Source of the DNA: Pseudophaeobacter flagellatus
GTDB lineage: Bacteria; Pseudomonadota; Alphaproteobacteria; Rhodobacterales; Rhodobacteraceae
Reading direction: 5' to 3'
NCBI RefSeq assembly: GCF_021228235.1
Contig: NZ_JAJQRG010000001.1
Coordinates: 62,001-126,000 of the forward strand
DNA: 64,000 nucleotides
Below the pieces are notes generated by a model. That model made no database searches, was not told the DNA's origin, and saw only the letters and a list, made by a program, of their open reading frames with translations. Both the position numbers and the translations under genes were made by a program. The number at the start of each line of letters is the position of its first letter. The first letter of the stretch is position 1. This document shows positions 1-64,000 of the stretch, in pieces.

Positions 1-218
1 AGGGCCGAGCCCGACAGATGGGCACCGATATGGCGCATGTCGATCAAGTCAAAGGGGGCATCCAGACGTTTGGCGCAGAGCGCGGCAAAGTCGGTTTCCT
101 TGCTGTGGCGCTGGCCATAATCAAAGGAAATCAGGCCTGTCAATTCGTGCTCTGCCGCAACCTTATGCGCCAAAGACACCGAATCGAGACCGCCTGAGCA
201 GATAACGATTGTCTTCAT
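1..218 (-). CDS. queC: 7-cyano-7-deazaguanine synthase QueC, N-terminal part (cut by window edge)
   Basis: QueC converts 7-carboxy-7-deazaguanine, ammonia and ATP into preQ0, the precursor of queuosine in tRNA. About 72 codons are visible. The protein starts MKTIVICSGGLDS, and SGGLDS is the PP-loop that binds ATP pyrophosphate in this family. It continues with a SFDYGQRHSKE segment, also typical of QueC. The ATG is at 218-216. The gene runs off the left edge, so the C-terminal zinc-binding cysteines cannot be checked. Next to it on the right is a gene-free stretch and then the end of an unrelated sensor kinase gene. The family call rests on motifs I can read directly. Confidence 0.9.
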   Translation of the reverse strand, partial: MKTIVICSGGLDSVSLAHKVAAEHELTGLISFDYGQRHSKETDFAALCAKRLDAPFDLIDMRHIGAHLSGSA

Positions 219-576
219 TTTTCAGATCCATGTTTTGTTTGCCGGGTTGGCTACGACCGGCGCCCACACTGTGTGAACGCGGTGTTTGTAGCAGATATCG
301 GTCGTGGGGAAAACCAACTTTCTCTGGGGGGGATGCGCACCGGGCCGCGTGCGATCATGCGTTTTCCGGGGGCGATCCGGAGCAGAGCGTCGCTAAGTTG
401 AAGGCATCGAGCGCGGCAGGGGGCTCTTTGCTGTTGGGTCAGTGGAAATTGCGACGTGGAAACAGCCGCCTGGCTTGATCGCGCGGATGGCGTGCGGTTT
501 GGTGGATCAGCGCAGGCCAGCCGGATCAGGCGCGCTACGCCTATGATCGTGAACTACGCCCCTCTGGCAACAGAGG
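219..576. other. Intergenic region with no convincing gene
   Basis: This 358-base stretch lies upstream of queC and downstream of the sensor kinase gene. Short open frames exist but have no recognisable protein features or good ribosome binding site. It presumably holds the queC promoter. I see no clear riboswitch. The only structured element I could find is the small hairpin abutting the kinase stop codon (561-576). Confidence 0.5.
561..576 (-). terminator. Small hairpin directly after the sensor kinase stop codon
   Basis: CCTCTG and CAGAGG form a perfect 6-bp stem around a 4-base loop, immediately next to the TAG stop at 579-577. No T-run follows, so it may be a weak terminator or a 3'-end stabiliser. 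Confidence 0.35.
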
Positions 577-3078
577 CTAGCGCGCAGCAACAAGATCGCG
601 CATCCGGGTGTCGCTTACAGGTTTGGTCAGCCTTGTCAGGTGCGGCGCATTCGCCAGAGCCTTGGGGGTGCGGCTGGTTTCGCGGGTGGACATCAGCGCC
701 AGCTGGCAGTCGGGAAACAGCTGATGGCCAAGCTGCAAAATCTCCCATCCCGAGGCACCGCTGTCGAGGTTGAGATCGCTGACAATCAGATCGAGCTGAT
801 CCTGCTGGCGCAGCTGGGCGGTGCCATCCGCAAAAGAGGTCGCGCGGATCACCTGATAGCCGAGAGCCTCTAGGCTGGTGGCGGTCGAGGCGAGATAGGC
901 CGGGTCGTCATCCACCACCAGGGCGCTGCGCGGTGTTGGCAGCGGATCTGCGCGCGGAGTTTCGTCGGCCAGGGGCGGAAAGCACAGGGTGACGGTGGTG
1001 CCCTGCTCGGGCGGGGCCGTGCGTGATGTCAGGGTCAGACTACCGCCGGATTGATGCACAAAACCATCCACCATGGACAGCCCGAGCCCGGTGCCATTGC
1101 CACCATCGCGATGGGTGAAAAACGGCTCTGTTGCGCGCCGCAGCACCTCTGGCGGCATGCCAGAACCGCTGTCGCGCATGGTGAGCCGCGCGCCGCCATC
1201 TGTGCTTTCATCCACCCGCAGACTGATGGTCCCAGCCCCGCTGATCGCCTGACCGGCATTGACGCAGAGGTTAAGCACCGCACTTTCCAGCTGGCCTGGA
1301 TCAATGCGGGCCAGAACCGGGCTGTCGCTGCGCTCTAGCTGGATGGTCACGGTGCTGGGCAGGGCGATTTCCAACAGATCAACCATGCCATCGATCAGCA
1401 GGCCGATATCTGTCACCTGGGGTTCCAGATGCTGCTTGCGGGCAAAGGCCAGCAACCGTTCCGTCAGGGAGACGCCCAGATCCACAGCTGAACGGATGCG
1501 GGCGCGGAAATGGCGCGCCTGTTGCGAATCCGCCCCCTCCAGCAGGTGTAGGTTGCCGGAAATGCTCGATAGGATATTGCCAAAATCATGGGCGATTTCA
1601 CCCGAAACCTTGCCCAGGGTTTCGATCCGGCGGATTTCTTCCAACCGTTCCTCGACCTTCTTGCGTTCGGTGGTTTCCGACAGCAACCAGACCACGCCAC
1701 CATCGGGCAGGGGGGAATGGCGCATCTCCAGCACATTGCCGGCGGGATCGACATATTCCTCAAAGCCGCCGCGCTCTCCGGCGCTGGCCTGACGTACAAA
1801 GGAAGACTGCGCGATCAGATCCTGCATCCGGTCATGCGCATCGGGGGCGGCCCGTTCCAGCCGCAGCAAGTGGCGCAGATTGTCGTTTTCCGCCTCAATC
1901 CAACCGGTCGCCGAGGCAATCGCCACCCCGTCTGTGATATTACGAAACACCCGTGAAAACAGGGCGTTCTGGTGGCGGATCTGGTTGGTGCGTCGATCCA
2001 GCTTACGGGCATTTTCACGAAAGACGCGAAAGGCGGCAAACAGCTGACCGATTTCATCTTCGGAGCTGGGGCCGCGAGGCAGGGCGGCACTGTGGTTGCC
2101 GGCAGCCAACCGGCGCATGGCATCGGCAATGCGGTGCAGGTTGCGCGCCACATAGCGCGAGACATAGAGCGACGAGGTCACCGCCACCAGCAGGCTCATC
2201 AGGGTGAGAGCCAGAAAGGTGTTCTTGGCGATCCCAAGGTTATCGGAGGTCTCAGCGCGGGCCTGTGATAGGCGGGCCTCTGCCTGAGCGACCTTGCCTT
2301 CGGCAAAACGGGTGATCCGGCTGGTCTCTTGGCGGATGCGAAACAGCGCGTTTTCGGCATCAAGCCGGGCGGCGATTTCGCGATGTTTCAGGGCAAACAG
2401 GCTGTCGTCGCGCTGGATAACATCCTGAATTTCATCAAAGGTCGCCTGGTGTGGGGGCCGTAGACGCTGCGCAATATAGCTGCGATCCTTGGTATAGCGT
2501 TGGTTGAAATCGCCCAGTTCGATCAGGGCGCTTGCCCGCCCGGCTCCTAGTGCGCTGGTGGTCATCTCTTGCAGCCCGGCCCAGACTTCGCGTTCTGCCA
2601 GTGGACGGGTTGTATCGCGGGCCAGGCGGCGGATGCGCTGGTTCAGCCGCACCAGATCGCGATCAATCGCGGTAAGGGTGGCCTTGCGGGCGGTCTGTGG
2701 CACCAGCGCCGTGGTCAGATCGTCAATCGCCAGCCGCAGCCGCGCCAGAGGCAAGGCCAATTCCGGGTCGTCCCGCGCGTGCTTTTCGATGTTTTCCAGG
2801 TTTTCCAGCACGCTCTGGGCTTCTTGCTCCAGCTGAAAGGGCGGGAACAGCGCATAGAGAAACGGGGCCGAGCTCGCCAGATCCGCCGAGACCCGCGATA
2901 GATCCAGCGCATCAGAGACCTCTGCCAGGGTGTCCTGATGCAAAACGTTCATCCAGAATTCCGTGCGGTTTAACACCCGGATACCAATCAGGCTGACCAG
3001 CAGGATCAGGCCAAAAAGCAGGGCAATCGCTGCCGAGAGACGAAAGCGGACGCTAAGGCGGGGGAAGGCTGGCATCAT
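577..3078 (-). CDS. TorS-like hybrid sensor histidine kinase with C-terminal receiver
   Basis: Membrane histidine kinase, about 833 residues from the ATG at 3078. That start sits 4 bases after the response regulator stop and fits an operon better than the upstream ATG at 3120. Order: transmembrane helix about 13-34, a roughly 250-residue helical periplasmic sensor region, second helix about 288-306, HAMP-like linker, PAS-like region about 365-470, then the phosphoacceptor H-box (EIAHDFGN, His about 497). An N-box (LNLCVNAGQ), G boxes (DSGSGMP, GTGLGLSM) and a receiver follow (VDDD, phosphoacceptor Asp about 768, Lys in TKPVS). No Hpt domain is present, so a separate phosphotransfer step is needed if the receiver is part of a relay. 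The ligand is unknown. The TorS resemblance is by overall architecture only. Confidence 0.85.
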   Translation of the reverse strand: MMPAFPRLSVRFRLSAAIALLFGLILLVSLIGIRVLNRTEFWMNVLHQDTLAEVSDALDLSRVSADLASSAPFLYALFPPFQLEQEAQSVLENLENIEKHARDDPELALPLARLRLAIDDLTTALVPQTARKATLTAIDRDLVRLNQRIRRLARDTTRPLAEREVWAGLQEMTTSALGAGRASALIELGDFNQRYTKDRSYIAQRLRPPHQATFDEIQDVIQRDDSLFALKHREIAARLDAENALFRIRQETSRITRFAEGKVAQAEARLSQARAETSDNLGIAKNTFLALTLMSLLVAVTSSLYVSRYVARNLHRIADAMRRLAAGNHSAALPRGPSSEDEIGQLFAAFRVFRENARKLDRRTNQIRHQNALFSRVFRNITDGVAIASATGWIEAENDNLRHLLRLERAAPDAHDRMQDLIAQSSFVRQASAGERGGFEEYVDPAGNVLEMRHSPLPDGGVVWLLSETTERKKVEERLEEIRRIETLGKVSGEIAHDFGNILSSISGNLHLLEGADSQQARHFRARIRSAVDLGVSLTERLLAFARKQHLEPQVTDIGLLIDGMVDLLEIALPSTVTIQLERSDSPVLARIDPGQLESAVLNLCVNAGQAISGAGTISLRVDESTDGGARLTMRDSGSGMPPEVLRRATEPFFTHRDGGNGTGLGLSMVDGFVHQSGGSLTLTSRTAPPEQGTTVTLCFPPLADETPRADPLPTPRSALVVDDDPAYLASTATSLEALGYQVIRATSFADGTAQLRQQDQLDLIVSDLNLDSGASGWEILQLGHQLFPDCQLALMSTRETSRTPKALANAPHLTRLTKPVSDTRMRDLVAAR

Positions 3079-3082
3079 AGGG

Positions 3083-3805
3083 TCAGACCGGCGAGAGTTG
3101 GAAAATATAGCCCTGGGCACGGCGGGTCTGCAGATGCACCGGCTTGGAAGGCACCGCCTCGATCTTGCGGCGCAGGCGCAGGATCAGCACATCAATGGTG
3201 CGGTCGACATAGCGCTGCATGTCAGAGCCCAGCTTTTCCAGCAGTTCGGGACGCGGGATCACCCGGTCGGGATGCTGGGCAAAATATTCCAGCAGGCGGT
3301 ATTCAGCATTGGTCAGGGGGATTTCTTCACCCCGACCATCCAGCAGGCGGCGTGATTGCACGTCCAGACGCATGGTGCCAAAGGCGATTTCCTGATCCGG
3401 GGCGGCGCTGGGCCTGGTGGTCCCATGGCCATAGCGGCGCAGCACGGCGCGGATGCGGGCAACCAGCTCGCGCGGGTTGAAGGGCTTTATCATATAGTCG
3501 TCGGCGCCGGTCTCCAGCCCGATGATCTTGTCGATCTCATCACCAACACCGGTCAGCATCACAATCGGGATCTCATAGCGTTCGCGGATATGGATCGCCA
3601 GGGTCAGGCCGCTTTCACCGCGCAGTCGCAGGTCTATCAGCGCCAGATCCACCTGCGGCGGATCACCAAGCGCCAGAAAGGCAGGGATATCCGGGCAACA
3701 GACCGCATCAAAGCCGCTCTCATGCATCAGGGCAGACAGCGTGTCGCGCACATTGGCGTCGTCATCGACAATGGCAATCAGCGGCTCGGCTCTGTCTGCC
3801 TGCAT
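3083..3805 (-). CDS. OmpR/TorR-family response regulator
   Basis: DNA-binding response regulator of about 240 residues. The receiver domain (about 8-122) has the acidic pocket DDD (14-16), phosphoacceptor Asp58 in LALIDLRLRG and conserved Lys107 in DYMIKPF. The C-terminal winged helix (about 140-238) carries LTNAEYRLLEYF and the VDRTIDVLILRLRRKIE recognition region. I chose the ATG at 3805, preceded by AGGAAA at suitable spacing. A longer reading frame to 3919 adds only low-complexity residues. It is co-transcribed with the kinase downstream, 4 bases apart, and divergent from phnD, so control of the phosphonate operon is a reasonable inference. Confidence 0.85.
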   Translation of the reverse strand: MQADRAEPLIAIVDDDANVRDTLSALMHESGFDAVCCPDIPAFLALGDPPQVDLALIDLRLRGESGLTLAIHIRERYEIPIVMLTGVGDEIDKIIGLETGADDYMIKPFNPRELVARIRAVLRRYGHGTTRPSAAPDQEIAFGTMRLDVQSRRLLDGRGEEIPLTNAEYRLLEYFAQHPDRVIPRPELLEKLGSDMQRYVDRTIDVLILRLRRKIEAVPSKPVHLQTRRAQGYIFQLSPV

Positions 3806-3937
3806 TGCGCGTTTCCTTTGTTGTTGCCGGCGTTCCTGTGACGATGCGCCCCCTCTGGCGCCGCAGTAAACTGGCACCTCTACCTGAGTGCCGTAAATCC
3901 AGCCAAATATTAAGACCATCCGGCAGCGATTGTAATA

Positions 3938-3978
3938 CTGTTAACATGAAACCGCGGTTTCGGCTGTTCCATTAACAG
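3938..3978. promoter_or_regulatory. Candidate CTGTT-type repeats between the response regulator and phnD
   Basis: CTGTTAACAT (3938-3947) and CTGTTCCATT (3964-3973) are 26 bp apart in the divergent promoter region. They match the E. coli tor box decamer CTGTTCATAT (recalled from general knowledge) at 8 and 7 of 10 positions. The second also forms an inverted repeat with AACAG (3974-3978). The neighbouring regulator is TorR-like, so these are plausible binding sites. Evidence is by eye only. Confidence 0.3.
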
Positions 3979-4083
3979 AAGACGCCTCGCCTCTGATGTG
4001 GCCGCACTTCTATCGTGAGGCGTCAGCGTTGGATCCCGCTTGCTTCGTCGCATGGTGGGTCCGGCGTATAAAGGGAGGACACC

Positions 4084-5067
4084 ATGACGAAATTTATCAC
4101 CCGTGCCGTAACGGCGCTGGGCATCCTGTCAGTGAGCGCAATCGCTGCAGCAGCTGCCGAAGACTGTGAAACCCGTGGCGCGCTTGATGTGCTGTATTGC
4201 GATGCTAATGGCGATCTGGTTGCGGACACTCCCACCGATCCCGCCAAGCTGAGCGACCCGGACACCCTGGTCTTTGCCTATACACCGGTCGAAGATCCGG
4301 CGGTTTACGCCGATATCTGGGCACCGTTCATTACGCATCTGGAGGAGACCACTGGCAAGGACGTTCAGTTCTTTGCGGTGCAGTCCAACTCCGCCGAGGT
4401 CGAGGCCATGCGCTCTGGCCGTCTGCATGTTGCGGGTTTCTCCACCGGGCCGACCCCCTTTGCGGTGAACCTTGCGGGCGCGGTTCCCTTTGCCATCATG
4501 GGCGCGGAAGACGGCCAGTTTGGCTATAAGCTGCAGGTCTTTACCCAGGCCGATAGCGACATCAAAACCGTTGCCGATCTGGCAGGTCGTCGGGTGGCGC
4601 ATACTTCGCCCACCTCCAACTCTGGCAACCAGGCGCCGCGCGCCCTGTTCCCAGGTCTGGGTGTCGAACCAGACAAGGATTATGAGGTGGTTTATTCCGG
4701 CTCGCACGATCAGTCGATGCTGGGCGTGGTAGCAGGCGACTATGACGCGGCACCTGTGGCGTCGGAAGTGGTGGACCGCATGGCGGAGCGCGGTCTCTAT
4801 GACACCGCTGATGTACGCAAGATCTGGGAAAGCGACCCCTTCCCCACGACGTCTTTCAACCTTGCGCATAACCTCGACCCGGCGCTGGCTGAAAAGATCA
4901 AGGAAGCCTTCTTCACCTTTGATTTCGCTGGCACCAAGCTGGGCGATGAGTTCGCAGGCGTCAGCAAGTTCATCCCGATCACTTACAAAGATCAGTGGGC
5001 CGTGATCCGTCAGATCCAGGGATCCAACGGTGTGGAATACACGCCACAGGGTCTTGCCGGGAAGTAA
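4084..5067 (+). CDS. phnD: Phosphonate ABC transporter substrate-binding protein
   Basis: Periplasmic binding protein (327 aa) of the PhnD family, which captures phosphonates or related phosphorus compounds for PhnCE. A Sec signal peptide covers about residues 1-24 (MTKFITRAVTALG, then an alanine-rich end). The mature part contains the family segments FAYTPVEDP, FFAVQSN, AGFSTGP and AHTSPTSNSG, which build the anion pocket. GGGAGG lies 5 bases before the ATG. First gene of the phn operon. A strong hairpin (5084-5116) separates it from phnC. Which phosphorus compound is bound cannot be read from the sequence. Confidence 0.93.
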   Translation: MTKFITRAVTALGILSVSAIAAAAAEDCETRGALDVLYCDANGDLVADTPTDPAKLSDPDTLVFAYTPVEDPAVYADIWAPFITHLEETTGKDVQFFAVQSNSAEVEAMRSGRLHVAGFSTGPTPFAVNLAGAVPFAIMGAEDGQFGYKLQVFTQADSDIKTVADLAGRRVAHTSPTSNSGNQAPRALFPGLGVEPDKDYEVVYSGSHDQSMLGVVAGDYDAAPVASEVVDRMAERGLYDTADVRKIWESDPFPTTSFNLAHNLDPALAEKIKEAFFTFDFAGTKLGDEFAGVSKFIPITYKDQWAVIRQIQGSNGVEYTPQGLAGK

Positions 5068-5083
5068 TCCTGCACAAACCATC

Positions 5084-5116
5084 CACCCGGTCGGCCAAGA
5101 CAGCGCCGACCGGGTG
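5084..5116 (+). terminator. Intercistronic hairpin between phnD and phnC
   Basis: CACCCGGTCGGC (5084-5095) and GCCGACCGGGTG (5105-5116) form a perfect 12-bp stem with a 9-base loop, 16 bases after the phnD stop. No T-run follows. It probably stabilises the phnD mRNA or partly terminates, lowering phnCE expression. Confidence 0.7.
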
Positions 5117-5223
5117 ACACTGCCTCAGGCCTGTTTCGCCCCTTTACCCGTTTTTGCCATTTCAACTCTGCGCCGCTTGGATCCCCCTTGCGGGGGCGGC
5201 TGGCTCTTGTCCGAAAGACCATC

Positions 5224-6009
5224 ATGCTAAAAATCTCCAAACTGACCAAACACTATGGATCCGGCGATCCTGTGCTGAAAGAGCTGGACCTGACCGTAGA
5301 GGGCGACCAGCTGACCTCTGTCATTGGCTCTTCCGGGGCGGGCAAAAGCACGCTGTTGCGCTGTATCAACCGGCTGGTTGAACCGACCTCTGGGTCCATT
5401 GATCTGAACGGCACCGAATTCACCACCCTGAACCGCCGGGAGCTGCGCGCCGCGCGCCGCCGTATTGGTATGGTGTTCCAGGGGTTTAACCTGATCGACC
5501 GCCTCACGGTCATGGAAAATGTCCAGTCCGGCCGACTGGGCTATATCTCGACCTGGTCGGCGCTGACCCGGCGCTATCCACGCGACGACATCCGCCACGC
5601 CTATGAGCTGATGGAGCGGGTTGGCATTGCCCATTATGCCAACAAACGCGCGGATGAGCTGTCGGGCGGGGAACGTCAGCGGGTTGGCGTGGTGCGTGCT
5701 TTGATGCAACGGCCAGAAATTCTGCTGGCGGATGAACCCACGGCTTCGCTTGACCCCAAGACATCGGAGCAGATCATGTCGCTGCTGCGCGATCTGGCCA
5801 GCGAGCTGAAGTTGCCGGTGATCATCAATATCCACAACGTGACCGAGGCCAAGGAATACAGCGACCGCATCGTCGGAATGCGTTACGGCCGGATTATCTT
5901 TGACGATCTGCCAGAAAAGCTGACCACGGCAGAAATGGACGAAATCTATGCCGGGGTTCCGGCGATGGATCGTGCCGCGGTTGGTGCCTCGGTTGGAGCA
6001 GGGGCATGA
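5224..6009 (+). CDS. phnC: Phosphonate ABC transporter ATP-binding protein
   Basis: Cytoplasmic ATPase (261 aa) that powers the PhnE permease. Walker A is GSSGAGKST (about residues 36-44), the Q-loop is FQGFNL, the signature LSGGERQRVG and Walker B LADEPTASLD. The switch histidine lies in INIHNV. The start at 5224 (MLKISKLTKHYG) matches family N-termini. An in-frame ATG at 5188 would add a non-conserved leader. It overlaps phnE1 by 4 bases (ATGA), indicating translational coupling. Confidence 0.93.
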   Translation: MLKISKLTKHYGSGDPVLKELDLTVEGDQLTSVIGSSGAGKSTLLRCINRLVEPTSGSIDLNGTEFTTLNRRELRAARRRIGMVFQGFNLIDRLTVMENVQSGRLGYISTWSALTRRYPRDDIRHAYELMERVGIAHYANKRADELSGGERQRVGVVRALMQRPEILLADEPTASLDPKTSEQIMSLLRDLASELKLPVIINIHNVTEAKEYSDRIVGMRYGRIIFDDLPEKLTTAEMDEIYAGVPAMDRAAVGASVGAGA

Positions 6010-6800
6010 GCGGAGCAAAAGACTGCTGGCGCAAGCCGCCCTTTATCGCCAATCCGGTGCTGCGCTATGGCCTGTACGGCGCGGTATTGATTTACTTTGT
6101 CGCCACCCTGGCCACCTTGCCGATCGACTGGGACCGGGTAGCCGATGGCATGACCCGCGCGCAGCGGATTTTCAACGGTGCCTTCCCGCCCAATTTTGAA
6201 CGCTCTGGCCTGCTGATCGACGGCTTTCTTGAAAGCCTGAAAATTGCCATCCTGGCCACGGTGGGCGGCGTTGCGCTTTCGGTGCCGCTGGCCTTTATGG
6301 CGGCGGGCAATATCGCCATCAAACCAGTTTATTTTCTGGGGCGTGCCATCATCATCGTGGCGCGCAGTTTCCACCCGGTGATCGTGGCGATCATCTTTGT
6401 AAAGGCGGTTGGCTTTGGTCCCTTTGCCGGGGCGCTGACGCTGGTGGTCTATTCCATCGGTTTTGTTGCCAAACTGCTGGCCGAACGGATCGAAGAGATC
6501 GACTTTGGCCAGGTAGAGGCGATGCGCTCTGCCGGGGCGGGTTTCATTGCGACGCTGGTCTATGCGGTGCTGCCGCAGATCATGCCGCGCCTTGTGGGCC
6601 TGGGGATCTATCAGCTGGACAGCAACCTTCGGGCCTCGGCCGTTGTGGGCATTGTGGGCGCGGGCGGCATTGGTGCCACGCTGGCCAATGCCTTTGGTCG
6701 CTATGACTACGATTTTGCCCTGGCGATCACCATGGTCATCGTTGGCGTCATCCTCATCTCTGAAGCGGTGAGCGGATTTGTCAGGAAGCGGATTGCATGA
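6006..6800 (+). CDS. phnE: Phosphonate ABC transporter permease, first subunit
   Basis: Inner-membrane permease (264 aa) with about six hydrophobic segments. The cytoplasmic coupling loop (the EAA-like region reading EAMRSAGAG) contacts PhnC. It starts within the phnC stop codon and its own end overlaps the next permease gene by 4 bases. With the second PhnE paralogue it probably forms a heterodimeric channel, as in other alphaproteobacterial phnCDE1E2 operons. Confidence 0.92.
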   Translation: MSGAKDCWRKPPFIANPVLRYGLYGAVLIYFVATLATLPIDWDRVADGMTRAQRIFNGAFPPNFERSGLLIDGFLESLKIAILATVGGVALSVPLAFMAAGNIAIKPVYFLGRAIIIVARSFHPVIVAIIFVKAVGFGPFAGALTLVVYSIGFVAKLLAERIEEIDFGQVEAMRSAGAGFIATLVYAVLPQIMPRLVGLGIYQLDSNLRASAVVGIVGAGGIGATLANAFGRYDYDFALAITMVIVGVILISEAVSGFVRKRIA

Positions 6801-7609
6801 TGAGCACTCAACCTTTGCAAGACACACTGGATCACTGGTCCCGTTTCACCCTGCGCCAGCGCCTGATGCGCTATGGCGGTCTGGCCTTGACCCTGTTGTT
6901 GGTTGGCTGGGCGCTGGGCAGCATTGATGTCATCTGGGAATGGGTCTGGGATTCGCCCCGGCAGATGGGCGATTTGTTTGGCCGCATGATGCCGCCAGAC
7001 CCCAGCAATCTGCCCTCAATCCTGGAAGCGATCTGGCAGACCGTGAATATCGCCACCCTGGCGACCATGGTCGCGGTGGTTGTCTCTTTACCGGTGGCCT
7101 ATATTTCCGCGCAGAATACCACGCCCAACCGTGTTGCCCTGTGGATTGGCCGGTTTATCCTGGTGTCGTCTCGGTCGGTGAATACCATCATCTGGGCGCT
7201 TCTTTTTGTGGCGATCTTTGGCCCCGGCATCGTGGCGGGTATCGTGGCGATCATGTTCCGCTCTATCGGGTTTCTGGGCAAACTCCTGGGCGAAGCCATC
7301 GAGGAAATCGACCACAAACCGGTTGAGGCCCTAGAGGCCTGCGGTGCCTCGCGGTTCAAGATTGTGCTCTATGCCATCGTGCCGCAGGTGATGCCGGCCT
7401 TCTTTGCGGTGGCCATTCTGCGCTGGGACATCAACCTGCGGGAATCCACCGTGCTGGGCCTGGTTGGCGCGGGCGGCATTGGCATGATCCTGCAAGGTGC
7501 CATTGATACCTTCAACTGGCCCGAGGTCTCTATGGTCTTGCTGACCATTCTGGCACTGGTGGTCTTTGGCGAGGTGGTTTCTTCCTATCTGCGCAAAAAG
7601 ATCCTGTGA
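6797..7609 (+). CDS. phnE: Phosphonate ABC transporter permease, second subunit
   Basis: Second PhnE-type permease (270 aa), homologous to its neighbour. Both share the pattern EIDxxxVEAxxxxGA and a GIVGAGGIG or GLVGAGGIG motif near the C-terminus. Several membrane helices are visible, with a longer periplasmic N-terminal loop (about residues 45-70). It starts with ATGATG at 6797, overlapping phnE1. A very strong terminator hairpin follows at 7635-7670, closing the transporter part of the operon. Confidence 0.92.
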   Translation: MMSTQPLQDTLDHWSRFTLRQRLMRYGGLALTLLLVGWALGSIDVIWEWVWDSPRQMGDLFGRMMPPDPSNLPSILEAIWQTVNIATLATMVAVVVSLPVAYISAQNTTPNRVALWIGRFILVSSRSVNTIIWALLFVAIFGPGIVAGIVAIMFRSIGFLGKLLGEAIEEIDHKPVEALEACGASRFKIVLYAIVPQVMPAFFAVAILRWDINLRESTVLGLVGAGGIGMILQGAIDTFNWPEVSMVLLTILALVVFGEVVSSYLRKKIL

Positions 7610-7634
7610 TCACCTGCGACGCAAACTGACCCTG

Positions 7635-7670
7635 GGCCCGGCGGTGCGCTATCATGCGCACCGCCGGGCC
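7635..7670 (+). terminator. Strong hairpin terminator after phnE2
   Basis: GGCCCGGCGGTGCGC (7635-7649) and its exact complement (7656-7670) form a 15-bp perfect stem around the loop TATCAT, 25 bases after the phnE2 stop. Only a short TT follows, so termination may be partial. Confidence 0.75.
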
Positions 7671-7764
7671 TTATGCGTTTGCGGGCTTGTGCCTGCAGGC
7701 CGATCCGGGGCAGATGATCTGGCAAAACCAAACAAAACAGCAGGCAACGAAAGACGTGAGCAGG

Positions 7765-8667
7765 ATGATCGACACAGATTGGGCCTTTGACCGATATGAG
7801 AGCGTGCGGGGCCTGCTGCCGCAGGCGCGCTTTGGGCTTAGCAGCCAGCAGGGGCGGGATCTGGGCGATACGGTCGCGGATTACGATGCCTATGTGTTGG
7901 ATGCTTTTGGCGTGCTCAACCGTGGTGAAACCGCCATTGAAGGCGCGGTAGAGCGCATGGCCAGCCTGCGCGCCCAAGGCAAGCGGCTGATGGTTCTGAC
8001 CAATGCGGCCAGTTACACCCGCGCCGAGGTTCTGGCCAAATATCATCGGCTTGGGTTCGATTTTACCGCTGATGAGGTGGTGTCGAGCCGTGATGTGGCC
8101 TTTGCCGGGCTGCCGCAACTGCCTGCCGAGCTGGTCTGGGGCGCGGCGGCCGCGCCAGAGGATGATTTCAGCGATGCCCCTGCGGGGGTGCAGATTGAAC
8201 ATCTGTCGGATGATCCTGATTTGCTGCATCGGGCAGGGGGCATTCTACTGTTGTCGAATGCCCGTTGGAGCGCGGATAACACCGCGATGCTGACCCAGGC
8301 GCTGCGCGACAACCCGCGGCCGCTGGTGGTGGCCAATCCTGATCTTGTGGCCCCGCGCGAAGAGGGCCTGTCGCTGGAACCGGGCCTGTTTGCCCATGAG
8401 GTGACCGAGGCCACCGGCGGGCGGGCTGATTTTTTCGGCAAACCTTTTGGCAATGCCTTTGACAGGGCTCTGGCCCGGTTGGGGGATCTGCCGCGCGCGC
8501 GGATCGCCATGGTGGGGGACACCCTGCATACCGACGTTCTGGGCGGCGCAGCAGCGGGGATCGGCACCATCCTGATCACCGATCATGGGCTGTTTCGCGG
8601 CCATGATGTTGCGCCCTATATTGCCAAGTCGGGCATTCGGCCGGACTGGATTGTCGCCACCACCTAA
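7765..8667 (+). CDS. HAD-superfamily class IIA (NagD-like) hydrolase
   Basis: Putative cytoplasmic phosphatase, about 300 aa. HAD motif I reads VLDAFGVL, motif II VLTNAAS, motif III lies near GKPFGNAFDRAL and motif IV is VGDTLHTDVLGGAAAG. This matches the alphaproteobacterial NagD-like class IIA group. The ATG at 7765 fits family N-termini. A GTG 10 bases upstream, with GAAAGA before it, is a possible alternative. It follows the phn operon in the same direction but beyond a strong hairpin, so it may depend on readthrough or its own promoter. A role in dephosphorylating an imported phosphorus compound is plausible but unproven. Confidence 0.75.
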   Translation: MIDTDWAFDRYESVRGLLPQARFGLSSQQGRDLGDTVADYDAYVLDAFGVLNRGETAIEGAVERMASLRAQGKRLMVLTNAASYTRAEVLAKYHRLGFDFTADEVVSSRDVAFAGLPQLPAELVWGAAAAPEDDFSDAPAGVQIEHLSDDPDLLHRAGGILLLSNARWSADNTAMLTQALRDNPRPLVVANPDLVAPREEGLSLEPGLFAHEVTEATGGRADFFGKPFGNAFDRALARLGDLPRARIAMVGDTLHTDVLGGAAAGIGTILITDHGLFRGHDVAPYIAKSGIRPDWIVATT

Positions 8668-8696
8668 CGCCTGGCCCTGTGGTGATGCGCCCCGGT

Positions 8697-10475
8697 TTAC
8701 CAGGCATCGACATAGCGCGGTGCGGGGATGCAGGGTCCGGCGCAGGCCAGGGCGCGACTGATTTCGGCCCGGCTCTCGCCCGGATCAATCACTGCATCAA
8801 ATTCCAACAGGCTGGCGGCATTCAGCGCCGTGCCGTTTTCATAAAGCGCATCAACCAGACGCCGGTATTCCGCCTCGCGCGCCACCGGGTCCTGGATGGC
8901 CTCCAGATGGGCACGCTGGCCCAGTTTGACCGCGCCCTCTAACCCCATGGCACCCACTTCGCCGCTGGGCCAGGCACAGCAGTAATGCGGTCGGTCAAAC
9001 CCGCCGCCTGCCATGGCCATTGCCCCCAGCCCATAGGCCTTGCGCAGAATCAGGGTGACCAGCGGTTGCGAGAAATGCGCCCCAGCCAGAAACAGGCGCG
9101 ACACATGCGCCACCTGGCCGGTGGCCTCGGTCTCGGGGCCGACCATGAAACCGGGGGTATCGCAAAGCGTCACAACCGGCAGCCCCCAGCTGTCGCAGAG
9201 CTGCAGGAACCGCGCGCCTTTGTCGGTGGCAGGGGCGTCGATGGCACCGCCCAGATGCAGCGGGTTATTGGCCAGGAAGCCAACCGCGCGGCCATTGATG
9301 CGGCCAAAGCCGGTGATCATCCCAGTGCCAAAGTCCCGGCGCAGCTCTAGCAAGGTGTCCGGGTCAAGTAGCGCGCCAAGGGCATCGCGCATATCATAGG
9401 CGCGGGTACGGTCGGCTGGCACCACCGATCGCAGGGCAGCAACCGGCGGATCTTCCACCTGCGTTTTGGTCAAGACTGGCAGGGACAGCAGGGTCTTGGT
9501 TTGGGCGACGGCCTCGGCTTCATCGGCTGTCAGCAGATCGATTACGCCGTTTGCCGCCTGCACGTCGCAGGGGCCGATCTCTTGCGGTTTGAAAACGCCA
9601 AGGCCGCCGCCTTCGATCATGGCAGGGCCGCCCATGCCGATCTGGCTGTTCCGGGTGGCGATCCGCAGATCGCAGACGCCAAACAGGGCGGCATTGCCGG
9701 CAAAGCACAGACCCGAAGCGATGCCGATTTTGGGGCCGCGATGGGCGGCAAACTGACGAAAGGAGGGCACGTTCAGCCCGGCGACCACCAGCGGTGCCAC
9801 ATCATGATCATTGGGTCGCCCGCCGCCGCCTTCGGCAAACAGAACGATGGGCAGATTGTCCCGCCCGGCCAGCGCGATCAGACGATCCATCTTGCGGTGG
9901 TGGTTATAGCCCTGGGTGCCGGCCATGACCATGTAGTCAACGGCCATTGCTGCAACGGGGCGCCCCGCGATGGTGCCAGTGCCGCAGATGATGCCATCGC
10001 CTTGGGTCCGGGCCTGCAAATCATCCAACGCGCGAGTGCTGCGCTGCGCCGCCACTGCCAGGGCCCCATATTCGGTGAAAGAGCCGGGATCGAATAGATC
10101 GTCGATGTTTTCGCGTGCGGTGCGGCCACTGCTGGCATGTCGCCGGGTCACGGCCTTGGGGCGGCTGTCATCGCGCAGCAGGGAGATACGCGCCTCAAAG
10201 GCGGCAAAATCTGCGCGCGGGCTATTGTCCTGGCTGGGCGGTGGCGCGGCGCGGACCTCGGCGGGGGCAAGGCTGATCAGAGGGTCTGCGCCGCGCAATT
10301 CATCGCCCGCGCTGACATGCACCTGGGTCACCACGCCGCTGCAGGGCGCACAGATATCCTGCTGCATCTTCATCAATTCAGTGACGAGCAACACCGTGCC
10401 CACCGCAACTTCATCTCCCACCGCTACGCGCAGTTCCGAGACGATTGCGGCATTTTCGGCTGTGATCGTTTTCAC
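8697..10475 (-). CDS. Biotinyl domain-carboxyltransferase fusion (acyl-CoA carboxylase subunit)
   Basis: About 592 aa. The N-terminal biotinyl domain (about 1-72) carries ELMKM, where Lys36 would be biotinylated. A proline-rich linker (about 73-90) leads to a PccB/MccB-type carboxyltransferase with N- and C-lobes (about 100-590). Visible active-site features include DDLFDPGSFTEYGAL, a glycine-rich AEGGGGRPND loop and DTPGFMVGPE. The start is the GTG at 10475, with GGGAGG 6 bases upstream. Usual partners place biotin on the biotin-carboxylase subunit, so this is an uncommon arrangement. No biotin carboxylase is in the window. It is divergent from an acyl-CoA ligase, suggesting activation and then carboxylation of a carboxylic acid. 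Substrate unknown. Confidence 0.85.
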   Translation of the reverse strand: MKTITAENAAIVSELRVAVGDEVAVGTVLLVTELMKMQQDICAPCSGVVTQVHVSAGDELRGADPLISLAPAEVRAAPPPSQDNSPRADFAAFEARISLLRDDSRPKAVTRRHASSGRTARENIDDLFDPGSFTEYGALAVAAQRSTRALDDLQARTQGDGIICGTGTIAGRPVAAMAVDYMVMAGTQGYNHHRKMDRLIALAGRDNLPIVLFAEGGGGRPNDHDVAPLVVAGLNVPSFRQFAAHRGPKIGIASGLCFAGNAALFGVCDLRIATRNSQIGMGGPAMIEGGGLGVFKPQEIGPCDVQAANGVIDLLTADEAEAVAQTKTLLSLPVLTKTQVEDPPVAALRSVVPADRTRAYDMRDALGALLDPDTLLELRRDFGTGMITGFGRINGRAVGFLANNPLHLGGAIDAPATDKGARFLQLCDSWGLPVVTLCDTPGFMVGPETEATGQVAHVSRLFLAGAHFSQPLVTLILRKAYGLGAMAMAGGGFDRPHYCCAWPSGEVGAMGLEGAVKLGQRAHLEAIQDPVAREAEYRRLVDALYENGTALNAASLLEFDAVIDPGESRAEISRALACAGPCIPAPRYVDAW

Positions 10476-10660
10476 CTGATCCCTCCCTAGGGTTGTGGCT
10501 GTTCGCAGGGGCAAGCATGCGCCAGTTGCGCGGGCTTGTGCAAAGGACGTGCCGTCACTTTGGCTGCGGCGCTTTATTGAGCCCAGCAAAGGCGTTGACG
10601 GGCTAGAGACCTCCGCCCAATCTGTCGCAAATATTGCATCACTAACCGAAAGTTCGCATC

Positions 10661-12220
10661 ATGCAGATCTCTTCCATCCTTCGGCGCGCCGCGCAGATCA
10701 ACCCAAACGGGATTGCCACGATATTTGGCGCGCGTCAGCAAAGCTGGAGCGAGATGTTGGAGCGGGTCCAACGTCTGGCAGGGGCCTTGCAAGCCCAGGG
10801 GATGAAGCCGGGGGACCGGGTGGCGCTGGTTTCGCTGAACTCTGACAGATTCATCGAGTATTATTTCGCTGTGGTCTGGGGCGGCGGCGCCATGATGCCG
10901 ATGAATATCCGCTGGAGTGCCGCTGAATGTGCTTATGCGCTAAAGGATGCCGGGGCCGAAATCCTGATCTGTGACGAGGCCTTCAAGACGCTGGCCGAAG
11001 AGATAAAGCCGCAGGTGCCTGGCTTGAAAACCCTGATCTATTGCGGCGATGCGGCAACGCCTGCAGGCATGGCAAACTATGAAGACCTGATCGCGGCAGC
11101 CGATCCTGTGGCCGATGCAGGGCGCGGTGGCGATGATCTGGCCGGGGTGTTTTATACCGGTGGCACAACTGGCTTTCCCAAGGGGGTGATGCTGTCGCAT
11201 ACCAATTTCTATGTGGGCGGCGTGTCCAACGCCCACGATATCAACATGACCGATGGCACCATCTATCTTCATGCGGCCCCAATGTTCCATATTGCCGATC
11301 TGATCTGGTTTTCTGCGCTGACCTTTATGGGGGGCACCCATGTGGTGATCCCCGCCTTCACCCCAGAGGCCGCGCTGGAGGCGATTGAGAAACACCGCCC
11401 CGACCAGACCCTGCTGGTGCCGGTCATGTTGCAGATGATCCTGCAAAGCGACAAACTGGCGCAGACCGATATTTCCTCACTGCGCCAGATCGCTTATGGC
11501 GCATCCCCCATCACCGAGGGAGTGCTGAAAGAGGCCTTTGAAAAGTTCCCGAATGTGGCCTTCCTGCAGGCCTTTGGCCAGACAGAGCTGAGCCCGGTGG
11601 CGACGATCCTGCCCACGGATTACCACGTCTTTGACGGGCCAAAGGCGGGCAAGCTGCGATCGGCAGGGCGGGCAACGCGGGTCTGTGAAATCCGCATTGT
11701 TGATGACACGCATCAGCCCCTGCCCGTTGGCGAGGTCGGGCAGATCGCGGTCAAGGGGCCGGTTACCATGTTGGGCTATTGGAACCAGCCCGAGGTGACG
11801 GCAAAAACCATCATAGATGGCTGGGTGATGACGGGCGATGCCGGCTATATGGATGCAGACGGCTTTGTCTTCTTGATGGACCGGGTGAAGGACATGATCG
11901 TATCAGGCGGCGAAAATGTCTATTCCGCCGAGGTTGAAAACGCCCTGAGCCAGCACCCGGATGTGGCCACCAGCGCGGTCATCGGCATCCCCAGTAACCA
12001 ATGGGGCGAAAGCGTGCATGCCATCGTCATCCTGCACCCTGGCGCGCGGGTCACCGCCGAGGAACTGCAGGCCCATTGCCATGGGCTGATTGCCGGCTAC
12101 AAATGTCCTCGCAGTGTTGAATTCCGGCAAGAACCTTTCCCGCTGTCGGGGGCAAACAAGGTGCTCAAGACCGATCTACGCAAACCCTACTGGCAGGATC
12201 AGGATCGCCAGATTTCCTGA
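10661..12220 (+). CDS. AMP-forming acyl-CoA ligase
   Basis: Class I adenylate-forming enzyme (519 aa) that activates a carboxylic acid to acyl-AMP and then acyl-CoA. The phosphate loop is YTGGTTGFPKGV (about 163-174), followed by FGQTELSP, the MTGDAGY aspartate, the hinge region DRVKDMIVSGGENVYSAEVE and the catalytic lysine in SGANKVLK near the C-terminus. Length and motifs fit medium/long-chain fatty-acid ligases. It is divergent from the carboxylase gene, and a hairpin follows at 12230-12267. No carrier-protein domain is present. Confidence 0.88.
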   Translation: MQISSILRRAAQINPNGIATIFGARQQSWSEMLERVQRLAGALQAQGMKPGDRVALVSLNSDRFIEYYFAVVWGGGAMMPMNIRWSAAECAYALKDAGAEILICDEAFKTLAEEIKPQVPGLKTLIYCGDAATPAGMANYEDLIAAADPVADAGRGGDDLAGVFYTGGTTGFPKGVMLSHTNFYVGGVSNAHDINMTDGTIYLHAAPMFHIADLIWFSALTFMGGTHVVIPAFTPEAALEAIEKHRPDQTLLVPVMLQMILQSDKLAQTDISSLRQIAYGASPITEGVLKEAFEKFPNVAFLQAFGQTELSPVATILPTDYHVFDGPKAGKLRSAGRATRVCEIRIVDDTHQPLPVGEVGQIAVKGPVTMLGYWNQPEVTAKTIIDGWVMTGDAGYMDADGFVFLMDRVKDMIVSGGENVYSAEVENALSQHPDVATSAVIGIPSNQWGESVHAIVILHPGARVTAEELQAHCHGLIAGYKCPRSVEFRQEPFPLSGANKVLKTDLRKPYWQDQDRQIS

Positions 12221-12229
12221 ACGCTCCCT

Positions 12230-12267
12230 GCGCCCCCGAGGGCAGAACAGGCTGCCATCGGGGGCGC
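12230..12267 (+). terminator. Hairpin after the acyl-CoA ligase gene
   Basis: GCGCCCCCGA (12230-12239) pairs perfectly with TCGGGGGCGC (12258-12267). An inner GGCAG/CTGCC stem extends the structure. No T-run follows. Ten bases after the stop codon. Confidence 0.65.
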
Positions 12268-12314
12268 GGGCTAGATGCGAAATGGCAACATAGCAGCGCC
12301 TTGCGCGCACCTGC

Positions 12315-12335
12315 CTTGACCCGGTCGACGTCAAG
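12315..12335. promoter_or_regulatory. Perfect palindrome upstream of the TonB-dependent receptor
   Basis: CTTGAC (12315-12320), 9 bases, GTCAAG (12330-12335) form an exact inverted repeat 71-91 bases before the receptor start. The position suits an operator or promoter element for iron control. The regulator is not identifiable by eye. Confidence 0.4.
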
Positions 12336-12405
12336 AGGTAGCGCGCAGATACCCAGCGAAATGTCAGGCAAAAATCGAAACCGCAAGAAGAGGCGGAAAC
12401 CTGAC

Positions 12406-14505
12406 ATGTTTTTGCACCGAACCACCGTATCACTTTGGGCTTTGATGGCGGCCACGCCAGCCATTTCCCAGGTTGTACAACTCGAAGAAATCCTTGTTTC
12501 CGGCGATAGTGCCGATGCCTATTTTGGCGAGAGTGTCGCGCTGGACACTGGCAGCACCTCCAAGACTGGTGATGCGATTGTCGAAACGCCGCGCTCTGTT
12601 GCGGTGATCACCGCCCAGCAGATCGCTGAACGTGGTGCGCAAAACGTCGAACAGGCGCTGCAGTATTCGGCCGGCGTTCTGGGCGGGCAGTGGGGCCAGG
12701 ATGCCCGCGCCAACTGGTCCCTGGTGCGCGGCTTTAGGCCCAGCACACTGCATGATGGGCTGCCGTCGCGCTATGGCAATTACAATGACACCAGCCCCGA
12801 ACCATTTTTGCTGAACAGTGTTGAAGTGCTGAAAGGTCCGGCCTCTGGGCTTTATGGCAGCGGTTCTGTGGGCGGGGTGGTCAATACCACCTCTAAAACC
12901 GCCGCACAGGATAGCGATAACATGATTCAGCTGCAGGCCGGGTCGAACAGCCGCGCCCAGTTGGGGGTTGATGTCAGTGGCAATTTGAACGCCGACGGCA
13001 CGCTGCGCTATCGCTTTGTCGGTCTGCTGCGCGATTCAGACGGTCCGGTTGATTTCTCAACCGATGATGCCCTTGCGCTTGCGCCCTCGATCACCTGGCG
13101 GCCGAATGATGATACCGAGCTGACAGTCCTCGCCAATTATCAGAAAAACGATGGCAGTCCGCTGATCCAGTTTGCCTCGCTCTACGGCACGCTGCTGCCT
13201 GCCACAGGCTTTGGCAATGGCACTTTCCTGGACAGCGACACCTTTGTCGGTGAACCCGGATTTGATATGTACAATTCCGAGCAGCGTTCTTTGACCGCGA
13301 TGTTCAAGCACCGTTTCAACGCAACATGGAGCGTCAACGCAAGCGCGCGCTATCTGGAAGGTGAAGCGCTGTATCAGCACGCCTGGTGGGCCTTTGATAA
13401 CACTGGAACTGGCCGCTACAATCCCGATGGCACCATCAATCGCACCTTTTACCGGGCCGAGAATGAGCTGAAAACCTGGGGGCTGGACAGCTATGCCACC
13501 GCTGAATACGCGCTTGGCGGGGCCGAGATGCGCACCATCATCGGCGCCAGCTATACCCAAGGCTATTATGACAGCGATACGGGGTACGGCGCGCAGGTTG
13601 GGCCGATTGATCCCTTCAACCCGTCTTACACTGGCTACAACCCGATCACAGTGACCGACACGGCAGGCAATACCATCACCGAATGGGGCCTGTATGTGCA
13701 GCAGCGCGCAGTGTTCCAGGACCGTTTGTTTGTGGATCTGGGGCTGCGCTATAGCGATATCGAGACGGGCACCAGCAACGGCAGTTTTGGGGCGACAACC
13801 GTGGCTGCCACAGACAGCGCTTGGACCGGGAACGCGGCGGTCCTCTACCGCTTTGACAATGGGTTGGCGCCCTATCTCAGCTATGCGGAAAGTTTCCGTC
13901 AGGATGCAATTGGCGCGGATGTCAACGGCAGACCCTTTGAACCAACCCGCGGCGAGCAGGTCGAACTGGGTCTGAAATATCAACCCGTTGGCACTGATAC
14001 CCTGCTGACCGCTGCGGTGTTTGATCTGACCAAATCTAACATGACGGTTGCTGATGCCGCCAATCCGGGTTTCCAGGTGCAGACCGGAGAGGCCAGCGCC
14101 AAGGGCTTTGAATTTGAAGCCTTCCACCGCTTTGGCGATCTGTCTGTGAACCTGGCCTATACCTATCTCGATACCGAAGACGCCGATGGTGATCATATCG
14201 CGCAGGTGCCTCAGAACGCCGCCTCGCTCTGGCTGAGTTATGCACCCGTTGATGGGGCCTTGGCAGGTTGGAACCTGGGCGCAGGTGCGCGCTACAATGG
14301 GGCCGCCTGGGGGGGATCCAATACCTATCTGACCCCGTCCTATACGCTGTATGATGCGGCAGTTTCTTATGGGCGGGACAACTGGCTGGTGGCGCTGAAT
14401 GTCCGTAACCTCACGGATGAGCGCTATGTAACCACCTGTCAGTCGGGGGCCTGCTACTTTGGCGAAGGGCGCAATCTGGCCCTGACCCTGACCTCGAAGT
14501 TCTGA
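12406..14505 (+). CDS. TonB-dependent siderophore receptor
   Basis: Outer-membrane beta-barrel receptor (about 699 aa) for a ferric siderophore. A signal peptide covers about residues 1-20 (MFLHRTTVSLWALMAATPA). A TonB-box-like EEILVSG follows near 25-31, then the plug domain (PRSVAVITAQQI, VEVLKGPASGLYGSGSVGG) to about 180 and a barrel ending in Phe, as outer-membrane proteins do. The start at 12406 gives the signal peptide. An upstream in-frame ATG at 12301 would bury it. An 8-bp inverted repeat (12361-12368 with 12400-12407) brackets the ribosome binding site and overlaps the start codon. It is convergent with the importer/TonB operon that probably completes the uptake route. Confidence 0.92.
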   Translation: MFLHRTTVSLWALMAATPAISQVVQLEEILVSGDSADAYFGESVALDTGSTSKTGDAIVETPRSVAVITAQQIAERGAQNVEQALQYSAGVLGGQWGQDARANWSLVRGFRPSTLHDGLPSRYGNYNDTSPEPFLLNSVEVLKGPASGLYGSGSVGGVVNTTSKTAAQDSDNMIQLQAGSNSRAQLGVDVSGNLNADGTLRYRFVGLLRDSDGPVDFSTDDALALAPSITWRPNDDTELTVLANYQKNDGSPLIQFASLYGTLLPATGFGNGTFLDSDTFVGEPGFDMYNSEQRSLTAMFKHRFNATWSVNASARYLEGEALYQHAWWAFDNTGTGRYNPDGTINRTFYRAENELKTWGLDSYATAEYALGGAEMRTIIGASYTQGYYDSDTGYGAQVGPIDPFNPSYTGYNPITVTDTAGNTITEWGLYVQQRAVFQDRLFVDLGLRYSDIETGTSNGSFGATTVAATDSAWTGNAAVLYRFDNGLAPYLSYAESFRQDAIGADVNGRPFEPTRGEQVELGLKYQPVGTDTLLTAAVFDLTKSNMTVADAANPGFQVQTGEASAKGFEFEAFHRFGDLSVNLAYTYLDTEDADGDHIAQVPQNAASLWLSYAPVDGALAGWNLGAGARYNGAAWGGSNTYLTPSYTLYDAAVSYGRDNWLVALNVRNLTDERYVTTCQSGACYFGEGRNLALTLTSKF

Positions 14506-14523
14506 TCGAACAAGCAGATGGTC

Positions 14524-14555
14524 TGCGGGGGCGAATATCGAAGCCTGCCCCCGCA
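14524..14555 (+). terminator. First hairpin after the siderophore receptor gene
   Basis: TGCGGGGGC (14524-14532) and GCCCCCGCA (14547-14555) form a perfect 9-bp stem 18 bases after the stop codon. Confidence 0.55.
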
Positions 14556-14579
14556 ATCCCCCAAACCTGACAACGACTT

Positions 14580-14611
14580 GCCCCTGTGCCCATGAACGAT
14601 GGGTGCGGGGC
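14580..14611 (+). terminator. Rho-independent terminator between receptor and tonB
   Basis: GCCCC...GGGGC outer stem (14580-14584 with 14607-14611) plus an inner GTGCCCAT/ATGGGTGC stem containing two wobble pairs, followed by TTTTGTTG. It ends receptor transcription before the convergent tonB gene. Confidence 0.65.
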
Positions 14612-14724
14612 TTTTGTTGCCTGGGAAGGTCTCTGTCTAGATTAACGCGCCCAGATGCGCGCAGACCGGGGGCGGCGCAGCGCCGATGCATATGGGCCCG
14701 TCTCTTACAAATCCCAAGCGGGGG

Positions 14725-15564
14725 CTATTTGCTAAAGCTTATCGGCAGGGAAAACTTGGAGTGACCACCGCCCAGCTGCTTTGGCATCTTGGGAAACTTG
14801 CCCGCCCGGCTGACCGCTTTCAGCGCCGCCCGGTCAAAAGCAGCAGAGCCAGAGGATTTGACGACGCGCACATTGACCAGCGCGCCGCTGGCCGCAACGG
14901 TAATCTGAACAACCACCCGGCCATTGCCACGCCCATCCGAGGGGTAGCGCTTGCGCCGTTCAATACGAGAGCGGATCTTTGCCCCCCAAAGGGCCCTCAG
15001 CTTTGCCTGCCGCCCGGCGGATATTGTTGCCGTTGCACTGCGACCAGAAACCCCGGTCTGCGTACCGCCACCAGACCCGGCTGCGCGCTGGGCAGCGCGG
15101 TATTCCACCGTCTGATCAGAGATCGTCGCCTGGGTCGGTTTTGGGGGCGGCGTGGGCGCGGGATTTGGCCTGGGTTTCGGCTCAGGCTCTGGCTCAGGCT
15201 GGGGTTCAGGTTCCGGCTCGGGTGGCGGCGGGGGCGTTGACAGGTCAACCTCTACCACGGTGGCGCTGCCAGGTTGGGGCAGGGCCATCTGCACCGCAAC
15301 CTGCGGTGCCTCTGCCAGTTCAAATTCGGGCATTTTCGGCGCCTCTGGTGTGTCGAGATCTGCGGTGGTAACCGGGGGCGGCGGCGGGCGTTCCCAGGTT
15401 TCCACCATCTCGGCAACCGTGGCGCTTGCCGCAGTGAGAGAGACCATGGCCTCGCCACCAGCACCGCTGGACTGGACGCCCGACGGCGGTGCCGTGGCAA
15501 ACAGGCTGACATGGATCAGGGCGGCAAGCCCGGCAAAGACGGTGACTTCGGCGCTGCGTTTCAT
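14725..15564 (-). CDS. tonB: TonB energy-transducing protein
   Basis: Periplasm-spanning protein (279 aa) that transmits proton-motive force from ExbBD to outer-membrane receptors. A short N-terminal membrane anchor (about 8-25) leads into a proline-rich spacer (about 75-140) with runs of Pro-Glu and then Pro-Lys pairs. The C-terminal TonB domain (about 190-279) contains RIERRKRYPSDGRG and VVQITVAASGALVNVRVVKSSG. The ATG overlaps the preceding exbD stop (ATGA). Last gene of the nine-gene iron operon. Confidence 0.92.
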   Translation of the reverse strand: MKRSAEVTVFAGLAALIHVSLFATAPPSGVQSSGAGGEAMVSLTAASATVAEMVETWERPPPPPVTTADLDTPEAPKMPEFELAEAPQVAVQMALPQPGSATVVEVDLSTPPPPPEPEPEPQPEPEPEPKPRPNPAPTPPPKPTQATISDQTVEYRAAQRAAGSGGGTQTGVSGRSATATISAGRQAKLRALWGAKIRSRIERRKRYPSDGRGNGRVVVQITVAASGALVNVRVVKSSGSAAFDRAALKAVSRAGKFPKMPKQLGGGHSKFSLPISFSK

Positions 15565-15944
15565 TGGGGCGTCACCACCAGTTCGGCCCGGCCAAGCCCG
15601 GCGGCGGCCAGTTGGCGCAGAATGCCGGCCAGCGCCTTGGCCTCTAGTTTGGCATCAGCGCGCAACAGCACCATCGGGGCCTCGCCGCCAATCTGCGACA
15701 GGCGCACCAGCGCGGCCTTTCCTTCGCTGCCGTCAAAATGCATGCGCCCCGCAGCGTCGATATACAGCACCGGATCAGCCTCGGCTTCGGCTTCCAGCGC
15801 GGCGCTGGGGGGCACGATCTCAAACGGGTCGGGCTGCGCCAGGCGCGATGTCATCAGAAAAAAGATCAGCAGCAGAAACACCACGTTGATCATCGGCACG
15901 ATGGATTCAGCGCGTGGCCGACGGGGGGGCGATGAAAAATCCAT
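15561..15944 (-). CDS. exbD: ExbD-type biopolymer transport protein (second copy)
   Basis: Small inner-membrane protein (127 aa) with one helix (about 18-38, IVPMINVVFLLLIFFLMTS) and a periplasmic domain. The Asp that normally carries protons in ExbD (as in PMIDVVF of its paralogue) is Asn here (PMINVVF), so this copy may be structural. It overlaps tonB by 4 bases and starts 8 bases after the first exbD stop. The two adjacent ExbD proteins could act together as a heterodimer in one motor. Confidence 0.85.
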   Translation of the reverse strand: MDFSSPPRRPRAESIVPMINVVFLLLIFFLMTSRLAQPDPFEIVPPSAALEAEAEADPVLYIDAAGRMHFDGSEGKAALVRLSQIGGEAPMVLLRADAKLEAKALAGILRQLAAAGLGRAELVVTPQ

Positions 15945-15952
15945 CTGTGACC

Positions 15953-16330
15953 TTACTCTACCAAGACGACATTGCTGTAGCCGACGGCGCGCAGCAGGGT
16001 CGTGATATCAATGATGCGCTGCACATCGGCAGCATCGCGACCGCGCAGGATCACCAGGTCTTCGGGTTTGGCCATCAAGGGTGCCAGGGCTTCGCCCAGA
16101 TGGGTTTCTGCAATGGGCACACCGTTGAGATCCAGGTTCTTGGCACCGATGCCCACTAGCCGTGGCGGACCACTATAGCTACCGCCTCCGCCCGCCAAAG
16201 GCAGCTCCAGGACTGCTTCGGTGCCAAAGCGCGAGGCCAGCATGAAGAAGACCAGCAACAAAAAGACCACGTCGATCATTGGCGTCAGGCTTGGCTTGCG
16301 TCGGCGTCTTGGGGGATCGCTGAAATGCAT
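15953..16330 (-). CDS. exbD: ExbD biopolymer transport protein (first copy)
   Basis: Inner-membrane motor subunit (125 aa) working with ExbB and TonB. The N-terminus is basic (DPPRRRRKPSLTP), then comes one helix (about 17-36) with the conserved PMIDVVFLLLVFFM, including the proton-path Asp at about 19. A periplasmic domain follows. The start is the ATG at 16330, 4 bases after the exbB stop. A longer reading frame to 16435 lies inside exbB and is not conserved. Confidence 0.9.
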   Translation of the reverse strand: MHFSDPPRRRRKPSLTPMIDVVFLLLVFFMLASRFGTEAVLELPLAGGGGSYSGPPRLVGIGAKNLDLNGVPIAETHLGEALAPLMAKPEDLVILRGRDAADVQRIIDITTLLRAVGYSNVVLVE

Positions 16331-16334
16331 CTGA

Positions 16335-17276
16335 TTACTCTGCCGCGATCTGCAGCTCTGGCGGGGTTTGGGAGACAAACAGGCGGGTGGCGCTGTCTTC
16401 AATGTCCTGGCGGATCCGGGTGAGGACGGCCTCAAACCAGGTCAGCGCAGCCGAGGCGGGGATCGCCACCGCCATGCCGGCCGCCGTGGTCAAAAGCGCC
16501 TCCCAGATCCCGCCGGCCAGCAGCGCTGGGTCGGCCTTGGAACCGGCCTGCTGCAGGGCCTGAAAGGCGGCGATCATGCCCAGAACCGTGCCCAGCAGCC
16601 CAAGCAACGGCGCGATGGTGGCAATCAGTTCCAGCGCGCCAAGCCCGGTGGCTGCCTGGGCCAGATGCTTTTTGGCCACCCGTGCAACCTCTTCGCGGGC
16701 GCGGGCTTCGGGGCGTTGCTGCAGGGCGACCAATCCGGCGCTGACCACTTTGGAACGAATACCCATGCGGCCCTTGACGATGGCCAGGGCTGCGTTGGGA
16801 TGACCTGACTCATAGGCGGCGAGGGCCTGTCTTGCCTTGCCCTTGGACCAAGCCCCAATGAGCGCCAAGCGCCAGATCTTCCACAGGATCAGGGCCAGGG
16901 TAATCACCGAGAGCGCGGCAATCGCCCAGATGGAGGGGCCGCCATCACGCAGGAATTTCAGTGCTTTGTCAGTGCTTGCCTCGGCCAGTTGCAAAAACGC
17001 CTGATCCTGACCCAGAGGGGCGGTGTCGGGGGTGTTTGCGGCGGTCGCGTCCGGCAGGGCGGTGCCTTGCGGGGCAGCCGGTGCGTCAGTCGCAGCTGTC
17101 GGGGCCGCTGGTGCCAGGTCCGTGCCGGTGCTGTCGACACTGGGCGCTGTCATAACGGGGGCCGAACTGCGCGCCGAGGGGGTGGCAGAGAGGGCGGGCT
17201 GCTGGGAGTCTTGCGCGGTGGCCAGGGTGCCCAGTGCAAGCAATGCAATGGAAGGCAGGGTCATATAGCGGATCAT
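16335..17276 (-). CDS. exbB: ExbB/TolQ-type motor protein with long periplasmic N-terminus
   Basis: Proton-channel subunit (313 aa) of the TonB motor. A signal peptide (about 1-21) is followed by a Pro/Ala/Thr-rich periplasmic segment (about 22-90), then three membrane helices (near 112-130, 215-240 and 255-280). The MotA/TolQ/ExbB signature region includes TIAPLLGLLGTVLGMIAAF and LLTTAAGMAVAIPA. The extended N-terminus is typical of the longer ExbB class. It overlaps the upstream reductase gene by 4 bases. Confidence 0.9.
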   Translation of the reverse strand: MIRYMTLPSIALLALGTLATAQDSQQPALSATPSARSSAPVMTAPSVDSTGTDLAPAAPTAATDAPAAPQGTALPDATAANTPDTAPLGQDQAFLQLAEASTDKALKFLRDGGPSIWAIAALSVITLALILWKIWRLALIGAWSKGKARQALAAYESGHPNAALAIVKGRMGIRSKVVSAGLVALQQRPEARAREEVARVAKKHLAQAATGLGALELIATIAPLLGLLGTVLGMIAAFQALQQAGSKADPALLAGGIWEALLTTAAGMAVAIPASAALTWFEAVLTRIRQDIEDSATRLFVSQTPPELQIAAE

Positions 17277-18373
17277 TGCTGGCTCCAGTAGGCGGCGATA
17301 TAGGTGGTTCCGGGGGCTGGGTCGCCCGCCTTGATGGCGGCGCGTACGGGGGTGACGGCGCTTTTTTCACCGGCAAACCAGAAGAAGTGATCGGGCAGGG
17401 CTGCGCGGGCCGTCAGGGCACGCTTTGCAAGATCCCCGGCTTCGGAGCGGGTCAGCCAGGTCACCTCTACCCCTTTGGGGGGCGCGACAGGATACCCGCA
17501 GGCGGCGCCCTGATCGGCCACAAGGGTGACCTGTCCCTGGCTGTCTGCCGAGAGGTTTTCCAGAATGCGTGCTGCTGCAGGAAAGGCGGTTTCATCGGCG
17601 AACAGCACAATTTTGTTGCTCTGCACCAACCCGCCGCCGCCGGGGCCTGCGATGGCCAGTTGATCGCCAACCGTTGCACCGCACACCCAATTGGTGGCGC
17701 GCCCGCCCGCGTGCAGAAAGATGTCAAACGCCATCAGCCCGGCCGCCCGGTTGATCCAGCGGGTGGTATAGACCGGGCGATGCAGCGCCTTGTCCCCCTT
17801 TGGCCAGAGAGTTGCGCCACTGGCGGAAACGCTTGGCCATTCTGGCGTGCTGCAACCTTCCGGTGGCAGAACCAGTCGGAAGTGTATCGCATCGTCCTGA
17901 AAGCTGCTGAGATCATCGGCTTTCACCTGCACCCGTAGGAAGCTTGTGCCGATGGGGGTGATGGATTGCACCGTAGTGAAATGCAGGTTTGGCGGCAGTT
18001 GGGCCTGCGGCGGTTCTCCCGTCCGAAGGGGTGCCCCTACCTCTGTCTGCGAGGGGCTGGCACTCTGTGTCCAGCGAAGACTTTCAGCGGCCTCGGGCAG
18101 CAGCTGTGCCAGCGTGTCGCAAAACCCATCCTGCAGCATGAACAATCGATCCGGCAGGGTGGCAGTGATGGTCACCACAGTGCCATTGCCGCAGGCCTCA
18201 AAGCGGTACTGGCCAAAGGCGGTGACCTCGATGCTGATCGCGCTGTCGCTGTCCTCCAGGATCGCTAGTTCATGCGCGCGTGCCTGCTGCAGCATGACCG
18301 CACGCAGCGGGGAAAAACCAACATCACAGAGCTCGGCTCTGGCCTCTAAGGGGAAACCTGTGGATATCGACAT
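17273..18373 (-). CDS. Siderophore-interacting FAD reductase with N-terminal DUF2218-like domain
   Basis: Cytoplasmic ferric-siderophore reductase (366 aa), likely to release iron after import. Residues about 10-95 resemble DUF2218. Residues about 125-245 form an FAD-binding barrel with RPVYTTRWI and the FAIAGPGGG-like stretch (LAIAGPGGGG). About 250-366 is the SIP NAD(P)H-binding part (FADETAFPAAARIL, FWFAGEKSAVTPVRAAI). RBS AGGA lies 7 bases before the ATG at 18373. It sits between the ATPase and exbB genes, so reduction and energisation are co-expressed with import. Confidence 0.88.
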   Translation of the reverse strand: MSISTGFPLEARAELCDVGFSPLRAVMLQQARAHELAILEDSDSAISIEVTAFGQYRFEACGNGTVVTITATLPDRLFMLQDGFCDTLAQLLPEAAESLRWTQSASPSQTEVGAPLRTGEPPQAQLPPNLHFTTVQSITPIGTSFLRVQVKADDLSSFQDDAIHFRLVLPPEGCSTPEWPSVSASGATLWPKGDKALHRPVYTTRWINRAAGLMAFDIFLHAGGRATNWVCGATVGDQLAIAGPGGGGLVQSNKIVLFADETAFPAAARILENLSADSQGQVTLVADQGAACGYPVAPPKGVEVTWLTRSEAGDLAKRALTARAALPDHFFWFAGEKSAVTPVRAAIKAGDPAPGTTYIAAYWSQQ

Positions 18374-18382
18374 GCTGCGGTC

Positions 18383-19213
18383 CTATTCTGGAATGACATG
18401 AGGGGTGGCGTGCACCGGGTCGGAGATGATCTGGCATTTCAGGCCAAAGACCTGGGCCATGTTTTCGCGGGTTACCACCTGCTCTGGCCGCCCCTTGGCA
18501 AAGACCTCTCCGGCGCGCAGGGCGATCATGTGGTTGGCGAAGCGGGCTGCCAGATTGATGTCATGCAGCACCATCGCCACGGTCTGTCCGCTGTCCTGGT
18601 TCAGCGATTGTACCAGGGTCAGCAGCTCGATCTGATGTGGCAGATCCAGATAGGTCGTTGGCTCGTCCAGCAGCAGGATGTCGGTTTCTTGTGCCAGGGC
18701 CATGGCAATCCAGGCGCGCTGGCGTTGGCCACCAGACAGGGCTTCCAGGTTGCGCTGGGCCAGGGGGCCCATGCTGGTGCGCTCAAGCGCCTGCTCTACG
18801 GCGCGGGCATCCTGGCGCGACCACTGCTTTAGGGCGGATTGATGCGGGGTGCGGCCACGGCTGACCAGATCGTGCACCGTCAGGCCCTCGGGGGCGGTGG
18901 GAGATTGCGGCAAGATCGCCAGCCGCTGCGCCACGCCCCGGCTGCGCTGGTGGTGAATATTCTTGCCATCCAGCAGCACCTGCCCGGCCGAGAGCCGCTG
19001 CAGCCGCGCCAGAGATCGCAGCAGGGTGGATTTGCCACAGGCATTGGGGCCGACAATCACGGTGATTTCCCCATCGGGAATGTCGAGCGTCAGATCGCTG
19101 AGGATGGGGGCCTGTGCATAGGCGACCGACAGCGCCTGCGCGCGCAGGCGTACATCTCGGCTGGCGGGCTGGTGGGCGGACAGGCCAGGGGACTGGCAGG
19201 CGGGATGGGTCAT
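18383..19213 (-). CDS. Iron-siderophore ABC transporter ATP-binding protein (FecE/FepC type)
   Basis: Cytoplasmic ATPase (276 aa) driving siderophore import. Walker A is GPNACGKST (about 54-62), the Q-loop LPQSPTAPEG, the signature [10 protein letters not shown], Walker B LLLDEPTTYLD and the switch His lies in VLHDIN. The N-terminal 20 residues are poorly conserved, so a slightly later start is possible. The ATG at 19213 directly abuts the permease stop. Confidence 0.93.
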   Translation of the reverse strand: MTHPACQSPGLSAHQPASRDVRLRAQALSVAYAQAPILSDLTLDIPDGEITVIVGPNACGKSTLLRSLARLQRLSAGQVLLDGKNIHHQRSRGVAQRLAILPQSPTAPEGLTVHDLVSRGRTPHQSALKQWSRQDARAVEQALERTSMGPLAQRNLEALSGGQRQRAWIAMALAQETDILLLDEPTTYLDLPHQIELLTLVQSLNQDSGQTVAMVLHDINLAARFANHMIALRAGEVFAKGRPEQVVTRENMAQVFGLKCQIISDPVHATPHVIPE

Positions 19214-20248
19214 TCAGAGTTTTCCTTTGCGAAGCTGGGTGACAAGCAGCCAGATCATCACCGGGCCGCCGATCAATGCGGTGAAGACGCCGGCGGGCAG
19301 GTGAAGGGTCACGATCATGCGGGCAGCAGTATCTGCGGCCAGCACCAGCAGCGCGCCAATCGCGGATGCGCCCAGCAGGGCAGGCTGGCCATTGCGCAGC
19401 AGGGAGCGGGCAATCGGGCCAGCGGCAAAGGCCACAAAGGGCAGCGGCCCGGCGCTGCAGACCGCCAGGGTCGCCAGGACAATGCCCAGGGCGGTGATGG
19501 TCAGCCGCAGTGGCGACAGCCGCAGCCCCAGCCCGCTGGCCAGATCCTCTGGCAGCCCCAGGCGCGCCAGCGGGAAATGCAGCCAGACAAGCACCGGTGA
19601 CAGCAGCGCAAGCCCGGCCCAGACCAGGGTGACATCCTGCCAGTCGCGGGCGTTCAGAGTGCCGATCAGCCATTTGGTCATATCAGCGGCGGTGCGCGCA
19701 TCCGTGCGGCTCAGCAACAGGTCGGACAGGGCGGCAAGGGCAAAGCCCCCCCCCAGCCCGATCAGCACCAGCCGCTCAGCCTGCAGCCCGTTTCGCCAGG
19801 CCAACCCGACCACCAGCACTGCGGTGCAAAATGCCCCCAGCAGCGCCCCCAGCAATACCGTGCCCCCGGTTGCAGCGCTGCCAGCGGTAATGATCGCCAC
19901 TAGCGCACCACAGCTGGCACCAGCGTTGAAACCAATCACATCCGGCGAGGCCAGTGGGTTACGCAACATGGTCTGGAACATGGCCCCAGACAGGCCAAAA
20001 CAGGCCCCGGCCCCAAGCGCGGTCAGAATGCGGGGCAGGCGGTGATCCAGCAGGATCATCTGTTCGATATCGCTGCCACCCCCGCCCAGGATGGCCACCC
20101 AGGTTCCCGCTACCAGCGGATAGGTGCCAAGGCGTAGCGCCAGCAGCGCCCCGGCTGCGATCATCAGCGCCAGTGCAAGCGCAACCGCACTGCCCCGCGC
20201 AGACAGGCGTAGCGATATAAAGGGCAGGCGCAGGGTCCAGTGGGTCAT
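19214..20248 (-). CDS. FecCD-family iron-siderophore permease (second subunit)
   Basis: Inner-membrane permease (344 aa) with about nine hydrophobic helices, FecD/FepG type. Family signatures include GACFGLSGAMFQTMLRNPLASPDVIGFNAGA (broken here as GAMFQTMLRNPLASPD) and a C-terminal PAGVFTALIGGPVMIWLL. It overlaps the upstream permease by 4 bases and probably forms a heterodimer with it. Confidence 0.92.
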   Translation of the reverse strand: MTHWTLRLPFISLRLSARGSAVALALALMIAAGALLALRLGTYPLVAGTWVAILGGGGSDIEQMILLDHRLPRILTALGAGACFGLSGAMFQTMLRNPLASPDVIGFNAGASCGALVAIITAGSAATGGTVLLGALLGAFCTAVLVVGLAWRNGLQAERLVLIGLGGGFALAALSDLLLSRTDARTAADMTKWLIGTLNARDWQDVTLVWAGLALLSPVLVWLHFPLARLGLPEDLASGLGLRLSPLRLTITALGIVLATLAVCSAGPLPFVAFAAGPIARSLLRNGQPALLGASAIGALLVLAADTAARMIVTLHLPAGVFTALIGGPVMIWLLVTQLRKGKL

Positions 20249-21279
20249 CGCAGCCCCCTTTCGTTTCGGCGCAACAGCCAGACAAAGGCGGGGCCGCCAA
20301 TCAGGGCCACCATGACCCCGGCCTGCATATTACCGCCAAAGAAAGGCAGGCGTCCGACAAGGTCCGCCAGCATCAAAAGGCCAGCCCCCAGGAGGGCGGA
20401 AAACAGGGTGCACCAGCGCATATCCGCACCAGAAAAGCGCCGCGCCATATGCGGCACCACAAGGCCGACAAAGGCAATTGGTCCAGCCATGGAAACCGTG
20501 GCGGCACAGAGACACAGGATTGCCGCCACCGCCAGGGTCCGGGTGCCGGCGGTGCGCAACCCCAGCCCGCGGGCGGTGTCTTCGCCCAGGATCATCGCGT
20601 TCAGATGAAATGCGCTGATCAGCGCCAGCGCCGCGCCAAAGCCAAAGATGGGGAGCAGGGCAAAAATGGTCTGCATCTCAATACCGTCCAGCCCGCCCAG
20701 AACCCAGAACCGATAAACATCCAGGCTGCGCTGGCTGACCAGCAGCAGACTGCGCCCCAATGCCAGGAACAGCGCGCTAAGCGCCGCCCCGGCCAGGATC
20801 AGGCGCAGGTTGGACCCCCGTTGCCCGCCGCCAAGCAGAAAGACCAGAATGGTACTCACCAGCCCGCCCGCCATGGCAACCCAGACAAATGCGGCAGGAT
20901 CAGAGATGCCCAACAGAAAGATGCACAGGATCACGCCCAGGGCCGCGCCCGCGTTGATGCCTAGCAGGCCGGGATCGGCCAGAGGATTGCGGGTCAGCCC
21001 CTGGATCAGCATACCCGAGGTCGCCAGCGCCGCCCCACCCAGCCAGGCCGCCAGCAGCCTTGGTAGCCGCATTTGCTGAATGACGATATGATTTGCGGTC
21101 TCTGGCGAATAGGCAACAAAAGAGGCCCAGATTTCGTTCCAGCCAATGGGGCGCAGCCCCAACCGCAGCGACAGGCAAGACAGCAGCGCCAAGCCCACGA
21201 GCGCCAATAGCAGCCAGAGGTGCCGATCCGGGATGCGCTTGCGCTGTGGTCGCGAGGCAGTTGTTGTGATCAGGGTCAT
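20245..21279 (-). CDS. FecCD-family iron-siderophore permease (first subunit)
   Basis: Inner-membrane permease (344 aa), BtuC/FecC type, with about nine helices. Recognisable segments are GMLIQGLTRNPLADPGLLGI, the cytoplasmic GLGLRTAG loop that contacts the ATPase, FVGLVVPHMAR and GGNMQAGVMVALIGGPAFVWLL. The ATG at 21279 lies one base before the stop of the binding-protein gene. The paired permeases and single ATPase match ferric-hydroxamate and ferric-citrate importers. The siderophore is not identifiable. Confidence 0.92.
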   Translation of the reverse strand: MTLITTTASRPQRKRIPDRHLWLLLALVGLALLSCLSLRLGLRPIGWNEIWASFVAYSPETANHIVIQQMRLPRLLAAWLGGAALATSGMLIQGLTRNPLADPGLLGINAGAALGVILCIFLLGISDPAAFVWVAMAGGLVSTILVFLLGGGQRGSNLRLILAGAALSALFLALGRSLLLVSQRSLDVYRFWVLGGLDGIEMQTIFALLPIFGFGAALALISAFHLNAMILGEDTARGLGLRTAGTRTLAVAAILCLCAATVSMAGPIAFVGLVVPHMARRFSGADMRWCTLFSALLGAGLLMLADLVGRLPFFGGNMQAGVMVALIGGPAFVWLLRRNERGLR

Positions 21280-21280
21280 G

Positions 21281-22381
21281 TTACCGCGCCTTTGGCAAGA
21301 GATCAGCCGCGACCATGCTGGGCACCGGCGTGGCGGGATCGCCGTCCATCGCCGCCTCGATCAGCGGCACCAGCCGATCAAGCGCGTAGTCGAGGCTGAG
21401 AGGGCTGGAATGGGACAGGGCTGCCGAAAGCAGCAGGTCGGCGTAAATCTCGCGCCCTTCGGCATAGGCCCGCAGGGTCGGGCGCAACGGCATGCGCTGC
21501 AACCGGCTGACAGAACCGCCGGCGTCCAGCCAGATCAGCGCATCCACATCAATTGGTGACAGGTCTTCCGCCGGGATCAGGGCGTAATAGCTGTTCAGCG
21601 CCGCACTGGAGTTGATCACCTCGGGCACCTTGAAGCCAAGAGCTTCGATGAATTGCCCGCGAATGTCTCGGGCGGTATAGGCCCCGGTTTGCCCACCCCA
21701 GACCATGACGGCGCTGGCGCCCTGCCAGGTGGGATGGCTGGCGCGCAGCGTGTCAAAGCGGTTTTCCAGATCGGCAATGATCTGCTGCGCCATCTGGTGC
21801 TTCCCGGTGGCCCGCCCAAGAACACGCAGCATATCTTGCCAGGGGGTGCCATAGGGGCCGTGCTTGGCCTGGGCCGGGATGGTGGGGGCAATGCGTGACA
21901 GCAGGCGGTATTCGGCCTGCGTCATGCCGGACCATTGGCCGACGATTAGATCGGGGGCCATCACGGCAATGGATTCGATGTCGATTTCGCCTTGCATGAC
22001 GATGGGCTTTGCCGTGCCCAGGGTCGCTTGCGCCCAGGGCCAAACCCCATAGGGATAGGCGCCAAACCATTTGCGTAGCGCATAGGGGGGCTCTCCCAGT
22101 GCCAGCAGAAAGTCATGGCCGATATAGCTCAGAGAGACGATGCGGCGTGGCTTGGCCGGGATCAGGCTGCTGCCATATTGGTGATCAATTGTAACCGGGA
22201 AAGCGTCGGTATCTGCCACGGCCCTGCCGGGCAGCATGAGCAGCAGGACGAGCATCACCTGTGCCGTCAGCAGCGGCCAGGCCGCCCGGCCCGTATGGGA
22301 CCGGAGCCAAGGCCTGCACCATACGGATATTAGCTGCCCCCAAGGGGGAGAGACACGCGCAACCAGACTCTTCGCCACCAT
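21281..22381 (-). CDS. Iron-siderophore ABC transporter periplasmic binding protein
   Basis: Periplasmic binding protein (366 aa) of the FecB/FhuD class. The N-terminus is long, with a hydrophobic signal helix at about 36-55 (LLTAQVMLVLLLMLPG). A later start is possible, but GGAG lies 5 bases before the ATG at 22381. Features include KPRRIVSLSYIGHDFLLALG, ESIAVMAPDLIVG and a C-terminal lobe. First gene of the nine-gene operon, behind the promoter at 22492-22520. Unlike the other binding-protein genes here, no hairpin follows it. Confidence 0.88.
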   Translation of the reverse strand: MVAKSLVARVSPPWGQLISVWCRPWLRSHTGRAAWPLLTAQVMLVLLLMLPGRAVADTDAFPVTIDHQYGSSLIPAKPRRIVSLSYIGHDFLLALGEPPYALRKWFGAYPYGVWPWAQATLGTAKPIVMQGEIDIESIAVMAPDLIVGQWSGMTQAEYRLLSRIAPTIPAQAKHGPYGTPWQDMLRVLGRATGKHQMAQQIIADLENRFDTLRASHPTWQGASAVMVWGGQTGAYTARDIRGQFIEALGFKVPEVINSSAALNSYYALIPAEDLSPIDVDALIWLDAGGSVSRLQRMPLRPTLRAYAEGREIYADLLLSAALSHSSPLSLDYALDRLVPLIEAAMDGDPATPVPSMVAADLLPKAR

Positions 22382-22491
22382 ACTGCTCCACTGCGCTGTT
22401 GCAGGCAGAGGCCTGAACAGGGCTTAAAGATATGGCTGGGCAAAGAGAGGAGGGGACTCTCTGACACCTTGCTGAAATTCAATGTGAAGGA

Positions 22492-22520
22492 TCCATATTT
22501 ATCCCTACCAGTTTTGTCAA
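22492..22520 (-). promoter_or_regulatory. Candidate sigma-70 promoter of the iron-uptake operon
   Basis: On the minus strand a perfect TTGACA (22520-22515) lies 17 bases before TATGGA (22497-22492). The binding-protein ATG is at 22381, leaving a leader of about 100 bases. Confidence 0.5.
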
Positions 22521-22534
22521 CAATGTGGTTGATG

Positions 22535-23158
22535 CTAATCCATGCCGGGCAGGCCACCGATTTCACGGATCCGGTTCCAGACCTGATCAACCCCGGTCCG
22601 GGCCTTGAGATTGGTGAAATAGCTGGGCAGGTCTGGCCGCATCCGGGCGGCATCGCGCGCCATGACATCCAGGTTGGCCCCAACATGGGGTGCCAGGTCG
22701 GTTTTGTTGATGACCAGAATATCTGACCGGGTCACGGCCGGCCCGCCCTTGCGGGGGATTTCCTCGCCGGCGGCCACATCAATCACATAGATGGTCAGGT
22801 CTGCCAGCTCGGGGCTGAAGGTGGCCGACAGATTGTCGCCGCCGCTTTCGATCAGTATGATTTCAACCTCGGGGTGGCGGCTGACCATTTCAGCCACGGC
22901 CGCCAGATTGATCGAGGCATCTTCGCGGATGGCCGTGTGGGGGCAGCCACCTGTTTCAACCCCGATGATCCGATCCGAGGGCAGCACCTGCATCCGCACC
23001 AGCGCTTCGGCGTCTTCCTGGGTGTAGATGTCATTGGTGATGACCCCTATCGAATGACGCCCGCGCAGGGTTTCGGCCAGGGCGGCGGTCAGCGTGGTCT
23101 TGCCGGCGCCAACCGGGCCGCCGATGCCGATACGAAGGGGGCCATTGGGGCTCATCAT
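22535..23158 (-). CDS. ureG: Urease accessory GTPase UreG
   Basis: SIMIBI GTPase (207 aa) that delivers nickel to urease and drives GTP-dependent maturation. The P-loop is GPVGAGKTT (about 14-22). Other features are the metal-binding CPH motif in [28 protein letters not shown] and the guanine-specificity NKTD in [13 protein letters not shown]. It overlaps ureF by 4 bases. Last gene of the urease operon. Confidence 0.96.
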
Positions 23159-23826
23159 GTGCGAAAAATCCTTGAACGTTGGGTTTCATGTTTCATTGCG
23201 GCAATATCGCCAAGAAAGGCGGTGGCCGACAACCGCGTCAGATCACCATCCGCGCTGTGTTCCGCGATTTCGGGCAGGCGTTGAGTGAGCCGGTGCAAGA
23301 TTTCTTGGCCTTCGGTCTGACCAACCGGCAACAGCCGCTGGCCAGCGGCGATCAGATTGGACACAAAGGCCTGCAGATACATCGACAGGGTCAGGTCCAG
23401 TGGCAGGGCCTGAGCGGCGGCCGCTGCCCCCAGCGCAACCGGATAGGTCAGCCCAGGCTGCCCAGGCGGATTGGTCAGCTCGGTCCCCCAGACAGCCTGG
23501 GTTACCCTGGAAAAACTTCCGCCTTGTTGGCAGGTTTCGAACAGGCGCTCTTTGCTGGCGGCAAAGGCGCGGGCGGTGGTGTCTGTGTCAATCAGGGTTT
23601 TGCGGGTTTTGGCGCGCCAGGCGGCGGCCAGAAACAGCGCATCCGAGCGCCCAGCGCCATGCTCCAGCAGGTCATCAAGCCAGTCTTGCAGATCGCTGCC
23701 ATTGCGGACCCAGCCCTGATCCACCGCCGCTTCCAGCCCATGGCTATAGGCAAAGGCCCCAACCGGATAGGCAGGGCTGAGCCATTGGCTCAGCAGTAGG
23801 ATCTGGGCGTTAGTGGCTGTGGCCAT
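23155..23826 (-). CDS. ureF: Urease accessory protein UreF
   Basis: Helical maturation chaperone (about 223 aa) that bridges UreD-urease and UreG. Typical segments are [23 protein letters not shown] near the N-terminus, and [31 protein letters not shown]. The start at 23826 overlaps the end of ureE by 17 bases. A longer frame to 23925 would lie wholly within ureE. Confidence 0.93.
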
Positions 23827-24247
23827 GGGTGCGTCCGTGCCCGTAGGCACCGCCTTCGGGGCAAAAGGGGGCTTCGACCTCGTGCAGGTCCGCCCCAAGT
23901 TTCTGCAACATATCGCGCAGCACATGATCGCGTTGGATCAACAGGCGGGTGTCTTCGATCTGGCAGGGGGTGTGGCGGTTGCCGATGTGCCAGGCCAGCC
24001 GCACCAGATCGCCGGTGACCTCCAGCAGGGCTTCGCTGGCGGGCACCACAGCGACCAGCCGCCCATCCGACAATTTGAAGGCATCGCCCCCGGAAACAGA
24101 GGTGGTCTGGGCCAGATCCACCAGGAACTGGGCACCGCTGGTGGTGGTCAGCACCTTGCGGCGCAGGAAGCGGGCGTCATAGGTCAGCGTGACCTCATCG
24201 TCGCTGTGATGACTGTGCAGAATTTCGCGAGCAGTTGGCAGTTCCAT
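23810..24247 (-). CDS. ureE: Urease accessory nickel chaperone UreE
   Basis: Nickel-binding chaperone (about 145 aa) that supplies nickel through UreG. It shows LTYDARFLRRKVLTTTSG and the conserved metal-binding WHIGNRHTPCQ. The C-terminus is histidine-rich ([10 protein letters not shown]), providing extra nickel sites. The ATG at 24247 fits homologues and lies 10 bases after the ureC stop. Confidence 0.94.
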   Translation of the reverse strand: MELPTAREILHSHHSDDEVTLTYDARFLRRKVLTTTSGAQFLVDLAQTTSVSGGDAFKLSDGRLVAVVPASEALLEVTGDLVRLAWHIGNRHTPCQIEDTRLLIQRDHVLRDMLQKLGADLHEVEAPFCPEGGAYGHGRTHGHSH

Positions 24248-24257
24248 GCGGGTCTCC

Positions 24258-26000
<1,743 letters not shown>

Positions 26001-26033
26001 GCGGTTGAAACCTCGGCAAAACAGTTTGGTATT

Positions 26034-26055
26034 GGGGCGCAGTTGTATGCGCCCC
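26034..26055 (-). other. Intercistronic hairpin between ureB and ureC
   Basis: GGGGCGCA (26034-26041) and TGCGCCCC (26048-26055) form a perfect 8-bp stem with a 6-base loop. Probably an mRNA processing or stability element. Confidence 0.5.
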
Positions 26056-26072
26056 GAGGGTGACAGCGGCGG

Positions 26073-26378
26073 TCAGAGCGCGCCCATGACCTTTTGGTTA
26101 AAGCCAAAGACCCGCCGGGCACCGGAAAAGGGCACCAGCTGCACCTCGCGGCGCTGGCCGGGTTCAAACCGCACGGCAGTCCCGGCGGCGATGTCCAGGC
26201 GGCAGCCATGTGCGGCGTCTCGGTCAAATTCCAGCGCCGGGTTGGCCTCGGCGAAATGATAGTGCGAGCCCACCTGCACCGGGCGGTCGCCGGTGTTCGC
26301 CACCATCAGAACCTGCGCCTCACGATCCGCATTCAGCGTCAGATTGCCGGGCGCAGGGAACAGCTCTCCGGGGATCAT
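26073..26378 (-). CDS. ureB: Urease beta subunit
   Basis: Structural urease subunit (101 aa), short form separate from ureA. Features include [37 protein letters not shown] and [19 protein letters not shown]. The ATG overlaps the stop of the 58-aa upstream ORF by 4 bases (ATGA), showing that the small ORF is translated in the same operon. Confidence 0.96.
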
Positions 26379-26551
26379 GTGCGCGTCTTCCAGGCAATAT
26401 AGCCACCGACGATGACCAGCGCGACAAGCGCCGCAAGGCCCAGCATGTCTTTGGGGTGGGTGTGGATTTCTACCGCGCCATGGGCCAGCACTGGCGTGCT
26501 CAGTAGCGCAAGAGACAGACCGGAGGCGGCAGCAAAAGACAGAGTTTTCAT
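26375..26551 (-). CDS. 58-residue predicted membrane protein between ureA and ureB
   Basis: A small gene below usual size cutoffs. It begins [17 protein letters not shown] with a clear signal peptide ending near VLA/HG at residue 23-24. A histidine cluster follows ([10 protein letters not shown], about 24-33), then a membrane helix (about 36-53) and a basic tail WKTRT. It overlaps ureB by 4 bases and follows ureA by 12 bases, so it is co-translated with the structural subunits. GGAAAT lies about 5 bases upstream. The His motif beside a membrane helix recalls the nickel-binding N-terminus of HupE/UreJ proteins, but it is far too short to be one. Function unknown; a nickel-related role is inference. 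Confidence 0.75.
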
Positions 26552-26563
26552 AGGGGATTTCCT

Positions 26564-26866
26564 TTAGCGGATGGGGTTGTGAACGGTCACCAGCTTGGTG
26601 CCATCGGGAAAGGTGGCTTCGACCTGGACGTCATGGATCATCTCGGCGATGCCCGCCATGCACTGGTCACGGCTGATGACCTCGGCGCCTGCCTCCATCA
26701 TGTCAGCGACGGAACGGCCATCGCGGGCGCCTTCCACCACAGCATCGGTGATCAGGGCGATGGCCTCGGGGTGGTTCAGCTTGACGCCGCGCGCCAGACG
26801 GCGGCGGGCCACTTCGGCGGCCATGGCAATCAGCAGTTTGTCTTTTTCTCGGGGGGTCAGGTTCAT
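26564..26866 (-). CDS. ureA: Urease gamma subunit
   Basis: Structural urease subunit (100 aa). Typical sequence: [61 protein letters not shown] and C-terminal VTVHNPI. It starts one base after the ureD stop. Confidence 0.97.
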
Positions 26867-26867
26867 G

Positions 26868-27716
26868 TCAGATCATCCAGCATCGGGGAAGGGTATCGCG
26901 GGTTAAGCGGTTCAGAACAGGGATCAGGCTGAGGCGCAGATCATGGGCGTCAGTGGCCAGAAGGCGCAGCAGCAACAGATCATCCCCAATCACCGAAGCA
27001 CCGGCTTTGTCGGGCAACAGCCTTCGCAACGGAGCCAGCTGCCCCGGCGCATCCGGGGCCACATAGATCAGTGTTGCCATGGCCCGGGCACCAGCTGCCA
27101 CATGCGGGCGATCCAGCTGCGCCTGCATATTGCCGTTAAATCGCAGCCCGTCGCGATAGAGCATCTGCCCGTCGCGGCGTATGGAAATGTGGTCGTGAAA
27201 CAGCCCCTGTGTCACCACTTCGCCCATGGCCATACGGCCAAAGATCAGTGGTTCCACCAGCAGGGCGCTGGCATCCGGAGCGAGATCCACATCGAGCCGA
27301 CGCGACAGGGCGCAGCTTTGGAACAGAATGGTTTCCTGCGGCAGCCAGTTTACATGGCCACCAGCGGCAACAGTCAGTTTTGTCCGCAGCTGTCCTACTT
27401 CACCGGGCTGGGCGCGATAGGCGCGCTCGGCCGTCTGTGTGGTCAGGGTCAGGGCAGCATCAATTCCGACCACGGCGTTGATACGCATATCGTCGCCGCC
27501 GGTTATGCCGCCGGCTGTGTTGATCAGCACCGCCTCTAGCGTTGTGGTCTTGGGGCGCGGAAACAGGCACCTGAACGAGCCGGACTGGCGCAGCCCCTGC
27601 AGGGCCGTACCCCGTGCCGTCAGTTTTGCAGACAGGCTGACAGTACCGCGTGTGCGGGGCTGGCCGGGCTGAACCGGCTGGGCAGTTTGCTGCGATATGT
27701 CGGCTGTCAGGGTAAT
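26868..27716 (-). CDS. ureD: Urease accessory protein UreD with apparent ATT start codon
   Basis: Maturation scaffold (about 282 aa) that binds apo-urease and recruits UreF/UreG. The diagnostic [12 protein letters not shown] is present, but the conserved N-terminus ([22 protein letters not shown], reaching [15 protein letters not shown]) lies upstream of the first in-frame GTG (27530). Between that GTG and the nearest upstream in-frame stop there is no ATG, GTG or TTG. The best start is ATT at 27716-27714, giving (M)TLTADISQQ, with GAGGAG about 6-7 bases before it. CTG at 27710 is the alternative. First gene of the urease operon, behind a sigma-54-type promoter. Confidence 0.85.
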
Positions 27717-28109
27717 GCCGGTCTCCTCATGCGCAAAGTGGCGGGCTGCAATTCAGCTGCCACTTTTTTCGGCAGTTCTGGCCTGGGGCTCTACAAAAAC
27801 CTGCAAAAATCAGGCCGGGAAAATCCAACTGCCTATTTTTTGGGTCTTGGGCGGGATGGATGCGCAAGTTTTGATCAATTCTGAGCATGGCATCGGGTTT
27901 CTCTGCCCTGCGCGTTGCTTCAAATGTCGCAATGCAGAAGCACTATAGAGGCCCGAGACGAGTGGATGCTCTGGATTGGGTGTGTGACGACCAGACGAAT
28001 TGCAGCTCTGAACGGTCGCCACACGGGTGCAACAAAGGTTGCGGGGACTGGGTACGGAAAGATGCGCATTGACGCAAGCACCCCCGACCCCCTCCGCCGG
28101 GAGATATAT
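27717..28109. other. Divergent regulatory region between ureD and urtA
   Basis: 393 bases without a gene. It holds the sigma-54-type element for ureD (27802-27817), several A/T tracts, and a small inverted repeat GCAAC-N4-GTTGC (28029-28042). I found no equally good promoter pointing at urtA. The urtA ribosome site is GGGAG, 6 bases before the ATG at 28110. Confidence 0.5.
27802..27817 (-). promoter_or_regulatory. Sigma-54 (RpoN) type promoter of the urease operon
   Basis: The minus strand reads CGGCCTGATTTTTGCA, with GG and GC elements at the exact -24/-12 spacing (10 bases between them). It matches 13 of 16 positions of the classical TGGCACGATTTTTGCA form. The predicted transcript start is about 75 bases before the ureD start. 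This fits nitrogen (NtrC-type) control. Confidence 0.6.
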
Positions 28110-29390
28110 ATGATCGATCTAAAAACCACATTGGCAGCCACCGCTGCTGTCGCCGCCCTGAGCGCACCGGCATTCGCCGGTGACTGTTCCATCAAGGTTG
28201 GCGTCCTGCATTCGTTATCCGGGACCATGGCGATTTCCGAGACCACGCTGAAAGATACCATGCTGATGCTGATCGACCAGCAGAACGCCGCCGGTGGAGT
28301 TTTGGGCTGTGAGCTGGAAGCGGTTGTTGTCGATCCGGCCTCTGACTGGCCGCTGTTTGCCGAAAAGGCGCGTGAATTGCTGACCGTACATGATGTCGAT
28401 GTGATCTTTGGCAACTGGACCAGCGTCAGCCGCAAATCGGTTCTGCCCGTGATCGAAGAGCTGAACGGCCTGCTGTTCTACCCGGTGCAGTATGAGGGCG
28501 AGGAAAGCTCCAAGAATGTGTTCTACACCGGTGCCTCACCCAATCAGCAGGCAATCCCGGCGACAGATTACTTCCTCGAAGAGCTGGGTGTTGAAAAATT
28601 CGCGCTGCTCGGCACCGATTATGTCTATCCCCGCACCACCAACAATATCCTGGAAAGCTACCTGCAGTCCAAGGGCATTGCGAGCGAAGATATCTTTGTG
28701 AACTACACCCCCTTTGGTCACTCTGACTGGTCCAAGATCGTGGCAGATGTTGTTGCCCTGGCCGCAGATGGCAAAAAGGTTGGGGTGATTTCCACCATCA
28801 ATGGCGATGCCAACATTGGTTTCTACAAGGAACTGGCCGCAGCGGGCATTTCCGCCGATGATATCCCTGTTGTCGCCTTCTCGGTTGGCGAAGAAGAACT
28901 CTCTGGTCTGGATACATCCAACCTGGTGGGCCATCTGGCGGCCTGGAACTACTTCCAATCGGCTGAAAGCGAAGCCAACACGGCGTTTATCGACGCCTGG
29001 AAAACCACCATGGGCGATGAGCGCGTCACCAATGACCCAATGGAAGCTCATTACATCGGCTTCAACATGTGGGTAAACGCGGTGGAAGCGGCAAAAACCG
29101 CTGATGTGGATGCGGTGCGCAGCGCCATGTATGGCCAGGAGTTCCCCAACCTGACCGGCGGCACCGCCGTGATGCTGCCCAACCACCACCTGGCCAAGCC
29201 GGTGCTGATTGGCGAAATTCAGGAAGACGGCCAGTTCGACATCATCAGCCAGACCACAGAAGTCCCCGGCGACGCCTGGACCGACTTCCTGCCCGAAAGT
29301 GCGGTCTTGATGTCCGATTGGAAAGACATTGGCTGCGGCATGTACAACACCGAAACCAAATCCTGCGTTCAGCTGAACTCTAACTACTGA
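28110..29390 (+). CDS. urtA: Urea ABC transporter substrate-binding protein
   Basis: Periplasmic urea-binding protein (about 426 aa). A signal peptide covers about 1-22 (ending APAFA). Family segments are IKVGVLHSLSGTMAISE, FGNWTSVSRKSVLPV, LFYPVQYEGEESS and YIGFNMWVNAVE. The ATG at 28110 follows GGGAG and gives a proper signal peptide. It lies opposite the urease operon, so imported urea is hydrolysed at once. A hairpin separates it from urtB. Confidence 0.95.
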   Translation: MIDLKTTLAATAAVAALSAPAFAGDCSIKVGVLHSLSGTMAISETTLKDTMLMLIDQQNAAGGVLGCELEAVVVDPASDWPLFAEKARELLTVHDVDVIFGNWTSVSRKSVLPVIEELNGLLFYPVQYEGEESSKNVFYTGASPNQQAIPATDYFLEELGVEKFALLGTDYVYPRTTNNILESYLQSKGIASEDIFVNYTPFGHSDWSKIVADVVALAADGKKVGVISTINGDANIGFYKELAAAGISADDIPVVAFSVGEEELSGLDTSNLVGHLAAWNYFQSAESEANTAFIDAWKTTMGDERVTNDPMEAHYIGFNMWVNAVEAAKTADVDAVRSAMYGQEFPNLTGGTAVMLPNHHLAKPVLIGEIQEDGQFDIISQTTEVPGDAWTDFLPESAVLMSDWKDIGCGMYNTETKSCVQLNSNY

Positions 29391-29398
29391 TCGTAACA

Positions 29399-29426
29399 GT
29401 CCCGCAGGGCCGTGTCTCTGCGGGAC
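29399..29426 (+). terminator. Intercistronic hairpin between urtA and urtB
   Basis: GTCCCGCAG (29399-29407) and CTGCGGGAC (29418-29426) form a perfect 9-bp stem, 8 bases after the urtA stop. Likely partial termination or 3'-end protection of urtA mRNA. Confidence 0.65.
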
Positions 29427-29444
29427 ATTGAAGGCACCAGTATC

Positions 29445-31439
29445 ATGAGAACTACCCTTTTGGCGGGCCTTCTGGTCCTTCTGTCGAGCCTTGCTGCCCT
29501 GTCGCAACAGGCCCAGACGCCTCTGGCCAACCCAGGCACCGCAGACCCAAGCCCCATGCAGGCGGTTTTGCAAGAGCAGGGGGCGCTGATCCTGAAAAGC
29601 TCTCGCAAGACCATTTCCCCGGCGATTGCGGCGCTGGCCGACAGCGGGTTGCCTGAGGCACAGGCCGTGCTGGAGGCCTGGCAGGTCAAGGCCCTGTGGA
29701 TGCGCATATCTGACGGAATGTTCTTTCGCGGCGAAAAGCTGGATAGCAAAAACTATCGCCTTTTTGATTTTGATACCGGGCAGGCGGTTGGTGATGTGGC
29801 CAAATCGGACCTGAAACAGATCAAACCCAACAGCGGCATTCGGGCGCTGATCGCCACCGCTCTGGTGCAATTCCAACTGAGCGACCCGGACCCCGCTCGG
29901 CGCGCTGATGCGCTGCTGGCTATTGAACGCGCGCCGGGGGCTGATCTGCTGGCCCCGCTGCGTGCCTCTATCGAAGGGGAGGTCGACCCTGTTCTGCAGG
30001 CGCGCAAGCGCCGTATCGCGCAGCTCCTGACCATCGCCTATGACAGTGACGTTCCGCGCAGGGTTGCGACGATTGAGCAGATGTCTGGGGATCTGGGGCT
30101 GGATTTGCGCGGCACGCTCAACCCCTTGGTGACGACAGGGTTGCAGGCCTTTGCGGGGCAGATCCCCGAAGGGCTGAATGTCGCGCGCAGGGTGGAACCG
30201 GGGGCGGGCGCGCTGTCGCAGGATGCGGCCTATGACATCCTGGTTGCGGCCAAACTGGCCCCGGCGCGTCTATCCAGCGATGAGATCCGCACGACGCTGG
30301 CTGCCCATATCGAGGGTGGCCGGGTCGGAGGTGTTCCGCTGGCGCAGTTAAACAAGGAAGACGCCCGTACACGCGCTTATGCTGCGTTGGTCAAGGCCGG
30401 ACAGGCCCCGGCGCTGGTCAGCGCTGCACAGATTTCCGCGCGCCTGAATGCACATGTTTTTGCCGAAATCTACGATGAACCCTCGGCGGTCATGACCCAT
30501 GCTGCGCAGGCGGCGCTCAAAACCATTGCCACTCAGGTGGCAGTTGGTCAGGCGGTAGATCTGACGCTGGATGCGCTGTCGCTGGCCTCGATCTATTTCC
30601 TCGCCGCCATTGGCCTTGCCATTACCTTTGGGGTGATGGGGGTGATCAATATGGCCCATGGGGAATTCATCATGATGGGGGCCTATACTGGATATGTGGT
30701 GCAGCAGGTCATCCCCAACCATACGGTGTCGATCCTGGTGGCGGTGCCCCTGGCCTTTGCGGTGACATTTGCCGCCGGGGTGGCGATGGAGCGGCTGGTC
30801 ATTCGCTGGCTGTATAACCGCCCGCTGGAAACCCTGCTGGCCACCTTTGGCATCTCGATTGCGCTGCAACAGCTGGCCAAGAACATCTTTGGCACCCAGG
30901 CGCGTCCGCTGACCGCGCCGGGCTGGCTGGATGGGGCTTGGATCATCAATGATGTGGTGTCGATCAGCTATATCCGCATCGCGATCTTCATGCTGGCTTT
31001 GATCTTTCTGGGTGTGTTCCTGTTCATCATGCGCCGCACCCGGCTGGGGCTGGAAACCCGTGCAGTGACGCAGAACCGCGGCATGGCCGCGTCAATGGGG
31101 ATCAACCCGGAGCGGGTCAATATGCTGACCTTTGGTCTGGGGTCGGGCATCGCGGGGATTGCCGGCGTCGCCATCGGGCTGTTTGCCAAGGTGACCTCGG
31201 AACTGGGCTCGGACTACATCGTCCAGAGCTTCATGACCGTGGTTGTCGGCGGGGTTGGCAATATCTGGGGCACCCTTGCTGGGGCTACCATGATTGGCTT
31301 TTTCCAAAAAGGCGTCGAGTGGCTGAACCCGTCGAACACCCTGGCGGCGCAGACCTATATGATCGTCTTTATCATCGTCTTCATTCAATTTCGCCCACGA
31401 GGGATTATCGCTCTCAAAGGCCGGGCGGCAGGAGACTGA
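29445..31439 (+). CDS. urtB: Urea ABC transporter permease UrtB with long periplasmic N-terminus
   Basis: Permease of the LivH class (about 664 aa). It has a signal peptide (about 1-22), then a large predicted periplasmic region (about 23-370) and a membrane part with about eight helices starting near LASIYFLAAIGLAITFGVMGVINMAHGEF. The long N-terminal part is usual for UrtB proteins of this group. It starts at 29445, 18 bases after the hairpin, and is spaced 4 bases from urtC. Confidence 0.93.
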   Translation: MRTTLLAGLLVLLSSLAALSQQAQTPLANPGTADPSPMQAVLQEQGALILKSSRKTISPAIAALADSGLPEAQAVLEAWQVKALWMRISDGMFFRGEKLDSKNYRLFDFDTGQAVGDVAKSDLKQIKPNSGIRALIATALVQFQLSDPDPARRADALLAIERAPGADLLAPLRASIEGEVDPVLQARKRRIAQLLTIAYDSDVPRRVATIEQMSGDLGLDLRGTLNPLVTTGLQAFAGQIPEGLNVARRVEPGAGALSQDAAYDILVAAKLAPARLSSDEIRTTLAAHIEGGRVGGVPLAQLNKEDARTRAYAALVKAGQAPALVSAAQISARLNAHVFAEIYDEPSAVMTHAAQAALKTIATQVAVGQAVDLTLDALSLASIYFLAAIGLAITFGVMGVINMAHGEFIMMGAYTGYVVQQVIPNHTVSILVAVPLAFAVTFAAGVAMERLVIRWLYNRPLETLLATFGISIALQQLAKNIFGTQARPLTAPGWLDGAWIINDVVSISYIRIAIFMLALIFLGVFLFIMRRTRLGLETRAVTQNRGMAASMGINPERVNMLTFGLGSGIAGIAGVAIGLFAKVTSELGSDYIVQSFMTVVVGGVGNIWGTLAGATMIGFFQKGVEWLNPSNTLAAQTYMIVFIIVFIQFRPRGIIALKGRAAGD

Positions 31440-31443
31440 ACCC

Positions 31444-32676
31444 ATGTCCGACACATTCCTCAAACGAAACCCGTCGACGCTGGTGTTTCTGGCTGTGCTG
31501 GCGCTGTTCGTGCTGGGCGTGACCCTGTTGGCCGATGGCGCCGGGGCCGGGGTGATCTCGACCAGCTTTGTCAAAACACTGGGCAAGACGCTGTGCCTGG
31601 CGCTGGTGGCGCTGGCGATGGATCTGGTCTGGGGCTACACGGGCATCCTGTCGCTGGGCCATTTCGCCTTTTTTGGCCTGGGCGGCTATATGATCGGCAT
31701 GTGGCTGATGTATGCCCGCACCCAGGCGATTGTTGTCTCGTCACTGTCTGAGGCACCGATCCCCGCCACCGAGAGCGAAATTGTCGATGCCATTGGCAAT
31801 CAGATCTTTGGCGTGGTGGGATCAAGCGAGTTTCCCCTTGTCTGGATGTTCGCCGACAGTCTGCTGATGCAGCTCGTGCTGGTGGTGGCGGTGCCGGGGC
31901 TGTTGGCGCTGGTCTTTGGCTGGCTGGCGTTCCGCTCGCGGGTGACCGGCGTTTACCTGTCGATCCTGACGCAGGCGATGACATTGGGGCTGGCGCTCTA
32001 TCTGTTTCAGAATGACAGTGGGTTGCGGGGCAACAACGGGCTGTCGGGGCTGCAAAACCTGCCGGGGCTGGATCACGTGCCACAGGCGACCCTGTCGATC
32101 TGGTTCTTCTGGGCCTCGGGGCTGGCGCTGGCGCTGGGCTATCTGTTTGCGGCCTGGATTGTGTCGGGCAAGTTTGGATCCGTGCTGCGTGGCATTCGCG
32201 ACAACGAGGCCCGCGTGCGCTTTCTTGGCTATTCAGTTGAAGGCTACAAACTGTTCATCTTTACCGTCACGGCGATTATCGCAGGTATTGCAGGGGCGCT
32301 GTATTATCCGCAGGCGGGTATCATCAACCCGGCGGAAATTGCCCCGGTGGCCTCGATCTATCTGGCGGTCTGGGTCGCCATTGGTGGCCGAGGGCGGCTT
32401 TATGGTGCGGTGATTGGCGCGGTCTTTGTCAGCCTGGTGTCGTCGTGGTTTACCGGCGGGCAGGCGCCGGATGTAAACCTTGGCTTTTATACCCTGAAAT
32501 GGGTGGATTGGTGGCTGATCGTACTGGGGCTCAGCTTTGTCCTGGTGACGCTCTTTGCGCCGCGCGGCATTGGTGGCCTGGTGGATCTGTGGAGCGACCG
32601 CCGCCAGCCCGACCGCCACGGTGCGGATCTGGGACCGGGCGTCGGCGCCCTGCGCGAAAAGGAGGCGGAGCAATGA
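31444..32676 (+). CDS. urtC: Urea ABC transporter permease UrtC
   Basis: LivM-class permease (410 aa) with about ten helices. It contains ALAMDLVWGYTGILSLGHFAFFGLG, the cytoplasmic coupling segment LRGIRDNEARVRFLGY and GGRGRLYGAVIGAVFV. A hydrophilic C-terminal tail ends in EKEAEQ. It overlaps urtD by 4 bases. Confidence 0.94.
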   Translation: MSDTFLKRNPSTLVFLAVLALFVLGVTLLADGAGAGVISTSFVKTLGKTLCLALVALAMDLVWGYTGILSLGHFAFFGLGGYMIGMWLMYARTQAIVVSSLSEAPIPATESEIVDAIGNQIFGVVGSSEFPLVWMFADSLLMQLVLVVAVPGLLALVFGWLAFRSRVTGVYLSILTQAMTLGLALYLFQNDSGLRGNNGLSGLQNLPGLDHVPQATLSIWFFWASGLALALGYLFAAWIVSGKFGSVLRGIRDNEARVRFLGYSVEGYKLFIFTVTAIIAGIAGALYYPQAGIINPAEIAPVASIYLAVWVAIGGRGRLYGAVIGAVFVSLVSSWFTGGQAPDVNLGFYTLKWVDWWLIVLGLSFVLVTLFAPRGIGGLVDLWSDRRQPDRHGADLGPGVGALREKEAEQ

Positions 32677-33413
32677 GCATGCTTCTGGAAGTCTCTGGCG
32701 TGTCGGTCAGCTTTGATGGGTTCAAGGCGATCAACAACCTCAGCTTTGCCATTGGCGCGGCGGAAATGCGCGCAATCATTGGCCCCAACGGCGCGGGCAA
32801 GACCACCTTTATGGATATCGTCACCGGCAAGACAAAACCGGACGCGGGCCGGGTGATCTGGGGCGAACGAAATATTTCGCTCTTGGGCATGAGCGAAGCG
32901 CGCATCGCCCGCGAAGGGGTCGGGCGCAAGTTTCAGAAACCCACGGTGTTTGAGGACCAGACGGTGCTGGAAAACCTGCTGATGGCCTTGCGCGCGCCGC
33001 GTGGGCCGCTGGCGGTGATGTTCTACCGGCCCAGCCCGGTTGATCTGACGCGGGTGGAAGAACTGGCCAGTGAAATTGGCCTCCTGGAGGCCTTGCAGCG
33101 CAAATCCGGCGAGCTGAGCCATGGCCAGAAACAGTGGCTGGAAATCGGCATGCTACTGGCACAAGAGCCGCGTTTGTTGCTGGTGGATGAACCCGCAGCT
33201 GGCATGACCCCGGCCGAACGCGAGCATACCACCGCCATTCTGGTCGAGGCCGCCAAGACCCGCGCGGTTGTGGTGGTGGAACATGACATGGAATTTGTCC
33301 GGCGGCTGGACTGCCGCGTGACGGTGCTGCACGAAGGGGCTGTTCTGGCTGAAGGCTCTCTGGATCACGTGACCGCAAACAGCCAGGTCATTGACGTTTA
33401 TCTGGGGCGCTGA
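32673..33413 (+). CDS. urtD: Urea ABC transporter ATP-binding protein UrtD
   Basis: LivG-class ATPase (246 aa). Walker A is GPNGAGKTT, the Q-loop KFQKPTVFEDQTVLEN, the signature LSHGQKQWLEI (the LSHGQ form typical of UrtD), Walker B LLLVDEPAAGM and the switch His lies in VEHDMEFV. The ATG at 32673 overlaps the urtC stop. A longer frame to 32445 lies inside urtC. Confidence 0.94.
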   Translation: MSMLLEVSGVSVSFDGFKAINNLSFAIGAAEMRAIIGPNGAGKTTFMDIVTGKTKPDAGRVIWGERNISLLGMSEARIAREGVGRKFQKPTVFEDQTVLENLLMALRAPRGPLAVMFYRPSPVDLTRVEELASEIGLLEALQRKSGELSHGQKQWLEIGMLLAQEPRLLLVDEPAAGMTPAEREHTTAILVEAAKTRAVVVVEHDMEFVRRLDCRVTVLHEGAVLAEGSLDHVTANSQVIDVYLGR

Positions 33414-33416
33414 CAG

Positions 33417-34112
33417 ATGCTGACACTTGAAGATTTCACCCTGCACTATGGTCACTCGCAAATCCTGCATGGGGTGTCCCTGTCGGCGCAGGCGGGGGCG
33501 GTGACCTGTGTGATGGGCACCAATGGCGTGGGCAAGACGAGCCTGATCCGGGCGATCTGCGGCCAGCATCTGCGCTCGGGTGGGCGCATGGTTCTGGATG
33601 GCGAAGACCTGCCTGCGCTGCCGGCGCATAAGCTGGCGCAAAAAGGCGTCGCAGTGGTGCCGCAGGGGCGCGAGATCTTTCCGCAACTGACCGTGCGCGA
33701 AAACATGGAAACCGGCTTTTCCTGCCTGGCCAAATCCGAACATCATATCCCGGATGAGGTGTTTGACCTGTTCCCGGTCCTGAAGGATTTCATCGATCGG
33801 CGTGGCGGCGATTTGTCGGGCGGGCAACAGCAGCAGCTGGCCATTGCGCGGGCGCTGATCACCCGACCCAAATTGCTGCTGCTGGACGAACCCACCGAAG
33901 GCATCCAGCCCAATGTAATTCAGCAGATCGGCGAGGTCATCCGCCTGCTGCGTGGCCGTGGCGAGATGGCGATTGTGCTGGTCGAACAGTATTTCGATTT
34001 TGCCTATGATCTTGCGGACCACATCGTTGTGTTGCGCCGCGGCGAGGTGATCTTTGACGGTGCCAGGGCTGATAGTCCGCGCGCCGAAGTGCTGCCGCTG
34101 GTCTCGGTCTAG
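33417..34112 (+). CDS. urtE: Urea ABC transporter ATP-binding protein UrtE
   Basis: LivF-class ATPase (231 aa). Walker A is GTNGVGKTS, the signature LSGGQQQQLAI and Walker B LLLDEPTEGIQPN. It pairs with UrtD on the UrtBC channel. It ends at 34112, and a rho-independent terminator lies 120 bases downstream. Confidence 0.94.
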   Translation: MLTLEDFTLHYGHSQILHGVSLSAQAGAVTCVMGTNGVGKTSLIRAICGQHLRSGGRMVLDGEDLPALPAHKLAQKGVAVVPQGREIFPQLTVRENMETGFSCLAKSEHHIPDEVFDLFPVLKDFIDRRGGDLSGGQQQQLAIARALITRPKLLLLDEPTEGIQPNVIQQIGEVIRLLRGRGEMAIVLVEQYFDFAYDLADHIVVLRRGEVIFDGARADSPRAEVLPLVSV

Positions 34113-34232
34113 GACCATCTTTGGCGGCACGGCCCTGGGCGTCGCAGGGTAAACTTGGGCATGTGAAAGCGCGCTGCTAGCGGGCCGGGCGGTGCTGCAG
34201 TTTGGGGTGCCTTGTTGAAAATGACCATATTA

Positions 34233-34272
34233 CAGCGGCTTGCAGGCATTCTGCGCGCCGCTGTTTTTGTTT
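34233..34272 (+). terminator. Rho-independent terminator of the urt operon
   Basis: CAGCGGC (34233-34239) pairs with GCCGCTG (34257-34263), with an inner GCAG/CTGC stem, followed by TTTTTGTTT. This is the clearest intrinsic terminator in the window. Confidence 0.75.
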
Positions 34273-34410
34273 GTGCGTGGATCGGTATCCGCTCTATTCC
34301 TGATTTGCATGGGCAATTTGAAATTGGCATTGGCCGCTGGTCGGCACGATGCATTAGGTAGCTTGCACAGATGTAAAGGGGGCCACCAAGGTTCCCGACA
34401 AGGAGGGAAA

Positions 34411-35967
34411 ATGAATAATTTTATCCGCATCGCTGCGGCTGGCGTGATGTCGCTCACCTTTGGTGCAGTGGCGCAGGCCGAAGTCACGGTGAAGGTTGCC
34501 TATGACGCCGACCCGGTGTCTTTGGACCCGCATGAGCAACTGTCCGGCGGCACGTTGCAGTTTTCGCATATGGCCTTTGACCCGCTGGTCCGTTGGACCC
34601 AGGATCTTCAGTTTGAACCCCGCCTAGCGACCAGCTGGGAACAGATCGACGAGACCACCACCCGTTTCCATCTGCGCGAAGGTGTGAGCTTCCATTCGGG
34701 CAACCCGCTGACTGCGGCCGATGTCGACTGGACCTTTGATCGCCTGAAAGAAAGCCCTGATTTCAAGGGGATCTTCAGCCTGTTCACGGATGTGAAGGTG
34801 GTTGACGATCACACCTTTGATCTGATCACCTCGGAACCCTATCCGCTGGTGCTGCACACGGCGACCTATATCTTCCCGATGGACAGCCAGTTTTACTCCG
34901 GCACCACCGAAGACGGCAAGGACCGCGCCGAGCTGGTCAAGCACGGCGACAGCTTTGCCTCGCGCAATGTCTCTGGCACCGGCCCCTTTGTTGTGACCGA
35001 GCGTGAGCAGGGCGTGAAAATGGTCTTTGACCGTTTTGATGGCTACTGGGACACCGAAACTGCCGGGAACGTTGACCAGATCATCCTGACCCCGATCAAG
35101 GAAAGCCCCACCCGTGTGGCGGCGCTGTTGTCCGGTGACGTTGATTTCATCGCCCCCGTGCCCCCCACCGATCTGGCCCGCGTCGAAGAAAACGAAGGCA
35201 CCAATCTGATCACCATGCCCGGCACCCGGATCATCACTTTCCAGATGAACCAGAACCGTGTCGAAGCGCTGAAAGATGCCCGCGTCCGCAAGGCCATCGA
35301 CTATGCTGTCAATAATGCCGGTATCGTAGATCGTATCATGCGTGGTTTTGGCACCGTTGGCGCCCAGGCAAGCCCGGCTGGCTATCTTGGTCACAACGCT
35401 GATCTGGCCCCGCGTTTTGACGTTGCAAAAGCCAAGGAACTGATGGCTGAAGCAGGCTATGCCGACGGGTTTGAACTGACCATGATGGCACCAAACAATC
35501 GCTATGTGAACGATGACAAAATCGCTCAGGCGGTTGCCTCGATGCTGGCAAAAATCAACATCAAAGTTGACCTGCAAACCATGCCAAAGGCCCAGTACTG
35601 GCCCGCCTTTGACGAGCGCGCAGCAGACATGATGATGATCGGCTGGCACTCGGATACCGAAGACTCGGCAAACTTCCACCAGTTCCTGAGCCACTGCCCA
35701 GATGAGGCAACCGGCAATGGTCAGTATAACTCGGGCAATTTCTGCAACCCAGAAGCTGATAAACTGATGGCCCAGGCCAATGCGGAAACCGATGTCGACA
35801 AGCGCGCAGCCCTGCTGACGCAGATGGAAACCATCCTCTATAACGAGGCGGCTTTCATCCCGCTGCATTGGCAGAACCTGGCTTGGGGTGCCCGCAAAGG
35901 TGTCCACGCTGAAGCCATCGTGAACGCGCTGAACTTCCCTTACTTCGGTGACCTCGTCGTCGACTAA
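34411..35967 (+). CDS. Peptide/opine-type ABC transporter substrate-binding protein (family 5)
   Basis: Periplasmic binding protein (518 aa) of the DppA/OppA class. A signal peptide covers about 1-22 (ending VAQA). The mature domain has DADPVSLDPHEQ, REGVSFHSGNPLTAADV and FHQFLSHCP. AGGAGG lies just before the ATG at 34411. An upstream in-frame ATG would add a non-conserved leader. First gene of a five-gene importer operon. The ligand may be dipeptides or other small peptides and cannot be fixed from sequence. Confidence 0.88.
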   Translation: MNNFIRIAAAGVMSLTFGAVAQAEVTVKVAYDADPVSLDPHEQLSGGTLQFSHMAFDPLVRWTQDLQFEPRLATSWEQIDETTTRFHLREGVSFHSGNPLTAADVDWTFDRLKESPDFKGIFSLFTDVKVVDDHTFDLITSEPYPLVLHTATYIFPMDSQFYSGTTEDGKDRAELVKHGDSFASRNVSGTGPFVVTEREQGVKMVFDRFDGYWDTETAGNVDQIILTPIKESPTRVAALLSGDVDFIAPVPPTDLARVEENEGTNLITMPGTRIITFQMNQNRVEALKDARVRKAIDYAVNNAGIVDRIMRGFGTVGAQASPAGYLGHNADLAPRFDVAKAKELMAEAGYADGFELTMMAPNNRYVNDDKIAQAVASMLAKINIKVDLQTMPKAQYWPAFDERAADMMMIGWHSDTEDSANFHQFLSHCPDEATGNGQYNSGNFCNPEADKLMAQANAETDVDKRAALLTQMETILYNEAAFIPLHWQNLAWGARKGVHAEAIVNALNFPYFGDLVVD

Positions 35968-35986
35968 GGGGGCGTCCTCGCTTGCG

Positions 35987-36018
35987 GCCGGAGCGGGTCA
36001 TGTTTGACCCGCTCCGGC
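35987..36018 (+). terminator. Hairpin terminator after the peptide-binding protein gene
   Basis: GCCGGAGCGGGTCA (35987-36000) and its exact complement (36005-36018) form a 14-bp stem with the loop TGTT, followed by TCTTCTTTTC. Permease expression probably needs readthrough, leaving the binding protein in excess. Confidence 0.75.
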
Positions 36019-36173
36019 TCTTCTTTTCTGCAAAGCCTTGATGGGTGTGCTTCCCGCGCTGGGGAGGGCAGATCCGGCACCCGCCAAGAACCGTTGCTGA
36101 AATCGGCCGCAGGCCATCTCTCTATTCTCTACTCCCCCAGGCCCATTTACTTGCCCCAGGAAGGTGTAAAAGC

Positions 36174-37154
36174 ATGTTTGCTTACCTTGTGAAACGCGTG
36201 TTTCAAGCGATCGCGGTGATGTTCGTTATCTCGCTGATCGGTTTTGCCATTCAGGACAATCTCGGCGATCCGCTGCGCGAGCTTGTCGGACAATCCGTCA
36301 GCGAAGAAGTCAGACAGGAGCTGCGCGATGAACTGGGGCTGAATGACAGCTTTGTCACCCAGTATCTGCGCTTTGCGGGCAATGCCCTGCAGGGGGATCT
36401 GGGCACCAGCTATTTCTTCAAAGAACCCGCGCTGGATGTGATCCTGAAGAAACTGCCCGCTACGATGGAGCTGGTCTTTGGTGCCACCATCATCATTATC
36501 GGCCTGTCGATCCCGGTGGGCGTTTATACCGCCATCTATCCCAACACGATCCTGAGTCGCCTGGTCATGGGGATTTCTATCATTGGGATTTCGGTGCCAG
36601 TATTCCTGACCGCAATCCTGATGATCTTTGTCTTTTCCGTTGAATATGGCTGGTTCCCCTCTTACGGGCGCGGCGATTTGGTGCATGTTTTTGGCCCCTG
36701 GGAGACCAATTTTGCCACGGTTGACGGCTGGATGCATATCATGCTGCCTTCCATCGCGCTGGCCTCGATCATGCTGCCGCTGTTTGTCCGTCTGATCCGG
36801 GCCGAAATGATGGAAGTGCTGCAGAGCGAATATGTCAAATATGCCAAGGCCAAGGGCATCCGGCCCTGGCGGATCTATTTTGTTCACGCGCTGAAGAACA
36901 CGCTTTTGCCGGTGATCACCGTGGGTGGGGTGCAGATCGGCACCATGGTGGCCTATACCATCCTGACCGAAACGGTGTTCCAGTGGCCGGGCATGGGCTT
37001 TATGTTCCTGGAGGCTGTGAACCGCGTCGATACCCCATTGATCGTGGCCTATCTGATCGTGGTCGGCTTTATCTTTGTTGTCACCAATACAATCGTTGAC
37101 CTGATCTACGGGCTGGTCAATCCCACCGTCAATCTTGCGAGGATGGGCGCATGA
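36174..37154 (+). CDS. dppB: Peptide ABC transporter permease (DppB type)
   Basis: Inner-membrane permease (326 aa) with about six helices. The N-terminus MFAYLVKRVFQAIAVMFVIS is typical of DppB. The coupling loop reads YVKYAKAKGIRPWRIYFVHALKN. The start at 36174 follows AGGAAGG. It overlaps the next permease by 4 bases. The symbol reflects the family and not a proven dipeptide substrate. Confidence 0.88.
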   Translation: MFAYLVKRVFQAIAVMFVISLIGFAIQDNLGDPLRELVGQSVSEEVRQELRDELGLNDSFVTQYLRFAGNALQGDLGTSYFFKEPALDVILKKLPATMELVFGATIIIIGLSIPVGVYTAIYPNTILSRLVMGISIIGISVPVFLTAILMIFVFSVEYGWFPSYGRGDLVHVFGPWETNFATVDGWMHIMLPSIALASIMLPLFVRLIRAEMMEVLQSEYVKYAKAKGIRPWRIYFVHALKNTLLPVITVGGVQIGTMVAYTILTETVFQWPGMGFMFLEAVNRVDTPLIVAYLIVVGFIFVVTNTIVDLIYGLVNPTVNLARMGA

Positions 37155-38095
37155 GCAGCCTGAGCACCACTTCCGAACCTACGCGCTGGTCGCTGATCTG
37201 GAACTCCAACATCGGCTATAGCTTCCGGAAAAATCCGGTTGCCATCGTATCGCTGGCGATTTTTCTGCTGATTGCAGTGATGTCATTCTGCGCGCCGCTG
37301 ATTGCGCCCTTTGATCCCTATGATCCGGGGCAGATCGACATCATGAACAGCGAATACCCGCCGCTCTGGGTCGATGGCGCCGATCCCCAGTTCATGCTGG
37401 GCACCGACGATCAGGGCCGCGATCTGTGGTCCACCATTCTCTATGGTACGCGGCTGTCGCTGCTGATCGGCATCTGTGCCGTGGGGCTGCAGGCCATCCT
37501 GGGGATCTCGATCGGGCTGATCGCTGGCTATGTCGGCGGCCGGGTTGACAGCCTGCTGATGCGGATGGCCGATATCCAGCTGTCGTTTTCCACCTTGATG
37601 GTGGCGATCATCTTTCTGGCGGTGACCCAGGCGATGTTTGGGTCTGAAACCTTCAACCAATATGCGGTCTATTTCCTGATTGCGGTGATTGGCGTGGCCG
37701 AATGGCCGCAATATGCCCGGACCGTGCGGGCCACCGTTCTGGCCGAGAAAAAGAAGGAATATGTCGACAGTGCCCGGGTGCTGGGCTTTGGCCCGATGCG
37801 CATCATGGTGCGCCATATCCTGCCCAATTCGCTGTCGCCGATCTTTGTGATCTCCACCGTGCAGGTGGCCAATGCGATCATCTCCGAGGCCTCGCTGTCC
37901 TTTCTGGGCCTGGGCATGCCGCCCAGCCAGCCCTCGCTCGGGTCGCTGATCTCATCCGGGTTCGACTATATCTTTTCGGGAAGCTGGTGGATCACCGCCA
38001 TTCCCGGCATCGTGCTGGTGGTTCTGGTTCTGGTGATCAATCTGTTGGGCGACTGGCTACGCGATGCCCTGAACCCCAAACTGTATAAGGGATAA
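37151..38095 (+). CDS. dppC: Peptide ABC transporter permease (DppC type)
   Basis: Permease (314 aa) with an N-terminal cytoplasmic segment, a helix at about 36-57 and the characteristic periplasmic LGTDDQGRDLWSTILYGTRLSLLIG. The coupling loop is EYVDSARVLGFGPMRIMVRHILPN. It pairs with the DppB-type subunit. The next gene starts 5 bases after its stop. Confidence 0.9.
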   Translation: MSSLSTTSEPTRWSLIWNSNIGYSFRKNPVAIVSLAIFLLIAVMSFCAPLIAPFDPYDPGQIDIMNSEYPPLWVDGADPQFMLGTDDQGRDLWSTILYGTRLSLLIGICAVGLQAILGISIGLIAGYVGGRVDSLLMRMADIQLSFSTLMVAIIFLAVTQAMFGSETFNQYAVYFLIAVIGVAEWPQYARTVRATVLAEKKKEYVDSARVLGFGPMRIMVRHILPNSLSPIFVISTVQVANAIISEASLSFLGLGMPPSQPSLGSLISSGFDYIFSGSWWITAIPGIVLVVLVLVINLLGDWLRDALNPKLYKG

Positions 38096-38100
38096 GCACA

Positions 38101-39093
38101 ATGTCTTTGCTTTCCGTGCGCGATCTCTGCGTGAAATTTGCTATGCGCGACAATACCGTCACCGCCCTCAACCAGATCAGCTTTGATCTGGCAAAGGGGG
38201 AACGCCTTGGCATCGTTGGTGAATCCGGGGCTGGTAAGTCCATTACCGGTTTTGCCCTGATGAACCTGCTAAGCCGCCCTGGCTTTGTGGATAGTGGTAA
38301 TATTCTGTTTCAGGGCGATGATATCGCCCAGATGTCCGATGCCCAGATGCGCCGTATTCGCGGCAATCGCATGGCGATGATCTTTCAGGATCCCATGGTC
38401 ACGCTGAACCCGGTTCTGACCATCGGCCAGCAGATGGTGGAAACCCTGATGGCCCATCGCAAGCTCAGCAAATCCGAGGCCGAGCAGATCGCCATCGTCA
38501 AGCTGCGCGAGGTTTATATCCCCTCGCCGGCAGAGCGGCTGAAACAATATCCGCATGAACTTTCTGGCGGGATGCGGCAGCGGATCATCATCGCGATTGC
38601 CCTGCTGCTGGACCCGCAGCTGATCATCGCGGATGAACCCACCACGGCGCTGGATGTAACCATTCAGGCCGATATCATGGAGCTCTTGCTGGAGCTTTGC
38701 GAAACCAACAAGGTTGGCCTGATCCTGATCACGCATGATCTGGGCGTGGTCAGCCAGATGACGGAACGCACGCTGGTGATGTATGCCGGGCGCATTATCG
38801 AGGCCGGGCGCACGCGGGAAATTATCAACGACCCGCAGCACCCCTATACTCAGGGGTTGATCAATGCGCTGCCGCAACAGACGGCACCGGGCCAGCGGCT
38901 GAAACAGATCCCGGGCAATATGCCCTCGCTGACCGCCATTCCCAGCGGCTGCCCCTTTGCGCCGCGCTGTGAATATGTGCAGGACCACTGCCGCACCGAC
39001 GCGCCAGAAACGGTGAAATATACCCATGTCGAGGTGGCCTGCCATGAGGTCAACCGCTTGCATAGCGACAAAGCCGAGGAGATGACTCGATGA
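38101..39093 (+). CDS. dppD: Peptide ABC transporter ATP-binding protein (DppD type)
   Basis: ATPase (330 aa). Walker A is GESGAGKSI, the signature LSGGMRQRIII and Walker B IIADEPTTALDVT. The C-terminal oligopeptide-transporter extension contains a cysteine cluster (SGCPFAPRCEYVQDHC) that in DppD/OppD relatives can bind an iron-sulfur cluster. It overlaps the next ATPase gene by 4 bases. Confidence 0.92.
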   Translation: MSLLSVRDLCVKFAMRDNTVTALNQISFDLAKGERLGIVGESGAGKSITGFALMNLLSRPGFVDSGNILFQGDDIAQMSDAQMRRIRGNRMAMIFQDPMVTLNPVLTIGQQMVETLMAHRKLSKSEAEQIAIVKLREVYIPSPAERLKQYPHELSGGMRQRIIIAIALLLDPQLIIADEPTTALDVTIQADIMELLLELCETNKVGLILITHDLGVVSQMTERTLVMYAGRIIEAGRTREIINDPQHPYTQGLINALPQQTAPGQRLKQIPGNMPSLTAIPSGCPFAPRCEYVQDHCRTDAPETVKYTHVEVACHEVNRLHSDKAEEMTR

Positions 39094-40112
39094 CTGCGCC
39101 TCAGCCCTTGTTGGACATTCGCAATCTTGAAAAACGGTTTGAACTGGATCGCGGGTTTCTGGAAACCCTGAAACTGCGCGGCGGCAAGCTGGTGCAGGAA
39201 AAGCGCGAAGTGCATGCCGTCAACGATATCTCGCTGCAGGTCGCCCCGGGAGAGGCGCTCTGTGTGGTGGGCGAAAGCGGTTGTGGTAAATCCACGGTGG
39301 CGCGGTTGATTGCCGGTCTGCTGACCCCCAGCGCTGGGGAAATCCACTATGGCGGGGACCGCATCGACAATCGCTCGCGTCGGGCGATGATGCCGCTGCG
39401 CAAGAAGATGCAGATGATCTTTCAGAACCCCTATGCATCGCTGAATCCGCGCATGACCATCCAGCAGGCGCTGGAAGAACCCGTGCGCTATCACAACCCG
39501 ACCCTGTCGCAGGGCGAGGTGCGCGACAAGGTGGCGGATGTGATGCGTGCCGTTGGCGTCGATCCCAGCTGGGCCGGGCGCTATCCGCATGAATTTTCCG
39601 GTGGTCAGCGGCAGCGGATCGCCATTGCGCGCGCCCTGACGGTGGATCCCGAATTCATCATCGCGGATGAACCGATTTCGGCACTGGATGTGTCGATCCA
39701 GGCGCAGGTGCTGAACCTGATGCTCGAGGCCAAGGAAGAGCGCGGCCTCACCTATCTGTTCATTACCCATGATCTGAGCGTGGTGCAGCACTTTGGCACC
39801 AAGGTTGCAGTGTTGTATTTGGGTTCTGTCTGTGAACTGTCCGATACGGCAACCCTATTTGAAAACCCCAAGCACCCCTATACGCAGGCTTTGCTGTCGG
39901 CGGTGCCACAGTTAAAGGATGATCACCCCAATCACATCCGCCTGCGTGGCGAGATCCCGACGCCGATCAACCTGCCACCGGGCTGCCCGTTTGAAAGCCG
40001 CTGCGCCCATGCCAACAGCCGCTGTCAAAGCGAACAGCCCCGCCCGCTACTGCAACCTGATGGCGCGCTGGTCGCCTGCCATGCGGTTGAAGAGGGGCGC
40101 CTGGACGGGTAA
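39090..40112 (+). CDS. dppF: Peptide ABC transporter ATP-binding protein (DppF type)
   Basis: ATPase (340 aa), partner of the DppD-type protein. Walker A is GESGCGKST, the signature FSGGQRQRIAI and Walker B IIADEPISALDVS. The C-terminal extension has PGCPFESRCAHANSRC. A LysR-type gene follows 30 bases after the stop in the same direction. Confidence 0.92.
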   Translation: MTAPQPLLDIRNLEKRFELDRGFLETLKLRGGKLVQEKREVHAVNDISLQVAPGEALCVVGESGCGKSTVARLIAGLLTPSAGEIHYGGDRIDNRSRRAMMPLRKKMQMIFQNPYASLNPRMTIQQALEEPVRYHNPTLSQGEVRDKVADVMRAVGVDPSWAGRYPHEFSGGQRQRIAIARALTVDPEFIIADEPISALDVSIQAQVLNLMLEAKEERGLTYLFITHDLSVVQHFGTKVAVLYLGSVCELSDTATLFENPKHPYTQALLSAVPQLKDDHPNHIRLRGEIPTPINLPPGCPFESRCAHANSRCQSEQPRPLLQPDGALVACHAVEEGRLDG

Positions 40113-40142
40113 TCTCGGCCAGGTTGGGATTGGATTGACACA

Positions 40143-41078
40143 GTGGACATAGCCTGGCTCCGAGATTTTGAGGCTTTGGTCGCGCAGAAGAATTTCTCGC
40201 GCGCGGCCGAAGACCGTAATGTCAGCCAACCGGCCTTTTCCCGGCGCATTCGTGCCCTAGAGGAAGAGTTCGGCGTCAAGCTGATCAATCGTCAGACCCT
40301 GCCGCTGTCACTGACCCCGGCAGGAGAGGTGTTTCTGGCTCAGTCCCGCGTCATGCTGCGCACCTATGATGAAACGCTGGAACGCTGCCAGATCATTGAC
40401 GCGGCCGGCGAAAACGTTATTCGCTTTGCCACGTCACAGTCGCTTTATATGACGCATTACAAAACCCATATCGCCCCCTTGGTTAATGAGGGCGGGCTAG
40501 AGATCGACCTGAATTCCACTGGCTGGGCTGCGGACCAGTTTGTGTCGGCCCTGCAGCAGCGCTATTGCGATGTGATCCTGACCTATTGGCACCCGGCGAT
40601 GGATGCCCTGGCGCCGCTAGAGCTGGGCAATTGCGAGTATATTACCCTGACCACAGACCGATTGGTTCCAGTGTCTAAAACCGGCGCAGACGGGCCGCTG
40701 TACGGGCTGGAGAGCGGCAGTAAAAAGCCCGTCTCGCTGCTGTCCTATGGCACGGTGTCGGCGCTACGCCCGGTGGTCGACTACGCTCTGCGGATGGATC
40801 CCACGGGGCCGAAGATCCTAGTGGTCAACCAAAGCGCCCTGGCCAGTTCGGTCAAGGCGATGGTGATGGAAGGGTTCGGCCTGGGCTGGCTGCCGCATAA
40901 ACTGTGCAAAACAGAGCTGTCCGAGGGGCAGATGCAGATCGTGGGCGGGCAGGGCCATCAGCAGGATTTGCAGATCCGGTTGTACCGCGAGAAGGACAAC
41001 AGCAAGCCCAGCCTGAACAAGCTTTGGGATGATATGCAGGCCCATTCGGAAGAGGCCCGACAGGCGGCCGATCGCTAG
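40143..41078 (+). CDS. LysR-family transcriptional regulator (HypT-like)
   Basis: LysR-type regulator (311 aa). The winged helix-turn-helix is in the first 60 residues (FEALVAQKNFSRAAEDRNVSQPAFSRRIRALEEEFG split over the two helices). The rest is an effector-binding domain, with YWHPAMDAL and GLGWLPHKL segments resembling the HypT/YjiE branch. It starts with GTG at 40143. The ribosome site is weak. It may regulate the peptide importer with which it is co-oriented. Its end overlaps the convergent LysR gene by 4 bases. Confidence 0.82.
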   Translation: MDIAWLRDFEALVAQKNFSRAAEDRNVSQPAFSRRIRALEEEFGVKLINRQTLPLSLTPAGEVFLAQSRVMLRTYDETLERCQIIDAAGENVIRFATSQSLYMTHYKTHIAPLVNEGGLEIDLNSTGWAADQFVSALQQRYCDVILTYWHPAMDALAPLELGNCEYITLTTDRLVPVSKTGADGPLYGLESGSKKPVSLLSYGTVSALRPVVDYALRMDPTGPKILVVNQSALASSVKAMVMEGFGLGWLPHKLCKTELSEGQMQIVGGQGHQQDLQIRLYREKDNSKPSLNKLWDDMQAHSEEARQAADR

Positions 41079-41992
41079 CTGTGTTGCTGCGGCGGCGGCT
41101 CTACGGCGTAGGGTTGCAGGCTTTCCAGAAAGGTATCGACAAAATCCAGCGAGAGCAGCGAACGACTGCCAGAGGCAGGCCGCAGGATCGACAGCCAGTG
41201 ATAGATCTCCGGCTCAAAGGGGCGCATCTCAAAGCCCTGTGACTTGAAGTGATCCGCATCCAGAGTGCTGACCACCGACACCCCCTGACCCTGGGCCACC
41301 ATGATGCAGGCTGTCGAAAACTGCCGCACCTCGACCCAGGAATTCAGCAAGACACCATAGTCAGAAAACGCCTGCGACAGGCTGTTGAAAAACGGGCTAC
41401 CCTTGCGGGTGTGGATGATCTTTTCATCCACCAGATCCAGCGGCGATACTGTTCCCTGTTTTGACAGCCGATGACCGCGTGGAAAAATACAGACGGTTTT
41501 GACCGCAATATCAATATGTTCAACCGCCGGATGGCCGGAAAACCCATCTGTTATGCCACAGTCATATTGCTCTCCTATGATCCACTCAAGGATCCGCTCC
41601 GGGCGGTCCGGCTCAAGCGTGAGGTTCACACCCGGACGCTGTTGGAGGAACTGAGCAAGCAGCTGCGGCAAATGGGAACTGGCAAACCCCGGCAGGCAGG
41701 CAATACGCAGATGGCCAGCCGTCCGATCCGTCAAGTCCCGGTTGAGCTCTTCCAGATGGCGCAGGCTGTCAAAGACCCGGCCAACCTCTGACAACAGATA
41801 GCGGGCTTCGCTGGTGGGAATCAGCATGCCATCCTTGCGGCGAAACAGGTCAATCGCGACAGAGTTGGAAAAATCCGACAAGAGGCGGCTGGTGGCTGGT
41901 TGCGAAATGCCCAGTGTTTTTGCCGCCCGCGTGACCGATCCGGTTTGCGCAACGGCCTGAAAGGCTTCCAACTGTCTCAGCTTGAATTTCAA
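41075..41992 (-). CDS. LysR-family regulator, probable controller of the ugp operon
   Basis: LysR-type regulator (305 aa). The N-terminal helix-turn-helix spans about 1-60 (FQAVAQTGSVTRAAKTLGIS, then QPATSRLLSDF). The effector domain includes CLPGFASSHLPQLLAQFL. It is divergent from ugpB with 135 bases between them. That gap holds a perfect T-N11-A palindrome (42032-42046), the classical LysR target shape, so regulation of ugp and autoregulation are likely. Confidence 0.85.
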   Translation of the reverse strand: MKFKLRQLEAFQAVAQTGSVTRAAKTLGISQPATSRLLSDFSNSVAIDLFRRKDGMLIPTSEARYLLSEVGRVFDSLRHLEELNRDLTDRTAGHLRIACLPGFASSHLPQLLAQFLQQRPGVNLTLEPDRPERILEWIIGEQYDCGITDGFSGHPAVEHIDIAVKTVCIFPRGHRLSKQGTVSPLDLVDEKIIHTRKGSPFFNSLSQAFSDYGVLLNSWVEVRQFSTACIMVAQGQGVSVVSTLDADHFKSQGFEMRPFEPEIYHWLSILRPASGSRSLLSLDFVDTFLESLQPYAVEPPPQQHS

Positions 41993-42031
41993 TGGCTTAG
42001 CCCCGGTTTCGCACAGAATTCGCTGCGCTGT

Positions 42032-42046
42032 ATAACATCATGTTAT
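42032..42046. promoter_or_regulatory. Perfect LysR-type operator palindrome
   Basis: ATAACAT-C-ATGTTAT is an exact 15-bp inverted repeat that satisfies the T-N11-A rule. It lies 40 bases upstream of the LysR start and about 80 bases upstream of ugpB. Confidence 0.6.
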
Positions 42047-42051
42047 GTGAT

Positions 42052-42081
42052 GTGTCAAAAAACTTTCACTTGCATTATGAT
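42052..42081 (+). promoter_or_regulatory. Candidate Pho box and -10 element of ugpB
   Basis: GTGTCAA-AAAA-CTTTCAC (42052-42069) follows the 7-4-7 direct-repeat layout of a Pho box (CTGTCAT-N4-CTGTCAC), matching 5/7 and 6/7. TATGAT (42076-42081) is a good -10 at a suitable distance. It is adjacent to the LysR palindrome. Confidence 0.4.
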
Positions 42082-42127
42082 TTCTTCTGCTCATTCTTTG
42101 GGCATCAAATGAACGGGGAAAACTCAT

Positions 42128-43429
42128 ATGTCTATCAAATCACTTTTGTGCACATCGGCCATGCTGGCGACCACCGTGTCGATGGCCTACGCCGAAACCG
42201 AGGTTCAGTGGTGGCACGCCATGGGCGGCGCCAACGGCGAACGCGTCAACAAGATCGCTGAAGATTTCAACGCAACGCAGAGCGACTACAAGGTGGTGCC
42301 GGTTTATAAAGGCAACTACACCGAAACAATGACCGCCGCGATTGCGGCTTTCCGCGCTAAAGAGCACCCGCAGATCGTGCAGGTTTTCGAAGTGGGCACC
42401 GCCACCATGATGGCCGCCAAGGGTGCGATCTATCCAGTTGAACAACTGATGAAAGACGCCGGCGAGCCCTTTGATGGCGACGCCTTCCTGCCTGCGGTTG
42501 TGTCCTACTATGAAACCCCCGAAGGTGAGCTGCTGTCGATGCCTTTCAACAGCTCGACCCCGGTCATGTGGTACAACAAAGACGCGCTGGACGCGGCTGG
42601 TGCCGCGGTTCCAGAAACCTGGGATGATGTGAAGGTTGCAGCGCAAAAGCTGGTCGACAACGGCATGGAATGCGGCGTCTCCTTTGGCTGGCAGTCCTGG
42701 GTCATGATCGAGAACTTCTCGGCTTGGCACAACATGGAAATGGGCAGCAAGGAAAACGGCTTTGCCGGGTTCGACACCGAGTTCAACTTTAACAACCCCG
42801 CGGTTGCAGCCCGTCTGGACGACATTGCCTCGATGACCGAAGGCAACCTGTTCAAATATGGCGGTCGTCGCGGTGACAGCCTGCCCATGTTCACCAATGG
42901 CGAATGCGGCATGTGGATGAACTCTTCTGCCTATTACGGTTCGATCAAGGATCAGGCTGGTTTTGAATTTGGTCAGACCATGCTGCCGCTGGATACTGCT
43001 GTGGCGGATGCACCGCAGAACTCTGTTATCGGTGGCGCTACCCTCTGGGTTCTGGCCGGTCATGAGGACGAAGAGTACAAAGGTACCGCGCAGTTCCTGA
43101 GCTATCTGTCTTCGCCCGAAGTACAGGCCTGGTGGCACCAGGAAACCGGCTATGTGCCGATCACCACAGCCGCCTATGAGCTGTCCAAGGAGCAGGGTTT
43201 CTATGACGCTAACCCCGGCACCGACATCGCCATCAAACAGCTGAGCCTGAACACACCAACGCCAAACAGCCGCGGTCTGCGCTTTGGCAACTTTGTGCAG
43301 GTGCGTGATGTGATCAACGAAGAGCTTGAAGCGCTCTGGGCGGGTGACAAAACGGCGACCGAGGCGCTGGATGCAGCGGCCGAGCGTGGCAACACCCTGC
43401 TGCGCAAGTTCGAGCGCTCAGTGAAATAA
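42128..43429 (+). CDS. ugpB: Glycerol-3-phosphate-type ABC transporter substrate-binding protein
   Basis: Periplasmic binding protein (433 aa). A signal peptide covers about 1-22 (ending SMAYA). The mature N-terminus TEVQWWHAMGGANGERVN is diagnostic for UgpB. Other segments are FEVGTATMMAAKGAIYPV and SMPFNSSTPVMWYNKDAL. GGGGAAA lies 7 bases before the ATG. The downstream phosphodiesterase gene supports uptake of glycerol-3-phosphate or glycerophosphodiesters. A hairpin separates it from ugpA. Confidence 0.94.
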   Translation: MSIKSLLCTSAMLATTVSMAYAETEVQWWHAMGGANGERVNKIAEDFNATQSDYKVVPVYKGNYTETMTAAIAAFRAKEHPQIVQVFEVGTATMMAAKGAIYPVEQLMKDAGEPFDGDAFLPAVVSYYETPEGELLSMPFNSSTPVMWYNKDALDAAGAAVPETWDDVKVAAQKLVDNGMECGVSFGWQSWVMIENFSAWHNMEMGSKENGFAGFDTEFNFNNPAVAARLDDIASMTEGNLFKYGGRRGDSLPMFTNGECGMWMNSSAYYGSIKDQAGFEFGQTMLPLDTAVADAPQNSVIGGATLWVLAGHEDEEYKGTAQFLSYLSSPEVQAWWHQETGYVPITTAAYELSKEQGFYDANPGTDIAIKQLSLNTPTPNSRGLRFGNFVQVRDVINEELEALWAGDKTATEALDAAAERGNTLLRKFERSVK

Positions 43430-43448
43430 GCCACCCTTACATGATCTG

Positions 43449-43478
43449 AACCATGCCGCCTGTCTTGGCGGCATGGTT
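43449..43478 (+). terminator. Intercistronic hairpin between ugpB and ugpA
   Basis: AACCATGCCGCC (43449-43460) and GGCGGCATGGTT (43467-43478) form a perfect 12-bp stem with a 6-base loop, followed by TCGTTTT. Likely a partial terminator. Confidence 0.72.
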
Positions 43479-43510
43479 TCGTTTTACACGCGGTACGAAC
43501 GGGGCACTAC

Positions 43511-44392
43511 ATGCTGAAACGCGTCCACTTTCCTTCCTCTCCCTTGCCATATCTGTTGGTCGCACCGCAGCTGGCCATCACCCTGGTGTTTTTCATCTGG
43601 CCCGCCAGCCAGGCCATGTACCAGTCGTTTCTGATTGAAGACGCCTTTGGGCTTGGGTCTGAATTTGTCTGGTTTGAAAACTTTGAGGCCCTCTGGGCGG
43701 ATCAGCACTATTTGGATGCCTTTTTGCGCACGGCGGTGTTTTCGCTTTTGGTGGCGGCGCTGTCGATGGGGGTGGCCCTGCTTCTGGCGGGGTTTGCGCA
43801 GCGCGTGGTGCGCGGTGCCATGTTCTACCGGACCCTGTTGATCTGGCCCTATGCGGTGGCGCCGGTTCTGGCGGGTGCGCTTTGGGTGTTCATGTTCAAC
43901 CCAACCCTGGGGATCTTTCCCTACTTTCTGGATTTCTTTGGCATTGACTGGAATCATTACCTAAATGGCAATCAGGCCATGGCGCTGGTTATTCTGGCGG
44001 CGGCCTGGAAACAGGTTGCCTATAACTTTTTGTTCTATCTGGCCGCGATGCAGTCGATCCCCAACAGTGTAATCGAAGCCGCCGCCATTGATGGGGCGGG
44101 GCCGGGGCGGCGGTTCTTTTCGATCATTCTGCCGCTGATCTCGCCGACGACGTTTTTCCTGCTGGTGATCAATATGGTCTACGCCTTCTTTGAAACCTTT
44201 GGCATCATCCATGCGGTGACGCAGGGGGGACCAGGGTCCTCGACCACCATTCTGGTCTACAAGGTCTTTAATGACGGTTTTGTCGGTCTCGACCTTGGCG
44301 GTTCAGCGGCGCAGTCGGTCATTTTGATGGTGCTGGTGATTGCCATGACCGTTGTCCAATTCCGCTATGTTGAAAGAAAGGTGGAATACTGA
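43511..44392 (+). CDS. ugpA: Glycerol-3-phosphate ABC transporter permease UgpA
   Basis: Inner-membrane permease (293 aa) with about six helices. It contains [24 protein letters not shown] and the EAA coupling loop [24 protein letters not shown]. Its stop overlaps the ugpE start by one base (TGATG). Confidence 0.94.
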
Positions 44393-45243
44393 TGGTTGAA
44401 AATCGTCCTCTGACCGCGATCCTGACCCATTTCATGCTGATGCTGGGGGTGATCGCCATCGCATTGCCGATCTGGATCACATTTGTTGCCGCCACCCATG
44501 ATGCGGCACGCATGACCCAGGTGCCGCTGCCGCTCTGGCCGGGCACCCACCTGTGGGCCAATCTGAAACAGACGCTGTTTGGCTCTGGCCTCAGCGGCAC
44601 TGAAGGCGCGCCTGTCTGGCTGATGCTGTTCAACAGTCTGGCGATGGCGATGATGATTTCGCTGGGCAAGATCGGCATCTCGCTGCTCTCGGCCTTTGCC
44701 ATTGTCTATTTCCGCTTTCCCTTCCGCATGACCTGCTTCTGGATGATCTTTATCACCCTGATGCTGCCGGTTGAGGTGCGGATCCTGCCGACCTTTGAGG
44801 TGGTGGCCAATCTGGGAATGCTGAACAGTTATTGGGGGCTGTCGATCCCGCTGATTGCCTCGGCCACTGCGACATTCATGTTCCGTCAGGTGTTCCTGAC
44901 GGTACCGGATGAAATGCTGGAAAGTGCCCGTATTGACGGGGCCGGGCCGATGCGGTTCTTCTTTGACATCCTGCTGCCGCTGTCGCGCACCAATATCGCG
45001 GCGCTTTTTGTGATCCTCTTCATCTTTGGCTGGAACCAGTATCTCTGGCCGCTGCTGATCACCACCGACACCTCGATGACCACCATCGTCATGTCGATCA
45101 AGCAGATGCTGGAGGCGGCCGAGCAAAGCCCGCAATGGAATATCATCATGACGACAGCGCTTTTGGCGATGGTCCCACCGATCTTTGTCGTCATCTCGAT
45201 GCAAAAGCTCTTTGTGCAGGGCTTGACGGAAACCGATAAATAG
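44392..45243 (+). CDS. ugpE: Glycerol-3-phosphate ABC transporter permease UgpE
   Basis: Permease (283 aa), partner of UgpA. It shows about six helices and the coupling loop [22 protein letters not shown], with [13 protein letters not shown] near the last helices. It is translationally coupled to ugpA. ugpC begins 10 bases after its stop. Confidence 0.94.
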
Positions 45244-45253
45244 GACGCCCTCA

Positions 45254-46309
45254 ATGGCTGAAATTAAACTAACCGACCTGACCAAATCCTACGGTCCCAC
45301 CGAAGTGCTGCACCATGTCGCGGGCGAGATCCGCGATGGCGAATTCATCGTCATTGTTGGCCCCTCTGGCTGCGGCAAGTCGACCCTGTTGCGCATGGTT
45401 GCAGGCCTGGAAACCGTGACCTCGGGCGAAATCCGCATCGCGGATCGCCGGGTGAATGAACTGGAACCATCAGCGCGTGATATCGCCATGGTGTTCCAGA
45501 ATTACGCGCTTTACCCGCATATGAGCGTGCGGGAAAACATGGCCTATGGCCTGAAGATCCGCAAACTCTCCAAGGCGGAAATCAACAGACGGGTGGAAGA
45601 GGCTGCGGATATTCTGGAAATCCGCCAGTACCTTGACCGCAAACCCCGGCAATTGTCGGGTGGCCAGCGTCAGCGGGTTGCCATGGGGCGGGCCATCGTG
45701 CGTGATCCGCAGGTGTTCCTGTTTGATGAACCCCTGTCCAACCTGGATGCCAAGCTTCGGGTGCAGATGCGGCTGGAAATCCGTAAACTGCAACAGCGCC
45801 TTGGCGTGACCTCGATCTATGTGACCCATGATCAGGTCGAAGCGATGACGCTTGGTGATCGTCTTATGGTGTTGAACGGCGGGTACGTGGAACAGTTTGG
45901 CACCCCGATCGAACTTTATGATCGTCCTGCTTCGGTCTTTGTGGCCGGCTTCATCGGTAGCCCGGCGATGAATTTCCTGCCCGCCACCGCCGAAGAAGAG
46001 GGCATGTTGCTGCCCTCGGGCATCAAACTGATTGCGGGCGTGGGGCAGCGTGGACCGGTTTTGTTGGGCATGCGCCCGGAACACCTGATCCCGGATGCGG
46101 CCGGCCCGATTGCGATCGAGGTCGAGATGGTCGAACAGCTGGGGGCAAATACCCTGTTGCATGGCAAGCTGAGCGGCACAGATCATGCCATGGTTGCCTC
46201 GGTCTCTGGTCATGTCAGCGCCGAAATGGGTACGGCCCACCGCTTTTCGGTGACACCAGAGCTGCTGCATCTGTTTGACCCTGAAACCCAAAAGCGATTG
46301 GAGGCCTGA
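45254..46309 (+). CDS. ugpC: Glycerol-3-phosphate ABC transporter ATP-binding protein UgpC
   Basis: MalK-class ATPase (351 aa). Walker A is GPSGCGKST, the Q-loop [12 protein letters not shown], the signature [12 protein letters not shown], Walker [16 protein letters not shown] and the switch His lies in [11 protein letters not shown]-terminal TOBE/OB regulatory domain (about 240-351) follows. Its stop overlaps ugpQ by one base. Confidence 0.94.
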
Positions 46310-47268
46310 TGCGCTATCCCCAGCTTGCGGCTTTTTCGCGCCAGGAGGGCATCATTCGCGTGGTGGGCCACCGGGGCGCGCGTGGGGTCATGCCGGAAAA
46401 CACCATGGAGGGGTTTGACTTCACCCTGAGCTGCGGCGTGCGCCTGTTGGAGTTCGACGTGGTGGTCACCCGCGACAATGTACCAGTGATCACCCATAAT
46501 CACCGGCTGACGCGCTCTATTGTGCGCGATGCAGCGGGGCAGTGGCTGCGCGGTGATGAACCCAAAGTTGCAGATCTCGACTGGGCAGATCTGGCCCGGC
46601 TGGATGTGGGGGGGCTGGATGGCAGCAGTGACTATGGTCAGCACTTTCCGGACCAGGCCTTTCTATATGGTGCGCATATCCCGCGTCTGCGCGATCTTTG
46701 CGCGCGGATTGCCCAGCCGGGATATCAGGATGTGCATCTGATGCTTGAGATCAAGTCGGACCCGGCCGAGCTGAAAGACGCGGCCGCGCGGGCCAGGGTT
46801 GTGGACTCCGTGGTGCAAGAGGTGCGTGCCTTTGACCTGGCAGAGCGGACCTTGATGCATAGTTTTGACTGGTCGCTTTTGGCAGAATGCGCCCGGCTTG
46901 CGCCGGAAATGCCGACCTCTTTCCTGACCCAATTGCCGCAGAATGCCGCCGATGCCATCGATGCTGACGACGACAGCGCCATGCCGGATAGCCCGGATTT
47001 GACCGCTCCGGGGATCAGCCCGCCTGATCTGGTCGCCAAGGCCGGCGGGGCGCTGTGGTGTCCCCATTATCTGGATGTGACGGCGGCGGATGTGCTGCGG
47101 GCGCAGGCATTGGGGCTGCTTGTGGCTGTGTGGACGGTGAACGGGGCGGCGGATATCGATCGGATGATCGCCCTGGGCGTCGATGCCATCATTTCGGACT
47201 ATCCCGGTCGGGTACAGCGTAGGCTCTTGGCGCATGGGCTGGGGTGGGGCGCGGGGCCTGCTGTCTGA
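46309..47268 (+). CDS. ugpQ: Glycerophosphodiester phosphodiesterase
   Basis: Hydrolyses glycerophosphodiesters to glycerol-3-phosphate and an alcohol (319 aa). The catalytic signature VVGHRGARGVMPENTMEGF has the two active-site residues His and Arg. The metal-binding LEFDVVVTRDNVPVITHN follows. No signal peptide is present, so it acts in the cytoplasm on imported substrate, as E. coli UgpQ does. Last gene of the ugp operon. Confidence 0.92.
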   Translation: MRYPQLAAFSRQEGIIRVVGHRGARGVMPENTMEGFDFTLSCGVRLLEFDVVVTRDNVPVITHNHRLTRSIVRDAAGQWLRGDEPKVADLDWADLARLDVGGLDGSSDYGQHFPDQAFLYGAHIPRLRDLCARIAQPGYQDVHLMLEIKSDPAELKDAAARARVVDSVVQEVRAFDLAERTLMHSFDWSLLAECARLAPEMPTSFLTQLPQNAADAIDADDDSAMPDSPDLTAPGISPPDLVAKAGGALWCPHYLDVTAADVLRAQALGLLVAVWTVNGAADIDRMIALGVDAIISDYPGRVQRRLLAHGLGWGAGPAV

Positions 47269-47357
47269 TCTTACAGCGTTTCGCGCTCTGCACTGGGCAT
47301 CATTTGTCACATACCACTTTGAAACCTTTTACTTAAGGCCGCGTTGGGCAAGGTGGG

Positions 47358-48020
47358 TTAGGCGCGAAACCCCGCCTCGCAAAAGTCGAGCAGCTCTGCC
47401 GTCAGGTCCTCGGCGGTTTCGGCCTGGGACAAGCCGACGATGCGCCAGCGTGAGGTGCACAGAGACAGCATGGCAGAGACCATAAAGACAAAGCAGGCGC
47501 TGATTTTCTGTGTATCGGCTTCGGGCAGGGCCTTTGCGATTTCTTCCAGAAATACCCTGGCGGTTGGGTCAAAACAGCGCTGGGCGATCTGTTGCCAGCG
47601 CGGATTCGACGACACATGTGCAATCAGGCGCCCATAGGCCGACCAGTTGGCACCGCCATGCAGGGTTTGATGGATGAAGGGCGCAAGGAAGCAGTGCAGC
47701 ACCTGGCGCAGGGGCAATGCCGACTCTGCGTCTGATTGCGCCTGTGCTTTTGCAGCTGCCAGCGCCTGTAGTCTGAGGGTGGACAACTCTTCGGCACGCC
47801 GGGCCACCACGGTGGCAAACAGCGCCTCTTTGCTGCCACCGTGATGGCTGACCAGCGCCCCCTGCACACCGGCGGCGCGGGCGATGTCACGAATCGACGC
47901 GCCTTCAAAGCCACGGTCGGCAAAGAGTTGTTCTGCCGCGTCAAATATTCGGTCTCGGGTAGCAAGAGAGCGCTGGCTTGGCGCGCGTTGCCTCTGATTT
48001 TTGTGTAGTTTTTCTGTCAT
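47358..48020 (-). CDS. TetR-family regulator divergent from the monooxygenase/NRPS cluster
   Basis: Transcriptional regulator (220 aa). The N-terminal helix-turn-helix (about 18-65) reads TRDRIFDAAEQLFADRGFEG, ASIRDIARAAGVQGALVSHHGGSKEALF. The C-terminal ligand domain is helical. It is divergent from the monooxygenase gene with an 80-base gap that contains a near-perfect palindrome (48062-48087), so repression of the neighbouring cluster is the likely role. Inducer unknown. Confidence 0.85.
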   Translation of the reverse strand: MTEKLHKNQRQRAPSQRSLATRDRIFDAAEQLFADRGFEGASIRDIARAAGVQGALVSHHGGSKEALFATVVARRAEELSTLRLQALAAAKAQAQSDAESALPLRQVLHCFLAPFIHQTLHGGANWSAYGRLIAHVSSNPRWQQIAQRCFDPTARVFLEEIAKALPEADTQKISACFVFMVSAMLSLCTSRWRIVGLSQAETAEDLTAELLDFCEAGFRA

Positions 48021-48061
48021 GTCAGAATTACCTTGCCCTATTTTTAACAGTCGTTCAATTT

Positions 48062-48087
48062 AAATGGGTATCCAGCGGGTACCATTT
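48062..48087. promoter_or_regulatory. Candidate TetR operator
   Basis: A near-palindrome centred on GGTATCC-AGC-GGGTACC, with AAATG and ATTT flanks. One arm has one extra base. It ends one base before the GGGAGG ribosome site of the monooxygenase gene, a position where bound repressor would block transcription. Confidence 0.45.
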
Positions 48088-48100
48088 GGGAGGATGATGA

Positions 48101-49447
48101 ATGACGGCAGGGCCAGAGGCAGCGCAGGACAGCGCTGTCAGAGCAAAATATGCGCTGATCGGGGCCGGGCCAATGGGGCTGGCCATGGCCAAGGTGCTGA
48201 AGCAACAAGGCATTCCCTTTCAGGGATTTGAACTGCATTCAGATGTGGGTGGCCTGTGGGATATCACGGCACCGCGCTCTACCATGTATGACAGCGCGCA
48301 TCTGATTTCGTCCAAAACGATGACGGAGTTTGCCGATTTCCCAATGGCTGATAATGTGGCCGACTACCCGTCGCACCGCGAAATGCGCCGGTATTTTCGC
48401 GATTTCGCACGTCATTTTGATCTCTATCAGCACTATGCGTTTTCCTGCGAAGTGCTGTCCTGTGTTCCGCTTGGGGCCTCGGGGGCGGGCTGGCGCCTGA
48501 CCTGGCGCGATGGCGCCGGGTCAGATCATAGCGATGTTTTCGCCGGTGTTCTTATCGCCAATGGCACCCTGGCCGAACCCAATACCGTGCAGTTCAAGGG
48601 CGAGTTCAGCGGCAGCCAGATCCATTCTGCCCAGTATCGTGATCCGCGCCAGTTTGCCGATAAACGGGTGCTGATCGTCGGCGCAGGCAATTCCGGCTGC
48701 GACATTGCTGTTGATGCGATCCACCATGGCAAAAGCTGCGATATTTCTATGCGGCGGGGCTATTACTTTGTGCCCAAATACGTTTTTGGCAAGCCAGCCG
48801 ATACCTTGGGAGGAGCCATTCGCCTGCCGATGTGGCTCAAACGTCGGGTGGATGGCATGATCCTGAAATGGTTCGTGGGGGATGCGCAGAAATACGGCTT
48901 CCCCAAGCCCGATTACGCTCTCTACGAGAGCCACCCGGTGGTGAATTCGCTTATCCTGTTTCATGCTGGTCATGGCGATCTGACGGTGCGCCCCGATATT
49001 GATCGGGTCAGCGGCAAGACCGTCTATTTCACCGATGGCAGCCAGGGTGACTATGACATGATTCTGACGGCCACCGGATATTTGCTGCACTACCCATTTA
49101 TCGACAAGGAGCTGCTGAACTGGCAGGGGGCGGCACCGCATCTCTATCTCAACTGTATGCATCCAGAACGCGATGACCTGTTTGTGCTGGGCATGGTCGA
49201 GGCCTCGGGGCTGGGGTGGCAGGGGCGCCATGAACAGGCCGAGATGGTGGCGCGCTACATCACCGGGCTTGGCGATAAGGCACCCGCAGCGCAGCGGTTG
49301 CAGGCCACCAAAGCCGCCGATTTTACGCGGGCAACAGGCGGTATGCAGTATCTCAAGCTTGCCCGGATGGCCTATTACGTCGACAAGGCGACCTACCGCA
49401 AATCCGTCACCGGCTGGATCTCGGCGTTGACGCAGGGGGGCACATGA
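48101..49447 (+). CDS. Flavin-containing monooxygenase (FMO-like)
   Basis: FAD/NADPH-dependent monooxygenase (448 aa). The FAD Rossmann motif is LIGAGPMGLAMAK (about 16-28). The FMO identifying motif FxGxxxHxxxY appears as FSGSQIHSAQY (about 168-178). The NADPH motif is VLIVGAGNSGCDIA (about 188-201). Near the C-terminus GLGWQGRHEQAE lies before the end. It probably oxygenates a nitrogen, a sulfur or a ketone (Baeyer-Villiger); the substrate is unknown. GGGAGG lies 7 bases before the ATG. It overlaps the transporter gene by 4 bases. Confidence 0.85.
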   Translation: MTAGPEAAQDSAVRAKYALIGAGPMGLAMAKVLKQQGIPFQGFELHSDVGGLWDITAPRSTMYDSAHLISSKTMTEFADFPMADNVADYPSHREMRRYFRDFARHFDLYQHYAFSCEVLSCVPLGASGAGWRLTWRDGAGSDHSDVFAGVLIANGTLAEPNTVQFKGEFSGSQIHSAQYRDPRQFADKRVLIVGAGNSGCDIAVDAIHHGKSCDISMRRGYYFVPKYVFGKPADTLGGAIRLPMWLKRRVDGMILKWFVGDAQKYGFPKPDYALYESHPVVNSLILFHAGHGDLTVRPDIDRVSGKTVYFTDGSQGDYDMILTATGYLLHYPFIDKELLNWQGAAPHLYLNCMHPERDDLFVLGMVEASGLGWQGRHEQAEMVARYITGLGDKAPAAQRLQATKAADFTRATGGMQYLKLARMAYYVDKATYRKSVTGWISALTQGGT

Positions 49448-50346
49448 AGGATCTTGACGCCGTCGTCTTGAACTTCAGCGCCTCTAGCCTGCTGCTGATG
49501 AATGCCATCCTGGCGATTATCATGTTCTCGATTGCCCTGGATCTGAAAACCAGTGATTTTCACCGCCTGTTGCGGGCACCAAGGCCGGTCCTGACCGGGT
49601 TGATTGCGCAGTTTATCCTGCTGCCGGGCCTGACCTATCTGCTTATCCTGGTGTTGCAGCCGCAGGCGTCGATTGCGCTGGGGCTGATCCTGGTGGCGGC
49701 CTGTCCGGGGGGCAATATCTCTAATTTCATCACCCATAGGGCCGGGGGCAATGCGGCGCTGTCGGTGTCGCTGACTGCCTTTGCCACGGTTGGGGCCATT
49801 GTGATCACGCCGCTGAATATTGCCTTTTGGGGGCAGCTCTATGCCCCGGCGCAGGCGATTTTGCAGCGGGTGCATATTGATCCGGTGCAGGTGGGTGTGA
49901 CTGTCTCTTTGATGTTGATCCTGCCGCTGGTGCTGGGGATGGTGCTGAACAACCGCCGTCCTGCGCTGGCCAACCGGGTCAGGCACCCGCTGCAGAACCT
50001 GTCGATGCTGATTTTTCTGGCCTTCGTGGTGCTGGCGCTGGCGGCAAACTGGGGGTTTTTTCTGGACTATGCGCAATATGTCGGTGCCTTGGTTGTGGTG
50101 CATAATGCCCTTGCGCTGGCGACGGGCTATGGCGCAGCGCGGCTGGCTGGGCTGTCGGCCTATGACCGGCGCGCGATCACCATTGAAACCGGCATCCAGA
50201 ATTCGGGCCTGGGGCTGGTGTTGATCTTTGGCTTTTTCAACGGGCTGGGTGGCATGGCAGTGGTGGCGGCCCTTTGGGGGATCTGGCATGCTGTCTCTGG
50301 CCTATGCCTGGCCCATGTCATTTCCCGTACAGAGGCGCAGCTATGA
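49444..50346 (+). CDS. Bile acid:sodium symporter (BASS) family transporter
   Basis: Inner-membrane transporter (300 aa) with about nine to ten helices. Family signatures are MFSIALDLKTSDF, CPGGNISNFITHRAGGNAALSVSLTA (here CPGGNISNF then GNAALSVSLTA) and ETGIQNSGLGLVLIF. BASS proteins usually import organic anions with sodium. In this operon it could import a precursor or move the product. Overlapping starts on both sides show tight coupling. Confidence 0.85.
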   Translation: MKDLDAVVLNFSASSLLLMNAILAIIMFSIALDLKTSDFHRLLRAPRPVLTGLIAQFILLPGLTYLLILVLQPQASIALGLILVAACPGGNISNFITHRAGGNAALSVSLTAFATVGAIVITPLNIAFWGQLYAPAQAILQRVHIDPVQVGVTVSLMLILPLVLGMVLNNRRPALANRVRHPLQNLSMLIFLAFVVLALAANWGFFLDYAQYVGALVVVHNALALATGYGAARLAGLSAYDRRAITIETGIQNSGLGLVLIFGFFNGLGGMAVVAALWGIWHAVSGLCLAHVISRTEAQL

Positions 50347-51272
50347 CCAAGATTTTGATTACCGGTGCCGCCGGGGATGTGGGGTCGGCCCTGTTGCAGG
50401 AACTGGCCGCAAGCCCCTATGACGTGGTCGCAACCGATCTGCACCGCCCCGCCAACCTGCCTGCAGGCATGCGCTTTGTTCCCATGGATGTCCGCGCCGG
50501 AGCGCCGGGGCTGATTCTCGGTAATGAACAGCCGGATGTGGTGATTCACCTGGCCTCGATTGTGACACCAACCAGCCGCACCTTTGCCTATTCGGTGGAT
50601 GTCGAGGGCACGCGCAATGTGTTGAATGCTTGTCTCTTCCACCGGGTTAAGCGCCTGGTGGTGACCTCCTCGGGGGCGGCCTATGGCTATCACGCAGATA
50701 ACCCTGTGCCGCTGGTCGAAAGCGACCCGCTGCGCGGCAATATGGAATTCGCCTATTCCGACCACAAGCGCCAGGTCGAAGAGATGCTGGCCAAGGCCCG
50801 CGCCGAAACACCAGAGCTGGAGCAGGTGGTGCTGCGGGTGGGAACTGTGCTGGGCGCGGGTATGGAAAACCAGATCACCGCGCTGTTTCACAAACCGCGC
50901 TTGCTGGCGCTTTTTGGCAGCGAGAGCCCCTTTGTCTTCATTTGGACCCGAGATCTGGCTCGGATCCTGAAACGCGCGATCGAGGCTGCCCCGCAGGGGA
51001 TCTTCAACGTCGCTGGCGATGGAACCATGGGCGTTTCCGATCTGGCGCGGGCCTTGAAAAAGCCGGTTCTGCGCTTGCCTGCCTGGGGGGTGAAACTGGC
51101 GCTGGCGATTGCGCACCCGTTGGGTCTATCACGCTATGGCCCGGCGCAGGTGCGCTTCTTGCAATACCGGCCGGTGCTGGACAATACCAAGCTGAAGCGG
51201 GATTTTGGCTATGTGCCAGAACTGACAAGCGCCGAGGTTTTTGCGTTGTGGCAAAAGGCAGCCGGGTTATGA
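50343..51272 (+). CDS. NAD-dependent epimerase/dehydratase (extended SDR)
   Basis: Extended short-chain dehydrogenase/reductase (309 aa). The NAD motif is ITGAAGDVGSAL (about 6-17). VIHLASIV follows, then the catalytic Ser region VTSSGAAYG and the YxxxK pair in AYSDHKRQ. It resembles UDP-sugar epimerases and 3-beta-hydroxysteroid-type dehydrogenases. The start at 50343 overlaps the transporter stop by 4 bases and its end overlaps the next SDR by 4 bases. Confidence 0.82.
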   Translation: MTKILITGAAGDVGSALLQELAASPYDVVATDLHRPANLPAGMRFVPMDVRAGAPGLILGNEQPDVVIHLASIVTPTSRTFAYSVDVEGTRNVLNACLFHRVKRLVVTSSGAAYGYHADNPVPLVESDPLRGNMEFAYSDHKRQVEEMLAKARAETPELEQVVLRVGTVLGAGMENQITALFHKPRLLALFGSESPFVFIWTRDLARILKRAIEAAPQGIFNVAGDGTMGVSDLARALKKPVLRLPAWGVKLALAIAHPLGLSRYGPAQVRFLQYRPVLDNTKLKRDFGYVPELTSAEVFALWQKAAGL

Positions 51273-52087
51273 GCGTGCCGCCGGGTGGGCGGGGAAAGAC
51301 CGCCCTCATCACGGGCGGGGCTGGCGGGCTGGGGCTGGCGCTGGACGCGGGGCTGCGGGCGCGCGGCTGGTCGACGGTGCTGATTGATCTGCCGGGGCCG
51401 CAATTGCAGGCGCTGAAACCATTGCCCAACCGCCGGACCTATGGCTGCGATCTGACCAATCGGGCGGCGCTGCGCCGCCTGTGCCAAGAGATCAGCAGCA
51501 CCCAGGCCTCGATTGATCTGGTGATCTATAATGCAGGCATCACCTGGATTGGTGCCAGCGCCGATCTCAGCGATGCGGACCATAGAAAAGTGTTTGATAT
51601 CAATTATTTTGCTGCCACTGATATGGCGCAAGCGTTGCAGGCAGATCTGCGGCGCGCAGGCGGCACCCATCTGGCGATTTCCTCTGTGGCGGGGTTTTGC
51701 CCGCTGCACCACCGCACCGCCTATGCCGCCAGCAAACACGCGCTAGAGGGATTTTTCAAATCCCTGCGCTGCGAGGAGAAGCCATTTGGCGTGCGGGTCG
51801 TGATTGCCGCACCCAGCTTTATTGCCACCAACCTTGGCCGCCCAGAGATCGCGGATGCACAGGCGCAGACAGCAGCGGCAGGCCAGAGTGGCATCGCCCG
51901 CCCCGGATCGGCGGCGGATGGACTCGATTATATGAGCCCGGAAAGCGCGGCGCAGCATATTCTGACAGGGCTGGACCGGCGGCGCGATTTCATTCCCGTT
52001 GGCCGCGTCGCCCGCCTCTCGGTGCTGCTCAACCGGTACGCGCCCCGGATTTTTGCGGCGGTGATGACAGGCAGGATCGCGCGGTAA
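51269..52087 (+). CDS. Short-chain dehydrogenase/reductase (classical SDR)
   Basis: NAD(P)-dependent oxidoreductase (272 aa). The cofactor motif is TGGAGGLGLAL (about 15-25), with NAG at VIYNAGIT. The catalytic Ser is in AISSVAGF and the catalytic Tyr/Lys in AYAASKHALEGF. The ATG at 51269 is inside the preceding stop. Last of four coupled genes. A 136-base AT-rich gap separates it from the NRPS genes. Confidence 0.85.
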   Translation: MSVPPGGRGKTALITGGAGGLGLALDAGLRARGWSTVLIDLPGPQLQALKPLPNRRTYGCDLTNRAALRRLCQEISSTQASIDLVIYNAGITWIGASADLSDADHRKVFDINYFAATDMAQALQADLRRAGGTHLAISSVAGFCPLHHRTAYAASKHALEGFFKSLRCEEKPFGVRVVIAAPSFIATNLGRPEIADAQAQTAAAGQSGIARPGSAADGLDYMSPESAAQHILTGLDRRRDFIPVGRVARLSVLLNRYAPRIFAAVMTGRIAR

Positions 52088-52169
52088 CCCACCACAGGCT
52101 AGGGGCGGCCCCCTGGCGGCAGCCAACCTGCGTCTTGCTTTATCTGGACGGGAAGAATATTTCTCATTT

Positions 52170-52198
52170 TTGTTTAAATTAGACTATTGGTTTAGCAT
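52170..52198 (+). promoter_or_regulatory. Candidate promoter of the NRPS genes
   Basis: TTGTTT (52170-52175), 17 bases, TAGCAT (52193-52198) in an AT-rich stretch that stands out from the GC-rich surroundings. The leader would be about 20 bases to the GTG start at 52224. Confidence 0.35.
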
Positions 52199-52223
52199 TG
52201 TACCGGACTTTTGAGGGATGCCC

Positions 52224-54053
52224 GTGACACATTTTGGAGCCCAATTACGGGCGGGGCTGAAGCTGCGGGCCGACCTGCCAGCCCTTATTTGTGACGACCT
52301 TGGCCCGCTGAGCGGCACCACTTGCCTTGTGGCAATGGATCAGTTGCGCGCAGGTCTTGCCGCTGCCGATCTGCCAGCAGGCAGCCGTATTGCCATAATT
52401 GCCCCCCAGCCGCGCCATGCGGCCCTTGCCTTTGTGGCCTGCCTGCAGAGCCATGTGGCAGCGCCGCTGAATCCCGACTATACGCGCGATGAATTTCTAT
52501 TTTATCTCAATGACCTGCAGCCTGGTCTGGTACTGCTTGGCGCGGGGGCAACTGCGGCAGCCGAGGCGGCCGTTGCAAGCTGTGGCCTGCCCAGCCTGCG
52601 CCTCGGGGATGAGGTGTTTCAAGCCGCGCAAAAGGCCAGCCAGCTCGGGGTTGTGGGGGGCCGCCTGCCTGCGCTCTCGGCGGCTGCTGCTCCGGGGTTG
52701 ATCCTGCATACCTCTGGCACGACTGCTCGCCCCAAGATGGTGGCCCTGTCCCAGGAAAACCTTGCCTGCTCTGGCACCAATATCGCAGGGTCCTTGCGGC
52801 TGGGCGAAGAAGATATTTCGCTTTGTGCCATGCCGCTGTTTCACATCCATGGCCTGATGGCCTGTTTAGGGGCGGCGCTGGTGGCGGGGGGCGCTGTGGT
52901 CCTGGCCGGGCGGTTTCAGCCAGAGCGCTTTGTTGACTGTCTGCTGCGGCACAGGCCCACCTGGTTTTCGGCCGTGCCAACCCTGCATCTGGCGCTGATG
53001 CATCATCTTGAGCAGCGCGCCGCGCCGATGGATCATGCCCTGCGCTTTATCCGCTCTTCTTCGGCGCCGCTGCCGCCCTCGATCATCGCCCGGCTGGAAG
53101 GCTATTTTGATGCGCCGGTGATCGAGGCCTATGGCATGACCGAGGCAAGCCATCAGATCGCCAGCAACCCCTTGCCGCCCGCAGTACGCAAACCCGGCAC
53201 CGTGGGGCAGGCCTTTGGGACATCTATTGCCATTCTGAATGACCATGGCACCGCCTGCGCCCCCGGTGCGGTGGGCAATGTGGTGATCACCGGCGCGGGG
53301 GTCACGCCCGGCTATGTGGAAAACCCAAGCGCCAACCTAGAGGCCTTTCAGCCGACAGGCTTCTGGACCGGTGACCTTGGCTCCCTGGATAAGGATGGCT
53401 ATCTTCGCCTGACCGGGCGGTGCAAGGAAATCGTCAACCGTGGCGGGCAAAAGATCTCTCCGCGCGAAATCGACGAAGCGCTGATTGCAATCCCCGGCAT
53501 CACCGATGCGGTGGCCTTTGCGCAGCCCCATGCCAGCCTTGGTGAAGATCTGTTGGCGGCGGTCTGTCTTGCGCCGGGCGCGGATCTGACAGGCGAAGCG
53601 ATCCGGTTGCGCCTGTTTGAACGGCTGGCGGATTACAAGGTGCCTAGTCAGATTGCCCTGGTTGATGCGATCCCCGTCGGGGCCACCGGCAAGCGACAGC
53701 GCCTGCAGATGTGGTCTGCTCTGCAGGGGTATTTCTCTGCGCCGATGCGGGCCCCTGTGACTTCTGTTGAAATTATCCTGTGCGAATTTACCGCCGAGAT
53801 CCTGGGGCAAGAGCGCATGGGGCTGGATGATAACTTCTTTAATCTAGGCGGTAATTCCATTCTGGGTGTTGAACTTTCCATCACCCTCGGAGAGCTGCTG
53901 GGTTGCTATATCCCGCCGATAGTGATCTTTCGCCATCCCACCCCCGCAGGCCTGTCCGCATTTGTGCTTGGACGGCTGAGCGATCAGGATCTGGCACAGC
54001 TGGATCAGGTGGTGCGCAGCCTCGCCGAGGTGGAGGGAGCAGCAGGGACATGA
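52224..54053 (+). CDS. Adenylation-carrier protein didomain (NRPS loading module, oxalate-CoA-ligase-like)
   Basis: About 609 aa. GAGGG sits 6 bases before the GTG at 52224 but directly abuts the ATG at 52218, so GTG is the better start (residue numbers here count from that ATG). Adenylation domain about 20-500: LHTSGTTARPKMV (163-175), YGMTE (305-309), WTGDLG, GRCKEIVNRGGQKISP and catalytic Lys492 in GATGKRQR. Its style resembles CoA ligases of the oxalate-CoA-ligase type more than amino-acid A domains. A carrier protein (about 515-585) follows with DDNFFNLGGNS, where Ser547 takes phosphopantetheine. It probably loads a carboxylic acid for the NRPS downstream. It overlaps the TPP-enzyme gene by 4 bases. 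No phosphopantetheinyl transferase gene is in the window. Confidence 0.85.
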   Translation: MTHFGAQLRAGLKLRADLPALICDDLGPLSGTTCLVAMDQLRAGLAAADLPAGSRIAIIAPQPRHAALAFVACLQSHVAAPLNPDYTRDEFLFYLNDLQPGLVLLGAGATAAAEAAVASCGLPSLRLGDEVFQAAQKASQLGVVGGRLPALSAAAAPGLILHTSGTTARPKMVALSQENLACSGTNIAGSLRLGEEDISLCAMPLFHIHGLMACLGAALVAGGAVVLAGRFQPERFVDCLLRHRPTWFSAVPTLHLALMHHLEQRAAPMDHALRFIRSSSAPLPPSIIARLEGYFDAPVIEAYGMTEASHQIASNPLPPAVRKPGTVGQAFGTSIAILNDHGTACAPGAVGNVVITGAGVTPGYVENPSANLEAFQPTGFWTGDLGSLDKDGYLRLTGRCKEIVNRGGQKISPREIDEALIAIPGITDAVAFAQPHASLGEDLLAAVCLAPGADLTGEAIRLRLFERLADYKVPSQIALVDAIPVGATGKRQRLQMWSALQGYFSAPMRAPVTSVEIILCEFTAEILGQERMGLDDNFFNLGGNSILGVELSITLGELLGCYIPPIVIFRHPTPAGLSAFVLGRLSDQDLAQLDQVVRSLAEVEGAAGT

Positions 54054-55108
54054 CGGTCAGGATCGACGGAGCCGCGTCGGGGCACCGGGCTGAAACTGCT
54101 GGGTCGCGGGCGGCATTGTTGCGGACCCGGTTGCAGCAGCGGCAGGCTCCCAGTGGACATCAGGCCATTACGCAGGCCTTCTGGACTGCAGGGATCACCC
54201 ATATATACGCGCTGCCGGGCTACCCGATGTATGCCACCCTTGGCGCCTGTGCCGAAAGCGGGCTGCAGGTCATTGGCTGTCGAACTCGGTCAGGCGCGCT
54301 GAGCGCGGCGCTGGCGCATAACTATCGCTGTGGGGCGTTTCGGGCAGTGGCGCTGTGCTCGCCCGCGCCGGGGGTGACCAATTCGATCACGGGCCTCTGT
54401 GACGCCAAAAGCAACCACTGGCCCATGGTGTTGATTACGGCCCTGTACGAGAATGCCCCCGATGATCGCACCAGCGATGATGGCGACTCTGGGCCAGGTG
54501 CCGCTGCACGTGTCGCCGGGCCGGGGGCCAATTTCCAGGATTTTGATGGTGCAGAGATCGCCATTGCCAGCTGCAAGGCGGTGGTGCGGCTCACCGCGCG
54601 TGACGGGCTGGCGGCGGGGCATCTGCTCTGGCCGGTGCAGCAGCCCTTTTCGCGGATGACCCTGGGGCAGAATGGCACCATTGGCCTAGGCATTCCCTTT
54701 GCCTTGGGCAGCGCTATGGCGCAGCGGGACCAGGATGCAGATCGCCTGGTTGTGGCGCTGGTGGGGGACGTCGGCTTTGGGCTGTCGTCAAGCGAGTTGG
54801 AAACCGCCCGCCGACATGGCGCCCGTCTGGTTGTTGTGGTCGCGGATAATGGCGGCATCAATGGCCGCGTTTTTCAGGACAACTGGTTCCCGGGCGAAGG
54901 CGGCCCGGATGTGCTGCGCTATCATCAGCAGGTGGATTATGCCGCCATTGCGCGCGGTTGGGGCGCGCGTGCTGTGGTCACCCCGACGCCACGGGCCCTG
55001 CGGCAGGCGCTGAGCAGCGCGCTGGTGGCCGAGGGTCCGACGGTGATTTCGGTGCCGATGGAAAAATGTTTCCCACAGGAGCAGACAGAGGAACAGGCCA
55101 ATGGGTGA
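54050..55108 (+). CDS. Two-domain thiamine-diphosphate enzyme with altered catalytic site
   Basis: A TPP enzyme of 352 aa. The PYR domain (about 34-165) resembles acetolactate synthase and 2-hydroxyacyl-CoA lyase (HIYALPGYP, SPAPGVTNSITGL). The PP domain (about 200-345) binds diphosphate and metal: VGDVGF (Gly239, Asp240) and VVVADNGGING (Asn267). The central domain of large family members is absent, as in phosphonopyruvate decarboxylases. The PYR Glu that activates the cofactor, normally in RHEQ or RHEG, is replaced: the sequence reads RTRS with Arg80. It may use an unusual mechanism, like glyoxylate carboligase, or be non-catalytic. It overlaps both neighbours (4 and 8 bases), so it belongs to the assembly line. 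Confidence 0.82.
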   Translation: MTVRIDGAASGHRAETAGSRAALLRTRLQQRQAPSGHQAITQAFWTAGITHIYALPGYPMYATLGACAESGLQVIGCRTRSGALSAALAHNYRCGAFRAVALCSPAPGVTNSITGLCDAKSNHWPMVLITALYENAPDDRTSDDGDSGPGAAARVAGPGANFQDFDGAEIAIASCKAVVRLTARDGLAAGHLLWPVQQPFSRMTLGQNGTIGLGIPFALGSAMAQRDQDADRLVVALVGDVGFGLSSSELETARRHGARLVVVVADNGGINGRVFQDNWFPGEGGPDVLRYHQQVDYAAIARGWGARAVVTPTPRALRQALSSALVAEGPTVISVPMEKCFPQEQTEEQANG

Positions 55109-58100
55109 CGTACAGGGCTCTTTGCGCCAACGGCTGCGCGGAGTGTTGCGCCAGTCCCGGCGGCCATTGGCACAGCAGATCCGTCGCCCCGCCGGTGATG
55201 TGGTGGTGCCTGCGCCGCTGGTGCAGCAAAACTTCTGGTGCCTGGATCAGTTCGCGCCCGGTCAGGGGCTGGCAAACGTGAACCGCGCCTGGCAGGTTGA
55301 AGGGGCGTTTCAGCCAGAGGCCTGCCAATCCGCGCTGCAGCGCCTGACCTCCCAATACGATTGCCTGCGATGCAACCTGTTCGAACAGGGCGAAGAATTG
55401 CAGATGATCATCAAGGAACACCAAGAGCCAGATTTTGCCCTGGTCGATCTGCGCCAGAATGAGACGGAGCTGGCGGCGCGTATGGCGGCTGAAAGCCAGC
55501 GCCCCTTTGCGGATGGGGGCGGGCCATTGCTGCGCCTGCGCGCCTATCGCTTGACGGATCAGCGCTGGCTGCTGCATCTGGTCTATCACCACGCCATCCT
55601 GGATGGCTGGTCGCTGACCCAATTCTGCCAAGAGCTGGGGCAGCTCTATGCCCAGGCGGATCTGGTGCCCCAGCGCCCGGCCTATGATTTTGCCGATTAC
55701 GCCAAGGCGGCGGGCCAGGTGGGAAAAATCCCGCCAGCGCGGTTGGCATCCCAATCAGACCTGCAACTGCCCTATGACTACGCACCGCTTGCAGTGCTAA
55801 GCTATCGTTGCAAATCCACGCCGGTCACCATTGATGCCGCCAGCCGTGCCGCCGTAGAGACCCTGGCCGCAGAACTGAGCCTCTCGCCGGGGGCGGTGCT
55901 GATGGCGGCTCTGCGTCTGGCCCTGTTCCGAATTTCGGGTCAGCGCGATTTTTGCCTTGCCAATACAATGATGAACCGCAATGCGCCGGGCCTGCAATCC
56001 ATGCTTGGTGCCTTTGTTCAAAGCCTGCCAATTCGCAATGCCTTGCCGCAGGGGATCAGTTTTGCGCAGCTTTGCCAGGGGGAACAAGTCTCTCTGACCG
56101 AGGCCCTGACAGGGGTAGAAGACCGCAAACAGGACGGGGATAATAACGGGGCGCAGCCCCCCGGCGAAACCCCCTGTGACGTGCTGTTGAACTATCGTGG
56201 CTTTGCCACTGGTAGGCTGGCTCTTGCGGGCTGTGAGGTCAGCCCATACGCGCAGGCCAGCGGTGCCAGCCCCTTTGCGCTGGTGCTCAACCTTGAAAAC
56301 ACTGCGACAGGCTATAGTGGCGAGTTGCTGTGGCATACGGCGCGCTTTGAGGCGGAAACCTGCAGGCGGATCGTGGCGCAGATCCTGGCCAGCCTTGCCG
56401 CTGGGCTAAAGGCACCAGACGCGGCGATTGGCGAGGATGTGACTGAAATGGCTGCCGCTGCTTCCTGCGATGCCTTGCCCAGCCCGTCGTCCAGCCAGCC
56501 GTCTGCTGCGATGCCTGACGGCCTGGCCCCAGCAGTGGGGCAGCTGCTAGAGCAGGCCTTCGCCCGGTGGCCAGAGCGCCGCTCGATACGCATGACAGGC
56601 GATGATCCCGTCGCGCAGCCCTGGCGCTACCGCGATCTGGATCTTGCCAGTGCCGCCTGGGCCAATGCTCTTTTGCGGGCTCCGGGTGGGCCTGGCGACC
56701 TGGTGGCGCTGGCGCTGCCACGGGGGCAGGAATTTGTGGCGGCGCTGATTGGTATCCTGCGCAGCGGGCGCGCCTTTTTGCCCCTGTCACCGCAGGATCC
56801 GCCAGAGCGGTTGAAACGCATTATGCACAACGCCCAACCCAGCCACGTGATTGCCGAGGCGGCGCTGGCGCAAACGCTGGGGGTCGCGCCCTTATTGCCC
56901 CTGCCGCCAGCGGCAGAGGGGGCGGCGATGGCGGTGCCCTTTGTCCCCCGCCAACCCGAGGATCTGGCCTATGTTATGTTCACCTCCGGCTCTACCGGGG
57001 TGCCAAAAGGCGTGGCCATCCCACATCGCGCCCTGGCCAACCACCTGGCGGGAACCTGCGCCGTCTTTGCCCCCCAGCCGGGGGATCGCCTGCTTTCTGT
57101 CAGCAGCACGACCTTTGACAGCATCCTCCATGAGGTGCTGTTCCCATTGGTGAGCGGCGGTGAACTGGTGATGGTGCCAGAGGCGCTTCGCCGCGATCCC
57201 TGGCACCTGTGCGATTGCTTGAAACGCATCGCGCCGCATCATTTCTTTGCCACCCCTTCGCTGTGGCGCATGCTGCTAGAGGCCGGGTTGCCGAGCCTGC
57301 CGCACCTGCAGGCGCTGATCGGCGGCGAGAGGATGAGCCCGGCGCTGGCGGCACGGATCCTGCCACAGGTGGGGCGGCTTTATAACGTCTATGGCCCGAC
57401 CGAGGCCACGGTCTTTACCACCTGGAAACAGGTGCTGCCTGAGGCCTGTGAGGGCGCGGACAGGCGTCCCGTCGGGTCTGATTTGGGACAGCCCTTTCCA
57501 GGCTATACTGTTACCATCATGGGTGAAAATGGCCAGCCAGCCTGGCCGGGTGCCATGGGGGAGATCTGGATTTCAGGCGCCGGTGTCGCAACCGGGTATT
57601 ATGGGGATGCAGAACGTACCACCCAGAGCTTTGTCTCGACAGGCGCACATCCTGGCCCAGCACTTAGCCCTGTACAGGGTCAGGATGTGCCGGGGCGCCG
57701 CTGGTATCGCAGTGGCGATTTGGGGCGGCTGCAGCTGGACCCGGGTTCTGGTCGGCAGCAGCTTGCCTATCTGGGGCGGCTGGATGATCAAGTGAAAATT
57801 AGCGGCCAGCGGGTCGAACCCGCAGAGGTTGAAAATCTGATCCAGACCAGCGGCCTGACCCCGCAAGCGGCGGTCGTCGCCGCCGGAGAGACCGGGCGCA
57901 GGGTTCTGGTTGCCTTTTATGTCACCAAGAACAGCAGCGCCGATATGGATGCGAGCCGGGCCAGCGATGCAAGCGCAGCCCTGCGGCGCTATCTTCAGGC
58001 CAATCTGCCCTCGACCTGGGTGCCGGGGCTACTGCAGCCCTGCGCCAGTCTGCCGCTGAATGCTTCGGGTAAAATCGACCGTGCCGGGCTGTTGCACCAG

Positions 58101-59657
58101 GCGCAGGAGGCCCTGAAGGGGCAGGGGCAAAGCCTGTCTCTGAACCGTGATTTGGCCCCTGTGGTGATCCAGGCCTGGAAGCAGGTTCTGGGCAGTATGC
58201 CCACAAGCGACAGACAGGATTTCTTTGCCTGCGGCGGGACCTCTCTGTTGATGATCCGGCTGTTGGCGGTGATCCGTGCGCGCACCGCCTGCCACCTGCC
58301 GGTGGCCGAAGCCTTTGGCGATCCGACCCCGGCGGGGTTGACGGCCCTGTTGGACAGGGCTGTGCCGCTTGATCTGCATGCGGCGCTGATTTGTGCCAAG
58401 CAGGGGGGCGCGGCAGATCCGCTGGTGATGCTGCCAGGTCTGGTGGATACCGGGCCAAACCTGACGGATCTTTTGGGCCATGCGCCGCCGGATCGCAGCG
58501 TTTATCAGCTGCAGCGTTCAGCAACCCTTGTGTCTGATGCAAAAGTCAGTTTTTCCGATCACACCCGCTATTTTGCCAAGGTCTTGCATCAGGGCTTTCC
58601 GGCGGATGGGCTGCATCTGGCCGGGTTTTCCTATGGCGGTGTCGAGGCTTTTGAAACGGCACGCCAGCTGGTGGCGCTCAAGGCGCCGCCTGTCGGGCTG
58701 ACGGTGATCGATCACGGGCTGCGCTTTCACAGACCCCAGCCGATCAATCCCACCTGGGCGGCCGCTTCGATTGCGGCGGAAACCCGGCGTCGGGCGCATG
58801 GGCTGCGACTGCTGGACGCAAATATGACCCTGGTGCGGGCAGAGCGCCCGGGCCTGGTGTCACTGGCAATGATCGCCCTTGGCTGGGAGGATTTTGTCAG
58901 TGGCGAGGTGGCCGTGCATGTGCTGCCCGGCACGCATGACGACATGCTGCATGCGCAGGCAGCGCAAACCATGCAGGTGATCGAAGGGCAGGTGCAGCCA
59001 GAGTTCATGATTGTCAGCCTACCGGGTGCGGCCGATCGGCGGCGGGTGGTGCGTCTGATCGCACAGAGGCAATTCAAAACGGCGCATGATGTGATCTGTG
59101 GGGTTAGCCGTGAACATGCGCACCACCCCTGGTCGGTTCTGATGGCGGATCGATTGGGTAGGCAGCTGGGGCAGGATCCAGAGAGGCTGTTGTCAGACTG
59201 GATTGAAATGGTCCCCGAGGTGGTTCCGCCGGGGGTGCCGGATCTGGCCTGGCACGCGGGTCGTGCCGAGGTGCAACTGCGGCTGGGGGCTAGGGAAGCA
59301 GCGCTACGTACGCTGCAGGCGGCGCGGGCCTGCGTCGCCGCTGCGGTCAAAGCGGCGGGGCGGGGCGATGCGCGCACTGCGGCACCATCCGGCGCGATGA
59401 TCCGCAATCTTGAGGTCTGTTATGGCGATGTGCTGCAACAGCTTGGTCGGTTTGAAGCGGCAAGTGTGGTGCTGGAAACTGCCGCTGACCAATATGGCTA
59501 TACGCCCAGGATCTGGCGGCTGCTGGGCCTGAGCTTGGCAAAACAAGAGCACTATGCCAAGGCCTTGCCGCTGTTGCAGCGGGCGGCCGTTGCCCCCAAG
59601 GTCAATAAAGAGGTGCAAACCTGGCTGGCCCGTGCGGTGCAGGCGGTTGAAGGCTGA
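55101..59657 (+). CDS. NRPS module C-A-PCP-TE with C-terminal TPR-like extension
   Basis: Non-ribosomal peptide synthetase, 1518 aa. Condensation domain about 35-440, intact HHAILDG (163-169). Adenylation domain about 475-1000: FTSGSTGVPKG, YGPTEAT (764-770), YRSGDLGR and Lys991 in NASGKIDR. By-eye specificity residues are D673 S674 H677 A717 I740 G742 V763 V771 F772 K991, which match no code I can assign. PCP about 1015-1085: FFACGGTSL, Ser1048. Thioesterase about 1105-1295: GFSYG, Ser1177, with likely Asp1204 and His1279. About 220 helical residues follow, TPR-like. No epimerase, oxidase or MbtH is seen. It should join the loaded starter to one amino acid and release a small product. Confidence 0.92.
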   Translation: MGDVQGSLRQRLRGVLRQSRRPLAQQIRRPAGDVVVPAPLVQQNFWCLDQFAPGQGLANVNRAWQVEGAFQPEACQSALQRLTSQYDCLRCNLFEQGEELQMIIKEHQEPDFALVDLRQNETELAARMAAESQRPFADGGGPLLRLRAYRLTDQRWLLHLVYHHAILDGWSLTQFCQELGQLYAQADLVPQRPAYDFADYAKAAGQVGKIPPARLASQSDLQLPYDYAPLAVLSYRCKSTPVTIDAASRAAVETLAAELSLSPGAVLMAALRLALFRISGQRDFCLANTMMNRNAPGLQSMLGAFVQSLPIRNALPQGISFAQLCQGEQVSLTEALTGVEDRKQDGDNNGAQPPGETPCDVLLNYRGFATGRLALAGCEVSPYAQASGASPFALVLNLENTATGYSGELLWHTARFEAETCRRIVAQILASLAAGLKAPDAAIGEDVTEMAAAASCDALPSPSSSQPSAAMPDGLAPAVGQLLEQAFARWPERRSIRMTGDDPVAQPWRYRDLDLASAAWANALLRAPGGPGDLVALALPRGQEFVAALIGILRSGRAFLPLSPQDPPERLKRIMHNAQPSHVIAEAALAQTLGVAPLLPLPPAAEGAAMAVPFVPRQPEDLAYVMFTSGSTGVPKGVAIPHRALANHLAGTCAVFAPQPGDRLLSVSSTTFDSILHEVLFPLVSGGELVMVPEALRRDPWHLCDCLKRIAPHHFFATPSLWRMLLEAGLPSLPHLQALIGGERMSPALAARILPQVGRLYNVYGPTEATVFTTWKQVLPEACEGADRRPVGSDLGQPFPGYTVTIMGENGQPAWPGAMGEIWISGAGVATGYYGDAERTTQSFVSTGAHPGPALSPVQGQDVPGRRWYRSGDLGRLQLDPGSGRQQLAYLGRLDDQVKISGQRVEPAEVENLIQTSGLTPQAAVVAAGETGRRVLVAFYVTKNSSADMDASRASDASAALRRYLQANLPSTWVPGLLQPCASLPLNASGKIDRAGLLHQAQEALKGQGQSLSLNRDLAPVVIQAWKQVLGSMPTSDRQDFFACGGTSLLMIRLLAVIRARTACHLPVAEAFGDPTPAGLTALLDRAVPLDLHAALICAKQGGAADPLVMLPGLVDTGPNLTDLLGHAPPDRSVYQLQRSATLVSDAKVSFSDHTRYFAKVLHQGFPADGLHLAGFSYGGVEAFETARQLVALKAPPVGLTVIDHGLRFHRPQPINPTWAAASIAAETRRRAHGLRLLDANMTLVRAERPGLVSLAMIALGWEDFVSGEVAVHVLPGTHDDMLHAQAAQTMQVIEGQVQPEFMIVSLPGAADRRRVVRLIAQRQFKTAHDVICGVSREHAHHPWSVLMADRLGRQLGQDPERLLSDWIEMVPEVVPPGVPDLAWHAGRAEVQLRLGAREAALRTLQAARACVAAAVKAAGRGDARTAAPSGAMIRNLEVCYGDVLQQLGRFEAASVVLETAADQYGYTPRIWRLLGLSLAKQEHYAKALPLLQRAAVAPKVNKEVQTWLARAVQAVEG

Positions 59658-59676
59658 CAGGTTCTGCGGCCTGCGC

Positions 59677-60615
59677 CTAGGCGGCGAGGAAGCGAAACGC
59701 GGCGCAGCCCTTCAGGGCAGCACCATCGTCGAGGATGCAAAACACCGGGGCGGTGATCTCGGGGAACTGCAGGTCCGGGCGGGTGAATTCTGTCAGAAAA
59801 TCGCTCTGGGCCGGGCTGGTCAGCAGATTGCGCGCCACGGTTCCGGCAAAGAACAGCCCGCCACGTGGCAAGAACCCTTTCAGCAGATTGCGGCACAGCA
59901 GCGCCAGTAGCCGGCCATAAAAGCGCAAAAAGGCGGTGCAGATTGCATCGTCCTGCGCCTGCATGATCTCAGGCCCGCTCCGGGGGGGGCTATCTGGGGC
60001 AAAGGCTGCAAAGAGCGCGGCAAGGCCCCGGCCGGAAAAGCAGCATTCTACGGTTTTGAACGGTGCCGCCCGCGGGCCGATTTCCGCAACCATGGCCTGA
60101 TAGAGATCCAGTGGCAGCGCTACATGGCCATATTCTGCCCTGGGGCAGATCACGCCGGTGTTGCTGGCAATAACCGGGCTGATATTGAAGCCGGTGCCAA
60201 TGCCGATGACCAGCCTCTGTTCCTGGGTGCGGGCGTCTGCGCTGGGAAGGATCTGCACCAGATCCGCGCCTTGCAACCCCGGCAGGCTATGGCCCAAAGC
60301 GCTGAGGTCATTGAACAAATGCACCCTATCCTGATGAAATTCCTGCCGCAGACCCTGGGCGGATATATGCCAGTCGCGATTGGTGATCCTTACGGACTGA
60401 TCAGCCACTGGCCCGGCAGCGGCCAGGACGATTTCGCGGATTTTTGGCTGGCCCTGATCCGCCAGATAGTGGCGCAACAGCGCAGTGAAACTGGCAAAAT
60501 CATCATTGCGATATCTGCGCAGCCTCTCTGGCGGTTGCCCCAGCGCTGTGTCGGAAACCAGCGCCAACCGGCAGTTTGTCCCGCCCAGATCTGCAATCAA
60601 TCTTTGTGTCGTCAA
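59677..60615 (-). CDS. glk: Glucokinase
   Basis: Phosphorylates glucose with ATP (312 aa). The ATP-binding ADLGGTNCRL is at about 8-17, the substrate region includes NRDW and HLFNDLSALGHSL, and GIGTGFNISP and AEYGHVALPL supply the conserved Gly and Glu/His. It overlaps the upstream ABC ATPase gene by 4 bases, so it closes a glucose uptake operon. It is convergent with the NRPS gene, 19 bases apart. Confidence 0.9.
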   Translation of the reverse strand: MTTQRLIADLGGTNCRLALVSDTALGQPPERLRRYRNDDFASFTALLRHYLADQGQPKIREIVLAAAGPVADQSVRITNRDWHISAQGLRQEFHQDRVHLFNDLSALGHSLPGLQGADLVQILPSADARTQEQRLVIGIGTGFNISPVIASNTGVICPRAEYGHVALPLDLYQAMVAEIGPRAAPFKTVECCFSGRGLAALFAAFAPDSPPRSGPEIMQAQDDAICTAFLRFYGRLLALLCRNLLKGFLPRGGLFFAGTVARNLLTSPAQSDFLTEFTRPDLQFPEITAPVFCILDDGAALKGCAAFRFLAA

Positions 60616-61709
60616 TTCAAGCGCTCACCTGTGTCGGGGGCAAAGAACGAAACCTTGGCCAGATCAAAGGCCAGATCCAGCATTGCGCCGGGTTGCGCCT
60701 TGGTTTCTGCATGTAGTCGCGCCGTGACCTGTTTGCCACCCAGTTGTGAGACCACATAGGTATCAGCACCGGCGGGTTCTACCAGATCAATGCGACAGGG
60801 GGAAGCCTGAACGGCGCGGCCACTGTGAAACCCGGCCTCGGCAATGTCTTCGGGGCGTAGGCCCAGAATGACATCTTCGGGCAGCTCGCGCTGCAGCTCG
60901 CTGTGCAGGATCATCGGGCTGCCGTCTGGGCGGGCAATTTCGATCTGCAGCCCATTCTTGTCGCGGCGGGTGCGGGCCGGGATCAGGTTCATTGCTGGCG
61001 AGCCCATGAAATCGGCGACAAACAGATTGGCCGGGTGGTTGTAGATTTCAGCCGGGGTGCCAACCTGCTGCACCACGCCGCCCTTCATCACCACGATCTT
61101 GGTTGCCAGGGTCATCGCCTCGATCTGGTCATGCGTCACATAGACCATGGTGGCACCAAGGTTCTGGTGCAGTTTCTTGATCTCGCTACGCATGCTGACC
61201 CGCAGTTTGGCGTCCAGGTTTGACAGGGGTTCATCAAACAGGAACAGCTTGGGGTCGCGCACCAGCGCCCGCCCCATGGCGACCCGTTGGCGTTGACCAC
61301 CGGACAACTGCCCCGGGCGGCGATCCAGCAGCGGTTCGATCTGCAATTGCCGGGCAACCTCGGCCAGTTTGCGGGCCTGGGTTGCGGCATCGATGCCGCG
61401 CACCTTCATGCCAAAGGTGATGTTTTTGGCCACCGACATGGTCGGGTAGAGCGCGTAGGACTGGAACACCATGGCGATGTCGCGGTCCTTGGGGCTGACC
61501 TGGGTCATGTCGCGCCCACCAATGCTGATCGCGCCGCCTGAAATTGGCTCTAGCCCGGCGATGCAGTTCAGCAGGGTGGATTTGCCACAGCCAGAGGGGC
61601 CGACCAGCACTAGGAAATCTCCGGGTTGGATGGCGACATTGATGTCCTTGAGGATCTCTACCGACCCGAAGCTCTTGTTGAGGGACTGGATGTCGAGGAT
61701 GGGAAGCAT
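60612..61709 (-). CDS. Sugar ABC transporter ATP-binding protein (MalK/MsmK class)
   Basis: ATPase (365 aa). Walker A is GPSGCGKST, the Q-loop FQSYALYPTMSV, the signature [12 protein letters not shown], Walker [16 protein letters not shown] and the switch His lies in VTHDQIEAM. C-terminal OB-fold domains (about 240-365) follow. Together with the permeases and glucokinase it is probably the GtsD-like subunit of a glucose/mannose importer. It starts 5 bases after the upstream permease gene. Confidence 0.92.
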   Translation of the reverse strand: MLPILDIQSLNKSFGSVEILKDINVAIQPGDFLVLVGPSGCGKSTLLNCIAGLEPISGGAISIGGRDMTQVSPKDRDIAMVFQSYALYPTMSVAKNITFGMKVRGIDAATQARKLAEVARQLQIEPLLDRRPGQLSGGQRQRVAMGRALVRDPKLFLFDEPLSNLDAKLRVSMRSEIKKLHQNLGATMVYVTHDQIEAMTLATKIVVMKGGVVQQVGTPAEIYNHPANLFVADFMGSPAMNLIPARTRRDKNGLQIEIARPDGSPMILHSELQRELPEDVILGLRPEDIAEAGFHSGRAVQASPCRIDLVEPAGADTYVVSQLGGKQVTARLHAETKAQPGAMLDLAFDLAKVSFFAPDTGERLN

Positions 61710-61714
61710 GTCAG

Positions 61715-62611
61715 TTAGCCTTTTACAGAGCCGGCGGTGAGGCCGCGAATGAAGTATTTTCCTGCAACCACATAGACCAGCAGGGTGGGCAGGCCGGCGA
61801 TGATCGCGGCGGCCATGTCGACGTTGTATTCTTTGACGCCAGTGGTGGAGTTGACGATATTGTTCAGTGCCACGGTCACCGGCTGGGTTCCGGCCTGGCT
61901 GAAGCTGACGCCAAACAGAAAGTCGTTCCAGATCTGGGTGAACTGCCAGATCACCGTCACCACAATGATTGGCAGGCTCAGCGGTAGAAAGATCGACCAG
62001 AAGATGCGGAAAAAACCGGCGCCATCGACCTTGGCGGCCTTGACCAGATCACTGGGGATGGTGACGTAGAAGTTTCGGAAAAACAAAGTGGTAAAGCCGA
62101 TCCCATAGACCACATGGGCAAAGATCAGCCCCGGAATGGTGCCAGCCAGCCCCATCATTCCCAGCATCCTGGCCATGGGAAGCAGCACCACCTGAAAGGG
62201 GATGAAACAGCCAAAGAGCATGGCAGAAAAGATCAGATTGGCACCGCGAAAATTCCACTGGGCGATGATATAACCATTGGCGGCCCCCAAAAAGGTGGAA
62301 ATCAGGACCGCAGGCACTGCCAGCAGGACCGAGTTCCAGAAATAGGGGCGTAGCCCTTCGCACTGGATGCCGGTACAGGCCCCCGACCAGGCGGTGCGCC
62401 AGGCATCAAAGGTTAGCTCTCGCGGGAAGGCCACCAGGCTGCCGCTGCGGATTTCCTCCAGGCTTTTCAGCGAGGTGGTCACCATGACAAACAGCGGCAT
62501 CAGGTAGAACAGCGCAAATAGGCCTAGCAGGATGAACAGGAGCCAGCGCAGGGCAATCCTGCCGGGGGCACGCGGTGCCGGGCCAGGGGGAGAGGCGGTG
62601 AAATCAGTCAT
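61715..62611 (-). CDS. Sugar ABC transporter permease (GtsC-like)
   Basis: Inner-membrane permease (about 298 aa) with six helices. The N-terminal cytoplasmic part is proline-rich. The coupling loop reads VKAAKVDGAGFFRIFWSIFLPLSLP. The start at 62611 (MTDFTASPPG) overlaps the upstream permease by 8 bases. A longer frame to 62656 lies within that gene. Confidence 0.9.
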   Translation of the reverse strand: MTDFTASPPGPAPRAPGRIALRWLLFILLGLFALFYLMPLFVMVTTSLKSLEEIRSGSLVAFPRELTFDAWRTAWSGACTGIQCEGLRPYFWNSVLLAVPAVLISTFLGAANGYIIAQWNFRGANLIFSAMLFGCFIPFQVVLLPMARMLGMMGLAGTIPGLIFAHVVYGIGFTTLFFRNFYVTIPSDLVKAAKVDGAGFFRIFWSIFLPLSLPIIVVTVIWQFTQIWNDFLFGVSFSQAGTQPVTVALNNIVNSTTGVKEYNVDMAAAIIAGLPTLLVYVVAGKYFIRGLTAGSVKG

Positions 62612-63476
62612 GTTTTGCCCGCAATTCAGAATAGAGATAGGGAACAACGATGGCAAAGACGACAGCCATCATCACCATGGCAGAGCTGGCCGCCTGGCCA
62701 ATATCGCCGCGCGAAAACGCCATGGCATACATATAGGTCGCAGGTAGATCAGTGGCATAGCCAGGCCCGCCGCCGGTCAGGGCGACCACCAGATCAAAGC
62801 TCTTGATGGCCAGATGCGCCAGTACGATAAAGGCAGACAGGAAGATCGGCGCCATAGAGGGCAGGATGATGGCGGAATAGATCCGCCAACCTGGGATGCC
62901 ATCGACCTGGGCCGCCTTGATGATCTCGCCATCGACGCTGCGCAGGCCTGCTAGAAACAGCGCCATCACAAAGCCCGAGGCCTGCCAGACGCCGGCAACC
63001 ACCACCGCATAGATCGCCATGTCAGGATCAATGATCCAGCTAAAGCGAAAGCTGTCAAACCCCCAGCCGCGCACCATGGCCTCCAACCCTAGGCCGGGAT
63101 TCATGATCCATTTCCAGGCGGTGCCGGTCACGATCATCGAAAGCGCCATGGGATAGAGGTAGATGGTGCGCAGCACCCCTTCGATGCGGATGCGCTGATC
63201 CAGCAGGATCGCCAGCCCCAGCCCCAACAGCATGGAGATGCCGATAAAGAGGCTGCCAAACAGGAACAGATTGTCCATCGCAGTATCCCAGCGCGGCGCC
63301 GCCAGCAGGCGCTTGTACTGGATCAGCCCGTGCAGATCATATCTGGGCAGCAGTTTAGATCGGGTCAGCGAAATCCAGGCGGTCCAGCCGATAAAGCCGT
63401 ACACAAAGATAAGGATCGCCACAAAAGAGGGGGCCAGAACCATCTTGGGGATCTGGCGTTCCAACCATGCATGCAT
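62604..63476 (-). CDS. Sugar ABC transporter permease (GtsB-like)
   Basis: Permease (290 aa) with six helices. It contains FVYGFIGWTAWISLTRSKLLP and the coupling loop IKAAQVDGIPGWRIYSAIILPS, with ALTGGGPGYATDLPATYMY near the end. It follows the binding-protein gene after an 84-base gap that contains a hairpin (63502-63528). Confidence 0.9.
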   Translation of the reverse strand: MHAWLERQIPKMVLAPSFVAILIFVYGFIGWTAWISLTRSKLLPRYDLHGLIQYKRLLAAPRWDTAMDNLFLFGSLFIGISMLLGLGLAILLDQRIRIEGVLRTIYLYPMALSMIVTGTAWKWIMNPGLGLEAMVRGWGFDSFRFSWIIDPDMAIYAVVVAGVWQASGFVMALFLAGLRSVDGEIIKAAQVDGIPGWRIYSAIILPSMAPIFLSAFIVLAHLAIKSFDLVVALTGGGPGYATDLPATYMYAMAFSRGDIGQAASSAMVMMAVVFAIVVPYLYSELRAKHD

Positions 63477-63501
63477 GAGGTTTTGCCTTTATTGGTCGCC
63501 T

Positions 63502-63528
63502 GCGCCCTGCCAAATACGGGCAGAGCGC
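63502..63528 (-). terminator. Intercistronic hairpin between the sugar-binding protein and permease genes
   Basis: GCGCCCTGCC (63502-63511) and GGCAGAGCGC (63519-63528) form a 10-bp stem with one wobble pair on the transcribed strand and a 7-base loop. Confidence 0.6.
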
Positions 63529-63560
63529 AAACGGATCAGAGGGGGCGTGGATCGTTCAGA

Positions 63561-64000
63561 TCAGAGCGAGTTTGCCACGGCTGCGACCAGCATCTCGACC
63601 GCATCCGCAGAGGACATGTCAGAGTTGAAATGCGCGGTGACCACATCGGTGATGGCCCCGGACTGGGCGCCGCGCATCGCCATGCCATGGGCATAGCTGG
63701 GCAGCAGTGTCCCCTCTTCGGAACTGGTCTTCATTTCGGCTGCCGACAGATGGGCGCAGGAGTCAAACGCATCCATTTCGACATCGGTGCGGGCCGGGAT
63801 CGAGCCCTTGTTGAGGTTAAAGACCTTCTGGAAATTCTGGCCGACGATCAGCTTGGCCAAGAGCGCCTGACCCTCTTGTTTGTCGCTGCCAGTGACATCG
63901 AACATGGCAAAGCTGTCGACATTATACAGGAATCCCTCTCCCGGTGCCGAGGCGCAGAGGAAATCCTCACCCGGCACCTTGCCAGCGGCCAGGAATTCGC
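63561..64000 (-). CDS. Sugar ABC transporter substrate-binding protein, C-terminal part (cut by window edge)
   Basis: The last 145 or so residues of a periplasmic sugar-binding protein. The sequence enters from the right edge as EFLAAGKVPGEDFLCASAPG and contains NVDSFAMFDV, GSIPARTDVEMDAFD and the closing AVEMLVAAVANSL. This matches glucose/mannose-type binding proteins (GtsA class), and the glucokinase at the operon end supports glucose. The start and signal peptide are outside the window. Confidence 0.85.
   Translation of the reverse strand, partial: EFLAAGKVPGEDFLCASAPGEGFLYNVDSFAMFDVTGSDKQEGQALLAKLIVGQNFQKVFNLNKGSIPARTDVEMDAFDSCAHLSAAEMKTSSEEGTLLPSYAHGMAMRGAQSGAITDVVTAHFNSDMSSADAVEMLVAAVANSL

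Follow-up and report, generated by a model that had tools for sequence, protein, structure and literature searches.

Gene organization of the locus

The locus lies in a window of 64,000 nucleotides from Pseudophaeobacter flagellatus, the whole stretch of DNA that was analyzed (contig NZ_JAJQRG010000001.1, positions 62,001 to 126,000). Its genes and putative regulatory elements, in coordinates of the window, are as follows.

47358-48020, minus strand: TetR regulator, PsrA-like (TetR_N and TetR_C_30; Pfam, NCBIfam)
48037-48064, no strand: inverted repeat CCTATTTTTAAC-AGTC-GTTCAATTTAAA, predicted as the probable TetR binding site (conservation)
48101-49447, plus strand: flavin-containing monooxygenase, FMO-like (FMO; Pfam)
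49444-50346, plus strand: BASS/SBF-family transporter (Pfam, NCBIfam)
50343-51272, plus strand: NAD-dependent epimerase/dehydratase, an extended SDR (Pfam)
51269-52087, plus strand: classical SDR, final gene of a widespread five-gene operon (Pfam, conservation)
52135-52160, plus strand: promoter-like element TTGCTT...GAATAT before the three-gene cassette (conserved alignment)
52218-54053, plus strand: A-PCP, an oxalate-CoA-ligase-like adenylation domain with a fused carrier protein (Pfam; PDB search with the L018 orthologue)
54050-55108, plus strand: HACL/OXC-branch ThDP enzyme that carries an in-frame internal deletion (alignment; PDB search run with L018, an intact orthologue)
55101-59657, plus strand: NRPS, C-A-PCP-TE with a C-terminal TPR stretch (Pfam)

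The five-gene set of TetR, FMO, BASS transporter, epimerase and SDR spans 47358-52087, and the cassette of A-PCP, ThDP enzyme and NRPS spans 52218-59657. Genes overlap by 4 bases (ATGA) at four junctions and by 8 bases between the ThDP enzyme and the NRPS. The gap from the SDR to A-PCP measures 130 bases (52088-52217) rather than the 136 given in a preliminary description of this DNA, whose eight open reading frames are all present, with domains borne out by Pfam. The three intact loci of the genus (L016-L018) carry the same eight genes in identical order, at 49-84% amino-acid identity, and pairwise omega is below 0.5 for every gene, apart from a stretch of 33 codons at the N-terminal end of the NRPS (1.07). 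Conserved order, identity and omega thus indicate that the eight open reading frames are real genes.

Separate inheritance of the two gene sets

FMO was found in 39 of 388 genomes of the family Rhodobacteraceae. The five-gene order was complete, without the NRPS half, in all ten loci read from other genera, one contig ending right after the SDR, and TetR adjoined FMO in 28 of 29 short and 10 of 10 longer loci from other genera. The ThDP enzyme of the cassette is rare (2 of 394 genomes). Two other Rhodobacteraceae genomes, EL129 and G364, carry the cassette without the five-gene operon, and an FMO orthologue was absent from both (best match of 31% identity in G364; none at E <= 1e-20 in EL129). 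The genus of Roseobacter sp. MED193 is the only one in which a cassette was seen behind the five-gene operon; there, three of the ten FMO-bearing genomes lack any trace of the NRPS half and two hold frameshifted remnants only. Since the five-gene set is complete without the cassette, the cassette occurs in genomes lacking FMO, and the operator pattern described below is found only at FMO, the locus consists of two separately inherited gene sets lying side by side, probably two transcription units, and not of one cluster.

The preliminary description had taken the seven genes together as a single pathway under a TetR gene, to be abandoned if the halves proved not to be inherited together, and conservation across genomes revealed exactly this. 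In favor of such a single pathway are the common strand, the tight overlaps inside each half and the shared order of the seven genes in 4 of 12 genomes of the genus, that of the window included. It nevertheless has hardly any likelihood, and its strong form is ruled out by the separate inheritance of the halves. Among the matches listed in literature searches covering titles and abstract openings, there was no characterised cluster with the same gene set and nothing fitting the combination of FMO, symporter and TetR; for oxalyl combined with adenylation domain, the word 'oxalyl' was absent from all matches listed.

Putative regulatory elements of the two units

The conserved inverted repeat at 48037-48064 sits between the starts of TetR and FMO, in the promoter of the FMO operon. 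Its pattern, TTNNAC-N4-GTTCAA, was present in 18 of 20 loci, the remaining two (L079 and L083) being off by one mismatch. The window holds a single exact match, before FMO, and the strain's whole genome likewise no more than one, the reversed control pattern giving none there. The window's TetR shares the TetR_C_30 domain with PsrA-type regulators, a group that binds long-chain fatty acids, and PsrA is its best NCBIfam model; however, its score of 61.7 bits is far below the cutoff of 300 for that equivalog, and it governs another operon. The operator in the window, TTGAAC-N4-GTTCAA, resembles that of PsrA, which is TTCAAAC-N4-GTTTGAA (PMC13104628). These features suggest that binding of the PsrA-like TetR at 48037-48064 probably represses the five-gene operon. 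The types of regulator and transporter point to a substrate of this operon that is perhaps lipid- or organic-acid-like.

A second repeat, GGTATCC/GGGTACC (48067-48083), was rejected as a conserved operator because its letters are not common to the relatives. At this place most loci of the genus carry another, different inverted repeat.

Before the cassette, TTG(C/A)T..GAATA aligns in the six loci compared (the window, L016-L019 and L034), and L020 likewise has TTGCTT upstream of A-PCP. A consensus promoter scan returned 3 sites (shuffle mean 3.1), the element at 52135-52160 not being listed, and a consensus terminator scan returned 14 (shuffle mean 11.1, sd 3.6), which is no clear excess.

Adenylation domains of the cassette

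When the L018 orthologue of A-PCP, 71% identical to the window copy, was used as query in the PDB, the four top sequences were all oxalate-CoA ligases (5ie0, 329.9 bits; 6qjz, 319.2 bits; 8aff, 310.4 bits; and a fourth at 235.1 bits), the next kind being malonyl-CoA synthetase (198.4 bits). The best NCBIfam model of the window protein was the FadD7 family, with 348 bits, under the cutoff of 650. Motifs FIRSxSA and TEA(S/T)H...NPLP, which we take to contact oxalate, are found in 6 of 6 A-PCP copies with small changes (RLIRSSSA and TEAAH in L020; RFVRSSSAAL in L069). A-PCP is not a stand-alone ligase, as a PP-binding domain is fused to it, with the GGNS serine in all six copies. The NRPS of the window contains C, A, PCP and TE domains with core motifs HHAILDG, GGTS and GFSYG, and its A domain has the code DSHFIGVVFK (positions placed by hand), which, from comparison by hand, presumably specifies an aliphatic amino acid.

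The A domain of A-PCP and the ThDP enzyme are nearest to the families of the known route from oxalate to formyl-CoA, oxalyl-CoA synthetase (AAE3/Pcs60) and oxalyl-CoA decarboxylase (OXC). The cassette differs from this route in that the ligase has a carrier protein fused to it, an NRPS module follows, and the ThDP enzyme lacks both the arginines that bind ADP and CoA and the catalytic Glu.

Residues of the intact ThDP enzyme

In a PDB search with the L018 enzyme, the 17 best sequences were all HACL, HACS or OXC, the best scoring 153.7 bits, as compared to 48.3 bits for glyoxylate carboligase (GCL), which is not the nearest family. The cassette enzyme shares with its top matches, 2-hydroxyacyl-CoA lyases/synthases, the Gln at the position of Q128 of AcHACL, kept in 6 of 6 copies including that of the window. 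This position holds Gln in HACL, AHAS and GCL and Glu in OXC, according to PMC13327070 (Table 1), so the Glu of OXC (E121) is Gln in all six. By contrast to HACL/HACS, all five intact copies have Gln in place of the catalytic Glu. In addition, the leading Asn of the NNGG motif is replaced by Asp.

In ApbHACL/S, R156 and R276 bind ADP and R260 and R400 bind acyl-CoA, according to PMC11271303. The corresponding columns, placed by hand through the PDB search, hold respectively Pro, a variable residue, Lys and His in every one of the five intact copies, with Arg in none of the four, in contrast to the HACL/OXC-type relatives L072-L074, which have Arg at all four. Loss of R156 and R276 alone is no argument for a carrier-bound substrate, because AcHICL/S, a CoA enzyme of the same branch, also lacks the ADP site (PMC11271303), and the Lys at R260 preserves the charge, so that CoA could still bind. 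Taken on its residues, the intact enzyme is apparently no longer equipped to hold CoA, and the Gln in place of the catalytic Glu may reflect low activity or a different reaction.

A proposed chemistry for the cassette

That the locus holds two units side by side, with a cassette that performs carrier-bound, oxalate-type one-carbon chemistry feeding an NRPS and that has lost its ThDP core in this strain, is a reading we regard as evenly balanced. A starter acid, one amino acid and a ThDP step had been proposed in the preliminary description; this fits the three-gene half and finds no support as a single seven-gene pathway. The three genes would probably combine an oxalate-like acid with an amino acid into a small molecule, and we infer that carrier-bound oxalyl or formyl chemistry feeds the single NRPS module. 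As judged from homology, A-PCP would activate oxalate or a close analogue and load its own carrier domain. The intact ThDP enzyme, with its origin in the 2-hydroxyacyl-CoA lyase/oxalyl-CoA decarboxylase branch, would act on the carrier-bound thioester to generate a one-carbon carbanion, which may add to an aldehyde, giving 2-hydroxyacyl-PCP, or be protonated, giving formyl-PCP. The C-A-PCP-TE module would then attach a single aliphatic amino acid to the acyl group, releasing a small N-acyl amino acid. The first branch is possible, if doubtful: a Glu-less ThDP carboligase would decarboxylate oxalyl-PCP to a formyl-anion equivalent and join it to an aldehyde, and the resulting 2-hydroxyacyl-PCP would enter the NRPS module. 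To our knowledge, such a start of a nonribosomal peptide would be new, as would a HACS/OXC-type enzyme whose substrate is held by a carrier protein rather than by CoA.

Glyoxylate carboligase is a ThDP enzyme without the catalytic Glu, having Val there. The cassette enzyme likewise lacks the canonical Glu, with Gln instead of Val in its place, and has Gln at the Q128 position, and it might use free 2-oxo acids to make the starter acid by a carboligation of the GCL or AHAS kind, for later activation by A-PCP, the substrate never being carrier-bound. The Gln common to AHAS, GCL and HACL (PMC13327070, Table 1) is in keeping with this, which we nevertheless consider rather unlikely: HACL/OXC is much nearer than the distant GCL, and the A domain is nearest to oxalate-CoA ligase, whose partner reaction is thioester based. 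Plain decarboxylation of oxalyl-PCP to formyl-PCP, yielding an N-formyl amino acid, would mirror the oxalate to formyl-CoA pair in setting an oxalate-ligase-like A-PCP beside an OXC relative; it is distinctly unlikely given that all six copies have, at the OXC Glu position, the Gln of HACL, AHAS and GCL (PMC13327070, Table 1).

Truncation of the ThDP enzyme in this strain

The window's ThDP protein has 352 amino acids, against 545-583 in five intact copies. Alignment with these places an in-frame deletion of 223-235 residues (about 228), which removes the end of the Pyr domain, the whole middle domain and the start of the PP domain. Among the parts lost are GPxFVEV and DSGL, two conserved stretches that the intact copies retain, and Arg stands where the catalytic Glu would be. 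Predicted structures were low-confidence models for both the intact protein (mean pLDDT 52.4, pTM 0.46) and the 352-residue protein (AlphaFold; pLDDT 55.8, pTM 0.50).

Compact ThDP enzymes without a middle domain are known, and the 352-residue protein could be a working two-domain enzyme of this kind, considering that its reading frame is intact, the start/stop overlaps are kept and omega is 0.25-0.34 across the remaining codons. This is very unlikely, as the deletion also takes the conserved ends of the flanking domains, the catalytic position holds Arg instead of Gln, and the same cassette is decaying in other genomes of the genus. On the sequence, the enzyme is apparently damaged in this strain and the three-gene pathway probably impaired. 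With about 228 core residues missing, any product still made by this strain would probably be one that needs no ThDP step.

Decay of the cassette in the genus

Among 12 genomes of the genus, the cassette is intact in three, truncated in the ThDP gene in one (this strain), reduced by a fused deletion in one, present as frameshifted remnants in two and without trace in five, where no NRPS match exceeded 36% identity. Most simply, it was gained once in the genus and has been repeatedly lost since. A search with the ThDP profile retrieved 4 of 385 genomes in the class at E <= 1e-60, namely the strain's own and three HACL/OXC-type enzymes with Glu, and 1 of 398 in the phylum at E <= 1e-62, again its own, with no further copies; a plasmid search gave no match. 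A scan of genome contigs with two narrow peptide patterns, which distant copies could escape, covered 182 stretches and gave 4 loci.

From the comparison among L016-L018 to that of the window with L016, omega rose 1.35-2.1 fold in 12 of 13 genes, FMO and flanking genes included, and fell in dn1, with dS near saturation. Extra relaxation of the window's A-PCP and NRPS relative to FMO was therefore not supported, as would be expected if the deletion is recent or if the cassette still works without a full ThDP enzyme.

Implications

For annotation, the locus is a practical lesson: in one genome, two units that are inherited separately resembled one novel cluster through adjacency and overlapping genes. 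The 12 genomes of the genus capture a small biosynthetic cassette, at one locus, at several points of its disappearance. If the proposed chemistry is true, a ThDP step on the carrier would bring oxalate-derived one-carbon units into nonribosomal peptide synthesis, which would be a new logic for the starter, and the intact enzyme would be a possibly useful carboligase freed from CoA.

Organization and distribution of the locus

The preliminary description had read seven genes headed by a TetR gene as one apparently undescribed NRPS/TPP cluster interrupted by a 136-base gap. All eight genes were present, with a gap of 130 bases, and the coordinates of the ThDP gene were corrected to 54050–55108 (product of 352 aa).

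Genes of the locus and their Pfam domains
Five-gene FMO operon, window 47358–52087
TetR gene: TetR_N and TetR_C_30
FMO gene: FMO-like
BASS transporter gene: SBF
Epimerase gene: Epimerase
SDR gene: adh_short
Cassette, window 52218–59657
A-PCP gene: AMP-binding and PP-binding
ThDP enzyme gene: TPP_enzyme_N and TPP_enzyme_C, with no middle-domain match between them
NRPS gene: Condensation, AMP-binding, PP-binding, Thioesterase and TPR

Elsewhere, window 8697–14505 encodes a biotin-domain carboxyltransferase together with an AMP-binding ligase and a TonB-dependent receptor, and the same genome has further NRPS-like matches at G000:C24:22791-29202, in open frames one of which is 1700 aa long and another 2195 aa.

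The FMO protein had matches in 39 of 388 family genomes (E ≤ 1e-120), its own and those of 38 other genera, and the window ThDP protein in two of 394 (E ≤ 1e-20), its own and G364. Short loci from 29 of these 38 genera, which stop before or within the 3' side of the epimerase gene and so do not reach SDR, all carried FMO, BASS and epimerase together, with TetR alongside in 28. Longer stretches were read for ten of the 38; each contained the complete TetR-FMO-BASS-epimerase-SDR set in unchanged order and no cassette gene at E ≤ 1e-8 and >40% identity, the downstream region being visible in nine, since one contig stops 238 bases past SDR. Conversely, the flanks fetched around the cassette in G364 (locus L020) and in Rhodobacteraceae EL129 contained none of the five operon genes; in EL129 the cassette adjoins his genes. 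No FMO orthologue was found in either whole genome (best match of 31% identity in G364, no match at E ≤ 1e-20 in EL129). Operon and cassette are thus not inherited together; it is their adjacency alone that made them look like a single novel cluster.

Probable gain and decay of the cassette

Among the 12 genomes of the genus of Roseobacter sp. MED193, FMO was detected in ten (E ≤ 1e-60), nine of which share the same flanking transport genes around the operon, and NRPS in five (E ≤ 1e-100). In G398 (locus L036) the usual transport genes were not found around the five-gene operon. The cassette is intact in G394, G396 (MED193) and G403, and in the window its ThDP gene carries an internal deletion. 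In G400 (locus L019, 5541–10373) an in-frame deletion joins A-PCP residue ~300 to NRPS residue ~192, so that a single open frame of 1610 aa combines the front half of the adenylation domain of A-PCP with the back half of the condensation domain of NRPS, and no match to the ThDP gene is left. G401 and G402 hold cassette fragments mutually out of frame, with stops in all three frames. G395, G397 and G398 have only the operon; G340 and G399 have neither, their FMO matches being merely 31–32% identical. No NRPS match in these last five genomes exceeded 36% identity, although they contain other NRPS or ligase genes; G395 and G397 have other multi-kb NRPS loci.

In the tree of operon plus flanks, the window and genus locus L037 were set apart from the remaining loci, and intact loci L017 and L018 grouped together, as did L016 with L034/L035 (support 100 throughout). 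With outgroups, the operon tree placed L036 outermost (98) and supported window plus L037 at just 48. In the NRPS tree the window branched outside the remaining copies of the genus, and G364 and EL129 fell outside all (100). The placement of L019 conflicts, with L016 in the NRPS tree (85) and with L033 in the operon tree (88, 97). The simplest reading is one gain of the cassette at this place in the genus, followed by independent decay in at least three lineages (window/L037, L034/L035 and L019/L033), probably in four or five events.

Intact ThDP copies measure 545–583 aa, versus 352 aa in the window, which lacks one continuous block, between 'RLTARD' and 'GLAAGH', corresponding to 223–235 residues in four aligned intact copies (228 in L016). 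The loss runs from the end of the Pyr domain through the middle domain into the start of the PP domain, and the catalytic Glu position is Arg, versus Gln in all five intact copies. Structure models of the intact and window proteins were poor. The deletion may be an assembly error; we judge the window enzyme to be probably damaged.

Omega values, for the pairs computed, ranged from 0.05 to 0.24 for operon genes and from 0.12 to 0.35 for cassette genes, indicating purifying selection on both, weaker on the cassette. The highest values for parts of the NRPS were 0.47 in the condensation domain (L019–L016) and 1.07 in a 33-codon N-terminal stretch (window–L016). Window A-PCP and NRPS showed no extra rise beyond that common to nearly all genes.

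Putative regulatory elements

An inverted repeat between TetR and FMO reads TTNNAC-N4-GTTCAA in 18 of 20 loci, with a single mismatch in the other two. The pattern TTWKAAC-N4-GTTCAA-N0-2-TWA matched once in the own genome (none for the control), and the next candidate within the window, at 22413, has three mismatches. The repeat resembles PsrA sites such as TTCAAACN4GTTTGAA (PMC13104628), consistent with the TetR_C_30 domain of the regulator. The regulator therefore probably controls only the five-gene operon. A separate TTGCTT...GAATA element belongs to the cassette and was found in six aligned genus loci. From regulator and transporter, our guess at the operon substrate is a lipid or organic acid. 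The TetR gene itself contains an imperfect palindrome in its 5' portion, at window 47963–47980.

Directly upstream of the FMO ribosome-binding site (window 48067–48083), most genus loci carry a short inverted repeat whose letters vary between species while pairing is preserved: GCACCT/AGGTGC in L016, GCACCC/GGGTGC in L017–L019 and GCGCC/GGCGC in L034–L035. The arms are perfect in six of ten genus loci and imperfect in the window and L033; no repeat was seen in L036 or L037. Eight of ten other genera read showed no perfect repeat at this place; of the others, L080 has a 4-base repeat and L085 fell outside scoring. The element resembles a small RNA hairpin with covarying arms.

Proposed chemistry of the cassette

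With the L018 orthologues as queries, the four best PDB sequences for the A domain were oxalate-CoA ligases, with malonyl-CoA synthetase scoring far lower, and the 17 best for the ThDP enzyme were all 2-hydroxyacyl-CoA lyases/synthases (HACL/HACS) or oxalyl-CoA decarboxylases (OXC). The closest ThDP relatives outside the cassette are likewise HACL/OXC-type enzymes; in two (L072 and L074) the adjoining frame resembles, by eye, a CaiB-type CoA-transferase.

Residue columns were set by hand via the 8vzc alignment, with roles taken from PMC13327070 and PMC11271303. The catalytic Glu of HACL and OXC is Gln in the intact cassette enzymes; at a position that is Glu in OXC, the HACL-type Gln is kept. 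None of the four ADP/CoA arginines is kept as Arg (one is Lys), whereas all four are present in three co-aligned HACL/OXC-type relatives. By these residues the cassette enzyme departs from both CoA enzymes; counting against this argument, AcHICL/S, as described in PMC11271303, is a CoA enzyme also lacking the ADP site. The Mg-motif Asp is kept in all nine aligned rows, and in the NNGG motif of cassette enzymes Asp replaces the first Asn but not the second. The A domain of the NRPS has the code DSYF(V/I)GVVFK in L016–L020, DSHFIGVVFK in the window and DSYFTGGVFK in EL129, which we take to specify a small aliphatic residue.

Combined, A-domain and ThDP homology, the residue departures and the A code suggest a pathway whose every reaction we infer. 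A-PCP would load oxalyl or a similar group, the ThDP enzyme would act on the carrier-bound group, condensation with one aliphatic amino acid would follow, and the TE would release the product. The cassette, of which we found no description in the portions of the literature searched, represents a rare variation on the starter chemistry of NRPS systems.
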